From Haliclona indistincta (taxonomy: Eukaryota > Porifera > Demospongiae > Haplosclerida > Chalinidae): a stretch of 64,000 nt of DNA. Below are positions 1 to 64,000 of this stretch, one piece after another (position 1 is the first letter of the stretch; every line of letters begins with the position of its first letter). Location of the stretch: positions 1,614,134-1,678,133 of the forward strand of contig OZ024783.1 of NCBI GenBank assembly GCA_964017065.1. Reading direction: 5' to 3'. Under the pieces are notes generated by a model, which ran no database searches, was not told where the DNA came from, and was given only the letters and a program-made list of their open reading frames with translations. Position numbers and translations under genes: made by a program.

Positions 1-228
1 GGCTGTACATAAGATCTACGTTTTGTCACAATACAATGCACGTCTGGTGTCAGTCAACAGCAACTAGCTGAACTAGCTATAGTCAGCCACTGATGTAGGG
101 ATCTATGGTCCGTTAGCAAGTCAATCGTGTTACCATTCCATGCTTGTTCCTTGTTAGTGGACCAGTGTTAAATTTCACAACCCTACATCCTCTTGATTTC
201 GTTAGAAATCTTTTTATTTTCTTGTGTA
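1..228. mobile_element. Right arm of a foldback (palindromic) MITE, cut by the window edge
   Basis: This stretch matches the right half of the foldback repeat at 9482-9858 and the one ending at 20564. It shares the block around 'gatgtagggatctatggt', the 'caatcgtgttaccattcc' block and the terminal 'agaaatctttttattttc'. It lies in the intron just upstream of the first visible exon of the plus-strand receptor. The left arm is outside the window. It is non-coding. Confidence 0.8.
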
Positions 229-236
229 TTCTATAG

Positions 237-2177
237 ACTCTCAAGAATTACAGCTGTCAACATCAAATTCTCAAGAATCAGGAGATTTATCACAAAATAT
301 AGATTCTGCACTTACCCTTCCTCGAGAGATTTTGAGCAGCATTCCACAAGATCGTAATGTGTCAGTAGCGTTCACTGTATACAACTCCTCAGCGTTATTC
401 CCTGTAAGAGACACATCACTGAATATGGCAGTGTCCAATACTGTAGTCGGCAGTCAAGTAGTGTCAGTGCAAGTTGGAGGCATTGATGATGGAACGAGAC
501 TTGATGCTCCTGTAGTATTCTCTGTACGATTAATAAATTGTTCACCTAATTCTGAAACGAATGAGATCATCGTTGACAGACGATGTGTATTTTGGGACTT
601 CACTGCTGCAAGTAAGTAAAAACTGGCTGCATTTTAGTCAAATAATTTTTTGCTTTTAGATGGCAATGGTGACTGGAGCACTGATGGTTGTAGTCTGAAA
701 GCTTTCAACAAATCTGCAAATGTGGTGAACTGTATGTGCGACCATCTCACAAATTTTGCCTGTCTTGTGGTACTACACTATACATGACAAAACAAATCTA
801 TTTAGACGGCTTTGTGTTATCACTGTAGGACATATCCATCAGAGTGCAGGGCAACAATGATAATAATCGATTGCCCATTGAGTTTATTTTAGCATTGGAT
901 GTCACAACCTATGTTGGTGTGTTCTGCTCTCTCGTGGGCTTGATATTACTACTGTTAACATACTTGATCTTCAAGTTAGTTCTTCCATGCATGTATCACA
1001 GTTGCAAGGCAAGCTTCACTTTTATACAGAGATTTTCGTCAAAAAAACATCAGTAAATTCCATGTTCAGTTAGCCGTGTCACTGATGCTCATGTTGATAG
1101 TGTTTGTTGCTGGTATTGATCGTACTGAGAACAGAGCTGGTTGTATCACTGTGGGTGTGCTCCTCCACTACCTCATCCTGGTAGCCTGGATGTGGATGGG
1201 TGCAGAGGCTGTCTTACTGTTTCAAAAAGTTGTGATTGTGTTCAAGAAATTTACTACACTATACATCGTGATTGTTTCGATTGTATGCTGGGGTGAGCAG
1301 CATAAATGCAATACTCATAACCACTTTAAGTTTTTTCTAGCTTGTCCTCTGCTGCCAGTAATGATATCTGTTGGCATCAATCCTGACTACTACATCACAC
1401 AGTCCAACATGACTAGAGGATTGTGAGTCAATACTGTGGATGAGTACATCATAGCTAATCCTATTCGTATTCTTTCATAGTTGCTTCATCAGTGATATTG
1501 GTGTGTTCTTTGGAGCATATCTTGTTCCAATCATTCTCATCATTATCTTCAATGTTTGTATCTTCATCTCTTCAAGTTATGTGGTTATTAAGCTCAAAAT
1601 CAATCAACAGAAGAGAAATCAACCACTTTCGAATACGAATAAAGTCCCAATGTCATCAAAGAATGCTTGCAAGCTTGCATTACTAGCAGGGCTCATGTTT
1701 CTACTGGGCCTCTCATGGATTTTTCTAATGTTCACGATAGTTGGAGCAGATACTAGCATCTATGGTGCCTTTGCTGTTCAATGGCTGTTTGTGTTCTTCA
1801 ATTCTCTTCAAGGTTTCTTTCTTTTTGTGTTCTTTGTGGTTCTCAATCAGGATGCTCGCAAGTTGTGGCTCGTGTGCCTTTGTTCTTGTTGCAACAGATC
1901 TTCAACAAAGCTCAAAAATTTGTCGTCCACAGAGAAAACTGCAAGTACAAAATTGAATGAGTATACTAACAGTGGAAAACAGAATCACATCACTTCTGAG
2001 ACCACTACGACTAGTGTGCATCTTGAAACAATTACTGACGATGATGACAACACCTCAGCTGAGATGAAACCTCAATTTCAAATAAAACGTTGGTCTACCA
2101 TCCGAAAGACACATGATGTTCAAATAGCTGAGATTACCTTCACTGATCAGAGTGACAAAGAAGCAGCATCATTATAA
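237..2177 (+). CDS. Adhesion G-protein-coupled receptor, 3' part (GAIN-GPS-7TM)
   Basis: This is a multi-exon gene whose 5' end lies before the window. Exons read from splice signals are 237-611 (GAIN domain, N-glycosylation sites), 660-769 (GPS), 829-974 (TM1), 1030-1292 (TM2-TM3), 1341-1422 (loop before TM5) and 1481-2177 (TM4/5 to TM7 and the cytoplasmic tail). The GPS is canonical: 'CVFWDF', then 'GDWSTDGC', then 'CMCDHLTNF', with the H-L-T cleavage triplet. Autoproteolysis between L and T is therefore expected from knowledge of the family. The exon junction giving 'FKDFRQKNISKFHVQLA' matches the usual family-B intracellular loop 1. The tail of about 110 residues is Ser/Thr rich, with basic and acidic patches. 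It is the only receptor here on the plus strand and is well diverged from the minus-strand cluster. The ligand is unknown. Confidence 0.88.
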
Positions 2178-2248
2178 CTCATCCTGTCATGAGCACACGT
2201 TACTTCCTTAATGAAAGCAGCATCACCATTATACAGTGACAATACATT

Positions 2249-2254
2249 AATAAA
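2249..2254 (+). terminator. Polyadenylation signal AATAAA
   Basis: A canonical AATAAA lies 72 bp after the stop codon of the plus-strand adhesion receptor, followed by a G/T-rich stretch (gaggtggttgttt) that suits the downstream element. Confidence 0.75.
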
Positions 2255-2259
2255 GAGAC

Positions 2260-3207
2260 TGCACCATTGCAGAGGTGGTTGTTTAATCCAATTATCATTT
2301 TACATTTAAGTTCCTTGTATTACACATGTAGCTGCGCATGCTCATTATTTCAGTGCTATGGCTGAAACACGAACAAGGCTTAGCCTAGTCTTGTTAGCAT
2401 TAGTACGTATGTGGATCACTGTTTAGTGCAGCCTATTCTCAATTTTCTCTCCCGGATGCAGAATTAGTTATTCGAATAAGTGCACTCCAAATCATTTTAG
2501 CAGTTCTGAAGCCGAAAGAACAACCCCAAATGTCACACTGCTTCAGTATCATTTCACTTGCATATAGCTGTTGGTAGCACACACGATACCGCTCGATCAT
2601 TATCTATTGCTGTGAGATACAAAGTGAGGTTCAAGTTGGATCAGCCTGAATTCCAGCATATAGAGCAGCTATTATTCAAAATTAATGCTAATCTGATACA
2701 AATTTTTTAGTTAGGAAAAATGAGCCAGAGTCATTGTTTGATATTCCAACAAGAAGAGACTGTTTTGTTTGCCGCACATCGGGCCATTGACCCACCAACA
2801 AACTGTGCTGGTAAGAGCTGCCTGACAGACAGTAGACTAGCTTTATATGTCATTGCAGCATTAGTTTTGTGATCCAGTGTGTGCAGGAGGTCAAGGAAGC
2901 TGTGTCACTATAGTACTAGCTTTACAGATTTACAGATTCTATGATGTTGTTACTAGAATGTGTATCAACTCTTGTCCAGCTGGATCAATACAACAGCTAG
3001 ACTAAACTTGTTGATTGACTTATTGTCAATCGACCAATAATTATTGTTTGTATGTACATATATCTCATTGGTAGATATAATCACTCAAAATGTCCTACAG
3101 CTGCTCTTGATAGCAACTTCAAAGTTATCAACAAGAAGTGAAATACACTTATGACTAACTGGACTCTCCACCTTCATCTTTAGTGGAGAAAATATTTTAT
3201 TTCAGTG
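2260..3207. other. Intergenic region; possible short unassigned exons
   Basis: I see no gene I can name. An ATG near 2357 opens a short frame, MAETRTRLSLVLLALV, that looks like a hydrophobic leader and ends at a GTATGT donor. Later there are short open frames (about 2455-2570 and 2590-2700) next to plausible AG acceptors. A small secreted or 5'-exon gene on the plus strand is possible but unproven. From about 3070 the sequence becomes the 3' flank shared by all minus-strand receptors ('cctacagctgctcttgaca' type). Confidence 0.3.
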
Positions 3208-3875
3208 TTAAGGTGGCGGGTTACCTTTCGCCCACGCGTTTAGTATACCGTGATAATGACTGGTGCAAATAATGATATTCATCTCTTCAACGTGAGCAAA
3301 TAATGATATTCACGACAAAAGGGGTGGAGCTCGCTGAGAACAATACACGGCAATGGCAGAAATGAACTCGGATTTTTCCCACAAGATTTTGGAAGCTGTG
3401 TCGAGAGCTGCGTTCACTGACTAGTATCTGCATGTACATAAGTAACATTCCGAGTGAATGGTGGGGCCTTTTTCGAAAATTTGCTATTGTAGAAGCAACG
3501 CTGATGCCTCAAACGCAGGTCACTGGCGCACTCTTTCCTTTTAGCGACAATAAAATCTTGATTCAAGAAAGATAGCGAGATGACACTCCATCATTCACTC
3601 AAAGGTTGTATTTGCTCGAATGTAAACCATTTTTCGTAGACTAGCTAACGCTACACGTCGCGTAATCTTGTGGGGAAAATAGCTGCTGTGTTTAATACCT
3701 AGGATTGTGTCGACTCAGCTCTTTGCTTATTTCCTCAAGAGTCATTGGTTATGCGAGGACACTTACTACGATGCCTTACAGCGACTTTTGTGCTGATTGC
3801 TTATTTCTGTCAGAGTTCCAAGCGAAAACAGTTTTTCTCATTAATATTCATAAATTTTGTAACCCGCCACCTTAA
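3208..3875. mobile_element. TTAA-flanked MITE, 660 bp (family T1)
   Basis: The element 3212-3871 begins GGTGGCGGGTTACCTTT and ends with the inverted match GTAACCCGCCACC. It is flanked on both sides by TTAA (3208-3211 and 3872-3875). A second member lies at 28098-28764 in opposite orientation. TTAA duplications are typical of piggyBac and Kolobok transposons, so it is probably a non-autonomous derivative of one of these. It interrupts the 3' flank of receptor R2. There is no coding potential. Confidence 0.85.
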
Positions 3876-3994
3876 CTATAAAAAAGCCGAGAGATGCATG
3901 CATGCTCTACCACAATGTTTTTGAAAGCAATAATGGACTGAGCATAAACAATGTTACATTGTTAGGATTATAATAAGGCATCGCTTGAGAAAAG

Positions 3995-4606
3995 TTAACC
4001 CTTCAGGGCCTATAGCGGCTTTAGCCGTCATAATTGACTCCACCTACTGTAGACGTCATAAATAGTGTGAAAAGTGGTCTAGAAAGGTCAAATAAAGTTT
4101 AATTGCAAAAGCTAACTTTACCTGAAAAAACCCACTGTTTTTCGCCGCGCCCCCCCCCCCCCACTAAAATATATAGAACGGGGGGATTTTTAAAGGGGGG
4201 TGTCCCCCAATTAACCCGGGGTTCGAAGGGGCGGAGCCCCTCGCCGCTTTCGGCATGTTTGGGGCTTCAGGATGCCCGGAAATGCATACTTGGGCATAGA
4301 ATATGGTCTAAACTATGCTGTTTGCTCACCTGGACACCACCAGGTTTTTGTATCAGTCACCAGGGCTAAACGAAGACCAAAATTGGCTGAAAAATGACGA
4401 GGTCGCAGCACTTAAGCGGCTTCAGTTCCGAAGTGGGAGTGGCCAACTCAGAGTTTAGTACATGGTCGTAAACTTTGACATGCCAGGAAAAAACAGTGCT
4501 AGTTTGGAACAGCTAGCGTACTGCATGTTGTAGAAATCGCAAGACAAACTGTCAGTTTAGAGCAAGCCGAATTTTCGTCAAAATAATTCAGTCACTAAAG
4601 AGTTAA
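3995..4606. mobile_element. TTAA-flanked MITE, 604 bp (family T2), with empty site in paralogues
   Basis: The element 3999-4602 starts CCCTTCAGGGCC and ends CACTAAAGAG. It is bounded by TTAA at 3995-3998 and 4603-4606. The paralogous 3' flanks at about 17713 and 50737 read 'aaaagttaatgcaatgatc' without it, which gives a clean empty site. Internal blocks ('gacgaggtcg', 'ttccgaagtgggag') match the element at 38136-38727. A 13-14 bp C-run (about 4149-4162) and a G-rich palindromic patch lie inside. It has no credible gene. Confidence 0.85.
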
Positions 4607-4716
4607 TGCAATGATCAAAATCTATGATCTTCATTCACACATTGGTCTGTTTAGCACAGTCAGCTAGCTGCAAGAATAATAACAGTGAGACATTATAATA
4701 ATATGCATGTGCTCTG

Positions 4717-7700
4717 TTAGCTCACTGAGGCTTTTTTGGTGAAAAAAGGTATACTGGAAATGAGAATCTTGACAGATGACTTGTTTGATTGTGTACGTGA
4801 CCATTTTTTTCTCCACCAGTTGATGTAAGCGTCTCTTACCTATTTCACAAACAAATACAAACAGCTCCAGTAGTTGATGGCACTAACTGGTTTAGAGAGA
4901 GGAACCAACAAGATGAATATAATGATGCCTTGACAACAAACGAAAGCATCCATGATGAATCCGATGACATGAAGATCAGTTAGATGACTAAAAATCAAAT
5001 GACCAATCCACGATATGCCCGTTACAACTATCAGTGATATGGTTACTTTTAACCAGTGCCTGCACGAGAACAAATTATCACACAGCAATGCAACTTATCA
5101 CACAGCAATAAAAATTATCACACAGCAATACACAGCGTTATACTTAGTTGTGTTTCTTTTTTCTTGTTTTTTCAGATGACGACACATGATAGCAATAGCC
5201 ATAATCAAGAACCCAAAATTGACCTATATTTTACGCAATACAATTACCACTGATGTAGAATACATGCACTCACAAGAATGATCAGAAAAGCGGGAGCGAT
5301 GAGTGCCCAAATATAGTTAGTATCATATCTCAACCAACACCTGTGATACACTGAATATTACACATCAAGCTTTCTGGATCTCTTACTTAAATAATCGACC
5401 GCTTATAGCATCCCGACGTCCATAATGGCTTCCAACTATGTTTTCAGTGTTGACTAAGAATCCAAGAGGTACCACTAGACCCATGTATAACAGTGGTACA
5501 CCTATACGAAGCATAAAGTAATTATAGCTAATGTAATACTTCACCTACCATAGCTTGCTATGGTGAAGAAAGCAATGTAGCGTTTGTGATGTGCGACGAA
5601 AACTTTGACTAGCTTGATATACAAGACCACACCCTCCATTAGCATCCACATGCACATCACTAGCAACAGATAGTGCTGCAACACAGCAATGGCTAAACAG
5701 CCAGCCTGTGAGGTGCATTAGAGTGGATGGACAATAGAAGGACACTCTTTACCTCATTCTCAGTTCGATCTATCCCCACAATGTACGCAAGCAGGGCATT
5801 GAACATACTACCACACAACATACAGTGAATGTAGTTACGCATGTTCCACAGAGACCTGCAGTCAGTGAATTGATACAGATGCCATCAAATTGACTTAATT
5901 AAATTGCAAGTGCAAGCATGCAAAGCAAATTTCGGTAGCTATAGTACGGGAGTAGCATATACATAAATCTAAGGATTGCACATAATTCTAGTGAGAGCGA
6001 AACTTATGATCACTCAAGAATGCACATTTAAAGCTTGCTCATGCATTCCATGTAAAAGCACAATAATAAATGCTGCATGGCTGATTTATTTTACTCACTA
6101 CAAATCTGTAGTAACAAAATTAATGACCCGTTAAAGCAGCAATACTATTTTTGCCACGTAATATAGGTTTTACTGACCTCTGTAATGCGAATGTGAGAAT
6201 AGTAGCCAACAGAAACACCAGTGAAAAGGTCACAAGTACACGCAAAAGAACTAATTCAAGATCTATTTGAGGAGACTGCATGGAGACAGTGTGAATAATA
6301 AATATAATTATTAACCCTCGGCACATGCGCGAGGGCTACAGTACTTGGTTTGTCGTTCATTCTGTCCAATGAGCTGCAGAGACCATCGCTCACTTCTGAA
6401 ACTCAATAAAGTATGAACAGCCTTACCATGACAATGGCTTGCAATGTGACTCGTGAATTTTGCTAAAGAGCTTTCGTTCTCTGGTTATGGCTGGCTCACC
6501 TTGACGGCAGTCTTTGACCACTCTGAAAACAAAAGCGCCCATATAGTTGACTACCTAGGTACTTGTAGATTCCATCTAAACTGCAGGACAGCTTTGGGGG
6601 GGTTGCGTAGACATCTCAAGAAAAAGCCTATCAAAGCCGCTACCTACTCAGTGTTCACGGTCACGCCTACTTGACACGCACCTTGTACTTGTGGTCAGCA
6701 CTTTGCTGTCTTCTGGTTAGCAGTGTAGTTTCAATAGCAAGTAAGTTGGCTTTAGCTGTAAAGATCCTTTTGCAAACCATAACTAGGGAGCTAATTCTAC
6801 AATGTGCAACACGCCGAGGAAATCTGTTCATTCATTCATTCAGTCCATCGAGCTGCAGATACGATCGCTCACTACTTCTGAAACTCGGTAAAGGTATCAA
6901 CAGCCTTAGCATGACAATGGCTCGCAATGTGACTCGTGGATTTTGCTAAAGTGCTTTCGTTCTCGAGTTATGGCTGGTTCACCTTGACAGCCATATGACC
7001 TCTCTGACTATACAAAAGCGCCCATAGTTGACTACCTAGGTACTTGTAGAATTCATCTAAACTGCAGGACAGCTCTGAGGGTGCGTAGACATCTCAAGAA
7101 AAGCCAACAAAGCCTGAATGGCTACCTACTCACGTCTTCATGGTCACGCTTACATGACACACCTTGTGGTCAGCACTTTGATGTCTTCTGGTTAGCAGTG
7201 CAGTTTCAATAGCAGGCAGGTTGGCTTTAGCTGCAAAGCTCCTTCTGCAAACCGTAACTAAGGAACTAACTCTACAATGTGCAACACGCCGAGGGTTTTG
7301 TGAAATCTGTTCATTACTTTTAGTTATATTATATGTACCGTATCTGGTCCAGGAATAAGAATACCAAAGTGTGCATGGTGGTTGCACGAGCACATCACAG
7401 AACCGTTCTCAAAATGTGTTGTATTGCATCCACTATCGTTCCAAAAGTCAGCATCAACTCCTCTCCTAAAAGATCGTGAAAGTATCACTTAAAATTGTTC
7501 AGTGGTATACTCACTGCAATTTGGCGAACACACATTTGGTATTATTGGTTGTGCTCAAAGACAATTGCAAGTTGAAGAAAATGGTCACGTTCTCTGTTAC
7601 ACATGTATATTGATGGTTTCACATCCAATGTTGCAATTCAGTGCAGACGAAATAACTGAAGAAACTGGCCTATACAAAATAAGTGCATGACAAAGTTAGT

Positions 7701-10700
7701 AACACTCTTCATTATTTCATCTGCAGCAAGCTTACTCTTGAGCTCCCTCAGGCAGTAGATTAGAGATGTTCTCAAAATAGTAAGATGCAACAAATGCTTT
7801 AAGAAAAAGATATTGCACAAAAACCCACACTGTTATGATACCTGATTCAGTGATATCTTCAAATATTTCTCCAGGCAGTGTGATATAGTTGTTGTCAACT
7901 TGTATTCCAGTGACACGCCCACTACCAGGAAACACTTCTCTTATCCTCACTCCTATAAAGGATATTCTAGTCATAACACATAGATTCACTATAATAACTG
8001 TCTACATACGTATTAAATCATTTTTTGAGCCAACAGTTCTGCTCAGTCTGAGATTAAGAGCCACATTATCAAGTAGAAACAGAAATGAAGAATCAGAAAC
8101 ATTTGCCTAAAGATTAATCAAAATAATTATTAAAACAGAAGCAGGGGCGTAACTAGGGTCTGAAGAAAGAGGAGGCGCGCGTAAGCGCGCGCGATTTTTG
8201 AAACATATTAGTATTCATTGAAAATGACGTCATTTCCGCTAATCGATCACTCTCAATGTGGGCGTGTTATGTGTACAGATTGCAATAAATAGAACTCTGA
8301 CAGTTAGAGCGAGCTTTTCTGCTTCTGCTAAGACTCTACTGAGACCGTGCGCCTGTTTTGAATGGTTTGTTTACCTAGCACCTGCCTAAAATCGAGGAGG
8401 CAAGTGCCTCCCCTGCCTCTATGGTAGTTACGCCCCTGAGAAGTATCTGCTAATGTGTTCACAATTACGCATAAACTATTAACTTTAGCAAGCTGTATAG
8501 AAATTATATTATTTCCTTCCTCCAATGTATTTCTCAGACACAAGTTCAATGACCAGTAACAGACCTTTGCACTATCACTACTTAGCCAAATACCAATCAC
8601 ACCATACTTGCCTTATCTGGTATGTCTTCAACAATGTTTAGAACAAACTGGAATATTAGGGAGACACGGTAGTGTCTCCCTATGTAGGGTTGAACGAGAA
8701 AACAAGATGGCGGCTACATACAATGTATTAGCGTTCAAACGCTGATATTTCGCCTGGTGATGAATTTTATACGTCCAAAGATACTTAAATCTGCTATCTG
8801 GCGTTGCCCCATCTTACAGTAGCAAGGAGATCGCTCGAGATTGTTACTAAAGTGACGAACCTGAAAACGGTGAAAATCGAGTTTCGTCATCTTCGTTTTC
8901 TTCTTCTTTCTTTCTTCTTTCTTTCTTCCACTCGCCTAGCGCCTTTACGCGAGCAGTGCCGAGACCAAAACACCCACGAACAGTCGTGAAATTCTCCTGG
9001 CATGTGCCTTTTGGGCTTAGTTTTTAGCGAAACGGCGATATAAATTCCGCGATTTCTCGATCGTGATCCATTGTCAGCTAAGTGTTAGACGCCATTAGTG
9101 ATTGCGCAATACGCACGTGACCAAGCTGTGGTTAACGCACGTGACCAAGCACAAGCGCCACGCCGTATAGATCACGGAGAACACATATTTGTCTGGAGTC
9201 TTCGAAGAACGGTAAGCTAGCAAGCGCAGAATCACCATTCTGCCTTGCCAAATAATTATAACTGCCGTAAACAAGTGTGGGCGGGGCTCGTATGCACTGT
9301 ATTCATGCATGCGTAGGCGAGCTGATATCTACAGCATAAGAATTATTTAGCTACAAGTTTAAAATTGTTAATAATAAAGAAAAGCCATCAAAAACAGGAA
9401 AACCAAACCAATGGTGAAAGCAAAGATGGCACAGTGATATTGAACTGCACTTCACTGAAAAAGAAAAAAAGGACACAAACAAGAAAATTAAAAAGATTTC
9501 TATCGAAATCAAAAGGATGTAGGGTTGTGAAATCTACCACTGGTCAACAATGTAAACTAACAAGGAACAAGCATGGAATGGTAACACGATTGACTTGCTA
9601 ACAGACCATAGATCCCTACATCAGTGGCTGTACATAAGTTGTCACAAGCTGAATGCACGTCAGGTGTCAGTCAACAGCAACTAGCTGAACTAGCTATAGT
9701 CAACTACAGCAGCCACTGATGTAGGGATCTATGGTCTGTTAGCAAGTCAATCGTGTTACCATTCCATGCTTGTTCCTTGTTAGTTTACATTGTTGACCAG
9801 TGGTAGATTTCACAACCCTACATCCTTTTGATTTCGATAGAAATCTTTTTAATTTTCTACAATAGAGTATTATGATGTTTAAACAAGAAGGTGTGAGGCT
9901 ATACCTGTAGAAATGTATCTGTTATTCCTTGTGTTGTGTTGAGTTGTTGCTGCACAGCTCTCATAAGGAGATCCAATCGCTGAGTAATAGTGGTAGTGTT
10001 TGGTAGTAGCTGACTTAGAATCACGAGACTGTCTTCAGATAGAGATGATTCAAGCTACATGCATGCATGAACACAATGATACTCTGCTTTATTGTCTCCA
10101 TACCAGTTCCTCTACTAGTGGTAGTGATGGATGACAGTGAACTGGTCCCCACTTTCCATTGCAGTGACATACTCTGGTAGCTGTAATGTTGCATGCATGT
10201 AGAAAGGAAACAACTTAGCAAAACGTAAGCGTCACAGCAGTATAAAGCATATTGCATATACCATGTGTTGCCAATGAAAACAACATAACTAAAATTAATA
10301 GCAATACTAAATCTATAAACAGTCAATAACCGTTTGCATTGGAAAGTGAAGGGCAACTCTGAACATCACTTTTTCTGCTAATACTGCACTTTGGAGCTTC
10401 TTTCCAAGCACCACCAACAGCTGTGAACTTGGTGTCTAAATAAATTATTAATGTGTACATAGCAACAACTTGAAATCATAGAAAGCTATTTGCTAAATTA
10501 ATACCTGAAATCATGTTACAATTATTTATCATCTTAGAAACTTGAGGATTGATGGAAATATTAAGAGCAGCAGAATTGTCGCACAGTAGTGATCCATTAT
10601 GACTTATAAGTGCAGAGTAGAATGTGTTATTTTCACTACTTGAGGCACAAAGCTGAGTGATGTTGCTGCCACACCAGAAACTTCCATCTCTCCATTGATT

Positions 10701-11211
10701 GAATATAATGTCACCAATAACACCAGTAGCACTGTCAACAGTTAAACAATGGCAGTGATCAGCAGGAGATAGCTCAATCCTGAACTGATAGTGTGGGTTA
10801 GCTACTGTGTCGAGAATAGTTCCATTAAATATTGCAGACAATGAAAAAGTCAAGTTATGAGCTGAACTGCAGTTGTCTAAAGAATATAAAAGTATCAGTT
10901 AACATATTCGTCAGTATACTGACTCAGTGACCTGATACTGGAATCCATTGGGTATACTTTCGTACTGGCAGCACACTTCCCAGTCGTGTGCTCACTCTGA
11001 CAGTAGGATGGGAGCCATTACATTCTACTCCATCCACGAAGACAATATTTAGACTGAATCTATTGAATAAACAAAGTCCTGCCATGTAAGCAATGATATT
11101 CCATGCATATACTTGTACACACGACAATACTCACGAATCTTGAGCATCAGTAAACCAGGCTGAAAGCTCGAAACAGAATAGGAAGACCAGGGAGAGGTGT
11201 CTTTTCGCCAT
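4717..11211 (-). CDS. Adhesion G-protein-coupled receptor R2 (signal peptide, Cys-rich ectodomain, GAIN, 7TM)
   Basis: About 20 short exons. Exon 1 (11135-11211) gives MAKRHLSLVFLFCF..., a signal peptide. Exon 2 (10932-11059) and exon 3 (about 10505-10877) form an N-terminal domain I cannot classify, with the motifs 'GSFWCGSNITQLC' and 'CHCLTVDSATGVIG'. Further exons carry Cys pairs with 'CNGKWGPVHC', reminiscent of a sushi or HRM module. GAIN exons span about 9.91-10.06 kb (LSEDSLVILSQLLPNTTT) and then 8.64-7.5 kb. The GPS is at about 7330-7465. TM1 is near 6180-6300, TM2 5758-5862, TM3 5552-5712, TM4 5270-5345, TM5 about 5115-5225, TM6-7 about 4892-5060, and the tail exon is 4717-4839 (VRDAYINWW... 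ending KASVS). The GPS reads NHHAHF instead of the NHLTHF of its paralogues, so self-cleavage is doubtful. Introns hold three mobile insertions. The frames otherwise look open. R5 is its block-B paralogue. Confidence 0.82.
6313..7297. mobile_element. Dimeric MITE with AACCCTCGGC / GCCGAGGGTT ends, in an R2 intron
   Basis: Two tandem units of about 480 bp (about 6353-6832 and 6833-7310) each run from 'gtccaatgagctgcagagac' or 'gtccatcgagctgcagatac' to 'gtgcaacacgccgagg'. The outer ends are perfect 10-bp inverted repeats (6313-6322 and 7288-7297). It lies between the GPS and TM1 exons. The same dimer sits at the same place in R5 (45376-46350), so it predates the block duplication. R3 lacks it at the homologous intron (about 20850). 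A related element with CCTCGGTGG ends lies at 55889-56575. Confidence 0.75.
8137..8443. mobile_element. hAT-like MITE, 297 bp, 5-bp target duplication
   Basis: The element 8142-8438 starts CAGGGGCGTAACTAGG and ends TAGTTACGCCCCTG, giving inverted ends of about 14 bp. It is flanked by AGAAG at 8137-8141 and 8439-8443. R5 retains the empty site 'acagaagtatctgctaat' near 47182. Its CAG...CTG termini and GGCGTARC core fit hAT elements, and hAT subfamilies with 5-bp duplications are known. It is in an R2 intron. Confidence 0.87.
8656..9857. mobile_element. Composite element: 5' hairpin block plus terminal foldback (family C), copy 1
   Basis: The element starts TTAGGGAGACACGG with a perfect hairpin (AGGGAGACAC, loop GGTA, GTGTCTCCCT; 8658-8681). 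It ends with a palindrome of about 377 bp (9482-9858) whose arms begin 'agaaaattaaaaagatttc'. R5 at about 47402 reads 'ggaatatacaatag' with no insert, so the junctions are ggaata^tacaatag. I see no target duplication. A pyrimidine-rich run (about 8887-8930) lies within. Other copies are at 19019-20564, 63773 to the window end, and possibly the fragment at 1-228. There is no coding potential. It lies in an R2 intron. Confidence 0.8.
9482..9858. repeat. Long palindrome (foldback) forming the 3' part of composite element copy 1
   Basis: The left arm runs from 'agaaaattaaaaagatttc' through 'ggatgtagggttgtgaaatc' and 'gaccatagatccctacatc'. The right arm is its near-perfect reverse complement ending 'gaaatctttttaattttct'. 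Arms are about 150-170 bp and the centre is near 9660-9690 (tgaatgcacgtcaggtgtc). The right arm alone also appears at window positions 1-228. Confidence 0.85.
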
Positions 11212-11451
11212 TACCAGCGTTCTTGGTGGGGATGGACTAAGTTCAGAGAGTGCACTTGTCACGTGATCTCATCCACGTTGCTTGAAAATTTGGCGGGAGC
11301 GCGAAACCAACCGTAGATTTGATAGTTGTGTACGTTCTATAAGCGAATAACCACGATCGACCAAGCACCCAACTGGACTGTACTATGAGGGACTGGTAGA
11401 GGAAGTAGACACCCTTATAGAAATGCACAAGCTTAGTACTAGCTGTAACAG

Positions 11452-11529
11452 CAAGAGTATATAATCTTACCAAGAGTATCGAACGCCAATTGCCCCTGTA
11501 GAAACACTCTCGGGAAAGTAACGTGACAG
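11452..11529 (+). repeat. Left terminal inverted repeat of the P-like transposon
   Basis: These 78 bp start CAAGAGTATATAATCTTACC and end GTAACGTGACAG, mirrored exactly at 15865-15942. They contain two direct copies of CAAGAGTAT. The start codon of the plus-strand gene lies 98 bp inside, so the promoter must be in or next to the repeat. Confidence 0.93.
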
Positions 11530-11626
11530 AAACGTGATCCAGTGACGCAGTTATGTAGGCGTAGCCTGATAGTCCACGTCACACGCGCAGGCTCATGCAT
11601 GCACTGCAGCTGTGGGCGACGATATC

Positions 11627-12796
11627 ATGGATGCATCGGAAGATATCTTTTTAGAAGACGTAGGAGCGGAAGTGGATGTAAATCCTGACGAAGTGGCTAA
11701 TGTAGAGATCAAAAAGAAGAAGAGGAAAAGTATGCTATTGAAGAAAGGCGAGAGAGAAGAAATATTGAAGATGTTGTCGGGGCTACAGGACTGGCCTGGT
11801 GTTGCACAAGCCGTAGTAAGCACTGTCTCTAGTGAACATCATATGCGCATTTTTAAGGACAGAGGAAACTTTTGGGAGTTGTTGAAAAGTGATAAAATGT
11901 TTGTCGGTTTAGTGAAACAACTCGTTCTCTTGTTCGTCAGAATATATCAGTTGTGCCAGACAGGGAGGGACAAGTACAGTAGATTTCAGGTGGAGTGGCA
12001 CAAACAATGCAGTTCAATGTTACAAGACCAGTGCCTTCAAAAAGAGCTGCTAGAGATTCACCAGCAATGGCTCAGTTATTGTGCAAAATGTGAAGCCGAT
12101 AGAGCTGTCTCGAATCCAGTAATGGTAGCTGTGTGCTCAGCAGTGTTCGACTACCTAATGTCTAAAATCAACCAACACCAGAAGGAAAAAGCCAAAACAT
12201 CTGATTCTCTTTTGCTGCCAGAACAGGAAAAAGGAGTTTACTACAGGTTTGGTGGTGCAGCATTGTCATCAATGTTGCATCAAAGATATAATAAACTTAA
12301 GCCTGATATGCCTGAATCAGACAGGGAGATGTTAAAAAAGGAGATCTCTATTTTGAAGACCATTAACTGCACAGATAAAGATCATGTACCCGAATATCTG
12401 CAGTACAGAGACATGGGCTACATGTACTTTCCGGCTGTTCGATATATTCCATTTATTATGCACGTAGATCAATGTGTCCTTGAACATACAAATGAGAAGT
12501 CGCTACGGGAACACGGTTCATCACTTGTGGGAGTAGTGACTGCACATCTACGCCAAAATAAGAATCTTGAGAAGGAATTTATCACTTTACTTACAGAATT
12601 ATATTCACAAAACAAAGAAGTAGTACAGAGAATCTATTTAGAATTTACTCGTAAACTATGCAACACCAGGATACAAGAGTTCCTTGATGTCTATCGCCAG
12701 CTAGCTGCTAAAAAAGAAGATGGAAAACATACTTTGTCAGGACAGAATCTGAGAGACAAATTGTTAACATACCATACAAGCTCAAAATCACAGTGA
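11627..12796 (+). CDS. Transposon accessory protein of unknown function (389 aa)
   Basis: This is an intronless frame inside the transposon. I chose the ATG at 11627 (MDASEDIFLEDVG); the frame extends 15 bp upstream to a GTG but has no earlier ATG. Residues 1-30 are acidic and are followed by a lysine-rich stretch (KKKKRK, nuclear-signal-like). The rest is predicted mainly alpha-helical, with Cys/His scattered (YCAKCEAD, VDQCVLEH) but no clear zinc finger. A conserved-looking core reads 'VYYRFGGAALSSMLHQRY'. I recognise no catalytic motif. Its placement between the TIRs, opposite the transposase, suggests an accessory role such as DNA binding, nuclear import or regulation, as second ORFs have in Harbinger or CACTA elements. 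That is inference. It could also be a captured host gene. Confidence 0.85.
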   Translation: MDASEDIFLEDVGAEVDVNPDEVANVEIKKKKRKSMLLKKGEREEILKMLSGLQDWPGVAQAVVSTVSSEHHMRIFKDRGNFWELLKSDKMFVGLVKQLVLLFVRIYQLCQTGRDKYSRFQVEWHKQCSSMLQDQCLQKELLEIHQQWLSYCAKCEADRAVSNPVMVAVCSAVFDYLMSKINQHQKEKAKTSDSLLLPEQEKGVYYRFGGAALSSMLHQRYNKLKPDMPESDREMLKKEISILKTINCTDKDHVPEYLQYRDMGYMYFPAVRYIPFIMHVDQCVLEHTNEKSLREHGSSLVGVVTAHLRQNKNLEKEFITLLTELYSQNKEVVQRIYLEFTRKLCNTRIQEFLDVYRQLAAKKEDGKHTLSGQNLRDKLLTYHTSSKSQ

Positions 12797-12799
12797 ACT

Positions 12800-15754
12800 C
12801 TATTCAGATAATTCTTGGACATGATTACTTGTCTTGCTTCTGTTGTACTTCTTTTTTTCTAATGGTGCTATGGGAATAGACAACTCTTGATCTCTGTAGA
12901 ATAGGCCACTGTGGTGCACTGCCTGTTTAGCTAGATACTTAGATCTGCATGTAGCATAGTTAGCAGCATCAAGCTTGCTGCCCGACATGTGCTTGTATTG
13001 CCCGAACAACGACTCCACTGCACTTCCTGATACTCGCAAAGGTGACAAAAAATATCCCGGGTAGCACTCCAGGAAGTATTTTGTTAACTCAGTGAACCCG
13101 TACACATCAATTCTCAGATTGTCCCATGCTGAAATTAATGAAAAGTTAATTACAGATGCTCCTAATACATCATTTCTTACTTTGCCATGAAAGAAATTTC
13201 TTTTGGCAGTTTTCAGTTGCACAAAATGAAGAATCTGTGTGCAGACAATCACCATTGTAGCATTACAATTGTTCAACATCAAACCTTCAGCATAGATTCC
13301 ATCCAACCATGTAGAGAAAAACTTGAACCCCTCTGTAATGTTTGTAACAACACGACTGTCAGGAGATGTCACCTTATCGTGACTTAAAAGCCCTCGCTCA
13401 AATAGTTTGTTGCATGCCTCAAGAAATTTTAATGTCAGTTTAGCACTGGCACTATCTTCAGGTGGAGGAGTTTGATTGCAGTACATATATAACTCAGACA
13501 ATACCTCCTCTTGCTGTTAATAAATGAATACAATAATAAAATTGTACAGATATACGCATGCATATAACTATATACCTGCATGATCTTTGCAGGTGCCACG
13601 TTCAATTTTGTCCATGAATCTCGAACTATGTGGCTTTCTCTAAGCTTCGGCACCATCCTGGCATGTCCAGTTTTCTTTTTATCACACTCTCTTATCCACA
13701 TCTTGTAGATGTCCTTCCATCCAAAGACAATGCCATGTCGCTGGAATAATTTGGTTCCGTTATCACGGGAAGAATGTAGGGCATTGATCATGTTTTTCAG
13801 CTGGAAGTATAATAATCACGCATGTATGTACATTAATAATAATCGTAATCTAGCTCACTTGATGGCTAGGGCATATTACCCAGAAAATCTTCTTGCCGGG
13901 TTCAAATGGGTTGGGAAAATAAGGTTCCACTCTGTGACGGTCAGCAGATCCTTCCACACAGTCGATACCATATGCTCCAGATGTTTCACATGTGGACTTG
14001 AGTGCAGAAATGTTAGCACTTGCCCCATCACAGACTAACGCAGAGGTATGAAATGAGTAGAGATAGAAGAGTCTCAGAGTCTGAAACACACAAGCTAGAA
14101 TGAACTTGGACTCCAGTGTGCCACTGCTGGTAAAATATGGACCCACAACATCAAATGAGCTAGTGAGATCCCTCCATAGAAATTGAAGAATGTAGCTTGT
14201 CTGTTCACTAGCAGTTTTTTCATCTACTAGCTTGTAAGCATCATGCAGTGATGACATCTCTTCAGGGCTCATGGCCAAACCGATTACTCTTTGACTCCTC
14301 GAATTCCACATCAGCCTTGATATCACTTTCACCTCGTCAAATATCAGTGCGCCACATCCTTTTGGTTCCATCTTGTTATCCACAGCACACTTTTGCTTGA
14401 ATGATTCAAACCTCTCTGCTTCTTTTGCCATGCGTTCATGACTACTTCCTGCATACAATAGAATGCACGTATAATACATGCTATCAAAATAATAGAATTA
14501 TAGTTTACCGCAATCTTCAAGAAAGGCACCTGTGTACGCCTGTAAAGTAGAACGTGATGGCAACTGGAGTATGCCAAAGTTCTTGAGGGCACCATAAGCT
14601 GATGGACTACGGCAATAGACAGCAAGAGCTAGTCTAATGGTTACTGCACTCCATCTATTTGTCCGTTTGCCCACACCTGTAAATAATTATAACAAATCAC
14701 ATGTCAGTATAATACATGCACTGCATGCCACAGGGAAATTTACAATTATCCTGTTGATCTTGAACAAAATCATCTCTCATCTTCATCTTGTCCATCTCCC
14801 AAATCTCACGAACAGCACCTGCTCCACTACTATAATAATTATATATCATTGTAATCATAAGTATAGATTGTTGTGATCAATGACACACCTATCAGCCTCC
14901 TTCAAAATACTTTCAACCTCATCATCTCCATTTTGGTCAATGGCCTCCATCAGCTTTATAAGCTCATCGTGCTGCTCATCATCCAGCGTCAACTCAGTAT
15001 GTGAGTACTTTTGCAGTTGAGTGCGATCTTTGGCACGTTCACGCTGAGTGTTCTCCTTTCTCTTCTGTTTACTAGTGGGAGACATGTACTTCAATGGACA
15101 GTGTGATGATGGTTGTTGGCGCTTGACTTTATCCGAGGAAGAGACCGCAGACTTCAGTCGCTGATTTAGGTCACTGACTAGACGCTTGCAAGAACTACAC
15201 TGCACACAATCTAACTCTCTTTCCACGATACTTGAATTCTTGGGCAGCGTGTGATAAAGCAGGCAACCACTAGAATCGATTCTTTCAAAGGGATGCTCCA
15301 TACGACGAACTTGTTTGAGATCATATCGAATCTTTGAAAAATACGTCGACTGATATACAGTAGGATCTATTCCTGGACAGAACTTGAATTCACCTTTTGA
15401 ATTTGCCATCATTTCACACAGACCAAGAAATTCATCAACTGACTGCAGTTTTCCACTTGTTTTGGTCCTTAGTAGTATTTGAAAGAAAAAACTTCTGTCT
15501 TCATGGACTACTACTCTCGTGCGTGAGATGGAGCCTGCTGGAGGATGCCAGTGACAAACCTTGCAGCCAACAATTACGTGAGCACCCTTTGTAACTGTAC
15601 GACCGACATCAAACTGCAGCCTGGAATCGTACTTAGCCTGCCCTGCAACTGCTAGACTACTGACCGAAATAAGACTAGCGTCTGCGCTCGATGACTGAGG
15701 TGGCATTCGTTTCGCCGACAATAGATCGTCTTGAGCAGCACTTCTTTTCGCCAT
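12800..15754 (-). CDS. P-element-superfamily transposase (882 aa, six exons)
   Basis: Exons are 15754-14889, 14829-14744, 14676-14509, 14448-13859, 13800-13576 and 13513-12800. All have GT/AG borders and phases add up to 882 codons plus TAG. Residues about 1-285 hold C-x2-C pairs (GCKVC, CVQCSSC) and a basic segment after 'CPLKYMSPTSKQKRK'; no THAP zinc finger is seen. Residues about 325-365 (RWSAVTIRLALAVYCRSPSAY) match the helix-turn-helix region typical of P/THAP9 transposases. Likely RNase-H acidic residues are D411 (LIFDEVKV), D514 (LVCDGASAN) and E812 (SAVESLFGQYK, equivalent to the family 'ENFFSxIR' motif). The usual D-x-P-H-L site reads I-C-P-S-H-Q, lacking Asp. It is expected to cut the element ends and reinsert them in the nucleus. 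The stop codon is 3 bp from that of the converging gene. Confidence 0.85.
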
Positions 15755-15864
15755 GGTTTCGCAGCCGCTATAGCTTGCGCTGCATGCATAGGCCTGCTCT
15801 TCGTTACGTCACTGCCAATTGGTACTACACGCCTGCGTCACAATGCGTAATGAATCGCACGTGC

Positions 15865-15942
15865 CTGTCACGTTACTTTCCCGAGAGTGTTTCTACAGGG
15901 GCAATTGGCGTTCGATACTCTTGGTAAGATTATATACTCTTG
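15865..15942 (-). repeat. Right terminal inverted repeat of the P-like transposon
   Basis: Exact reverse complement of 11452-11529, ending ...ACTCTTG at 15942 directly before the second GTAACAG. The transposase ATG is 111 bp inside the repeat. Confidence 0.93.
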
Positions 15943-15949
15943 GTAACAG

Positions 15950-17450
15950 GTATACCGCACATGGCGATCAAGAAGACCAGCTCAATCTACTACCATCATG
16001 TTACCTGATGAGAACACCAGCGAGGAATTTCAGAACAAGGAGGATCAGAAATCGACAATGTTAGTAATATTTAGCTAATAATAATGAATCAAACACTAAA
16101 TTAATAATAATTATTATAGACATGTTCATGATTCCAGACTCTTTGGTGGCTTTCTTTGATTTATATATAGGTATCTCAGACTGCAAGTGATTCACTAGCA
16201 CCAAACCACAACTCTGTAGTGCGGTTGTATGGAAGAAGAAAGAAGGGATGAGAGAGGTGTCGCTTGATGTGATTCCATTCTCTGTAGAAGAGGAAAGAAT
16301 AATAGACTGTCACCAAACTACTATAAAAAATCACATACCTCCACACAAGAGAGACTACGACTACAGGGTACACGTAAAATTGGGTGTCAAGCAAAGATAC
16401 ACATCAAGAAATGCACACAGTATCCTGAATTTGCTGAATCTCTAGTGCAAAAAAAGCAAGAGAGCATTCCCCGTGAAATCTAGCATGCAGCAGAAGAATG
16501 AAGCACCAAGGTGCAAATGCCTCGGAGGAATTTCAGGTAGCTCATTGCAGTTTAATCGGTGACAGCACTAGAATTCTGTAGCTGAGTATGACACAGTCTT
16601 GACAACAAAAGTTGTGACACCTTCAGCCCTAGAACTACTGATAAGCATACTAGACATGCTCTGACTATACAATGCTTCTGCTGCTATTAGAATTACAAGT
16701 GCTACATGTACATAATGAGAAATACAGCTGCAGCAAGACCACTCCACTCATTATTGCTGCTAGACTTAGCTGCTTATCGTTTGCAGAATATGTACGTGTA
16801 ATGATGCTTGGACAATGCAGATACGTAGTGGTTGCACCTAAGCAATCAGAAGCCTAGCAGTGCTGACCACATGGAATTCAGCTGGGCGTGCCTGCAAGAA
16901 GAGTGAAACCCAAGTATGTGAAGTTGCGACAGAAAGCACAGCACTACTAACTCTAGTCTAGACTGGAGGGCACATCATTGAAACTAGGGAAAAAGAGGCA
17001 AGACAGCAAGTTTAGGAACAGGGTTGGTAAAAAGGCAGACAGGTTAAGAAAGGTAGACATAAAGCATTAATATTTATAATACCATTGCATATTGTTTTAC
17101 AAACAGGAGGCACAGAAGACACAGGACCAGAAAAACTTACAACAATCCACTGCATACGTAAGCACAAAACATTGTAGGCTATGCCATAGACAACAAATGA
17201 TAAAAATGTATCAGTTAGAAGAGGAAGATGTAACCAGTACGTGCCCTGGATGTCAAAGATCAGACTGCGGGACTTCACTTTTAAACTTTGTCTCGACAAG
17301 CCCAAGTTTGGTGGCGAGGGCGTCAAAAAGCAGTGCTGTGCCAATAGAAAATGCAGACTGGTGGCGTCTCTCAGTCTCAACATTCTAAACATTTTCGTAT
17401 AATAAAAACACTTACATGAATAGACTGCTATTGACAACAATGAGGACATA
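15950..17450 (+). pseudogene. Fragment of a KMT2/MLL-like gene with broken CXXC zinc finger, copy A
   Basis: The recognisable part is at about 17232-17402. One frame gives 'CPGCQRSDCGT' and the next frame gives 'CLDKPKFGGEGVKKQCC' followed by 'ANRKC'. Together these match the CXXC domain of MLL-type histone methyltransferases (C-P-G-C-Q, D-C-G, C-L-D-K-P-K-F-G-G, K-K-Q-C-C, R-K-C). Between the halves about 5 extra bases shift the frame and a zinc-binding Cys is lost (TSLLN where TC.. is expected). Upstream, about 16955-17070 encodes a basic stretch (LGKKRQDSKFRNRVGKKADR), consistent with the region before this domain. No SET, PHD or FYR parts are visible. A copy almost identical over 1.5 kb lies at 49000-50480. 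The antisense 145-residue frame is a shadow. Confidence 0.72.
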
Positions 17451-17736
17451 TTAAAAGTAAAACTTGTTTGAATGAACGCTGTTTCAAAAGTCCTACAGCT
17501 GCTATTGACAACCTCACTGTTATCAACAAGAAGCTATCAAAGTATATTTATGATTAACTAGACTCTCCTCCTTCATTTCTTGCAGAGAAAACATTCTTTT
17601 TAGTAAAAGCCAAGAGATGCTACCATAATGTTTTTGAAAGCAATAATACACTGCATGAACATAAGCAAAGTAACATTGTTAGGATTACAATAAGGCATCG
17701 CCTGAGAAAAGTTAATGCAATGATCAAAATCTATGA

Positions 17737-17742
17737 TCTTTA
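17737..17742 (-). terminator. Probable poly(A) signal of receptor R3
   Basis: On the minus strand the sequence reads 'gtgaataaagatcat', about 80 bp after the R3 stop codon. The paralogous positions in R2, R5 and R9 carry AATGAA or AACGAA, so those genes use another signal or a weaker variant. Confidence 0.5.
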
Positions 17743-17821
17743 TTCACACATTGCTCTCTTTAGTAGAGTCAGCTAGCTGCAAGAATAGTAAAAGTGAGAC
17801 ATTATAATAATGTGTGCTCTG

Positions 17822-20800
17822 TTAGCTCACTGAGGCATTTTTGGTGGGAAGAGGTTCACTGGAAACAAGAATCTTGATAGATGACTTGTTTGATTGTGAA
17901 TGTGACCATTTTTTTCTCCACCAGTTGTTGTAAGCGTCTCTTACCTATTTCACAAACAAAAAATATAAACAGCTTCAGTAGTTAATGGAACTAACTGGTT
18001 TAGAGAGAGGAACCAACAAGATGAATATAATGATGCCTTGACAACAAACGAAACCATCCATGATGAATGCGATAACATAAAGATCAGTTAGATGACTAAA
18101 AATTAAATGACCAATCCACGATATGCCCGTTACAACTATCAGTGATATGGTAACTTTTAACCAGTGCCTGCACGAGAATACAAATTATCACACAGCAATA
18201 CACGGCGTTACTTTGTCGTATTTCTTTTCTCTTTTTTCTTCAGATGACGACACATGATAGTAAGAGCCATAACCAGGAACCCAAAATTGACCTATATTTT
18301 GTGCAATAAAAGATGATGTAGAATACACTCACGAGAATGATAAGAAAAGCGGGAGCGATGAGTGCCCAAATATAGTTAGTATCATATCTCAACCAACACC
18401 TGTGATACACTGTATATTACACTTTCAAGCTTTATGGATCACTTACCGAAATAGTCGACCACTTATAGCATCCCGACGTCCATAATGGCTTCCAATAATG
18501 TTTCCAGTGTTGACTAAGAACCCAAGAGGTACCACTAGAATCATGTGTAACAATGGTACACCTATACGAAGCATAAAGTAATTGTAGCTAATGTAATACT
18601 TCACCTACCATAGCTTGCTATGGTGAAGAGAGCGATGTAGTGTTTGCAATTGTGATGTGTGATAAATACTTTAACTAGAATGACATACAAGACCACACCC
18701 TCCATTAGCATCCACATGCACATCACTAATATCAGATAGTGTAGCAACACAGCAATGGCTAAACAGACAGCCTGTATGGTGCAGTAGAGTGGATGGATAG
18801 TAGTAGGACTCTCTTTACCTCATTCTCAGTTCTGTCTATCCCCACAATATACGTAAGCTGAGCAGTGAACATGCTGCCACACAACATACAGTGAATGTAG
18901 TTACGTATGTTCCACAGAGACCTGTAGTCAGTGAATTAATACAGATGCCGTCAAATTAAATTGCAAGTGCAAGCACACAAAGCAAATGTCGGTAGCAAAA
19001 GTACGCGAGTAGCATATATTAGGGAGACACGGTAGTGTCTCCCTATGTAGGGTTGAACGAGAAAACAAGATGGCGGCTACATACAATGTATTAGCGTTCA
19101 AACGCTGATATTTCGCCTGGTGATGAATTTTATACGTCCAAAGACACTTAAACCTGCTATCTGGCGTTGCCCCATCTTACAGTAGCAAGGAGATTGCTCG
19201 AGATTGTTACTAAAGTGACCAACCTGGAAACGGTGAAAATCGAGTTTCGTCATCTTCGTTTTCTTCTTTCTTCTTTCTTTCTTTCTTCCACTCGCCTAGC
19301 ACCTTTACGTGAGCAGTGCCGAGACCAAAACACCCACGAACAGTCGTGAAATTCTCCTGGCATGTGCCTTTTGAACATAGTTTTTAGCGAAACGGCGATA
19401 TAAATTCCGCGATTTCTCGATCGTGATCCATTGTCAGCTAAGTGTTAGACGCCATTAGTGATTGCGCAATACGCACGTGACCAAGCTGTGGTTAACGCAC
19501 GTGACCAAGCACAAGCGCCACGCCGTATAGATCACGGAGAACACATATTTGTCTGGAGTCTTCGAAGAACGGTAAGCTAGCAAGCGCAGAATCACCATTC
19601 TGCCTTGCCAGATAATTATAACATCCGTAACAAGTGTGGGCGGGGCTCGTATGCACTGTATTCATGCATGCGTAGGCGAGCTGATATCTACAGCATAACA
19701 ATTATTTAGCTACATGTTTAAAATTGTTATTATTACATAGTACGTCATCTTTCACCAATCAGATTGCTCTATTCGAGGGCATTAATGTAGGTTATTGACC
19801 GCGCGTAGCGTCTTCTATAGCAACAGACCGTTGCGTCTTTGCGAGTTTGAAAAATTCGCGATGTTATTGGTCTCACAGAGATGAACTATGTAATAAATCA
19901 TTTATTGCCCTACACAACTCGGGCATTAACCGACATTAATGACCTCGGGAAGTCGGTTGCCCTCGTACAGTCTCGGGCTGCGCCCTCGACCGTAACTCGG
20001 GCGACCGACTTTCCCGCGGTCATTAATGTCGGTTAATGCCCTCGCGTGAGGGCAATAACTAATACATAATAAAGAAAAGCCATCAACAACAGGAAAACCA
20101 AACCAATGGTGGAAACAAAGATGGCACAGTAATTGCATGATATTGAACTGTACTTCACTGAAAAAGAAAAAAGGACACAAACAAGAAAATTAAAAAGATT
20201 TCTATCGAAATCAAAAGGATGTAGGGTTGTGAAATCTACCACTGGTCAACAATGTGAACTAACAAGGAACAATCATGGAATGGTAACACGATTGACTTGC
20301 TAACAGACCATAGATCCCTACATCAGTGGCTGTACATAAGCTGTCACAAGCTGAATGCACGTCAGGTGTCAGTCAACAGCAACAAGCTAAGCTGAACTAG
20401 CTATAGTCAACTACAGCAGCCACTGATGTAGGGATCTATGGTCTGTTAGCAAGTCAATCGTGTTACCATTCCATGATTGTTCCTTGTTAGTTCACATTGT
20501 TGACCAGTGGTAGATTTCACAACCCTACATCCTTTTGATTTCGATAGAAATCTTTTTAATTTTCTTGTAAATCTAAGGATTGTACGTAATTTTATTGAGA
20601 GTGGAACTATTATGATCAGTCAAGAATGCACATTAAAGCTTGCTACATTATATCAAGTACATTAGCTTTGTATTCTTGATAATGTGTATCGGTTAGTTCA
20701 TAATGTAGGGTTTACTGACCTCTGTAATACGAATGTAAGAATAGTAGCCAACAGAAACACCAGCGAAATGGGCACAAGAACACGCAAAATGACTAATTCA

Positions 20801-23428
20801 AGATCTATTTGAGGAGACTGCATGGAGACAGTGTGAATAATAACTATAATTATTTAGTTATACTATAGTACCATATCTGGTTCAGGAATAAGAATACCAA
20901 AGTGTGTGAGATGGTTACACGAACACATCACAGAACCATTCTCAAAATGTATTGTACTGCAACCACTGTCGTTCCAAAAGTCAGCATCGACTCCTCTCCT
21001 AAAATTATCGTAAAAATATCACTTAAAATTGTTGGTAGACTCACTGCAAATTGGCAAACACACATTTGGTATTATTGGTTGTGCTCAAAGACAAGTTGAA
21101 GAAAATGGTCACGTTCTCTGTTATATTGATGGTTTCGCATCCGATGTTGCAATTCAGTGCAGACGAAATAACTGAAGAAACTGGCCTACAAATAAGCACA
21201 TGACAAAGTAAGTAATAATCTTCATTATTTCATCTGTAGCATGCTTACTCTTGAGCTCCCTCAGGCAGTAGATTAGTGATGTTCTCAAAATAATAAGATA
21301 CAACAAATGCTATCAAAAAGGAAAGATATTGCACAAAAAAGCCACACTATTACAATACCTGATTCAGTGATATCTTCAAATATTTCATCAGGTAGGGATA
21401 TGTAGTTGTTGTCAACTTGTATACCAGTGACACGCCCACTACCAGGAAACACTTCTCTTATCCTCACTCCTATACTTAACGATTATCAATAAAACAAAAC
21501 GAACAACAACAACACACTTACGTATTAAATCATTTTTTGAGCTAACAGTTCTGTTTCGTCTGAGATTAAGAGCCACATTATTCAGTAGAGACAGAAATGA
21601 AGAATCAGACACATTTGCCTAATGATTTATCAAAACAATTATTAAAGCAGAAGTATCTGCTAATCTACACATAAACTATTAACTTAAGGGAAATTAAGTT
21701 ATTTCCTTCCTCCAATAATAATTATTATAAAGGATGTATTTCCCATGCAGTCATAAGTTTAATGACCAGAAACAGAGCTTCACACTAAACATCAAAATTT
21801 TCAACGATCAGAATCTATATAAACAGACAGAAATGGAACTGAACTAGAAGAATTTGCCTGAATAATTAATTTTAATGGTTCAGTGATATTAACATCTTCT
21901 TGCACTATAGAATTGTTTTGTAGACGATTTAGACTGATGAAAATTAATTGAAAATATCACTTGCCTCAATTGGTACATCTTCAACAATGTTCAGAATCAA
22001 CTGTGAGTATGTTTACACAACTTTGATACATGTGTCTAAACAAGAAATGGTGTATCTATACCTGTAGAAATGTCTCTGTTATTCCTTGTGTTGTGTTGAG
22101 TTGTTGCTTCACAGCTCTCATGAGGAAATCCAATCGCTGAGTGATGGTGGTAGTGTTTGGTAGTAGCTGACTTAGAATCACGAGACTATCTTCAGATAGA
22201 GATGATTCAAGCTACATGCATGCATGAACAATATGCATGTTTACTTGACCTATAGTGATAACATACCAGTTCCTCTACTAGTTGTAGTGATGGATGACAG
22301 TGAACTTGTCCCCACTCTCCATTGCAGTGACACACTCTTGTAGCTAGTATGCAGTATTCACAAAAGGAACACATTGACACACCGGCACACACATTATTAT
22401 GATAACCATGCTTTGAAGCATTCAATTATTACTAATAGTAGCTATTCACGTATAACACATGCAATGACATGTTACTGTATAAACTGTGTCTACATCACTA
22501 CAATTACCATTTCCACCAAGTGAGCAAGTTTCGTCATGACTAGCTCGGCTAACAGTGCATTTTAGAGTTCCTTTCCAAACATCAACAGTCATGCACTTAG
22601 TGCCTATGAAGGGATACAGTGATCTATTGTGCAAGCAGCTTCAGTAAGTTGTGTATATTACGATGTATGTCGTGCATGTATGTACTGTATAATATTATTT
22701 ACTGCAAGTATTATGACTCACTGATAGTAGCCTCATCTGTTGAATTGTCACACAAAAGAGCATCATCTCTTAGCAGTGATCCATTCTGACTTATAAGTGC
22801 TGAGTAGAATGTTGTATTTTCACTACTTGAGGCACAAAGCTGAGTGATGTTGCTGCCACACCAGAAACTTCCATTTCTCCATTGATTGAATATAATGTTA
22901 TCAATAACACCAGTAGCACTGTCAACAGTTAAACAATGGCAGTGATCAGCACTAGGAGACAGATCAATCCTGAACTGATAGTGTGGGTTAGCTACTGTGT
23001 CGAGAATAGTTCCATTAAATATTGCAGACAATGAAAGTGTCAAGTTATGAGCTGTACTGCAGTTGTCTACAGAAAAACAACCATTTCAGTCCAGCAATCC
23101 AACACTACTGAGCTGTGAATGAAAGAGTACCGACTGACCTGAGACTGGAATCCATTGTGTATACTTTCGTACTGGCAGCACACTTCCCAGTCGTGTGCTC
23201 ACTCTGACAGTAGGATGGGAGCCATTGCATTCTTCTCCATCAGCTGTTAGTACAAGATTCAAGCTAAATCTGAGTATGAAGAAGGCAGTAATAAATGTTG
23301 TCGAAATATCAATATCAATGTGATTATTAACACACAACACTGAGTGCTTACGAGTCTTGGGCATCTGCAAACCAATAAGATAGTCTGCAGCAGAAGAAAA
23401 TCAGAGAGAACAAGATGAGTCTTCTCAT
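17822..23428 (-). CDS. Adhesion G-protein-coupled receptor R3
   Basis: Same architecture as R2. The start at 23428 gives MRRLILFSLIFFCC, a signal peptide. The Cys-rich ectodomain comes next (23260-23140 with 'RKYTQWIPVSG'; 22715-23065 with 'GSFWCGSNITQLC'; 22500-22605 with 'CMTVDVWKGTLKCT'; 22265-22345 with 'CNGEWGQVHC'). GAIN exons span about 21.2-22.2 kb. The GPS at about 20880-21000 has the canonical NHLTHF. TM1 is near 20720-20830, TM2 about 18830-18920, TM3 about 18610-18775, TM4 18340-18410, TM6-7 about 17990-18170, and the tail exon 17822-17944 ends KNASVS. The TM3 exon carries a two-residue insertion (HHNCKHY against HHKRY). The intron between TM1 and TM2 holds a composite element of 1546 bp. 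I see no frame lesion, so it is probably functional. Confidence 0.8.
19019..20564. mobile_element. Composite element (family C), copy 2, with nested insertion
   Basis: It starts TTAGGGAGACACGG with the same hairpin as copy 1 and ends ...TTTTTAATTTTC. Against copy 1 it carries one nested insert (19730-20065); elsewhere the two match closely, so both are young. The paralogous intron in R2 and R5 reads 'agtagcatatacataaatc' without it. It is inserted in the TM1-TM2 intron of R3. Confidence 0.85.
19730..20065. mobile_element. Nested MITE with inverted 'gagggcattaa' arms
   Basis: This stretch is absent from composite copy 1, where 'aaaattgtta' joins 'ataataaagaaaagc' directly. The left part has 'cgagggcattaatgtaggtt' and the right part has, inverted, 'cggttaatgccctcgcg'. 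Further inverted motifs around 'gtcggttgccctcg' and 'cgggcgaccgac' form a GC-rich secondary structure. It has no coding potential. Confidence 0.7.
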
Positions 23429-24305
23429 CGTAGCCTGATCTAGCTGATGAGGCTGTGATGCATCGCGGCGCGGGAACAATGATGGATGCACCCACGCGTT
23501 TGTACTCAGAGGCGTGGTAACAAAATTGGGTTATGGCGAAATCATGATCAGGTACTTTTATCGCTATGTAGTGTCCACACAGTATGCTACAGAGCTATTT
23601 ACCCCAAGTTAAGTCGGTGCCGTAGGGCCTATTATCAGCTGGGCAAAGTTAAGAAATTCTAAAAATTAAAACTTGACGGGTAAAATTAAAAGCATAATAG
23701 GCACAGGCCTAGTTTTAACACTCATACAGTTTAATGCTCATTGACTAAGAGACACTATAAGAAAGACATCTTGTTTAATTCTGATGCCCATCTCAGTATT
23801 TGGAGCGGGCTACGGCCCTGTAGTACATCATATGAAAAGTGACAATGATGCAGTATTTCTCCATCAATTCAGCTAGTATACTGCCGGGTTGGAATCATAA
23901 AACGTATCATGACACTCAGTTCTCTTTAGAGTTCATTGCCTCCAAACTCAAGTTCTGAGATCCTACTGAGTTGAATTTTGCCAATGGCAGCTTATACTGA
24001 AAGATTTTTAGCTGAAAGATGTATGCACATCACTTCAGATAATGTGTTTTGCTTTCGTGATCAACTCATGCAATATCACTCGGAGATTGAGCTACTAATT
24101 GATATATATGCTGTATAGGCATAATTAGTTAATAGAAGAATGCTTCCATAGGAGAATCAAAATTTTTTTTAAATGCTGTCACATAATGGACATGTGTATG
24201 ACACAGGGACATGACGATAAAGTAACAAGTATTAAAGAATTTCTCTTAATTATTATAGTGTCTTCACACTCTGTTCTCTCTAGAGTTCTTTGGCTGCAGA
24301 TAGTT
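23429..24305. other. Intergenic segment between R3 and R4, paralogous to 56812-57515
   Basis: No gene seen. It contains blocks 'gatgcccatctcagtattt', 'gggctacggccctgta' and 'cattgcctccaaactcaa' that recur in order in the R9-R10 gap. That supports duplication of the whole block rather than of single genes. The 'gcgcgggaacaatgatggat' stretch just upstream of R3 is shared with R4 and partly with R9, so it may be core promoter sequence. Confidence 0.6.
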
Positions 24306-27300
24306 TTAAAAATAATAATAATTATTAAGAATTATGGTACAGCTTACTGGGGTATGGTCACTAAGAGCAATAAGAAAGTGTGAGTTTGACCACTTTGAAA
24401 CCTTTTTCCATGATTTGATGTAAGCATCTCTTACCTATATACAAAATTCAATGCACATTCTGAATGATGCATAATAGTTTCAAAGGTGCATGTGTAGAGG
24501 CACACACTTGTTTTGAGAGAGGAACTAGCAAGATGAATATAATGATTCCTTGACAAGAAATGAAAATTAGTAGTATATGCTCGATCACAACAAGGTCTGT
24601 GTAAATCACGAAAATTGTTTCAGCAATCCAAGGTAGCCCCATCACAATTGTAAGTGAAATAATCATTTTTAACCAGTTCCTGCAAAATATTATGCATTAA
24701 GGCATATTTAATTTGATTGTTGCAGCTATTGTACTTTGCTGCGTCTAATTTGGATTTATTTTCTTGTTTTTTGTAATGTCGGTAAATTATGACAACAGCC
24801 ATAATTAGAAATCCAACATTGACCTAGAATACATACAGACATGATAATTATCATACTTATTTTATGCACTTTAAAACACTTACCATAGTAATGAGAACAA
24901 TAGGAGCTGTATATGCCCAGACAAAGCCAGTATCACCGCGAGTCCAACACCTGATATTGGTCACAATTATTACCGCACAAATATTCAGAGCATACTCACG
25001 CTATTAGGTGTCCATCTACATAATACCCAAAATGGTTTCCTGTTTTGTTCTCAGTGTTGACTAAGAATCCAAGAGGAGCCACTAGACCCATGTATAACAG
25101 TGGTACACCTACATTATAATAATATAGACCAAAATAATCACACAAAATTCTGATTCATCAATCGGCAATCGCACACCAAAGCTTGCTATGGTGAAGAAAG
25201 CGATGTAATGTTTCTGATGAGAGATGAACACTTGGACAATTATAAAATACAAGACCACACCCTCCATTAGCATCCACATGAACATCACCATGAACAAGTA
25301 GAGAATCACCACAGCAATGGCTGAACAGAGAGCCTGTGTGCAGGAGAGCTAAGTAAGAAAACAACAGCCTTCATCATCTTTACCTCATTCTCAGCTTGGT
25401 CTACCCCGGCTGAATAAACAAGCTGGGCACTGAACATACTACCACACAGCATACAGTGAATATAGTTACGCATGTTCCACAGAGACCTGTAGTCAGTGAA
25501 GTGAAAATGTACAGCAAATATGACTGTAATTTGGTCACACATGCATGCACCATGCATTAGACGCTCCATTTCGGTGAGTGATGCACAATAATTATTAACA
25601 AATTAACTCAGCATGCATGCAGTAGATGTCATAAGCATCATGAAACAATCATGTGAGGTCTGACCTTTGAAGTGCAAATGTGAGAATAGTCACTAACAGA
25701 AACACTAGTGAGAAAGACTGAAGGACATATTGAATTTGATAAGATATGTTCTCTATATCTACTTGATGAGTCTGGAGTGATAAATTCAATAGTACTCATG
25801 ACTTTTTAACAAAAATAATGATTATAATTCACGTACATTATCTGGGTGATCAGAACTGAGGAGGACAGCAAAGTGTGTGAGATGATTGCACGAGCACATC
25901 ACAGAACCATTCTCAAAATCCATCGTACTGCAACCACTGTCATTCCAAAACTCAACACCAACACCGTCCCTGAATAAATCCCATTTAAAACTGAATGCAT
26001 ACATCGGTATTAAGTTTTTAACTCACTGTAAAAAATTAGCAAACACACACTTGATATTATTGGTCATTCTTGGAGATAAATCAAAGAAAATCATCACATT
26101 CTCTGTTAGATTAGTGGTTTGCCATTTATTGCAACTCAATGTCGAAGAAATGACCGGAGAAATAGGCCTAAATAAGCATACATTGCATGGTGGTCAAAAT
26201 ATTGTATCTATAGCTTACTCTTGAGCTCCCTCAGGCAGTAGATTAGAGATGTTCTCAAAATAATGAGATGCAACAAATACTATATCAAATAGGTAATTTA
26301 AAAGCAATGTTTGGGACTAGCTATACACTGTTGACATGTATACCTGATTCAGATATGTTTTCAAATATTTCATCAGGTAGGGATATGTAGTTGTTGTCAA
26401 CTTGTATACCAGTTACACGCCCACTACCAGGAAACACTTCTCTTATACTCACTCCTATAAGGGATATTCTAGTCATGACTCATAGATGCACTATAACTGT
26501 CTACATACGTATTAAATGATTTTTTGAGCTAACAGTTCTGTTCAGTCTGAGATTAAGAGCCACATAATCCAGTAGAGACAGAAATGGAACTGAACTAGAA
26601 AAATTTGCCTGAATAAAACAAATGGAAACTTTAATGGTTCAGTGATATAGCATCATCTTGCACTTTATGTTATTTTTACATGAATCGTTTTGTAGACTGA
26701 TGAAATTGAAATATCACTTGCCTCAATTGGTATATCTTCAAAAATGTTCAGAATCAACTGCAAGTATGTTTACACAACAAATTATTAATCTTGATGTAAA
26801 AGATTAAAAGAATTGGTAGCTATACCTGTAGAAATGTCTCTGTAATTCCTTGTGTTGTGTTGAGTTGTTGCTGCACAGCTCTCATAAGGAGATCCAATCG
26901 CTGAGTGATGGTGGTAGTGTTTGGTAGTAGCTGACTTAGAATCGTGAGACTGTCTTCAGGTAGAGATGATTCAAGCTACATGCATGCATGAACAATATGC
27001 ATGTTTACTTGACCTATAGTGATAACATACCAGTTCCTCTACTAGTTGTAGTGATGGATGACAGTGAACTGGTCCCCACTCTCCATTGCAGTGACACACT
27101 CTGGTAGCTATGCAGTATTCACAGAAGGAACACATTGATGTAAAATAACAAAAACCATGCTTTGATTATTACTTCGTCCATTATAATATTATGTAGCTAA
27201 ACATTATAGCACATACAATGACAAGTCGCTGTATAAACTGAATCTACATCACTACAATTACCATTTCCACCAAGAGAGCAAATTTCGTCATGACTAGCTC

Positions 27301-29639
27301 GGCTGACAGTGCACTTTAGACTTCCTTTCCAAACATCAACAGTCATGCACTTGGTGCCTAAAGAAGGGATACACACTACAATAATAGTTATGCGTTTTTA
27401 ACAAGTCATTTGTTGCATGGAATTTTTATATTATATTTTGAGGATGCTAGCTCAGCTCAGTTAGTTTCGCTTCCACATAATTGCACATAGCCGTAACACA
27501 CTCATGCATTCCATGTAAAAGCACAACAATAAATGCTACATGGATTGCTGAATTATTTCACTCACTACAAATCTCTCGGTAACAAAATTAATGACCCGTT
27601 TAAGGGTGCAGACCCTAACAACCATTAACTTATTCAGGAATGTACAAGTTGGACATTGTTACACACCACAAATGATATTCACTGTTTGTACAAGCTATTA
27701 GCGACCAGATAAAGACGTTAACTTAGAGTTTTTTTTAATAAACACCCTCTGAGTAGGAAAACCACGAGGTAAGCAGCTCATAATCGCACTTTCAAGCACA
27801 ATACACGAAAAAGCTCTATGTTACTGCCTTCGCCTTGTTGAAGTACGTATATATCCACAATCTGAAGCTCTACTGCCTGAGTGAACGAAAGTTTTATTAG
27901 CCTAAGCGTTGTATCTAGCCGCGCCTGTCACGTTTCCGTCTGGCACTTTCAGCGATCATAATTTGCAATGTGTATAGCCTACACTAGTCTTATAACATAG
28001 GTCTTTGGTTTCTTGGAATATCAGCAGTAGTTTCTGAGATACAGTCCCCTGGCAACCAGCCAAGAATACATGCGTGGGCGTGACACTGCACCCTTAAGGT
28101 GGCGGGTACCCTTTGCTCATTAATTATTCATAAGTTTGTATGCTAGTGTATATATAATCGCTGTGTTAAGATGAAACACGCTACAACGCTATAAGAACTA
28201 GTAATCGAGACGCCAAAGATTGCTCTTCTGCAGCAGCTTTAAAACTAGGCTTAAATGCAAATTAGCTTGTCGGCAGCAACCAGCACGCACATCATGAATT
28301 TTTCGAGTTTCCACGTCAACTTTTGTCCCAGGCTCGTAAGAGAAACGCGAACAAATACCACTAGCCAACTCTTCTACATACAGCGGAGTCACATAGAGAG
28401 TCTGCAGGTGTCCTGGTAAGTTGGCGCAGAGAAACGAGTCGATATGTCAGCTAGCCAGGGCGAGCGTTCGCCTTCTTCGAGCCATAAATCTCGAACGGCA
28501 ACTCCCCCGACAATGTTTTTACCCCTTGTGACTGCCCAAGACATCGTACAACCGAAAAAACCTGGTCAGACGGTCCGCTGAATAGAGCTGTTCGCAAACT
28601 TTGACGCAGAAACTGTTCACCAGTAGCGAGTCGGCGAGTGAACTACAGTTGTATTATTGTACAAGCTCACGTGCTACATTTTGCTATGATTATAATTATT
28701 ATCACCACAAGTTTACATAAAATAACAATATTCATGTTGCGTGGGCGAAAGGGTACCCGCCACCTTAAAACATAATAATTATTTTGCAGAACAGCACCGC
28801 AGTGCAGTAATCTATGGTGCTTGCAGCTCCTGTAAGTTATGTATAATAATTATTGCACAATAGTCTGTCGTGTATGCATGTATGTACTGCATAATAAAAT
28901 ACTATTTAATGCAAGTATTATGACTCACTAATAGTAGCCTCATCTGTTGAATTGTCACACAAAAGAGCATCATCTCTTAGCAGTGATCCATTCTGACTTA
29001 TAAGTACAGAATAGAATGTACTACTTGAGGCACAAAGCTGAGTGATGTTGCTGCCACACCAGAAACTTCCATCTCTCCATTGATTGAATATAATGTTACC
29101 AATAACACCAGTAGCACTGTCAACAGTTAGACAATGGCAGTGATCAGCAGGAGACAGATCAATCCTGAACTGATAGTGTGGGTTAGCTTCTGTGTTGAGA
29201 ATAGTTCCATTAAATATTGCAGACAATGTAAATGTCAAGTTGTGAGCTGTACTGCAGTTGTCTACAGAAAAACAACTAACATGCACTGTATGTTATATCG
29301 ATTTCACTTAGTAATCCCGAGTCCCAAGACAAGCTGGGAATCTGTGATGTGTGGCATTGAGTCAGACTGACTTACCTGAGACTGGAATCCATTGGGTATA
29401 TTTTCTTACTGGCATCACACTTCCCAGTCGTGTGCTCACTCTGACATTAGGATGGGAGCCATTGCAGTCTACTCTATCAGCTGTTAGTACAAGATTCAAG
29501 CTAAATCTGAGTATGAAAAGGCAGCAGTGTATTATCAATGACACACAACACTGAGTGCTTACGTGTCTTGAGCATCTGCAAACCAATAGGATAGTTTGAA
29601 GCAGAATAAGATCAGTGAGAACATGACGAGTCTTCTCAT
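24306..29639 (-). CDS. Adhesion G-protein-coupled receptor R4
   Basis: The start at 29639 gives MRRLVMFSLILFCFKLSYWF, a signal peptide. Ectodomain exons are about 29388-29515 ('RKYTQWIPVSG'), 28918-29262 ('GSFWCGSNITQLC'), 27255-27360 and 27045-27115 ('CNGEWGPVHC'). GAIN exons span about 26.2-27.0 kb. The GPS at about 25845-25980 reads CSCNHLTHF, canonical. TM3 (about 25165-25335) reads ILYLFMVMFMWMLMEGVVLY. TM6-7 is at 24520-24665. The tail exon 24306-24434 is VRDAYIKSWKKVSKW... and ends NNYYYF. The exon-3 intron holds two back-to-back TTAA MITEs and a repeat also found in R2. I found no frame lesion. R10 is its block-B paralogue; the two share a tail unlike the KASVS-type tail of R2 and R3. 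Confidence 0.8.
27490..27600. repeat. Intronic repeat shared with R2 and R5 introns
   Basis: The stretch from 'catgcattccatgtaaaag' to 'aacaaaattaatgacccgtt' matches 6040-6130 in R2 and 45110-45190 in R5. There it sits in the TM1-TM2 intron, while here it is in the intron between ectodomain exons. It is thus a dispersed or ectopically exchanged repeat. At its end R2 has 'cccgttaaagcag', a natural TTAA target; here a TTAA element follows. Confidence 0.65.
27600..28097. mobile_element. TTAA-flanked MITE, 490 bp (family T3)
   Basis: The element 27604-28093 starts GGGTGCAGACCC and ends GACACTGCACCC (8-bp inverted GGGTGCAG/CTGCACCC). TTAA flanks it at 27600-27603 and 28094-28097. The right TTAA is at the same time the left TTAA of the next element. 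R2 at about 6130 keeps the likely empty target. Confidence 0.82.
28094..28768. mobile_element. TTAA-flanked MITE, 667 bp (family T1), second copy
   Basis: The element 28098-28764 starts GGTGGCGGGTACCCTTT and ends AAAGGGTACCCGCCACC (17-bp perfect inverted ends). TTAA lies at 28094-28097 and 28765-28768. The sub-terminal 'cctttcgcccacgc' is shared with the 3212 copy, in opposite orientation. It is in an R4 intron, and its short open frames have no recognisable product. Confidence 0.87.
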
Positions 29640-30464
29640 CGTAACCTGATGCGATGATGAATCGCGGCGCGGGAACTATGAGGGATGCACCCGCGCGCGC
29701 GCGTTAGTACTAATAGGCGTGGTAACAAGTTGGTGATATCCGCATCTATGATTTAATGGCGAAACCACGATCTGGTACTTTTACTGCTGTGTATAGTCTC
29801 CACACGTAGTATGCTACAGCGCCATGTACCCCAAGTTAAGACGGTGCTGCTGCATGGGCCTATATACTGTACTATCAGATGGTCATCCTCTCAGCGGCCT
29901 CATGGTTCAATGACCGATAGTTAGAAATATTTTAATGAATGTATGATTTTAGAATCATGCAGTGATTTGAGTCAAAGACCAGGTCATCATGCAGCTGGAG
30001 TTCATTGGGTACAAAAGTAACAATGAAACTTTAATATTAAAATTTTTATAATTGCTACTGTAGCAGGAAAATGAGACTTAAATTCTGTATTTCTTCACAG
30101 TTATAGCAAATGCTAAAGATGACCCAACTGCCTTGTAGCTTAGCTTCTCTACCCAATGCTAAAGATGACCCAAGTGCCTTGTAGCTTAGCTTCTCTACTC
30201 AATGCTAAAGATGACCCAAGTGCCTTGTAGCTTAGCTTTTCTACCCAATGCTAAAGATGACCCAAGTGCCTTGTAGCTTAGCTTCTCTACCCAATGCTTG
30301 ACATAATTAATAATTATTTTTATTATAATAAAAATAATTCATAGTAAAATTAGTGAATTTTGTTTAACAGTCTATCAAGCAGTGATATTGGTTGAGGTTT
30401 CATCATAAAATGTTTTGTTTAGTGTCCATTGGCTACAAAAAGAAGTATTATAACGAACATAATG
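29640..30464. other. Intergenic region upstream of R4, with minisatellite
   Basis: The first part (29640-30090) repeats the upstream region of R10 (61794-62170), sharing 'gatttgagtcaaagaccagg' and 'gtcatcatgcagctggag'. A GCGCGC run lies at about 29692-29703. A 46-bp minisatellite follows (separate entry), then AT-rich sequence with a palindromic 'taattatttttattataataaaaataatt' type stem near 30306. No gene is seen. Confidence 0.6.
30109..30298. repeat. 46-bp minisatellite, four units plus a partial
   Basis: Units start at 30109, 30155, 30201 and 30247, each 'aatgctaaagatgaccc...gcttctctaccc', differing at only a few bases. A partial unit follows at 30293. The block-B counterpart at about 62388-62510 is degenerate, with about 2.5 units. 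Confidence 0.95.
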
Positions 30465-31723
30465 TTATGCAATACATGTAATATCACTTACTGTAGCAGG
30501 ATAATGTGAATGAGATTGTGAACATGTAGTTGTCTTCCACCACTTAATATAAGCATCTCTCACCTAAACAATCAAGATTATTAATATTATACCATGAATA
30601 TTAAATTCTGCTTGACTCATCACTACAATTATGAACACAAAAATGCGAATTATAACTTATGATAAATGCTATACCTGTTTTGAGAGAGGAACCAGTAAGA
30701 TGAATATAATGATGCCTTGACCAAAAAAGAAGATGTAGCCAATGTACGAAATCTGACGATCAGTGAAGAAGACAAGTTGGCCAAACCATGCTATACCCAG
30801 TACAATCACTAGTGAGATGATCACTTTCAACCAGTGTCTGTATATGTGTGAAAATAAACTCAACACGTACACAGCTATCTCATTACTTTGCTGATTCTCT
30901 TTTGGACTTATTTTCTTGTTTCCTCAGATGACGATATATTATAACAATAGCCATGATTAGGAACCCAATGTTGACCTAATGTAAGTTAGTTTTGTTTCAG
31001 TAGTTTTAGCATTAGTTTTAGCTATTATTATTGAGAACTGTTGTTTGGTAAGTATTTTTTACTAAAACATTGTTATTCCAAGGAGGTTACAACTATGAAT
31101 AGAGTAATATCACATGATATATTCATTGATATTGGTTTATAGAAACTTCTTTTCAATGTAGTTCTGTAAAGCTCATGAGCAAATGTACGATGTGCTGAGA
31201 ATAATTTTCTCGCGCAATAGGTCATTAAATTTTCATTCTGATATTCTATAGTAGTACGCTCAGCTCGGAGTGGTAAAATATCTTACTTCCAAGGTCCAAA
31301 TTTTCGAGCTATGGTTATGAAACCACTTATGTAGCTTACCAAACTAATAAGAATGGCTGGAGCAAAATAAGCCCAAATGAAGTTCGTGTCAAACCTCATC
31401 GAACACCTGTGACAGCATCTGTCAATAGTCATCATCGCCTGAATAAAATCATTTACCACATCAGTCTCCCAGTCCACCATGCACATCCATAATGGCTTCC
31501 AATAATGTTTTCAGTGTTGACTAAGAATCCAAGATGTACCACTATAGACCCATGTATAACCTATACATACAGTCACAGAATAATATTGCAGAGCACAAAC
31601 CATGAGCATCACCGTACACTCAGCACTTACCATAACTTGCTATGGTAAAGAAAGCAATGTAGTGTTTGTGATCTGCTGTGAATACTTTGACTAGTTTCAC
31701 AGCAGATCACAAACGCTACATTG
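30465..31723 (-). pseudogene. Truncated adhesion receptor (TM3 end to tail), unit 1
   Basis: Only the C-terminal half remains. The tail exon ends at 30465 (VRDAYIKWWKTTTCSQ... ending ITCIA). TM6-7 is 30690-30840 (HWLKVIISLVIVLGIAWFGQ), TM5 about 30890-30975 (VNIGFLIMAIVIIYRHL) and TM4 about 31285-31410 (FDTNFIWAYFAPAILI). Loop exon remnants are at about 31490-31560. The TM3 exon is cut after 'LVKVFTADHKHYIAFFTIAS' and runs into an inverted copy of itself (31655-31723). There is no TM1-2, GPS, GAIN or signal peptide. R11 at 63177 may be its block-B counterpart. Confidence 0.8.
31655..31723. repeat. Foldback junction inside the TM3 exon
   Basis: Left arm 31655-31682 and right arm 31695-31723 are inverted copies of receptor coding sequence ('gtttgtgatctgctgtgaa') with one or two mismatches around a 12-bp loop, tactttgactag. 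The same junction occurs at 39278-39346 in the second unit, with further changes. It marks the breakpoint where the receptor was truncated. Confidence 0.88.
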
Positions 31724-31896
31724 TTCAAACAAACAGAATAAATGAATTTCAAAAAAATTGTATTCAGAAAAAAATATTGAAAAGCTAGCTACTCACAAGA
31801 AAAATTATTAACACGTATGAGTGTGTGGGGTGATTCAAACTTCAACAGATTTTACATGAAACACACGAAAAAAAATCCAAAAGTTGTTGTCAGCTC

Positions 31897-34800
31897 TCAA
31901 AATGTTCTGTAGCTGTTGTTTTCATTTTCGTTGTTACCATTGTCAAGAAGACGATAAGGAAGACTGTCACTAACGTCAATGCACTCACGACTAGCTGAAG
32001 TCTCGTTCTTCATCTTTAGTGCGGACAATTTCTGGTATATTTTAATAGCTATGAACACCATCATGTATCCAATAGAGATAGAGATCAGAATTAGCTGCAC
32101 AATGATCAGAAGCGTTCCGTTTGATCGATAGAAAGCAAATACGGCTGAATAAATGCATGTAATGGAACAATGAACATAAACAAACTAATAAACAAACCGT
32201 AGTAGTATTGAGGACCTTGAACAATGATGCTGGCTATTGTGATAAACATTAAGCGATAAAGAAAGTAGAGTCCAGCGAAGTATCGATGTCTATCTTTGAA
32301 GCAAGCCTGGAAGGTGTCAAGAAATGGCATCAGCTTCAGTCGTAGTTTGTCGTAGTACCATTTTGGTGGTGTCCTTGTGAAGCAGTCCTTGCTGAACAGC
32401 TTAGTGAGTATGGGTTACAGAATGAGGATAGTTGGTGGAGGAGTCAAGATGAAGATAATACAAAGAAAGGCTGGCACAGCATGCCACAGATGGGTTCCCT
32501 TCAGATAGTCAAGCTCACCATCAAACATAGGAGCAGTTGTGTACCATTCATGATATTTATAGATATATGAAGGAGTTAGTATGCATGATGTGATGGCAGC
32601 ACATTGAAAGTAGCACAGCACTAGGAATGCCGACAGTCCATCTACTATAGACCCTCTAATGTTCCTCCTGCCACATCGTCGGCACAGCTTCACACAGCTG
32701 TAACATGAGTGTATTTTCATGAACAAGATAGTTCCCAGAACCAGAAAAAATGCATATGCAAGAGTGGCATATTGAATCATAAGTAGATTCATGATCGTAT
32801 CAGAAAAATACAAAATCCTCCACTCCAAATTTCAAAAGAGAAAATTCCTATTACCAATTGAAAGAAATCCACTGCATACCGTGTGAAGCGATCTTCAATA
32901 TGAATTGTTTTGAAAGCTGTTATATTTATTCACGATAATATCTGAATATAGAAGACGAAGCTGTAGACAGCTCCTGAAGTGATCCTAATATTGAAGAGCA
33001 ATATAATGAGGAAGATGATAGTCACCGGGAGCAGCTCTGAGACAATATATAGATAGGTATACCATAACTACAGCTGGTGTTGTTTCCACAAGTGTAGCTT
33101 GCTGAATGATAATACACAGACATGTTGTCAACACATCTCCCGCACAATCGGCCATGCCTACTGTCTCCACAAAGTTGTTTCTCTAGAGCCTGTTTATCAG
33201 CCATTGGAGGTAGGGTGCATGTAGGCTGACCATGACAATTATTTGGGTTGCATAATTACACAGAGTCCAGTAAGTAGATTACCTGGTGTTGTATCGTTCA
33301 TGTATCCTGCCCAATAATTGCTGGCAATTGCTGCTGATTCATTTTCACATTGTATCGATTTGTAATTTTTGGAACAAGTACATTTCAGTGATTCGTTGTG
33401 AAACTCAAATCCCGGGCCGCAAAAAGACAAATTGAATCTTGCTGTGAGAGTATATGTTGAGCTTTCCAGCAGTAGTTCACCTTCATCTCCTGGGAAGCCT
33501 ACAACCATGATTGAGTTATTGTGATAATAGGCAACTTTGGCATTTTCTCTTGAACTCTGTACTCTAGCTGTGAAGGGGAACAGTTGACTTACATCTTCTC
33601 CAAACTCATCGTATTGCACTATTTTTAAAGAAGATTCTATGCCAGGCAAAACTACACCTTGGAATTGAATTGTATAATTGTTGGGTGAAGTAGCAACAGT
33701 CTTTCCAGGGTTAGTGAATGTAAAATTTCCCAAGCACTCTGTTTCTAAAAGGTGAGGTATACTGTAAGAGTCATTACTTGCTTGAATGCAAGAATTATTA
33801 CAAGTCTCTAGGGTTGTTGTATAAATATCACTGTATCCAATACTGGCTGAGTTGTTGTGAAAATAGAAGAAAACATTGTTTGGCTGATGATCCAGAATAT
33901 ATAAAAAACATGATATGTCATTTATGTTAGCTTCCAGAACACTAGTCAAAGCACTAATGGCTCCACTAAACATGGTGGCTGTGTTATTCAAAAAATAGAA
34001 GGAACTGTAGTCATCACCAGCCCGGTAATCACTGTGAATATAGAGCGCTGAATGTCTAGACAGTACTATTGCTCCACCTTTGTAGCCAGAGTTCCTACTG
34101 AAGTAAACACGACTGCCAGTATTAAACATTGCAATTGTTTTTAAATCATCGTTTGAATCAAGATACAATGCTGTGCCATTGTTTCCTGTGAAATCAGTTG
34201 TACCCTCAAATATGACTTCCACTTCTGAAATGAAAAATGCGCCATTTTTATTGCCAGCAACATTAATAGACTTGAATATCACTACATTGCTCCTGAATAT
34301 ACAATCAAGGAAATAAACCCTATTGATGTTCTTAGGTCCATATTTCAAGAATATGCCACTAGTAACACTAACTGCTGCACCACATCGTGCAGAATTACTC
34401 TCGAAACGACATTTTATACATTTCAGAGTGTTGTATCTGTGTTTGAAATCTTCTAAAGAAGAAGAGTAAGTTGACAAACCTCCACCATTTGTAGCAGTAT
34501 TGCTGACAAAAAAAGAACTTAGAACAATGCAGGTATTGTTACTCGGAAAAAAATCATTGTGGGCTGAGTATCTAATTTGAAGACCTCCTCCATCAGCAGA
34601 CGCAGTGTTAGCAATGAAAGAATTATTCAAGATTTTAATCATGCTATTTGATGTATTTCCACTTACATAAATAAATGCACCACCGCCGTAAACTGCATAA
34701 TTGCCTTCCAGTGTGTTATTTTCCAGTTTAATACTGCAATGCTTGTAAAAATAATTATTATTTAGAATAAGGATTCGAATTCCACCACCTCTTTCACAGT

Positions 34801-35566
34801 ACTTAGAGTCCATGGGATTTTGTTTTGGCACTCTGTTTGAGACATTGCCGTGTCCATTTTTTATGAACTTGCTATTCACAATAGAATAATCAGCGTTCAT
34901 GCTCAGATTATTTTCACCAAGAAAGACCACTTGTAAAGCACCTTTACCGAAAGAAAGTGATTGAGAAACAGTGTTGTTGATGAAATAAGAGTCAACTACT
35001 TGTACTGTTAATCCTGTGTTGATAAACGTAAGACCTTGACTAATACTCATGGACACCATAATGCCCGATACATTGACTCGATTGCAGTTAATAATTTGGA
35101 TTGCTGTGCCATTGCCAGTGAGAGATTCTTTTGTGCTAAAAATGGTAGCTACACAGTTACTGATAGTGAAACTCTTAAGGGTGATACGTGTAGAGTGATC
35201 AAAGGCTATTCCGGTATCAAAGGTGCTGGAACTATTGCAGATGATTTCTGTCATTGAGTTGTCTTCTTTCCCGGTTAGAGTAATGTTCCCTACTCCACTG
35301 AAATTGGCTACTCCTTGAAGAGTGTAGTTAGTGTCATTAATCAAAATGACAATGTTGTTGAGCTTGAAACTAGTCACATGTTTAGAGACATTGACCAGAG
35401 ATCGACAGGAGACCAGTGAGCTGTGTTCCTCAAGACAAGATAGAGTGTCACTTCCCTTCTCTGAGATAAAGATCTCTCTGACAGAGACACACTGACAGCT
35501 CCAGTAGAAAAGACACAGTAGTAACAAAATCCGCATTCTGAACTTTCTGTGTCCGCAACTGACCAA
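31897..35566 (-). pseudogene. Decayed beta-helix polytopic membrane protein gene (paralogue of 39511-43251)
   Basis: This is an intronless copy of the intact gene downstream. The first 775 codons are open (likely ATG at 35536, MRILLLLCLFYWSCQC). Against the paralogue it then shows a 5-bp deletion near 33250 (LCVTELCN becomes LCVIMQPK-stop) and a disrupted stretch near 32830-33050. A Glu-to-stop change (GAA to TAA) lies at about 32414 (TILIL-stop-PILTKLF), and a deletion of about 80 bp at about 32143 removes part of the penultimate membrane region. These lesions make a full product impossible. A secreted ectodomain fragment could still be made from the first frame. Confidence 0.87.
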
Positions 35567-36159
35567 TGCGATTGTATTTATTATCTCATAATAGATTTAT
35601 AGAATTATCTTGTTTTTCAAACATTGACTAATAATAATGATAGGCACAATACATAATACATTTGGAACATTTCCTGCCAGCAGCTGTATTCAGCTAAGTA
35701 TTTTTTTAAATCATGAGCTTGATCAAAGGAATGTATAATTAAAGGAACTTGCATACTGACAACAATGAAGACAAAAGTAAAATTTTGAAAGAAAACTCTC
35801 AAAATGTCCTATACAGCTGCTCTTGACAGCAACTTCACTGTTATCAACAGGAAGCAAATACATATACACTTACTGTACAATTAACTTGACTCTCCACATT
35901 CATCTTTAGTTAGTCTGTTGAGAAAATATTAATTTTTAGTGTTAACTAAAAAGCCAAGACATGCTACACATGTACCATAATGTTTATGAAAGCAACAATA
36001 CATTGAATAATATCATTGTTAGGATTATAATAAGACAACGCCTGTGAAAAGTTAATACAATGAGAGTCAAAATCTGATCTTCCTTCACACTTTGGTCTCT
36101 TTAGTAGAGTCAACTAGCTGCAAGAATAACAGTGAGACATTATAATAATGTGTGTTCTG
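35567..36159. other. Spacer between the two truncated-receptor/beta-helix units
   Basis: No gene. 35567-35780 is the 5' flank of the beta-helix gene, matching 43252-43470 ('catttcctgccagcagctgt'). 35800-36120 is the receptor 3'-flank repeat ('aatgtcctatacagctgctc', 'tttagtagagtcaactagc'), as after R2, R3, R5 and R9. Confidence 0.7.
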
Positions 36160-37879
36160 TTAGCTCACTGATCCATTTTTGGTGGGAATATGTATACTGG
36201 ACACGAGAATCTTGACAGATGACCTGTTCAATTGTGCATGTCACCATTTCTTTCTCCACCCGTTGATGTAAGGGTCTCTTACCTATTTCAAAAACAAATA
36301 ATAATAGTACTAACAGCTCCAGTATAATTATAGTTGAAGACACTAACCGGTTTAGAGAGAGGAACCAACAAGATGAATATAGTGATGCCTTTGACGTACA
36401 AAATCTCAATATGATCAGAGAAGAGTGAAAGCTGACCAAACCACGCTATACCTAGTACAATCACTAGTGAGATGATCACCTTCAGCCAGTGCCTGTATAA
36501 AGGTGAGAATGAACACAACGCGTACACAGCTATCTCATTACTTTGCTGATTCTCTTTTGGACTTATCTTCTTGCTTCCTCAGGTGACAACACATTGTAAC
36601 AATATTCATGATTAGGAACCCAATGTTGACCTGATGTAGGTTAGTTATCTTTTAGTGGTTTTAGCATTAGTTGTAGTTCTTGTTATTGAGAACCGTTGTT
36701 TGGTATTTATTTGTTTTACTAAAAAACATTGTTATTCCTTGGTGATTACAACTATGAATAGAGTAATATCACATGCTATTTCATCGTTATTTGTTTTTAG
36801 AAACTTCCTTTCAATGTAGTTCTGTACAACCTATACAGTCACGAGCAAATGTGCGTTGTGCTGTGTATAATTCTCTCGTGCAATAGCTCATTAAATTTCT
36901 TTCTGATATTCCAGTTGTACGCTCAACTCTGAGTGGTTAATTACTTCCAAGGTTCAAATTTTCGAGCTATGGTTATAAAACACACTTACATAGCTAACTT
37001 ACCAAACCAATAAGAATGGTCGGAGCAAATAAGCTCAAACTAAGTTCGTGTCATGCCTCATCCAACACCTGTACCTGTGCATGACAGCATGTATTAATAG
37101 TTCATCATCGTCTGAATAAATCATTTACCATGCACATCAGTCTCGCAGTCGCATCAGTCTCCCAATTCACCATGCACGTCCATGCATAATGGCTTCCAAT
37201 AATGTTTTCAGTGTTGACTCAGTAAGAATCCAAGAGGTACCACTAGAATCATGTATAACAGTGGTACACCTATACATGCATGCATACAGTTACAGAATAA
37301 TATTGCAGTGCACAAACCATTCGCATCACTTACCGTAACTCGCTATGGTAGGGTCCGCAATGGAAAAAAATAAAAGTCAGTGAATCTAGCCTTTACTGCA
37401 GTTACAAACAACACTATATACGTAACAAACAACTGCATATTCAAATCTCTGAAATCATTGCTCGTTGCTCTGCAATCGCTAGCTGAAATCGGCAACTTTC
37501 GTGACCTTTGACCTTGGGGTTAAATAATGGTGCATTCCCGACTTTTCGCGACAGTTAGCAGTTAGCGCTCTGTTTGTGCGTGCTTAGTACCGTCTCGGAA
37601 GTTCCTGCAACAGCTCAGATTGGCTGGCTTACCTCCCCAAATAAGCGTTTCATGACTAGCAATGACTCGCGATTCCAACATCTTTGGGCTTTACTTTTTG
37701 TGACATTGAACAGACAGATCCCTACCAGTATTTTCTGATAGTACTAAGCTTAAGCACTGCATAAAACAAATTTCAGTCAAATGCTTACTGTTTGCCATCA
37801 GGCTGAAAAGGCTCAAAATATTAACCGTAATACAGAGAACCATGATCATAAACGCGGCATCACCAGCACAAAACTAGCA

Positions 37880-38135
37880 TTAAAGGAAAGATCTCCAACC
37901 GTAGCATCCGTTGCAAGTACATGTACAACTAGCAGTCACACGCTACTTTGGGCCTGCATTTTCGCAAGGAAAAATAGTGCTCTCTTGGGGGGTGTGGCCG
38001 ATACCTCAAACTAGTAACTAGAGCCACGCCCACCAAAAAGCACTGTTTTTCTTCTCGAAAATGCAGGCTCAAAAGTTGTGTGTGGCTGCTGATTGTACTT
38101 GCAACGGATGCTACGGTTGGAAATATTTCCTTTAA
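37880..38135. mobile_element. TTAA-flanked foldback MITE, 248 bp (family T4)
   Basis: The element 37884-38131 runs from AGGAAAGATCTCCAACC to GGTTGGAAATATTTCCT. Its arms are about 100 bp and share 'gtagcatccgttgcaagtac' in inverted form. TTAA lies at 37880-37883 and 38132-38135. It is nested at the centre of the 1.9-kb foldback element and abuts the next TTAA element. Confidence 0.82.
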
Positions 38136-38731
38136 CCCTTTAACCCCTATTGTTGCCTTTTGGCAACATACATACTTCAGACACCATAACTTTCTCAAAA
38201 AGTGTTAAAATATCCCAAAATTAAGCCAAATTGAAGAATACAAATAACTGCAAAAAAATTGACCGGTTTTCGGCGCGCCCCCTGCGCCAAACGTTATGGT
38301 GACGGCATTTCTATGGCTTCAGTGCAAATTTCACAACATTTTAGGAAAAACAAAATGGCTGCCAAGAAAATTTGGACATTTTATGGCTTCAGGGTGCTCG
38401 CAAACACATTTTTGTGCATTCTCTGTGATCTGGGCTACATTTTGCACTCACCAAAACCACTGCTATTTGTGTGTACTTTTCAGCAGCCAGCCCCAAAGTA
38501 CTAACTTTGAGCAAAATTTGACGAGGTCGTTGCACTTTATCGGCTTCACTTTCGAAGTGGGAGGGGCATATTGACCGACTTGAGTGTGGGCAATTGCGGC
38601 TACTCACTGGCATAAAAGGACGCAAATTTGAGACCAGTAGCACAAAAGACACACGAGATATTCACGAGAGAAGTGGTCAGCATTTACGAGGTTAAAAATT
38701 CAGCTGGATAATTTAGTAATTAAAGGGTTAA
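38132..38731. mobile_element. TTAA-flanked MITE, 592 bp (family T2)
   Basis: The element 38136-38727 starts CCCTTTAACCCC and ends TAATTAAAGGG. TTAA lies at 38132-38135 (shared with the neighbour) and 38728-38731. Internal blocks match the 3999-4602 element ('gacgaggtcg', 'cgaagtgggag', 'ggcgcgcccc'). Its short open frames show no known product. Confidence 0.8.
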
Positions 38732-39277
38732 TGCTAGTTTTGTGCTGGTGATGCCGCGTTTATGATCATGGTTCTCTGTATTACGGTTAATATTTTGAGC
38801 CTTTTCAGCCAGATGGCAAACAGTAAGCATTTCGGCTGAAATTTGTTTTATGCAGTGCTTAAGCTTAGTACTATCAGAAAATACTGGTAGGGATCTGTCT
38901 GTTCAATGTCACAAAAAGTAAAGCCCAAATATGTTGGAATCGCGAGTCATTGCCAGTCCGGAAACGCTTATTTGGGGAGGTAAGCCAGCCAATCTGAGCT
39001 GTTGCAAGAACTTCCGAGACGGTACTAAGCACGCACAAACAGAGCGCTAACTGCTAACTGTCGCGAAGAGTCGAGAATGCACCATTATTTAACCCCAAGG
39101 TCAAAGGTCGCGAAAGTTGCCGATTTCAGCTAGCGATTGCAGAGCAACGAGCAACGATTTCAGAGATTTGAATATGCAGTTGTTCGTTACGTATGTAGTG
39201 TTGTTTGTAACTGCAGTAAAGGCTAGATTCACTGACTTTTATTTTTCCATTGCTGACCCTAGCTATGGTAAATAAAG

Positions 39278-39346
39278 CAATGTAGCGTTTGTGATCTGCT
39301 GTGAATACTTTGACTAGTTTCACAGCAGATTACAAACTCTACATTG
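39278..39346. repeat. Foldback junction inside the TM3 exon, second copy
   Basis: Same inverted junction as 31655-31723: arms 39278-39305 and 39318-39346 around tactttgactag. Two or three mismatches in the right arm show it has drifted since duplication. Confidence 0.87.
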
Positions 39347-39510
39347 TTCAAACAAACAGATTAAATATATTTCTGTATTCAAAAAAACAATATTGAAAAA
39401 GCTACACGCAAAAAAACTTAACAGGTATGAGTGAGTGGGGTGATTCAAACTTCAGCTGATATACATGAACAGTGACACACGAAACAAAATGCAAAAGTTG
39501 TTGTCAGCTC

Positions 39511-42500
39511 TCAAAATGTTCTGTAGCTGTTGTTTTCATTTTCGTTGTTATCATTGTTGAGAAGACGGTATGGGAGACTGTCACTAACGTCAATGCACTC
39601 ATGACTAGCTGAAGTCTCGTTCTTCATCTTTAGTGCGGACAATTTCTGGTATATTTTAATAGCTATGTACACCATCATGCATCCAATAGAGATAGTGATG
39701 AGAATTAGCTGCACAATGATCAGACGCGTTCCATTTGACCGATTGAAAGCAAAGTTGTAAAGTGTGATCATTAGCAGGGATATGATGATGATGAAGAGTG
39801 ACATCTCTAATAATTCATGCCATTTCTTCTTGTACGGCTGAATAAATGCATGTAATGGAACAATGAACATAAACAAGCTAATGACCAAACCGTAGTAATA
39901 TTGAGGACCTTGAACAATGATGCTGGCTATTGTGATAAACAATAGGCGATAGAGAAAGTAGAGTCCAGCGAAGTATCGATGTCTATCTTTGAAGCAAGCC
40001 TGGAAGGAGTCTAGAAATGGCATCAGCTTCATTCGTAGTTTGTCGTAGTACCATTTTGGTGGTGTCCTTGTGAAGCAGTCCATGCTGAACAGCTTAGTGA
40101 GTATGGGTTCCAGAATGAGGATAGTTGGTGGAGGAATCAAGATGAAGATAATACAAAGAAAGGCAGGCATAGCATACCACAGATGGTCTCCCTTGAGATA
40201 GTCAAGCTCACCATCAAACATAGGAGCAGTCGTGTACCATTCATGATATTTATAGATATATGAAGGAGTTAGTATGCATGACGTGATGGCAGCACATTGG
40301 AAGTAGCACAGCACTAGGAAAGCTGACAGTCCATCTACTATAGACCCTCTAATGTTCCTCCTGCCACATCGTCTGCACAGCTTCACACAGCTATAACATG
40401 AGTGTATTCTCATAAACAAGATAGTCCCAAGAACCAGAAAGAATGCATATGCAAGAGTGGCATATTGAATCATAAGTAGATTCATGATCGTGTTAGTTTG
40501 AAACATACAAAATCCTCCACTCCGAATTTCAAAAGAGAAAACTCCTATTACTATTTGAAAGAAATCCACTGCATACTGTGTGAAGCGATCTTCAATATGT
40601 ATTGTTTTAAAAGCAGTTATATTTATTCGTGATAATATCTGAATATATAGGACAAAGCTGTAGACAGCTCCTGATGTGATCCTAATATTGAAGAGCAAGA
40701 TAATGAGGAAGATGATAGTCACTGGGAGCAGCTCTGAGACGATGTAGATAGGTATACCATAACTACAGCTGGTGTTGTTGCCACAAGTGTAGCTTGCTGA
40801 ATGATAGTACACAGATGTGTTGTCATCACATCTCCCGCACAATCGGCCATGCCTACTGTCTCCACAAATTTGTTTCTCTAGCGCCTGTTCATCAGCCATT
40901 GGAGGTAGGCTACAGGTAGGCTGACCATAACAATTATCCGGGTTGCACAATTCTGTTACACAGAGTCCAGTAAGTAGATGATCTGGTGTTGTATCGTTTA
41001 TGTATCCTGCCCAATAATTGCTGGCTATTGCTGCTGATTTATTTTCACACTGTATCGATTTGTAATTTTTGGAACAAGTACATTTCAGTGATTCATTGTG
41101 AAACTCAAATCCCGGGCCACAAAAAGATAAATTGAATCTTGCTGTGAGAGTATATGTAGAACTTTCCAGCAGTAGCTCTCCCTCATCTCCTGGGTAGCCT
41201 ACAACCATGATTGAGTTATTGTGATAATACGCAACTTTGGCATTTTCTCTTGAACTCTGTACTCTTGCTATGAAGGGGAACAGTTGACTGACATCATCTC
41301 CAAACTCATCGTATTGCACTAATTTCAAAGAATTTTCTATACCAGGAAAAACTACACCTTCGAATTGAATTGTATAATTTTTGGGTGAAGTAGCCACATT
41401 TTTCCTAGAGCCTGTGAAATTAAAGTTTCCCAAGCACTTTGTTTCAAAAAAGTGAGAAGCATTAGAATCTTTGATTGTACGATTGCAAGAGTTATAACAA
41501 GGTTCTATAGATGTTGTATAAACATCACTGTATCCAATACTGGCTGAGTTGTTGTGAAAATAGAATGATACGTTTTTTGGCCAATGTTCCTGTAAAGTTA
41601 AAAAGCACGTTTTTTCATATATGTTAGGTGTCTCAAAGATGATTCTATTAGTCAAAGCACAAATGGCTCCACTGAACATGGTGGCTGTGTTACTCAAAAA
41701 ATAAAAGGAACTGTAGTCATCACAGTGAATATAGAGAGCTGAATTTCCAGACAAGACTATTGCACCTCCTTTGTAGCCAGTGTTCCTTCTAAAGTAAACA
41801 CGACTACCAGCATTAAACGTTGCAACTGTTTTCAAATCATCGTTTGAATCAAGATACAATGCTGTGCCATCATTTCCTGTGAAATCAGTTGTGTCTGTAA
41901 ACGTGACTCCCACTTTGGAAATGAAGAATGCGCCATTACTATCTACATTTGATTTGGTTATCACCATATTGTTCTTGAATATACACTCATTGAAAAAAAC
42001 TCGATTTATGCTCTTTGTTCCTTTTTTCGAGAATAGCCCACAAGTAACACTAACTGCTGCACCACAGGGTGCAGAATTTCCCTCAAAAAGACAGTTTTTA
42101 CAAGACAATTTGTTGTATTGGTCGGTATGATTTATGTGGTGTCTTATAGAAGAAGAGTAAGTAAACAATCCTCCGCCGCTTGAAGCAGTGTTGTTGATAA
42201 ATGAAGAATTGATGATAGAGCAGGTATTGTTAACTGGAACAGTGTGCCCATAAGCAACATAACTAATTTCAAGACCTCCTCCACTAACCAACACAGTGTT
42301 GGAAAGGAACGAATTATTCAAGATTTTAATTTTGCTATTCGATGTACTTCTAGTCACATGTACGAACGCACCACCACCAAAAACTGCATGATTGCCTTCC
42401 AGTGTGTTGTTTTTCAACGTTATGCTGCAATCTCTGAAAAAATGATCAAGAAGAACGATTCGAATTGCACCTCCTCTTTCACAGAGCAAGGTTTCAGCGA

Positions 42501-43251
42501 TGTTTCGTTTCATATCTTTGTCTGAAATATTGCCATTGTTTATGAACTTGCTATTCAGGATAGTATAGTTGGTGATAGTTTTAAGATTATCTGTTTTATA
42601 AAAGATCACTTGTAAACCACCACCACCAAACCAATGAGATCGAGAGACAGTGTTGTTGATGAAACGAGAGTCAACTACTTGTACTGTTGATCCTGTGTTG
42701 ATGAACGTAAGGCCTTGACTGATGCTTCTGGACACTACAATGCACGATACGTTGACTCGATTGCAGTTAATAATTTGGATTGCTGTGCCATTGCCAGTGA
42801 GAAAATTCAGATTGTTGGGGCTAAAGATGGAAGCTCCACAGTGACTGATAGTGAAACTCTTAAGGGTGATAACTGCAGAGTGATCAAAGACTATTCCGGT
42901 ATCAAAGGTGCTAGAACTATTGCAGGTGATTTCTGTCATTGAGTTGTCTTCTTTCCCAGTTATAGTAATGTTCTCTACTCCACTGAAATTGGCTACTCCT
43001 AGAAGAGTGTAGTTAGTGTCATTAATCATAATGACAATGTTATTGAGCTTGTCACTAGTCACATGTTGAGAGACATTGACCAGAGATCGACAGGAGACCA
43101 GTGGGCTGTGTCGCTCAAGACAAGATGGAGTGTCACTTCCCTTCTCTGAGATGAAGATCTCTCTGACAGAGACACACTGACAGCTCCAGTAGAAAAGACA
43201 CAGTAGTAACAAAAATTGCATTTTGAACTTTCTGTGTCTGCAACCGACCAA
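39511..43251 (-). CDS. Intact beta-helix ectodomain, multi-pass membrane protein (about 1236-1246 aa)
   Basis: A single-exon frame. The ATG at 43221 (MQFLLLLCLFYWSCQC, signal peptide) is more likely than the one at 43251. The ectodomain, to about residue 835, has many N-x-S/T sites and repeated coils such as 'NNTLEGNHAVFGGGAF', 'NNSFLSNTVLVSGGGLEIS' and 'NSSFINNTASSGGG'. These are typical of a right-handed parallel beta-helix. A Cys-rich EGF-like piece (about 712-740, CGPGFEFHNESLKCTCSK) and a second Cys cluster (LCGRCDDN, CGNNTSCSYG) precede about 8-9 hydrophobic segments from about residue 836 to 1215. One loop has Cys pairs (CYSCVKLCRRCG). The cytoplasmic tail is short. The function is unknown; a surface receptor or channel-like protein is possible. 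It is not a 7TM family B protein. Its broken paralogue is at 31897-35566. Confidence 0.88.
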   Translation of the reverse strand: MVGCRHRKFKMQFLLLLCLFYWSCQCVSVREIFISEKGSDTPSCLERHSPLVSCRSLVNVSQHVTSDKLNNIVIMINDTNYTLLGVANFSGVENITITGKEDNSMTEITCNSSSTFDTGIVFDHSAVITLKSFTISHCGASIFSPNNLNFLTGNGTAIQIINCNRVNVSCIVVSRSISQGLTFINTGSTVQVVDSRFINNTVSRSHWFGGGGLQVIFYKTDNLKTITNYTILNSKFINNGNISDKDMKRNIAETLLCERGGAIRIVLLDHFFRDCSITLKNNTLEGNHAVFGGGAFVHVTRSTSNSKIKILNNSFLSNTVLVSGGGLEISYVAYGHTVPVNNTCSIINSSFINNTASSGGGLFTYSSSIRHHINHTDQYNKLSCKNCLFEGNSAPCGAAVSVTCGLFSKKGTKSINRVFFNECIFKNNMVITKSNVDSNGAFFISKVGVTFTDTTDFTGNDGTALYLDSNDDLKTVATFNAGSRVYFRRNTGYKGGAIVLSGNSALYIHCDDYSSFYFLSNTATMFSGAICALTNRIIFETPNIYEKTCFLTLQEHWPKNVSFYFHNNSASIGYSDVYTTSIEPCYNSCNRTIKDSNASHFFETKCLGNFNFTGSRKNVATSPKNYTIQFEGVVFPGIENSLKLVQYDEFGDDVSQLFPFIARVQSSRENAKVAYYHNNSIMVVGYPGDEGELLLESSTYTLTARFNLSFCGPGFEFHNESLKCTCSKNYKSIQCENKSAAIASNYWAGYINDTTPDHLLTGLCVTELCNPDNCYGQPTCSLPPMADEQALEKQICGDSRHGRLCGRCDDNTSVYYHSASYTCGNNTSCSYGIPIYIVSELLPVTIIFLIILLFNIRITSGAVYSFVLYIQILSRINITAFKTIHIEDRFTQYAVDFFQIVIGVFSFEIRSGGFCMFQTNTIMNLLMIQYATLAYAFFLVLGTILFMRIHSCYSCVKLCRRCGRRNIRGSIVDGLSAFLVLCYFQCAAITSCILTPSYIYKYHEWYTTAPMFDGELDYLKGDHLWYAMPAFLCIIFILIPPPTILILEPILTKLFSMDCFTRTPPKWYYDKLRMKLMPFLDSFQACFKDRHRYFAGLYFLYRLLFITIASIIVQGPQYYYGLVISLFMFIVPLHAFIQPYKKKWHELLEMSLFIIIISLLMITLYNFAFNRSNGTRLIIVQLILITISIGCMMVYIAIKIYQKLSALKMKNETSASHECIDVSDSLPYRLLNNDNNENENNSYRTF

Positions 43252-43808
43252 TGCAATTGTATTTATTATCTCACTATAGATTTATAGAATAATCTTATTT
43301 TCAAACATTGACTATTATTGTACTATTATGATAGGCACAATACATAGTACATTCGGAACATTTCCTGCCAGCAGCTGTATTCAGCCAAGTATTTAAATCA
43401 TTGTGAACTTGATCAAAAGAATGTATAATAAAAGCACTTACATGAATGGACTGCTATTGACAACGATGAACACAAACGTAAAACTTGCTTGAAAGAAAGA
43501 TGTTGTAAACGCTCAAATTATCCTACAGCTGCTCAAGCTTGACAGCAACTTCACTGTTATTAAATTACACTTACAACTAACTGAACTCTCCACCTTCATC
43601 TTTAGTGGAGAAAATATTTTTGAAAGCAACTCTACACTGAACATAAACATAGTAACATTATTTTGTGGGATTAGAATAATAAGACATCGCCTGTGAAAAG
43701 ATAATGCAATGATCAAGCTACTGTCTTCGTTCACACTATGGTCTCTTTAGTAGAGTCACCTAGCTGCAAGAATAATAACAGTGAGACATTAAAATAATGT
43801 GCGCTCTG
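43252..43808. other. Spacer between the beta-helix gene and R5
   Basis: No gene. It has the 5' flank of the beta-helix gene, then the receptor 3'-flank repeat ('cctacagctgctcaagctt', 'tttagtagagtcacctagc'). The left edge of block B lies here or just upstream. Confidence 0.6.
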
Positions 43809-46800
43809 TTAGCTCACTGAGGCTTTTTTGGTGGGAAGAGGTTCACTGGAAACAAGATTCTTGACAGATGACTTGTTTGATTGTGAATGCGACCATTTCT
43901 TTCTCCACCAGTTGATGTAAGCGTCTCTTACCTATTTCACAAACAAAAAATATACTAACAGCTTCATTAGTTGATGGCACTAACTGGTTTAGAGAGAGGA
44001 ACCAACAAGGTGAATATAATGATTCCTTGACAAGAAATGAAACCGTCCATGATGAATGAGATAATATGAAGATCAGTTAGATGAGTAAAAATTAAATGAC
44101 CAATCCACGATATGCCCGTTACAATTATCAGTGATATGGTTACTTTTAACCAGCGTCTACACGAGAATACAAATTATCACACAGCAATGCAACTCATCAA
44201 ACAGCAGCTTTACTTAGTTGTGTTTCTTTTTTCTTGTTTCTTCAGATGACGACACATGATAGCAAGAGCCATAATCAGGAACCCAAAATTGACCTACATT
44301 TTGCACAATACAATTATTACCACTGATGTAGAATACACTCACAAGAATGATAAGAAAAGCAGGAGCGATGAGTGCCCAAATATAGTTAGTATCATATCTC
44401 AACCAACACCTGTGATACACTGTATATTACACTTTCAAGCTTTATGGATCTCTTACTCATATAATTGACCGGTTTTAACATCCCGACGTCCATAATGGCT
44501 TCCAATGATGTGCTCAGTGTTGACTAAGAATCCAAGAGGCACCACTAGAATCATGTATAACAGTGGTATACCTGTACAAGGCATAAAGTAATTATAGTTA
44601 ATGTAATACTTCACCTACCATAGCTTGCTATGGTGAAGAAAGCGATGTAGCGTTTGTGATGTGTGACGAAAACTTTAACTAGCATGACGTACAAGACCAC
44701 ACCCTCCATTAGCATCCACATGCACATCACTAGTATCAGATAGTGTAGCAACACAGCAATGGCTAAACAGACAGCCTGTGTGGTGCATTAGAGTGGATGG
44801 ACAATAGAAGGACTCTCTTACCTCATTCTCAGTTTGATCTATCCCCACTATGTACGCAAGCTGGGCAGTGAACATACTGCCACACAACATACAGTGAATG
44901 TAGTTACGCATGTTCCACAGAGACCTGCAGTCAGTGAATTGATACAGATGCCGTCAAATTGACTTAATTAAATTGCAAGTGCAAGCATGCAAAGCAAATT
45001 TCGGTAGCTATAGTACGGGAGTAGCATATACATAAATCTAAGGATTGTACATAATTCTAGTGAGAGCGAAACTTATGATCACTCAAGAATGCACATTTAA
45101 AGCTTGCTCATGCATTCCATGTAAAACCACAATAATAAATGCTACATGGCTGATTTATATTACTCACTACAAATCTCTAGTAACAATGGCCCGTTAAAGC
45201 AGCAATACTATTTTTGCCACGTAATATAGGTTTTACTGACCTCTGTAATGCGAATGTGAGAATAGTAGCCAACAGAAACACCAGTGAAAAGGACACAAGT
45301 ACACGCAAAAGAACTAATTCAAGATCTATTTGAGGAGACTGCATGGAGACAGTGTGAATAATAAATATAATTATTAACCCTCGGCACATGCGCGAGGGCT
45401 ACAGTACTTGATTTGTCGTTCATTCTGTCCAATGAGCTGCAGAGACCATCGCTCACTTCTGAAACTCAATAAAGTATGAACAGCCTTACCATGACAATGG
45501 CTTGCAATGAGACTCGTGAATTTTGCTAAAGTGCTTTCGTTCTCTGGTTATGGCTGGCTCACCTTGACGGCAGTCTTTGACCTCTCTGAAAACAAAAGCG
45601 CCCATATAGTTGACTACCTAGGTACTTGTAGATTCCATCTAAACTGCAGGACAGCTCTTGGGGGGGTGCATAGACATCTCAAGAAAAAGCCTATCAAAGC
45701 CGCTACCTACTCAGTGTTCACGGTCACGCCTACTTGACACGCACCTTGTACTTGTGGTCAGCACTTTGCTGTCTTCTGGTTAGCAGTGTAGTTTCAATAG
45801 CAAGTAAGTTGGCTTTAGCTGTTTGCAAACCATAACTAGGGAGCTAATTCTACAATGTGCAACACGCCGAGGAAATCTGTTCATTCATTCATTCAGTCCA
45901 TCGAGCTGCAGATACGATCGCTCACTACTTCTGAAACTCGGTAAAGGTATCAACAGCCTTAGCATGTCAATGGCTTGCAATGTGACTCGTGGATTTTGCT
46001 AAAGTGCTTTCGTTCTCGAGTTATGGCTGGTTCACTTTGACGGCCATATGACCTCTCTGACTATACAAAAGTGCCCATAGTTGACTACCTAGGTACTTGT
46101 AGAATTCATCTAAACTGCAGGACAGCTCTGAGGGTGCGTAGACATCTCAAGAAAAGCCAACAAAGCCTGAATGGCTACCTACTCACGTCTTCATGGTCAC
46201 GCTCACATGACACACCTTGTGGTCAGCACTTTGATGTCTTCTGGTTAGCAGTGCAGTTTCAATAGCAAGCAGGTTGGCTTTAGCTGCAAAGCTCCTTCTG
46301 CAAACCGTAACTAAGGAACTAACTCTACAATGTGCAACACGCCGAGGGTTTTGTGAAATCTGTTCATTACTTTTAGTTATATTATATGTACCGTATCTGG
46401 TCCAGGAATAAGAATACCAAAGTGTGTGAGGTGGTTGCACGAGCACATCACAGAACCGTTCTCAAAATGTATTGTACTGCATCCACTATCGTTCCAAAAG
46501 TCAGCACCGACTCCTCTCCTAAAAGATCGTGAAAGTATCACTTAAACTTGAATTGTTCAGTGGTATACTCACTGCAAATTGGCGAACACACATTTGGTAT
46601 TGTTGGTTGTGCTCAAAGACAAGTTGAAGAAAATGGTCACGTTCTCTGTTATATTGATGGTTTCACATCCAATGTTGCAATTCAGTACAGACGAAATAAC
46701 TGAAGAAACTGGCCTATACAAAATAAGTGCATGACAAAGTTAGTAACACTCTTAATTATTTCATCTGCAGCAAGCTTACTGTTGAGCTCCCTCAGGCAGT

Positions 46801-48762
46801 AGATTAGAGATGTTCTCAAAATAGTAAGATGCAACAAATGCTTTAAGAAAAAGATATTGCACAAAAAACCAACACTGTTATGATACCTGATTCAGTGATA
46901 TCTTCAAATACTTCTCCCGGCAATGTAATATAGTTGTTGTCAACTTGTATACCAGTGACACGCCCACTACCAGGAAACACTTCCCTTATCCTCACTCCTA
47001 TAAAGGATATTCTAGTCATAACACATAGATTCATTATAACTGTATACATACGTATTAAATCATTTTTTGAGCTAACAGTTCTGTTCAGTCTGAGATTAAG
47101 AGCCACATTATCAAGTAGAGACAGAAATGAAGAATCAGAAACATTTGCCTAAAGATTTATCAAAACAATTATTAAAACAGAAGTATCTGCTAATCTGTTC
47201 ACAATTACGCATAAACTATTAACTTTAGCAAGCTGTATACAAATTATATTATTTCCTTCATCCAATTTAAATGACGTATTTCCTAGACACAAGTTCAATG
47301 ACCAGTAACAGACCTTTGCACTATCACTACTTAGCCAAATACCAACCGCACCATACTTGCCTTATCTGGTATGTCTTCAACAATGTTTAGAACAAACTGG
47401 AATATACAATAGAGTATTATGATGTTTAAACAAGAAGGTGTGAGGCTATACCTGTAGAAATGTATCTGTTATTCCTTGTGTTGTGTTGAGTTGTTGCTGC
47501 ACAGCTCTCATAAGGAGATCCAATCGCTGAGTAATAGTGGTAGTGTTTGGTAGTAGCTGACTTAGAATCACGAGACTGTCTTCAGATATATAGAGATGAT
47601 TCAAGCTACATGCATGCATGAACACAATGATACTCAGCTTTATTGTCTCCATACCAGTTCCTCTACTAGTGGTAGTGATGGATGACAGTGAACTGGTCCC
47701 CACTTTCCATTGCAGTGACATACTCTGGTAGCTGTAATGTTGCATGCATGTAGAAAGGAAACAACTTAGCAAAACGTAAGCGTCACAGCAGTATAAAGCA
47801 CATTGCATATACCAGGTGTTGCCAATGAAAACAACATAACTAAATAGCAATACTAAATCTATAAACAGTCAATAACCGTTTGCATTGGAAAGTGAAGGGC
47901 AACTCTGAACATCACTTTTTCTGCTAATACTGCACTTTGGAGCTTCTTTCCAAGCACCACCAACAGCTGTGAACTTAGTGTCTAAATAAATTATTAATGT
48001 GTACATAGCAACAACTTGAAAACATAGAAAGCTATTTGCTAAATTCATACCTGAAATCATGTTACAATTAATCATCTTAGAAACTTGAGGATTGATGGAA
48101 ATATTAAGAGCAGCAGAATAGTCGCACAGTAGTGATCCATTATGTCTTATAAGTGGAGAATAGAATGTGTTATTGTCACTACTTGAGGCACAAAGCTGAG
48201 TGATGTTGCTGCCACACCAGAAACTTCCATCTCTCCATTGATTGAATATAATGTCACCAATAACACCAGTAGCACTGTCAACAGTTAAACAATGGCAGTG
48301 ATCAGCAGGAGACAGATCAATCCTGAACTGATAGTGTGGGTTAGCTACTGTGTCGAGAATAGTTCCATTAAATATTGCAGACAATGAAAATGTCAAGTTA
48401 TGAGCTGAACTGCAGTTGTCTAAAGAATATAAAAGAATCAGTTAACATATTCGTTTTATTTCAGTATACTGACTTAGTGACCTGATACTGGAATCCATTG
48501 GGTATACTTTCGTACTGGCAGCACACTTCCCAGTCGTGTGCTCACTCTGAAAGCAGGATGGGAGCCATTGCATTCTACTCCATCCACGAAGACAATATTT
48601 AGACTGAATCTATTGAATAAACAAAGTCCTGCCATGTAAGCAATGATATTCCATGCATACTTGTACACACGACAATACTCACGAATCTTGAGCATCAGTA
48701 AACCAGGCTGAAAGCTCGAAACAGAATAAGAAGACCAGGGAGAGGTGGTGTCTTTTCGCCAT
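43809..48762 (-). CDS. Adhesion G-protein-coupled receptor R5 (block-B paralogue of R2)
   Basis: The start at 48762 gives MAKRHHLSLVFLFCFELSAW, a signal peptide with one extra residue compared with R2. Exons follow R2 in order: 48482-48608, 48050-48424 (GSFWCGSNITQLC), about 47875-47985, 47650-47735, GAIN about 46.7-47.6 kb, GPS about 46395-46520, TM1 about 45235-45345, TM2 44820-44935, TM3 44620-44780, TM4 44340-44405, TM5 about 44215-44295, TM6-7 about 43990-44150, and the tail 43809-43931 (ends KKASVS). The GPS reads CNHLTHF, canonical, unlike R2. The dimeric CCTCGG MITE is shared with R2, but the hAT MITE, the composite element and the P-like transposon of block A are absent. I see no lesion. 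It is likely the functional member of the pair. Confidence 0.82.
45376..46350. mobile_element. Dimeric MITE with AACCCTCGGC / GCCGAGGGTT ends, in an R5 intron
   Basis: Orthologous in position to 6313-7297 and nearly identical to it. Ends are at 45376-45385 and 46341-46350, with two tandem units. Small differences include a missing 'taaagatcctt' type stretch near 45821. It was inherited through the block duplication. Confidence 0.75.
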
Positions 48763-50854
48763 TGCCAGCGTTCTTGGTGGGGATGGACTAAGTCCAGGGA
48801 GTGCACTTGTCACGTGATCTCACCCACGTTGCTTGAAAATTTGGCGGGAGCGCGAAACCAACTGTAGATTTGATAGTTGTGTACGTTCAATAAGCGAATA
48901 AGCACGATCGACCAAGCACCCAACTGGACTGTACTATGAGGGACTGGTAGAGGAAGTAGACACCCTTATAGAAATGCACAAGCTTAGTACTAGCTGTAAC
49001 AGGTATACCGCACACGGCGATCAAGAAGACCAGCTCAATCTACTACCATCATGTTACCTGATGAGAACACCAGCGAGGAATTTCAGAGCAAGGAGGAGAA
49101 GACGACAATGTTAGTAATTAAACACTAAATTAATAATATTGTAGACATGTTCATGATTCCAGTCTCTTTGGTGGCTTTCTTTGATTAGGTATCTCAGACT
49201 GTAAGTGATTCACTAGCACCAAACCACAACTCTGTAGTGCGGTTGTATGGAAGAAGAAAGAAGGGGTGAGAGATCGAGGTGTCACTTGATGTGATTCCAT
49301 TGTCTGTAGAAGAGGAAAGAATAATGGACTGTCACCAAACAACTATAAAAAATCACATACCTCCACACAAGAGAGACTACGACTACAGGGTACACGTAAA
49401 ATTGGGTGTCAGGCAAAGATACACATCAAGAAATACACACTGTACCCTGAATTTGCTGTATCTCTAGTGCAAAAAAAGAGAGCATTGAAATCTAGCATGC
49501 AGCAGAAGAATGAAGCACCAAGGTGCAAATGCTTCGGAGGAATTTCAGGTAGCTCATTGCAGTTTAATCGATGACAGCACTAGAATTCTGTAGCTGAGTA
49601 TGACACAGTCTTGACAACAAAAGTTGTGACACAAAAAAAACACCTTGAGCCCTAGAACTACTGATAAGCATACTAGACATGCTCTGACTATACAAAGCTT
49701 CTGCTGCTATTAGAATTACAAGTGCTACATGTACATAATGAGAAATACAGCTGCAGCAAGACCACTGTACTCATTATTGCTGCTAGACTTAGCTGCTTAT
49801 CGTTTGCAGAATATGTACGTGTAATGATGCTTGGACAATGCAGATACATAGTGGTTGCACCTAAGCAATCAGAAGCCTAGCAGTGCTGACCACATGGAAT
49901 TCAGCTGGGCGTGCCTGCAAGAAGAGTGAAACGCAAGTACGTATGTGAAGTTGCGACAGAAAGCACAGCACTACTAACTCTAGTCTAGACTAGAGGGCAC
50001 ATCATTGAAACTAGGGAAAAAGAGGCAAGACAGCAAGTTTAGGAACAGGGTTGGTAAAAAGGCAGACAGGTTAAGAAAGGTAGACATAAAGCATTAATAT
50101 TTATAATACCATTGCATATTGTTTTACAGACAGGAGGCACAGAAGACACAGGACCAGAAAAACTTACAACAATCCACTGCATACGTAAGCACAAAACATT
50201 GTAGGCTATGCCATAGACAACAAATGATAAAAATGTATCAGTTAGAAGAGGAAGATGTAACCAGTACGTTCCCTGGATGTCAAAGATCAGACTGCGGGAC
50301 TTCACTTTTAAACTTTGTCTCGACAAGCCCAAGTTTGGTGGCGAGGGCGTCAAAAAGCAGTGCTGTGCCAATAGAAAATGCAGACTGGTGGCGTCTCTCA
50401 GTCTCAACATTCTAAACATTTTCGTATAATAAAAACACTTACATGAATAGACTGCTATTGACAACAATGAGGACATATTAAAAGTAAAACTTGTTTGAAT
50501 GAACGCTGTTTCAAAAGTCCTACAGCTGCTATTGACAACCTCACTGTTATCAACAAGAAGCTATCAAAGTATATTTATGACTAACTAGACTCTCCTCCTT
50601 CATTTCTTGCGGAGAAAATATTCTTTTTAGTAAAAGCCAAGAGATGCTACCATAATGTTTTTGAAAGCAATAATACACTGAACATAAGCAAAGTAACATT
50701 GTTAGGATTACAATAAGGCATCGCCTGAGAAAAGTTAATGCAATGATCAAAATCTATGATCTTCGTTCATTCACACATTGCTCTCTTTAGTAGAGTCAGC
50801 TAGCTGCAAGAATAGTAAAAGTGAGACATTATAATGATGTGCACGTGTGTTCTG
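48763..50854. other. Intergenic block B: empty transposon site and CXXC fragment
   Basis: This is collinear with 11212-17821 of block A minus the 4.5-kb transposon. 48996-49002 (GTAACAG) is the empty insertion site. 49000-50480 is the CXXC gene fragment (own entry). 50510-50840 is the R9 3' flank. No other gene is seen. Confidence 0.8.
49000..50480 (+). pseudogene. Fragment of a KMT2/MLL-like gene with broken CXXC zinc finger, copy B
   Basis: Almost identical to the copy at 15950-17450. At 50259-50430 the two frame-shifted halves of the CXXC domain recur with the same extra bases. In addition the first Cys codon is now TTC (FPGCQRSDCG in place of CPGCQRSDCG). The shared lesion shows the fragment was already broken before the block duplication. 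Confidence 0.72.
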
Positions 50855-53800
50855 TTAGCTCACTGAGGCATTTTTGGTGGGAAGAGGTTCACTGGAAACA
50901 AGAATCTTGACAGATGACTTGTTTGATTGTGAATGTGACCATTTCTTTCTCCACCAGTTGATGTAAGCGTCTCTTACCTATTTCACAAACAAAAATATAA
51001 ACAGCTTCAGTATGTAGTTAATGGAACTAACTGGTTTAGAGAGAGGAACCAACAAGATGAATATAATGATGCCTTGACAACAAACGAAACCGTCCATGAT
51101 GAAAGCAATAACATAAAGATCAGTTAGATGACTAAAAATCAAATGACCAATCCACGATATGCCCGTTACAACTATCAGTGATATGGTAACTTTTAACCAG
51201 TGCCTGCACGAGAATACAAAGTATCACATAGCAATGCACAGCGTTACTTTGTTGTATTTCTTTTCTCTTTTTTCTTCAGATGATGACACATGATAGTAAG
51301 AGCCATAATCAGGAACCCAAAATTGACCTATATTTTGCACAATACAAGTACCACTGATGCAGAATACACTCACGAGAATGATAAGAAAAGCGGGAGCGAT
51401 GAGTGCCCAAATATATTTAGTATCATATCTCAACCAACACCTGTGATACACTGTATATTACACTTCAAGCCTTGTGGATCTCTTACTGATATAATCGACC
51501 GCTTATAGCATCCCGACGTCCATAATGGCTTCCAACTATGTTTCCAGTGTTAACTAAAAATCCAAGAGGTACCACTACAGTAGCGTAGGAAGATGTTTTG
51601 GATTGGGGGGGCTGATAAGTCGGCGAGCGAAGCGAGCCGAAAAATTTTTGCTAATTAATATTCATGAGGGGCGTGTTTTCGGTCATTTCATGCAATAAGC
51701 CATCCTCGTGGCCATCAGTATACGCGTTTCATTGGTGCGCTGCCATAATAGTATGTTGATGACTGTTGCTAGTACGTGTGGTATACAACTTAGCCTTGCC
51801 CATATGTAAATTACCAGCTGTTCTGGAGGCTTCTAGACTCTTGCTAACCAGGTAATGCAGGGGGGCTCTGCCCCCCCTCTATAAATCTTAGGGGGGCACA
51901 AGCCCCCCTCAGCCCCTTTATTGCTACGCCACTGCACTAGACCCATGTATAACAATGGTACACCTATACAAGGCAAAAAGTAATTGTAGCTAAGTAATTA
52001 ACCTACCATAGCTTGCAATGGTGAAGAAAGCGATGTAGCGTTTGTGATGAGTGATAAATACTTTAACTAGCATGACGTACAAGACCACACCCTCCATTAG
52101 CATCCACATGCACATCACTAGTATCAGATAGTGTAGCAACACAGCAATGGCTAAACAGACAGCCTGTGTGGTGCAGTAGAGCGGATAGACAATACAGCAT
52201 AGGATTCTCTTTACCTCATTCTCAGTTTGGTCTAATCCCACAATATACGCAAGCTGGGCATTGAACATGCTACCACACAACATACAGTGAATGTAGTTAC
52301 GCATGTTCCACAGAGACCTGCAGTCAGTGAATTAATTGATACCGATGCCATCAAAATTAATGAACAAATTGCAAGTGCAAGCATGCAAAGCAAATGTCAG
52401 TACCTATAGTACAGGAGTAGCATACATATAGTCTGAGGATTGCACATAATTCTAAACTCAAGAGTGCACATTAAAAAGCTTGCTACATTATATTAAGTAC
52501 GTCAGCTTTGTATTCTTGAAAACATGTGATCAGTTAGTGTGTAATGTAGGTTTTTCTGACCTCTGTAATACGAATGTGAGAATAGTAGCCAACAGAAACA
52601 CCAGCGATATGGGCGAAAGAACACGCAAAACAATTAATTCAAGACCCGTTTGAGGAGACTGCATGGAGACAGTGTGAATAATGAGGAATTGAATTGATAG
52701 TTAAGTTATTATTATAAACACGTACCGTCTCTGGTCCAGAAGTAAGAATACCAAATTGTGTGAGATGGTTACACGAACAAATCACAGAACCATTCTCAAA
52801 ATGTATTGTTCTACATCCACTATCATTCCAGAAGTCAGCACCAACTCTTGTCCTAAAAGATCGTAAAAGTATCACTTAAAATTGTTGGTAGACTCACTGC
52901 AAATTGGCAAACACACATTTGGTATTATTGGTTGTGTTCAAAGACAAGTTGAAGAAAATGGTCACGTTCTCTGTTATATTGATGGTTTTGCATTCGATGT
53001 TGCAATTCAGTGCAGATGAAATAACTGAAGAAACTGGCCTATAAATAAGCATACGACAAAGTTAGTAATAATCTTCATTATTTCATCTGCTGCAAGCTTA
53101 CTGTTGAGCTCCCTCAGGCAGTAGATTAGAGATGTTCTCAAAATAGTAGGATACAACAAATGCTTTAAAAATCCCGGCAATTACTTTGGAAAGAAGACTA
53201 AGAATGCTGTATACCTGATTCAGTGATATCTTCAAATACTTCTCCTGGCAATGTAATATAGTTGTTCTCAACTTTTATACCATTGACACGCCCACTATCA
53301 GGAAACACCTCCCTTATCCTCACTCCTATACATGGCGATTATCAATAAAACTAAACGAACAACACACACATACGTATTAGATCATTTTTGGAGCTAACAG
53401 TTCTGTTCAGTCTGAGATTAAGAGCCACATTATTCAGTAGAGACAGAAATGAAGAATCAGAAACATTTGCCTAAAGATTTATAATAAAACAGAATTATCT
53501 GCTAATCTGTTCACAATTACAAACAAACAATTAACATCACAATCTGTAAAGAAATTATACTATTTCCTTTCTCCAATGTAAATGACGTATTTCCCGGCCA
53601 CAAGTTGAACGACCAGAAACATACCGTAGCCACTGTCAAAATTTTCAACAAACAGAATCTACGCAAATATTTAAAGTATAAATTTTGCATGCACGAAATA
53701 TTTTCACGCTTACAGTATGCCAGTGTTAATTTGCTATCTAAATGCCAACACCAGAGGCTTTATTACTTCTTGCAAAAAAATGTTTGGTAAAGCGTCACTT

Positions 53801-55398
53801 TGCAGTCGCTAATGTGCCCAGTCACTGGTATTATTCACACAATGGAGCATGCACGAAGACTTAATGGCATTTTAATGCCCTAGTGCTCCTCTACGGTTGT
53901 ATAAAACTGCTGTACTTGCCTTATTTGGTATGTCTTCAGCAATGTTTAGAACCAACTGCATAATGAAAATACACAATAGAGTATAACGATGTTTAGACAA
54001 GAAGGTGTTTATAGCTATACCTGTAGAAATGTCTCTGTTATTCCTTGTGTTGTGTTGAGTTGTTGCTGCACAGCTCTCATGAGGAGATCCAATCGCTGAG
54101 TGATGATGGTAGTGTTTGGTAGTAGCTGACTTAGAATCATGAGACTATCTTCAGGTAGAGATGATTCAAGCTACATGCATGCATGAACAATATGCATGTT
54201 TAATTGACCTATAGTGATAACATACCAGTTCCTCTACTAGTTGTAGTGATGGATGACAGTGAACTGGTCCCCACTCTCCATTGCAGTGACATACTCTGGT
54301 AGCTGTAATGTTTCATGCATGTAGAAAGGAAACAACTTGGCAAAACATAAGTGCTAGTTACAGCCTTATAAGGCATAGTGCACATAACATGTGTTGCTAA
54401 TGAAAAACAACACAACTAATTAGCAATACTGGATCTGTACACAGTCACTAACCGTTTGCATTGGAAAGTGAAGAGCAACTCGGAACATCACTTTTCCTGC
54501 TAATACTGCACTTTGAAGCTTCTTTCCAAACATCATCAAGAGTAGTGCACTTAGTGTCTAAAATAAATTACGAATGTGTACATAACAACGACTTGTAAAC
54601 ATAGAAAGCTATTATATGCTAAATTCATACCTGGAATCATTATGTTACAGTTTATCATATTAGAAACCTGAGCAGCATTGATGGAAATATTAAGAGCAGT
54701 TGAATTGTTGTGCAAAAGTAGGTCATTGTGATCATCCCTTAGCAGTGATCCATTCTGACTTATAAGTGCTGAATAGAATGTATTATTGTCACTACTGGAG
54801 GCACAAAGCTGAGTGATGTTGCTGCCACACCAGAAACTTCCATCTTTCCATTGATTGAATATAATGTTACCAATAACACCAGTAGCACTGTCAACAGTTA
54901 AACAATGGCAGTGATCAGCAGGAGACAGATCAATCCTGAACTGATAGTGTGGGTTAGCTGCTGTGTCGAGAGTAGTTCCATTAAATATCGTAGACAATGA
55001 AAATGTCAAGTTATGAACTGTACTGCAGTTGTCTACAGAAAACAACCAGTTCAGCAATCCAAGACTACTGAGCTGTGATCAACGGCATTGAGTCAGACTG
55101 ACTGACCTGAGACTGGAACCCATTGGGTATACTTTCGTACTGGCAGCACACTTCCCAGTCGTGTGCTCACTCTTACGGTAGGATGGGAGCCATTGCATTC
55201 GTCTCCATCAGCTGTTAGTACAAGATTCAAGCTAAATCTGAGTATATGGCCATGGTAGAAGGCAGTAATAAATGCAGTCGAAATATCAATATGTTTTTAA
55301 CACGCGACACTGAGTGCTTACGTGACTTGGGCATCTGCAAACCAATAAGATAGTTTGAAGTAGAAGAAGATAAGAGAGAGCAAGATGAGTCTTCTCAT
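50855..55398 (-). pseudogene. Adhesion G-protein-coupled receptor R9 (paralogue of R3), broken by a MITE in a coding exon
   Basis: The start at 55398 gives MRRLILLSLIFFYFKLSYWF, a signal peptide. Ectodomain exons are about 55108-55235 (RKYTQWVPVSG) and 54625-55035 (GSFWCGSNITQLC). GAIN exons span about 53.0-54.2 kb. The GPS at about 52735-52855 reads CNHLTQF. TM1 is about 52560-52670, TM2 52215-52320, TM3 52000-52165, TM4 51370-51440, TM6-7 about 51030-51200, and the tail is 50855-50978. The exon after TM3 ('GLVVPLGFLVN' in paralogues) is split by a 357-bp MITE at 51578-51934 with a CACTA duplication. The open frame is lost unless the insert is spliced out. The rest is open. Confidence 0.8.
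51573..51939. mobile_element. hAT-like MITE, 357 bp, 5-bp TSD, inside a receptor exon
   Basis: The element 51578-51934 starts CAGTAGCGTAGGAAG and ends TTGCTACGCCACTG. CACTA lies at 51573-51577 and 51935-51939. R2, R3 and R5 all keep the uninterrupted 'ggtaccactaga' site. GC-rich inner parts (ggggggctctgcccccc) form a hairpin. The ends and the 5-bp duplication match the 8142-8438 element type. Confidence 0.88.
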
Positions 55399-55513
55399 CG
55401 TAGCCTGGTCTAGCTGAGGCGGTGATGCATCGCGGCGCGGCATGATGGATACACCCACGCGTTAGTACTTAGAAATTAGGCGTGGTACATTAACAAAATT
55501 TGGTAATGGCGAA

Positions 55514-56812
55514 ATCATTTTTTTTCATTTTTCATTTCAAAGAAATGTGGTTAGCAAATAGTGCTAATGATGAAGAAAGAAGAGACTTCAAATACGAGAG
55601 AGAATGAGCTGATTTAATAGAAACAGGCAGACTGTTCCAGAGTTTGATTGATGATGGATAAATGAATTAATATGAAGATGATTTGCAGTGAATTGGAATA
55701 AGATTGAAAGGAGAATAATTAAGGGAAAAATAAGATGGAATAGGAGGAGATTGAAGTGGAGAATTGATTGAATGAGAATGATGATGTTTTAATTTAAAAA
55801 TTGTTAGAGATCTCCTTTGTTGTGCCAAATTTGTAACTTTTCGGGAGAAAGAAGGAGGTTGTAGTCTGTGGACCATGATTTTTATGCCTCGGTGGGCGGA
55901 GCCACGGGGCATACGGTAGTCGGTTTGTGTATCTGTGTATGTATCTGTCTGTCTGTCGGCAGGATTTCTCGTCGCTCGCTGAAAACTAAGCGTTGAAACG
56001 TGCAACACAAGCTAAAGTCGATATTTGCTTGAAAATGAATTGTAAGGATTTTGGTTATAAGGCTCTGTTCGTGAGTTATAGCGTGATTGCTTACCTCGCA
56101 ATCGCTGGCTGGCGATCTAGTTGCTGATGTAAAGACAAAATTGTCTATTGCTGGCTGTCTTACTGCTAGTGAGTTCGCCTTTACTTCAGAACAGCACGGC
56201 AGACTTGTATATGAAGCTGCGTTCTAGAGTTATGGCGTAGCTAGCTTTGCTTACCTCGCGATCGATGGCCGGCCGGCGTTGCTGGCGATCTAGAGTTCTC
56301 CGTAGACAAAACTATCCACAGTTGACTGCCTGGAAGCTGATAGGTTACATCGTATGTCTAACGAAATTGTGTAAGCAAGCTATCTCGCTCGTTGTACGTG
56401 CTGTGCCCTGAACAATATAGACACGCCCAGTTGAATTAGTGGTCAGCACTGATTGGCTTCTGATTGCATAACTATTATACTGCTTTGTGATTGCTGTACA
56501 GAAAGGTACAACAGCTGCAGTTTGTTGCTGTGTATGTGAAATGGTTGCATTCCACCGAGGCATCTGCACCTTTGGTGCTTCATGTAACCAGTTTTAAGGC
56601 AAAACATTTAACCGATTCAAGGGCTGAGATGGTAGTCAAGTTAAGGAGGATGGATGCCATATGACAGAACAGTATTCAAGAATTGGACGAGCCAGAGTGA
56701 AGTAGAGAGTTAATAAGGTGGTAGAAGTGCAATGTAGGTAAAAGTGGTGATATATCAGCCCAAACACCTTCTTAGCCTTTTTACAAATGTTTTGGATATC
56801 ATGATCAGGTAC
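55514..56812 (-). mobile_element. 5'-truncated LINE (non-LTR retrotransposon) with nested MITE
   Basis: On the minus strand, 56807-56636 encodes the end of a reverse transcriptase ('KKAKKVFGLIYHHFY', 'FTLARPILEYCSVIWHPS'). After an interruption, 55520-55880 encodes the usual C-terminus ('RRSLTIFKLKHHH', 'IKLWNSLPVSIKSAHSL'). Its 3' end is at about 55519 with an 8-A tail. A likely target duplication ATCAT lies at 55514-55518 and 56808-56812. The R3 upstream region reads 'gcgaaatcatgatcagg' uninterrupted. Stops and a shift mark it as dead. Confidence 0.82.
55889..56575. mobile_element. MITE with TGCCTCGGTGG / CCACCGAGGCA ends, nested in the LINE
   Basis: Perfect inverted ends of about 11-12 bp sit about 680 bp apart inside the LINE 3' region. 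Inner phrases ('gttatagcgtgattgcttac', 'gtggtcagcact') resemble the dimeric element of R2 and R5, suggesting one superfamily with CCTCGG ends. It has no gene. Confidence 0.78.
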
Positions 56813-57515
56813 TTTTACTGCTCTGTAATGTAGTCTCCTCACAGTATGCTACTGCGCTATGTTAAGACGGTGCCACCGGGCCTACTATTAGCTGGACAAA
56901 GTTGAGAAAGAAAAACTTGTCGGGTAAAATTCAAATCATAATAGGCTCAGGACTAGCCGCATGCTGACCGCATGCATGTTTTAACACTCATATAAATAAT
57001 CTACCGCACAAACTACATTACTTTCGTACTACAGTTTGATGCTCATTGACTGAGAGACACTATAAGAAAGACATATTGTTTAATTCTGATGCCCACCTCA
57101 GTATTTTAGTGGAGCAGGCTACGGCCCTGTATAATACTTCATGTGACAATGATGGCAGCATTTCTCCATTAATTCAGCTGCTGGTATAGCCGGCTAAACT
57201 ACCGGGTTTGAATCATACAATGCATCATGACACTCAGTTCTCTTTAGATTTCATTGCCTCCAAACTCAATTTCTGAGACCTAGTTGAATTTTGCCTAAAG
57301 GCAGCTTATACTGAAATATTAATTTTAGTTAATAAGCTGCGGGATAAGCTGAAAGATTTATGCACATTACTTCAGATAATGTGTTTTTCTTTCGTGATCA
57401 ACTCATGCAATATCACTCGGAGATTGAGCTACTAATATTTATATCTATGCTGTATAGGCATGATTATTTAATAGAAGAATGCTTCCATAGGAGAATCAAA
57501 ATTTTTTTAATGCTG
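56813..57515. other. Intergenic segment between R9 and R10, paralogous to 23529-24305
   Basis: No gene. Collinear with the R3-R4 gap ('gggctacggccctgt'-like block, 'cattgcctccaaactcaat', 'tgcacattacttcagataat'), with small indels. Confidence 0.6.
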
Positions 57516-60500
57516 TCACATAATGAACATGTGTATGACACAGGGATATGACGATAAAGTAACAAGTATTAAAGAATTTCTAATAGTGTCTTCACATTCT
57601 GTTCTCTTTAGAGTTCTTTGGCTGCAGATAGTTTTAAAATAATAATTATTAAGAATTATGGTACAGCTTACTGGGGTATGGTCACTAAGAGCAATAAGAA
57701 AGTGTGAGTTTGACCACTTTGAAACCTTTTTCCATGACTTGATGTAAGCATCTCTTACCTGTATACAAAATTCAATGCACATTCTGTCGAATGATGTATA
57801 ATAATTTTAATCTTGCATGTGCAGAGGCACACACTTGTTTTGAGAGAGGAACTAGCAAGATGAATATAATGATTCCTTGACAAGAAATGAAAATTTGTAG
57901 TATATGCGAGATCACTCCAAGGTCAGTGTAAATCACGAAAATTGTTTCAGCAATCCAAGGTAGCCCCATCACAATTGTAAGTGAAATAATCACTTTTAAC
58001 CAGTTCCTGCAAAATATTATGCATCAAAGCATATTTAATTTGATCGTTGCAGCTATTGTACTTTGCTGCATCTACTTTGGACTTATTTTCTTGTTTTTTT
58101 GTAATGTCGGTAAATTATGACAACAGCCATGATTAGAAATCCAACATTGACCTAGAATACATACAGACATGATATCATACTTATTTAGTGCACTAATTAG
58201 AACACTTACCACAGTAATGAGAATAACAGGAGCTGTATATACCCAGACAAAGACAGTATCACCGCGAGTCCAACACCTGATATTGGTCACAATAATTATT
58301 ACTGCATGAATATTCAGAGCATACTCACGCTACTAGGTGTCCATCTACATAATATACCCAAAATGGTTTCCTGTTATGTTCTCAGTGTTGACTAAGAATC
58401 CAAGTGGAAGCACTAGACCCATGTATAACAATGGTACACCTAAATTATATCCAAAACAATCACACAAAATTCTGATTCAATTTCGCACCAAAGCTTGCTA
58501 TGGTGAAGAAAGCGATGTAGCAGCGTTTGTGATGAGTGATGAAAACTACGACTAGTTTCATGTACAAGACCACACCCTCCATTAGCATCCACATGAACAT
58601 CACCATGAACAAGTAGAGATTCACCACAGTAATGGCTGAACAGAGAGCCTGCGTGCAGGAGAGCTCAGTAAGAAAACAACACCCTTCATCATCTGTACCT
58701 CATTCTCAGTTTGATATACCCCCGCTGAATAAAGAAGCAGGGCACTGAACATGCTACCACACAGCATACAGTGAATGTAGTTACGCATGTTCCACAGAGA
58801 CCTGTAGTCAGTGAAATATGACTATAATTTGGTCACACATGCATGCACCATGCATTAGACCCTCCATTTCGGTGAGTGATGCACAATAATTATTACCAAA
58901 ATGAAATTAACTCAGCATGTATGCAGTGTATATCATAAGCATCATGAAACAATCATGTGTGGTCTGACCTTTGAAGTGCAAATGTGAGAATAGTCACTAG
59001 CAGAAACGCTAGTGAGAAAGACACAAGGACATATTGAATTTGATAAAATATGTGCTCTATATCTACTTGATGAGTCTGGAGTGAAAAATTCAATAATACT
59101 CAGGACCTTTTAACAAAAAATTAATAATGATTATAATTCACGTACATTATCTGGGTGATCAGGAGTGAGGAGAATAGCAAAGTGTGTGAGATGGTTACAC
59201 GAGCACATCACAGAACCATTCTCAAAATTCATCGTACTGCAACCACTGTCGTTCCAAAACTCAGCACCAACACCGTTCCTGAACAAATCCAATTTAAAAC
59301 TGAATGCGTACATCGGTATAAGTTTTTAACTCACTGTAAAAAATTAGCAAACACACACTTGATATTATTGGTCATTCTTGGAGATAAATCAAAGAAAATC
59401 ATCACATTCTCTGATAGATTAGCGGTTTGACACTTATTGCAACTCAATGTCGAAGAAATGACAGGAGAAATAGGTCTAAATAAGTATACATTGCATGGTG
59501 GTCAAAATATTGTATCTATAGCTTACTCTTGAGCTTCCTCAGGCAGTAGATTAGAGATGTTCTCAAAATAGTAGGATGCAACATATGCTTTAAAAATCCA
59601 ATTACTTTGGAAAGAAGACTAAGAAAGCTGTATACCTGATTCAGTGATATCCTCAAATATTTCTCCTGGCAATGTAATGTAGTTGTTGTCAAATTGTATA
59701 CCAGTGACACGCCCACTATCAGGAAACACTTCCCTTGTCTTTGCTCCTGCATATAAAAGGAAAATAGCTCAACATCATTATTCATGCAAGCATACGTATT
59801 GCGCCAGATGTTGAGATAACAGTTCTGTTCCGTCTGAGATTAAGAGCAACATCATCCAGTAGAGACAGAAGCGAAGAATCAGAAATGTTTGCCTGAAATA
59901 AATCATGCCTATTAACACCAGAAATTTTGATATTTTAACTAATAATAATATTGCGATCCCTAAATTTCTTTAAAATTAAAAAGAACTTTCATCAAAAGCT
60001 TGGTGCCGATTATCCTCATTACAAATGCAGAGAATAAATTGAAACTAATTCCTTAGCTTGCCTTAATTGGTATTTCTTCGACAATGTTCAGAAGCAACTG
60101 TAAGTTTGTTGTTACATAACAGAGTATTATGATGTCTAAACAAGAAGGTGTTTATTGCTGTACCTGTAGAAATGTCTCTGTTATTCCTTGTGTTGTGTTG
60201 AGTTGTTGCTGCACAGCTCTCATAAGGAGATCCAATCGCTGAGTGATGGTGGTAGTGTTTGGTAGTAGTTGACTTAGAATCATGAGACTGTCTTCAGGTA
60301 GAGATGATTCAAGCTACAGTACCAAGTGAAAAGATGATTATTTGTAGATTTCCATACCAGTTCCTCTACTAGTTGTAGTGATGGGTGACAGTGAACTGGT
60401 CCCCACTCTCCATTGCAGTGACATACTCTGGTAGCTATGCAGTAATTACAAAAGGAACACATTGATGTAAAACAACACACACATTGGTGACCATGCTTTG

Positions 60501-61793
60501 AAGTATTCAATTATTACTTCATCCATTACATTGATATAATTTATGTAGCTATATACATATACCACATGCAATGACATTGCATGTTACTGTATAAACTGTA
60601 TCTATACATCACTACAATTACCATTTCCACCATGAGAGCAAGTTTCGTCATGACTAGCTCGGCTAACAGTGCACTTTAGAGTTCTTTTCCAAGCATCAAC
60701 AGTCATGCACGTAGTGCCTGTATTGAGAATGATACAGTAATCTATTGTGCTAGCAGCTTTAGTATTACTGTAAGTTATTATTACGATTGTATGTCGTGCA
60801 TGCATGTAATGCATCATTCAATGCAAGTAGTATAACTCACTAATAGTAGCCTCATCTGTTGAATTGTCACACAAAAGAGCATCATCTCTTAGCAGTGATC
60901 CATTCTGACTTATAAGTACAGAATAGAATGTACTATTTGAGGCACAAAGCTGAGTGATGTTGCTGCCACACCATGCCAGAAGCTTCCATCTCTCCATTGG
61001 TTGAATATAGTGTTACCAATAACACCAGTAGCACTGTCAACAGTTAAACAATGGCAGTGATCAGCAGGAGACAGATCAATCCTGAACTGATAGTGTGGGT
61101 TAGCTACTGTGTCGAGAATAGTTTTGTTAAATATTGCTGGCAATGAAATTGTCAAGTTATGAGCTGAACTGCAGTTGTCTACAGAAAAAAACATACATGC
61201 ACTGTTACTCAGTGGCGTCAGTATCCAGGATTTGGAGTAGGAGGGTGCTTAATTATTATATTCATCATACTCAGACATTTTTACACAGCTAAAACAACTC
61301 CTGTGTTCATACGGGTAGTAAGCCTTACTAAACATGGCAAGCGTTATTTTTTTCCTGCTAAGCATGGTTATTTATACATGTATCTTATGCCTCATTAAAA
61401 ATACAACGCTTGTTCTTAGAGCGTACTCGAGCACTGAAAGCACCCTTGTAAAAACGAATCCTGAGTCCCAAGAAAGCTGGGAATCTCTCTGATCTGGGGC
61501 ATTGAGTCACCAGACAAACTTACTTACCTGATACTAGAATCCATTGGGTATATTTTCTTACTGGCAGCACACTTCCCAGTCGTGTGCTCACTCTGACAGT
61601 AGGATGGGAGCCATTGCATTCGTCTCCATCAGCTGTTAGCACAAGATCCAAGCTAAATCTGAGTATTAAAACGGCAGCAGTGTAAGTATCAATGACACAC
61701 AACACTGAGTGCTTACGTGTCTTGAGCATCTGCAAGCAAATAAGATAGTTTGAAGCAGAAGAAGATCAGAGAGAACACAATGAGTCTTCTCAT
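57516..61793 (-). pseudogene. Adhesion G-protein-coupled receptor R10 (paralogue of R4), frameshifted in the ectodomain
   Basis: The start at 61793 gives MRRLIVFSLIFFCFKLSYLL, a signal peptide. Exon 2 is about 61530-61660 (RKYTQWILVSG). Exon 3 (60845-61180) carries a 5-bp insertion near 60976: other members read GSFWCGSN, here GSFWHGVAATS, which shifts the frame. Later exons parallel R4: 60610-60720, 60355-60430, GAIN about 59.5-60.3 kb, GPS about 59145-59280 (CSCNHLTHF), TM3 about 58490-58655, TM6-7 about 57835-57990. The tail exon is longer than in R4 (VRDAYIKSWKK... ending CVIHMFIM at 57516). If the 5-bp change is real the protein is truncated early. A sequencing error is the alternative. 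Confidence 0.72.
61203..61460. mobile_element. Probable degraded hAT-like insert in an R10 intron
   Basis: This is extra sequence relative to R4 between exons 3 and 2. It begins CAGTGGCGTCAGTATCCAGG, similar to hAT ends, and ends near 'aacgaatcctgag', a partial inverse of 'ccaggatt'. The duplication is not clear. Confidence 0.4.
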
Positions 61794-63176
61794 CGTAACC
61801 TGCATGATGCGGTGATGAATCGCGGAGCTAGAACTAATAAGTTGGTGATCCGCATTTAGGATTTATGATATGGCGAAATCACGATCATGTGCTTTACTGC
61901 TATGTACATAGTCTCCACACGGTTTGCTACAGAGCTATGTATACCCAAGTTATGACGGTGCTGCAGGGCCTACTATCATCTGGGCATCCTCTCAGCCTCA
62001 TAGTTCAATGACCGATAGTTGGAAATGTTTAATGAATGTATGATTTTAGAATCATGCAGTGATTTGAGTCAAAGACCAGGTCATCATGCAGCTGGAGTTC
62101 ATTGGGTATAAAAGTAGCATTGAAACATTAATATTTTTGTAATTGCTACGTACTGTAGCAGGAAAATGAGACTTCAGATGCCAGCACCGACTATCGTTGT
62201 ACCTCGACCTTTTGAGTCTCTTCGCGTGCTACAGTACTCCACGCTGGGCGAGTCAGAGCGAGTGTGTTTCTCTCTCAATTTTTCTCCGTTAACATACAAA
62301 ATTTGACATCCGGATTCCCGGCCGCAATTTCGGGTTTTACAGGAGGCCCCTACAATTCTGTAAATCTTTACAGTTATATTAAAATTAATGCTAAAGATGA
62401 CTTAAGTGCCTTGCAGCTTAGCTTCTCCACCAAAATTATGGTAAAGATTTCCCAAGTGCCTTGTAGCTTAGCTTCTCTACCCAATGCTAAAGATGACCTA
62501 AGTGCCTCCCTCCTCCCTTTCTCCTTCTCCCTCCCTCCCTCCCTCCCTCCCTCCCTCCCTCCCTCCCTCCCTCCCTCCCTCCCTCTCTCTCTCCCTCCTC
62601 TCTCTCTCTCTCTCTGTGCCTGTCTTTCCACCAAATGTATGGTGCTGCGCTTTGGTTACAGCCGTTTCTTAGCTAATCTTGGTCCGGCGCAGCATTTATC
62701 CTGATATGAACCTGGAGCAAGTGAAGACCCTCATCAATACTATGCATCTAGCATCTCAGATACAGTAGACCATTATTCATCTCATTATAATGTCAAGATA
62801 AGAATAAAAATATCCATTCTATATAATTTATTAGCAGTTTTAAATATCTATTAACCTGTAGATAGTGCATGGATTGTCTCGATGGATAGTGAGACTGTAT
62901 CAGAGATAAACGTCATCATGCAGTGACTAAGATAAAGAAGCACTGTCTATACTGACTGTCTCGTCATGCAGTCAAGCTCTTTCTCATTCTTCACATGCAA
63001 TTTACATTTACTAATGCAGCTTGCACAGTGTGTACGTTCGGCGATTCAGCACAAACCTTCATAACATCAAATGCTTATAAAATTGATACATTAAAAAGTG
63101 ACAAGTGTTTCTCCATCAGCTAGGCAGCGAATTGGTAAGGTGTTGTCAATACTCCATTTTCTTTAGAATTCATCGG
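61794..63176. other. Intergenic region upstream of R10 with minisatellite and CCCT repeat
   Basis: 61794-62170 matches the region upstream of R4. 62176-62355 is an insertion not present there, with unknown content. 62388-62510 is a degenerate minisatellite and 62525-62590 a CCCT microsatellite. 62640-63176 shows no gene. Frames crossing the CCCT run are artefacts. Confidence 0.6.
62388..62625. repeat. Degenerate 46-bp minisatellite passing into a (CCCT)n microsatellite
   Basis: About 2.5 units of the 30109-30298 repeat ('aatgctaaagatgac...tgccttg.agcttagcttctc') with several changes are followed by ctccctccct repeats to about 62585 and then a CT-rich tail to about 62613. Its place upstream of R10 mirrors the array upstream of R4. 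Confidence 0.9.
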
Positions 63177-63716
63177 CTATAAAAACAATAAAGTGACATA
63201 TGTGACAGTGATATAGCTTACTGTGGCTGGAAGATGATTATCACTGGAATTCAATTGCAAACGCGGCCATACCTTTCTCCACCACTTAACATAAGCATCT
63301 CTCACCTAAAAAATCAAAATTATTGTTATTATACCATGAAAAATGAAAATAATATTAAATTTTGCTTGACTTAGCATTTCATTAAACTGTGAATTATACT
63401 AAATGCCTATACCTGTTTTGAGAGAGGAACCAGTAAGATGAATATAATGATGCCTTGACTAAAAAACAAGATGAATGCAATGTACTCAATCACAAATTGA
63501 TCAGTGAAGAATACAAGTTGACCAATCCACGTTATACCCAGTACAATCAGTAGTGAGATGATCACTTTCAACCAGTGCCTGTATGTGTGTGAAAATAAAC
63601 ACAACATACACAGCTATCTCATTACTTTGCTGATTCACTTTTGGACTTATTATCTTGTTTCCTCAGGTGACGATACAATACAACAATAGCCATGATTAGG
63701 AACCCAATGTTGACCT
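63177..63716 (-). CDS. Adhesion receptor R11, C-terminal exons (continues beyond the window)
   Basis: The tail exon 63177-63305 (VRDAYVKWWRKVWPRLQ... ending VTLLFL, stop TAG) follows the TM6-7 exon about 63416-63582 (HWLKVIISLLIVLGITWIGQ ... GIIIFILLVPLSKQV) and the TM5 exon about 63615-63716 (VNIGFLIMAIVVLYRHLRKQ). It is closest to the truncated receptor at 30465. A composite element starts in the next intron at 63773. Whether the rest of the gene exists cannot be seen. Confidence 0.75.
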
Positions 63717-63772
63717 GACATAGATTAGTTAGGTTTGTTATGTTTTAGTAATTTTAGCATTAGTTGTAGTTA

Positions 63773-64000
63773 TTAGGGAGGCACGGTAGTACCTCCCTAT
63801 GTAGGATTGAACTGGAAAACAAGATGGCGGCTGCATACAATGTATTAGCCTTCAAACGCTGATATTTCGCCTGGTGATGACTTTTATACGTCCAAAGACA
63901 CTTAGATCTGCTATCTGACGTTGCCCCATCTTACAATAGCAAGGAGATTGCTCGAAATGGTCACTAAAGTGACGAACCTGGAAACGGTGAAAATCGAGTT
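63773..64000. mobile_element. Composite element (family C), copy 3, 5' part
   Basis: It starts TTAGGGAGGCACGG with the hairpin AGGGAGGCAC / GTACCTCCCT and continues 'acaagatggcggctgcatac' as in copies 1 and 2. It is cut by the window end. It is inserted in the R11 intron after TM5, where unit 1 at about 31020-31035 is uninterrupted. Confidence 0.88.

Follow-up and report, generated by a model that had tools for sequence, protein, structure and literature searches.

Introduction

The P element is one of the founding models of transposition in eukaryotes; whether it makes transposase or repressor is decided by how the end of its gene is spliced, and the insertion within the RNase H domain of its transposase binds GTP in Drosophila. 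Kolobok transposons, for their part, make TTAA duplications. The P element of Drosophila melanogaster possesses 31-bp terminal inverted repeats (TIRs), 8-bp target site duplications (TSDs) and one gene, the product of which unites an N-terminal THAP domain and a C-terminal domain (CTD) (PMC7776569). This CTD, attached through a disordered linker, packs against another subunit, while a shorter P protein, produced through retention of the third intron, represses transposition (PMC7776569). The vertebrate THAP9 is a single protein including a THAP domain and a CTD. The transposase of Galileo, a P-superfamily transposon of Drosophila, also carries a THAP domain, and its element is bounded by unusually long TIRs (PMC3688188) and mostly by 7-bp duplications with the consensus GTANTAC (PMC4168063), given elsewhere as GTAGTAC (PMC2775673). 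Two-gene layouts have been described in PIF/Harbinger and other PHIS transposons, where the second ORF encodes a Myb/SANT or YqaJ protein or, in Pangu, one without a known motif (PMC4482050), and in KolobokP, which carries a downstream gene for a His-Me finger nuclease on the complementary strand (PMC9587614). No published P element with a second gene was found among the matches listed in searches of open-licence papers.

Here, we analyse a window of 64,000 nucleotides (the whole stretch of DNA examined) from contig OZ024783.1 of the sponge Haliclona indistincta. The window harbours what is likely to be a P-superfamily cut-and-paste transposon with a transposase split into two convergent genes, the CTD subunit being supplied in trans.

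Anatomy and boundaries of the element

The element spans positions 11452-15942 of the window (4491 bp) and lies inside flanking copies of GTAACAG (Table 1). An earlier note, made from the sequence alone, had reported perfect 78-bp inverted repeats with GTAACAG on both sides and an empty site with collinear flanks. The former coordinates were re-derived exactly, and the empty site was recovered with a left flank (9858-11451) that is 96.8% identical to 47405-49002 and a right flank (15943-18537) that is 94.2% identical to 48996-51577. Both TIRs and duplications thus differ in length from those of the D. melanogaster P element (31 and 8 bp). The note's description of the element as young and intact is consistent with the identical TIRs, the empty site and the two open frames.

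Table 1. Features of the two-gene element and its empty site (window positions)
Feature	Position	Strand	Basis or remark
TSD left, GTAACAG	11445..11451	.	sequence
Left TIR	11452..11529	+	78 bp, perfect
orfB, second gene	11627..12796	+	389 aa from ATG, one exon
orfB part aligned with 6p5a chain B residues 618-734 (CTD)	12212..12715	+	structural alignment of predicted model
Transposase exon 8	12800..13128	-	catalytic E778; without CTD
Transposase exon 7	13181..13234	-	model and copy comparison
Transposase exon 6	13285..13513	-	model and copy comparison
Transposase exon 5	13576..13800	-	model and copy comparison
Transposase exon 4	13859..14448	-	PF21787 RNase H N-terminal domain; catalytic D411, D514
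Transposase exon 3	14509..14676	-	model and copy comparison
Transposase exon 2	14744..14829	-	model and copy comparison
Transposase exon 1	14889..15754	-	N-terminal part, several Cys, without THAP match
Right TIR	15865..15942	-	78 bp, perfect
TSD right, GTAACAG	15943..15949	.	sequence
Empty site, single GTAACAG between collinear flanks, duplicated block	48996..49002	.	flank comparison

The tip motif of the left TIR, CAAGAGTAT, occurs a second time 19 bp inwards. By eye, a AAGAGTAT-like tip motif is repeated approximately 17-35 bp inwards in most two-gene families (e.g. window 11452-11490), and AAC often comes after the inner copy. The doubled motif could represent a candidate pair of transposase-binding sites.

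Since the window is a dense array of internal duplications, the empty-site block is one among several block copies. These duplications crowd positions 4597-64000, are mostly direct and show 74-97% identity (for example, 86% between 32140-35754 and 39833-43443). Two minus-strand ORFs, at 39511-43251 (1246 aa) and 33239-35566 (775 aa), look alike by eye; the longer has a signal-like start and a membrane-rich end, and gave no match in a Pfam scan. A plus-strand ORF at 1503-2177 matches PF00002, the secretin-family seven-transmembrane receptor.

Copies and target sites

A count of copies through the TIR, as suggested by the earlier note, was made with a 30-bp tip pattern (up to 3 mismatches) over the 144-Mb genome of 46 contigs. 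This yielded 60 matches as against none for the reversed control, and the element ends are therefore not due to chance. The matches resolve into 25 pairs and 10 single ends; at the two single ends that were fetched (L087 and L088) no second end was recognised. Twenty-four of these pairs, together with a copy at C5:6672147-6676652 whose tip differs, make up the 25 TIR pairs tabulated, 20 of which measure 550-598 bp and three 1.6-1.9 kb, the others being the C5 copy and the window element. The boundaries drawn by the earlier note recur in these copies, with an exact 7-bp duplication in 24 of the 25 (the odd one out, L081, agrees over 4 bp). The pair left over, C6:466880/473349, has unlike flanks; its ends lie 6.5 kb apart, orfB matches within it in two frames, and it seems either to carry an insertion or to be rearranged. 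Against one of their number (L004), the short copies show 94-98% identity, and they have the ends alone in common with the autonomous element.

Ends were also sought at 14 two-gene loci and were found in eleven elements (different families or copies); none were found at C9:4784190 and C3:7051011, and the C6 copy lacks a duplication. All 12 two-gene elements with ends, including C5:11831044-11836275 of a second lineage (see below), begin with CA and have a 7-bp duplication, and the eighth base differs in all 11 examined for it. Because this search accepted only exact repeats of 7 or 8 bp, duplications of other lengths would have escaped it. The tips read CAAGAGT, CAAGGGC or CAGGAGC. When 33 target sites were pooled, the palindrome nTAnTAn emerged, with T at position 2 in 59 of 66 readings (both strands read), and some sites depart from this motif, e.g. 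CCCACAC.

The CA...TG ends, the TIRs and the duplication length fit the P superfamily (duplications of 7-8 bp), and none of the duplications is TTAA as in Kolobok. The earlier note had taken the 7-bp duplication as a sign of a distinct lineage; this cannot be upheld, as Galileo makes mostly 7-bp duplications (PMC4168063, PMC2775673). Indeed, two short copies here sit in GTAGTAC, although nTAnTAn is a weaker form of GTANTAC in which positions 1 and 7 are less strict.

The catalytic gene

The earlier note's description of two long open genes holds for the plus-strand orfB, which is a single frame, but not for the minus-strand gene, which is modelled as eight exons running from 15754 to 12800 and encoding 848 aa. 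Its seven GT-AG introns measure 50-67 nt each. The model derives from genomic sequence and homologue alignment, without transcript, and the GT and AG dinucleotides of all seven introns are kept in the 95%-identical C5:6672147-6676652 copy, in which an insertion of base(s) in exon 1 breaks the transposase frame and orfB is open. A reading as one long ORF and a first five-exon, 854-aa model were both rejected, as the homologue alignment revealed intron remnants and a missed exon; other GT-AG sites were chosen. Early homologue, THAP/profile and PDB searches used the 854-aa model, which shares its PF21787 exon with the final one.

By both profile and fold searches, the transposase falls in the P superfamily, in agreement with the earlier note. 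The match to PF21787 (TNP-like RNase H) is confined to one exon, the RNase H fold bears a GTP-binding-type insertion, and the Asp-Asp-Glu residues were assigned by homologue alignment as D411, D514 and E778. The domain order, from helix-turn-helix to RNase H with GTP-binding insertion, is that of THAP9 (PMC10983969). Unlike P and THAP9, however, the window transposase holds no CTD in the same polypeptide: its C-terminus lies 70 aa past E778, and the end of the protein lies 53-78 aa past the catalytic Glu in 26 of the 28 homologues having that residue.

A further difference from P, THAP9 and Galileo is the N-terminus. No THAP domain was detected in the window transposase (profile search, E up to 10) or, at E 0.1, in the 39 homologues scanned (23 families listed). 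The region where it would stand, at residues ~64-190, bears Cys at 64, 67, 113, 126, 164, 183, 186 and 189; it is partly kept in relatives and resembles, by eye, an exon of the second lineage (L104). It may be a different zinc-binding domain for end recognition. Among PDB sequences, neither the transposase nor its profile retrieved a P-element chain.

The second gene, orfB

The second gene would be lengthened to 394 aa by an in-frame GTG at 11612. Residues 196-363 of its product have a predicted structure with the fold of the P-transposase CTD: the top VIA-align match is the CTD of 6p5a, spanning 117 of 118 residues, and no other family is prominent in the structural alignment, although others may exist. 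Foldseek by itself does not pick out the CTD. No Pfam family was found for the window orfB at E 1, no PF12596 signature in profile searches of orfB-type proteins, and no P-element chain in a PDB sequence search with the orfB profile. Globin and terpene-synthase matches of the N-terminal half were taken as helical chance, as were weak Pfam matches of orfB relatives (the best to a TRS130-like four-helix bundle, 5.1e-05, in 2 of 34).

The layout resembles that of PIF/Harbinger and other PHIS transposons (PMC4482050), but these have transposases of a different superfamily, and the Myb/SANT second ORF of PIF/Harbinger has no counterpart in orfB as scanned against Pfam. KolobokP likewise has its second gene downstream on the complementary strand, although that gene encodes a nuclease (PMC9587614). 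The passages on Galileo consulted mention no second gene.

These parallels lead to the question as to whether orfB might be an accessory protein unrelated to the transposase, with a DNA-binding, nuclear-import or regulatory role, captured once and kept, on the model of the Myb/SANT protein of PIF/Harbinger. Accessory ORFs are well documented in two-gene DNA transposons, the second ORF of Pangu being described as motifless (PMC4482050), and such a role would suit the N-terminus of orfB (an acidic stretch followed by a basic one), its unexplained N-terminal half, the absence of any Pfam match for orfB itself and the Foldseek result. Nevertheless, the best VIA-align match is a domain of the very transposase family that orfB accompanies, the partner transposases end where a CTD should begin, and PF12596 is matched, albeit below cut-off, by one protein from a parallel family of partners. 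We therefore regard an unrelated accessory protein as rather unlikely, and the second gene of the two-gene layout noted earlier, which recurs over the genome as convergent loci, is best read as the transposase CTD.

The genes lie tail to tail with stop codons 3 bp apart. Around their junction (12790-12810), the first AATAAA/ATTAAA of either strand falls inside the opposite gene; the two transcripts should therefore overlap, and could form double-stranded RNA.

Conservation and pairing

Comparison of the window with the 95%-identical C5 copy shows both genes to be under purifying constraint: dN/dS is 0.28 in orfB, from 20.5 synonymous and 23.5 nonsynonymous changes, and 0.097 in the transposase, where these number 81.7 and 32.3. 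Across the genome, orfB has 35 matches, and 22 of 30 merged orfB loci (window included) lie tail to tail with transposase sequence, in some cases a short remnant. Conversely, a convergent partner lies no more than 5 kb from 46 of 63 PF21787 loci (both second-gene types counted; one locus also has a divergent partner) against 0.285 under random placement; the other 17 have no partner, and a same-strand partner occurs in none. In the public set, 51 proteins match orfB; Dysidea avara is the only named source among them, most rows being nameless and the search needing shared short words. A host gene or chance frame trapped in the element, for which the lack of a Pfam name is the sole argument, is thus refuted by the copies, the pairing, the dN/dS and the public matches, and retains practically no probability.

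The two genes also diverge together: transposase and orfB distances correlate with r 0.965 over 14 of 15 two-gene loci (the other was left out because its orfB is short; 0 of 2000 permutations), and with r 0.953 when one locus is taken from each of 8 clades (0 of 5000 permutations). This bears on the possibility that orfB represses or antagonises transposition instead of being a needed subunit, a role compatible with a CTD-like fold. The shorter P protein of Drosophila is a repressor (PMC7776569), and an unattached CTD might compete for the complex; yet a CTD-less transposase would then have to act alone across the family, and constraint and co-divergence are less expected of a dispensable brake. 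We consider this role quite improbable.

In a transposase tree of 63 rows (quick method), two-gene loci sit at three places on both sides of the midpoint, and so the pairing is probably old in this lineage. Coral sequences adjoin one two-gene group on long branches. Relatives of the transposase include coral, priapulid and Sycon proteins (854-aa query), and for both genes the closest named relatives come from the sponge D. avara. Scans of IMG/VR with the profiles of both second-gene types gave no confirmed match.

A second two-gene lineage

At E 10, the P-element C-terminal model PF12596 matches the genome at just two places; both scores are below cut-off, and each match is convergent with matches to PF21788 (the GTP-binding domain model). 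One lies in the 5232-bp element C5:11831044-11836275, which has the 7-bp duplication ATTGCAT and a perfect TIR of ~45 bp. Its transposase exons score above cut-off against PF21787, PF21788 and PF21789, and the separate gene convergent with them matches PF12596 at E 0.0022 (19 bits, below cut-off). This second-gene type has 103 genome matches; eight further proteins of the type gave no PF12596 match when scanned, and PDB searches with its profile or with one such protein returned no P-element chain. Profile comparison of the two second-gene types fell short of significance with small alignments; with a larger one it was borderline (203 collinear columns, a score reached by 2 of 150 column shuffles).

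Proposed working of a split transposase

On the split-transposase reading, the spliced minus-strand gene would yield a catalytic subunit with a helix-turn-helix, an RNase H fold carrying Asp-Asp-Glu and its insertion, stopping just past that fold, while orfB would yield a helical protein, the second half of which adopts the CTD fold. Both proteins would assemble on the terminal repeats, the orfB subunit filling the place of the linked CTD of Drosophila between the RNase H and GTP-binding domains and touching transposon and target DNA. The complex would excise the element and insert it at nTAnTAn-like sites with a 7-bp stagger, and the same ends would mobilise the ~580-bp non-autonomous copies. 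In this scheme, we infer the physical assembly, the need for orfB, the use of GTP and current activity.

Such a separation is structurally plausible because the Drosophila CTD hangs on a disordered linker and packs on another subunit, and it has an obvious regulatory meaning because the third-intron-retaining P protein is a repressor. The catalytic subunit alone may bind the ends without transposing, like the Drosophila 66-kDa repressor, and orfB could therefore be the limiting activator.

Evolutionary implications

Somewhat doubtfully, we suggest a two-subunit ancestry, in which a catalytic protein and a separate CTD came first, the single-gene elements of insects and vertebrates resulted from fusion, and retention of the third intron in Drosophila restores, by way of splicing, an independent dosing of the CTD. 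If so, that repressor-making retention would mimic what two-gene elements have by design. A natural family with a separate CTD protein would allow direct questions on the role of this domain, on whether the catalytic part alone represses, and on how a split enzyme came to be fused or a fused one split. It may also offer a two-component, dose-controlled tool for gene transfer.
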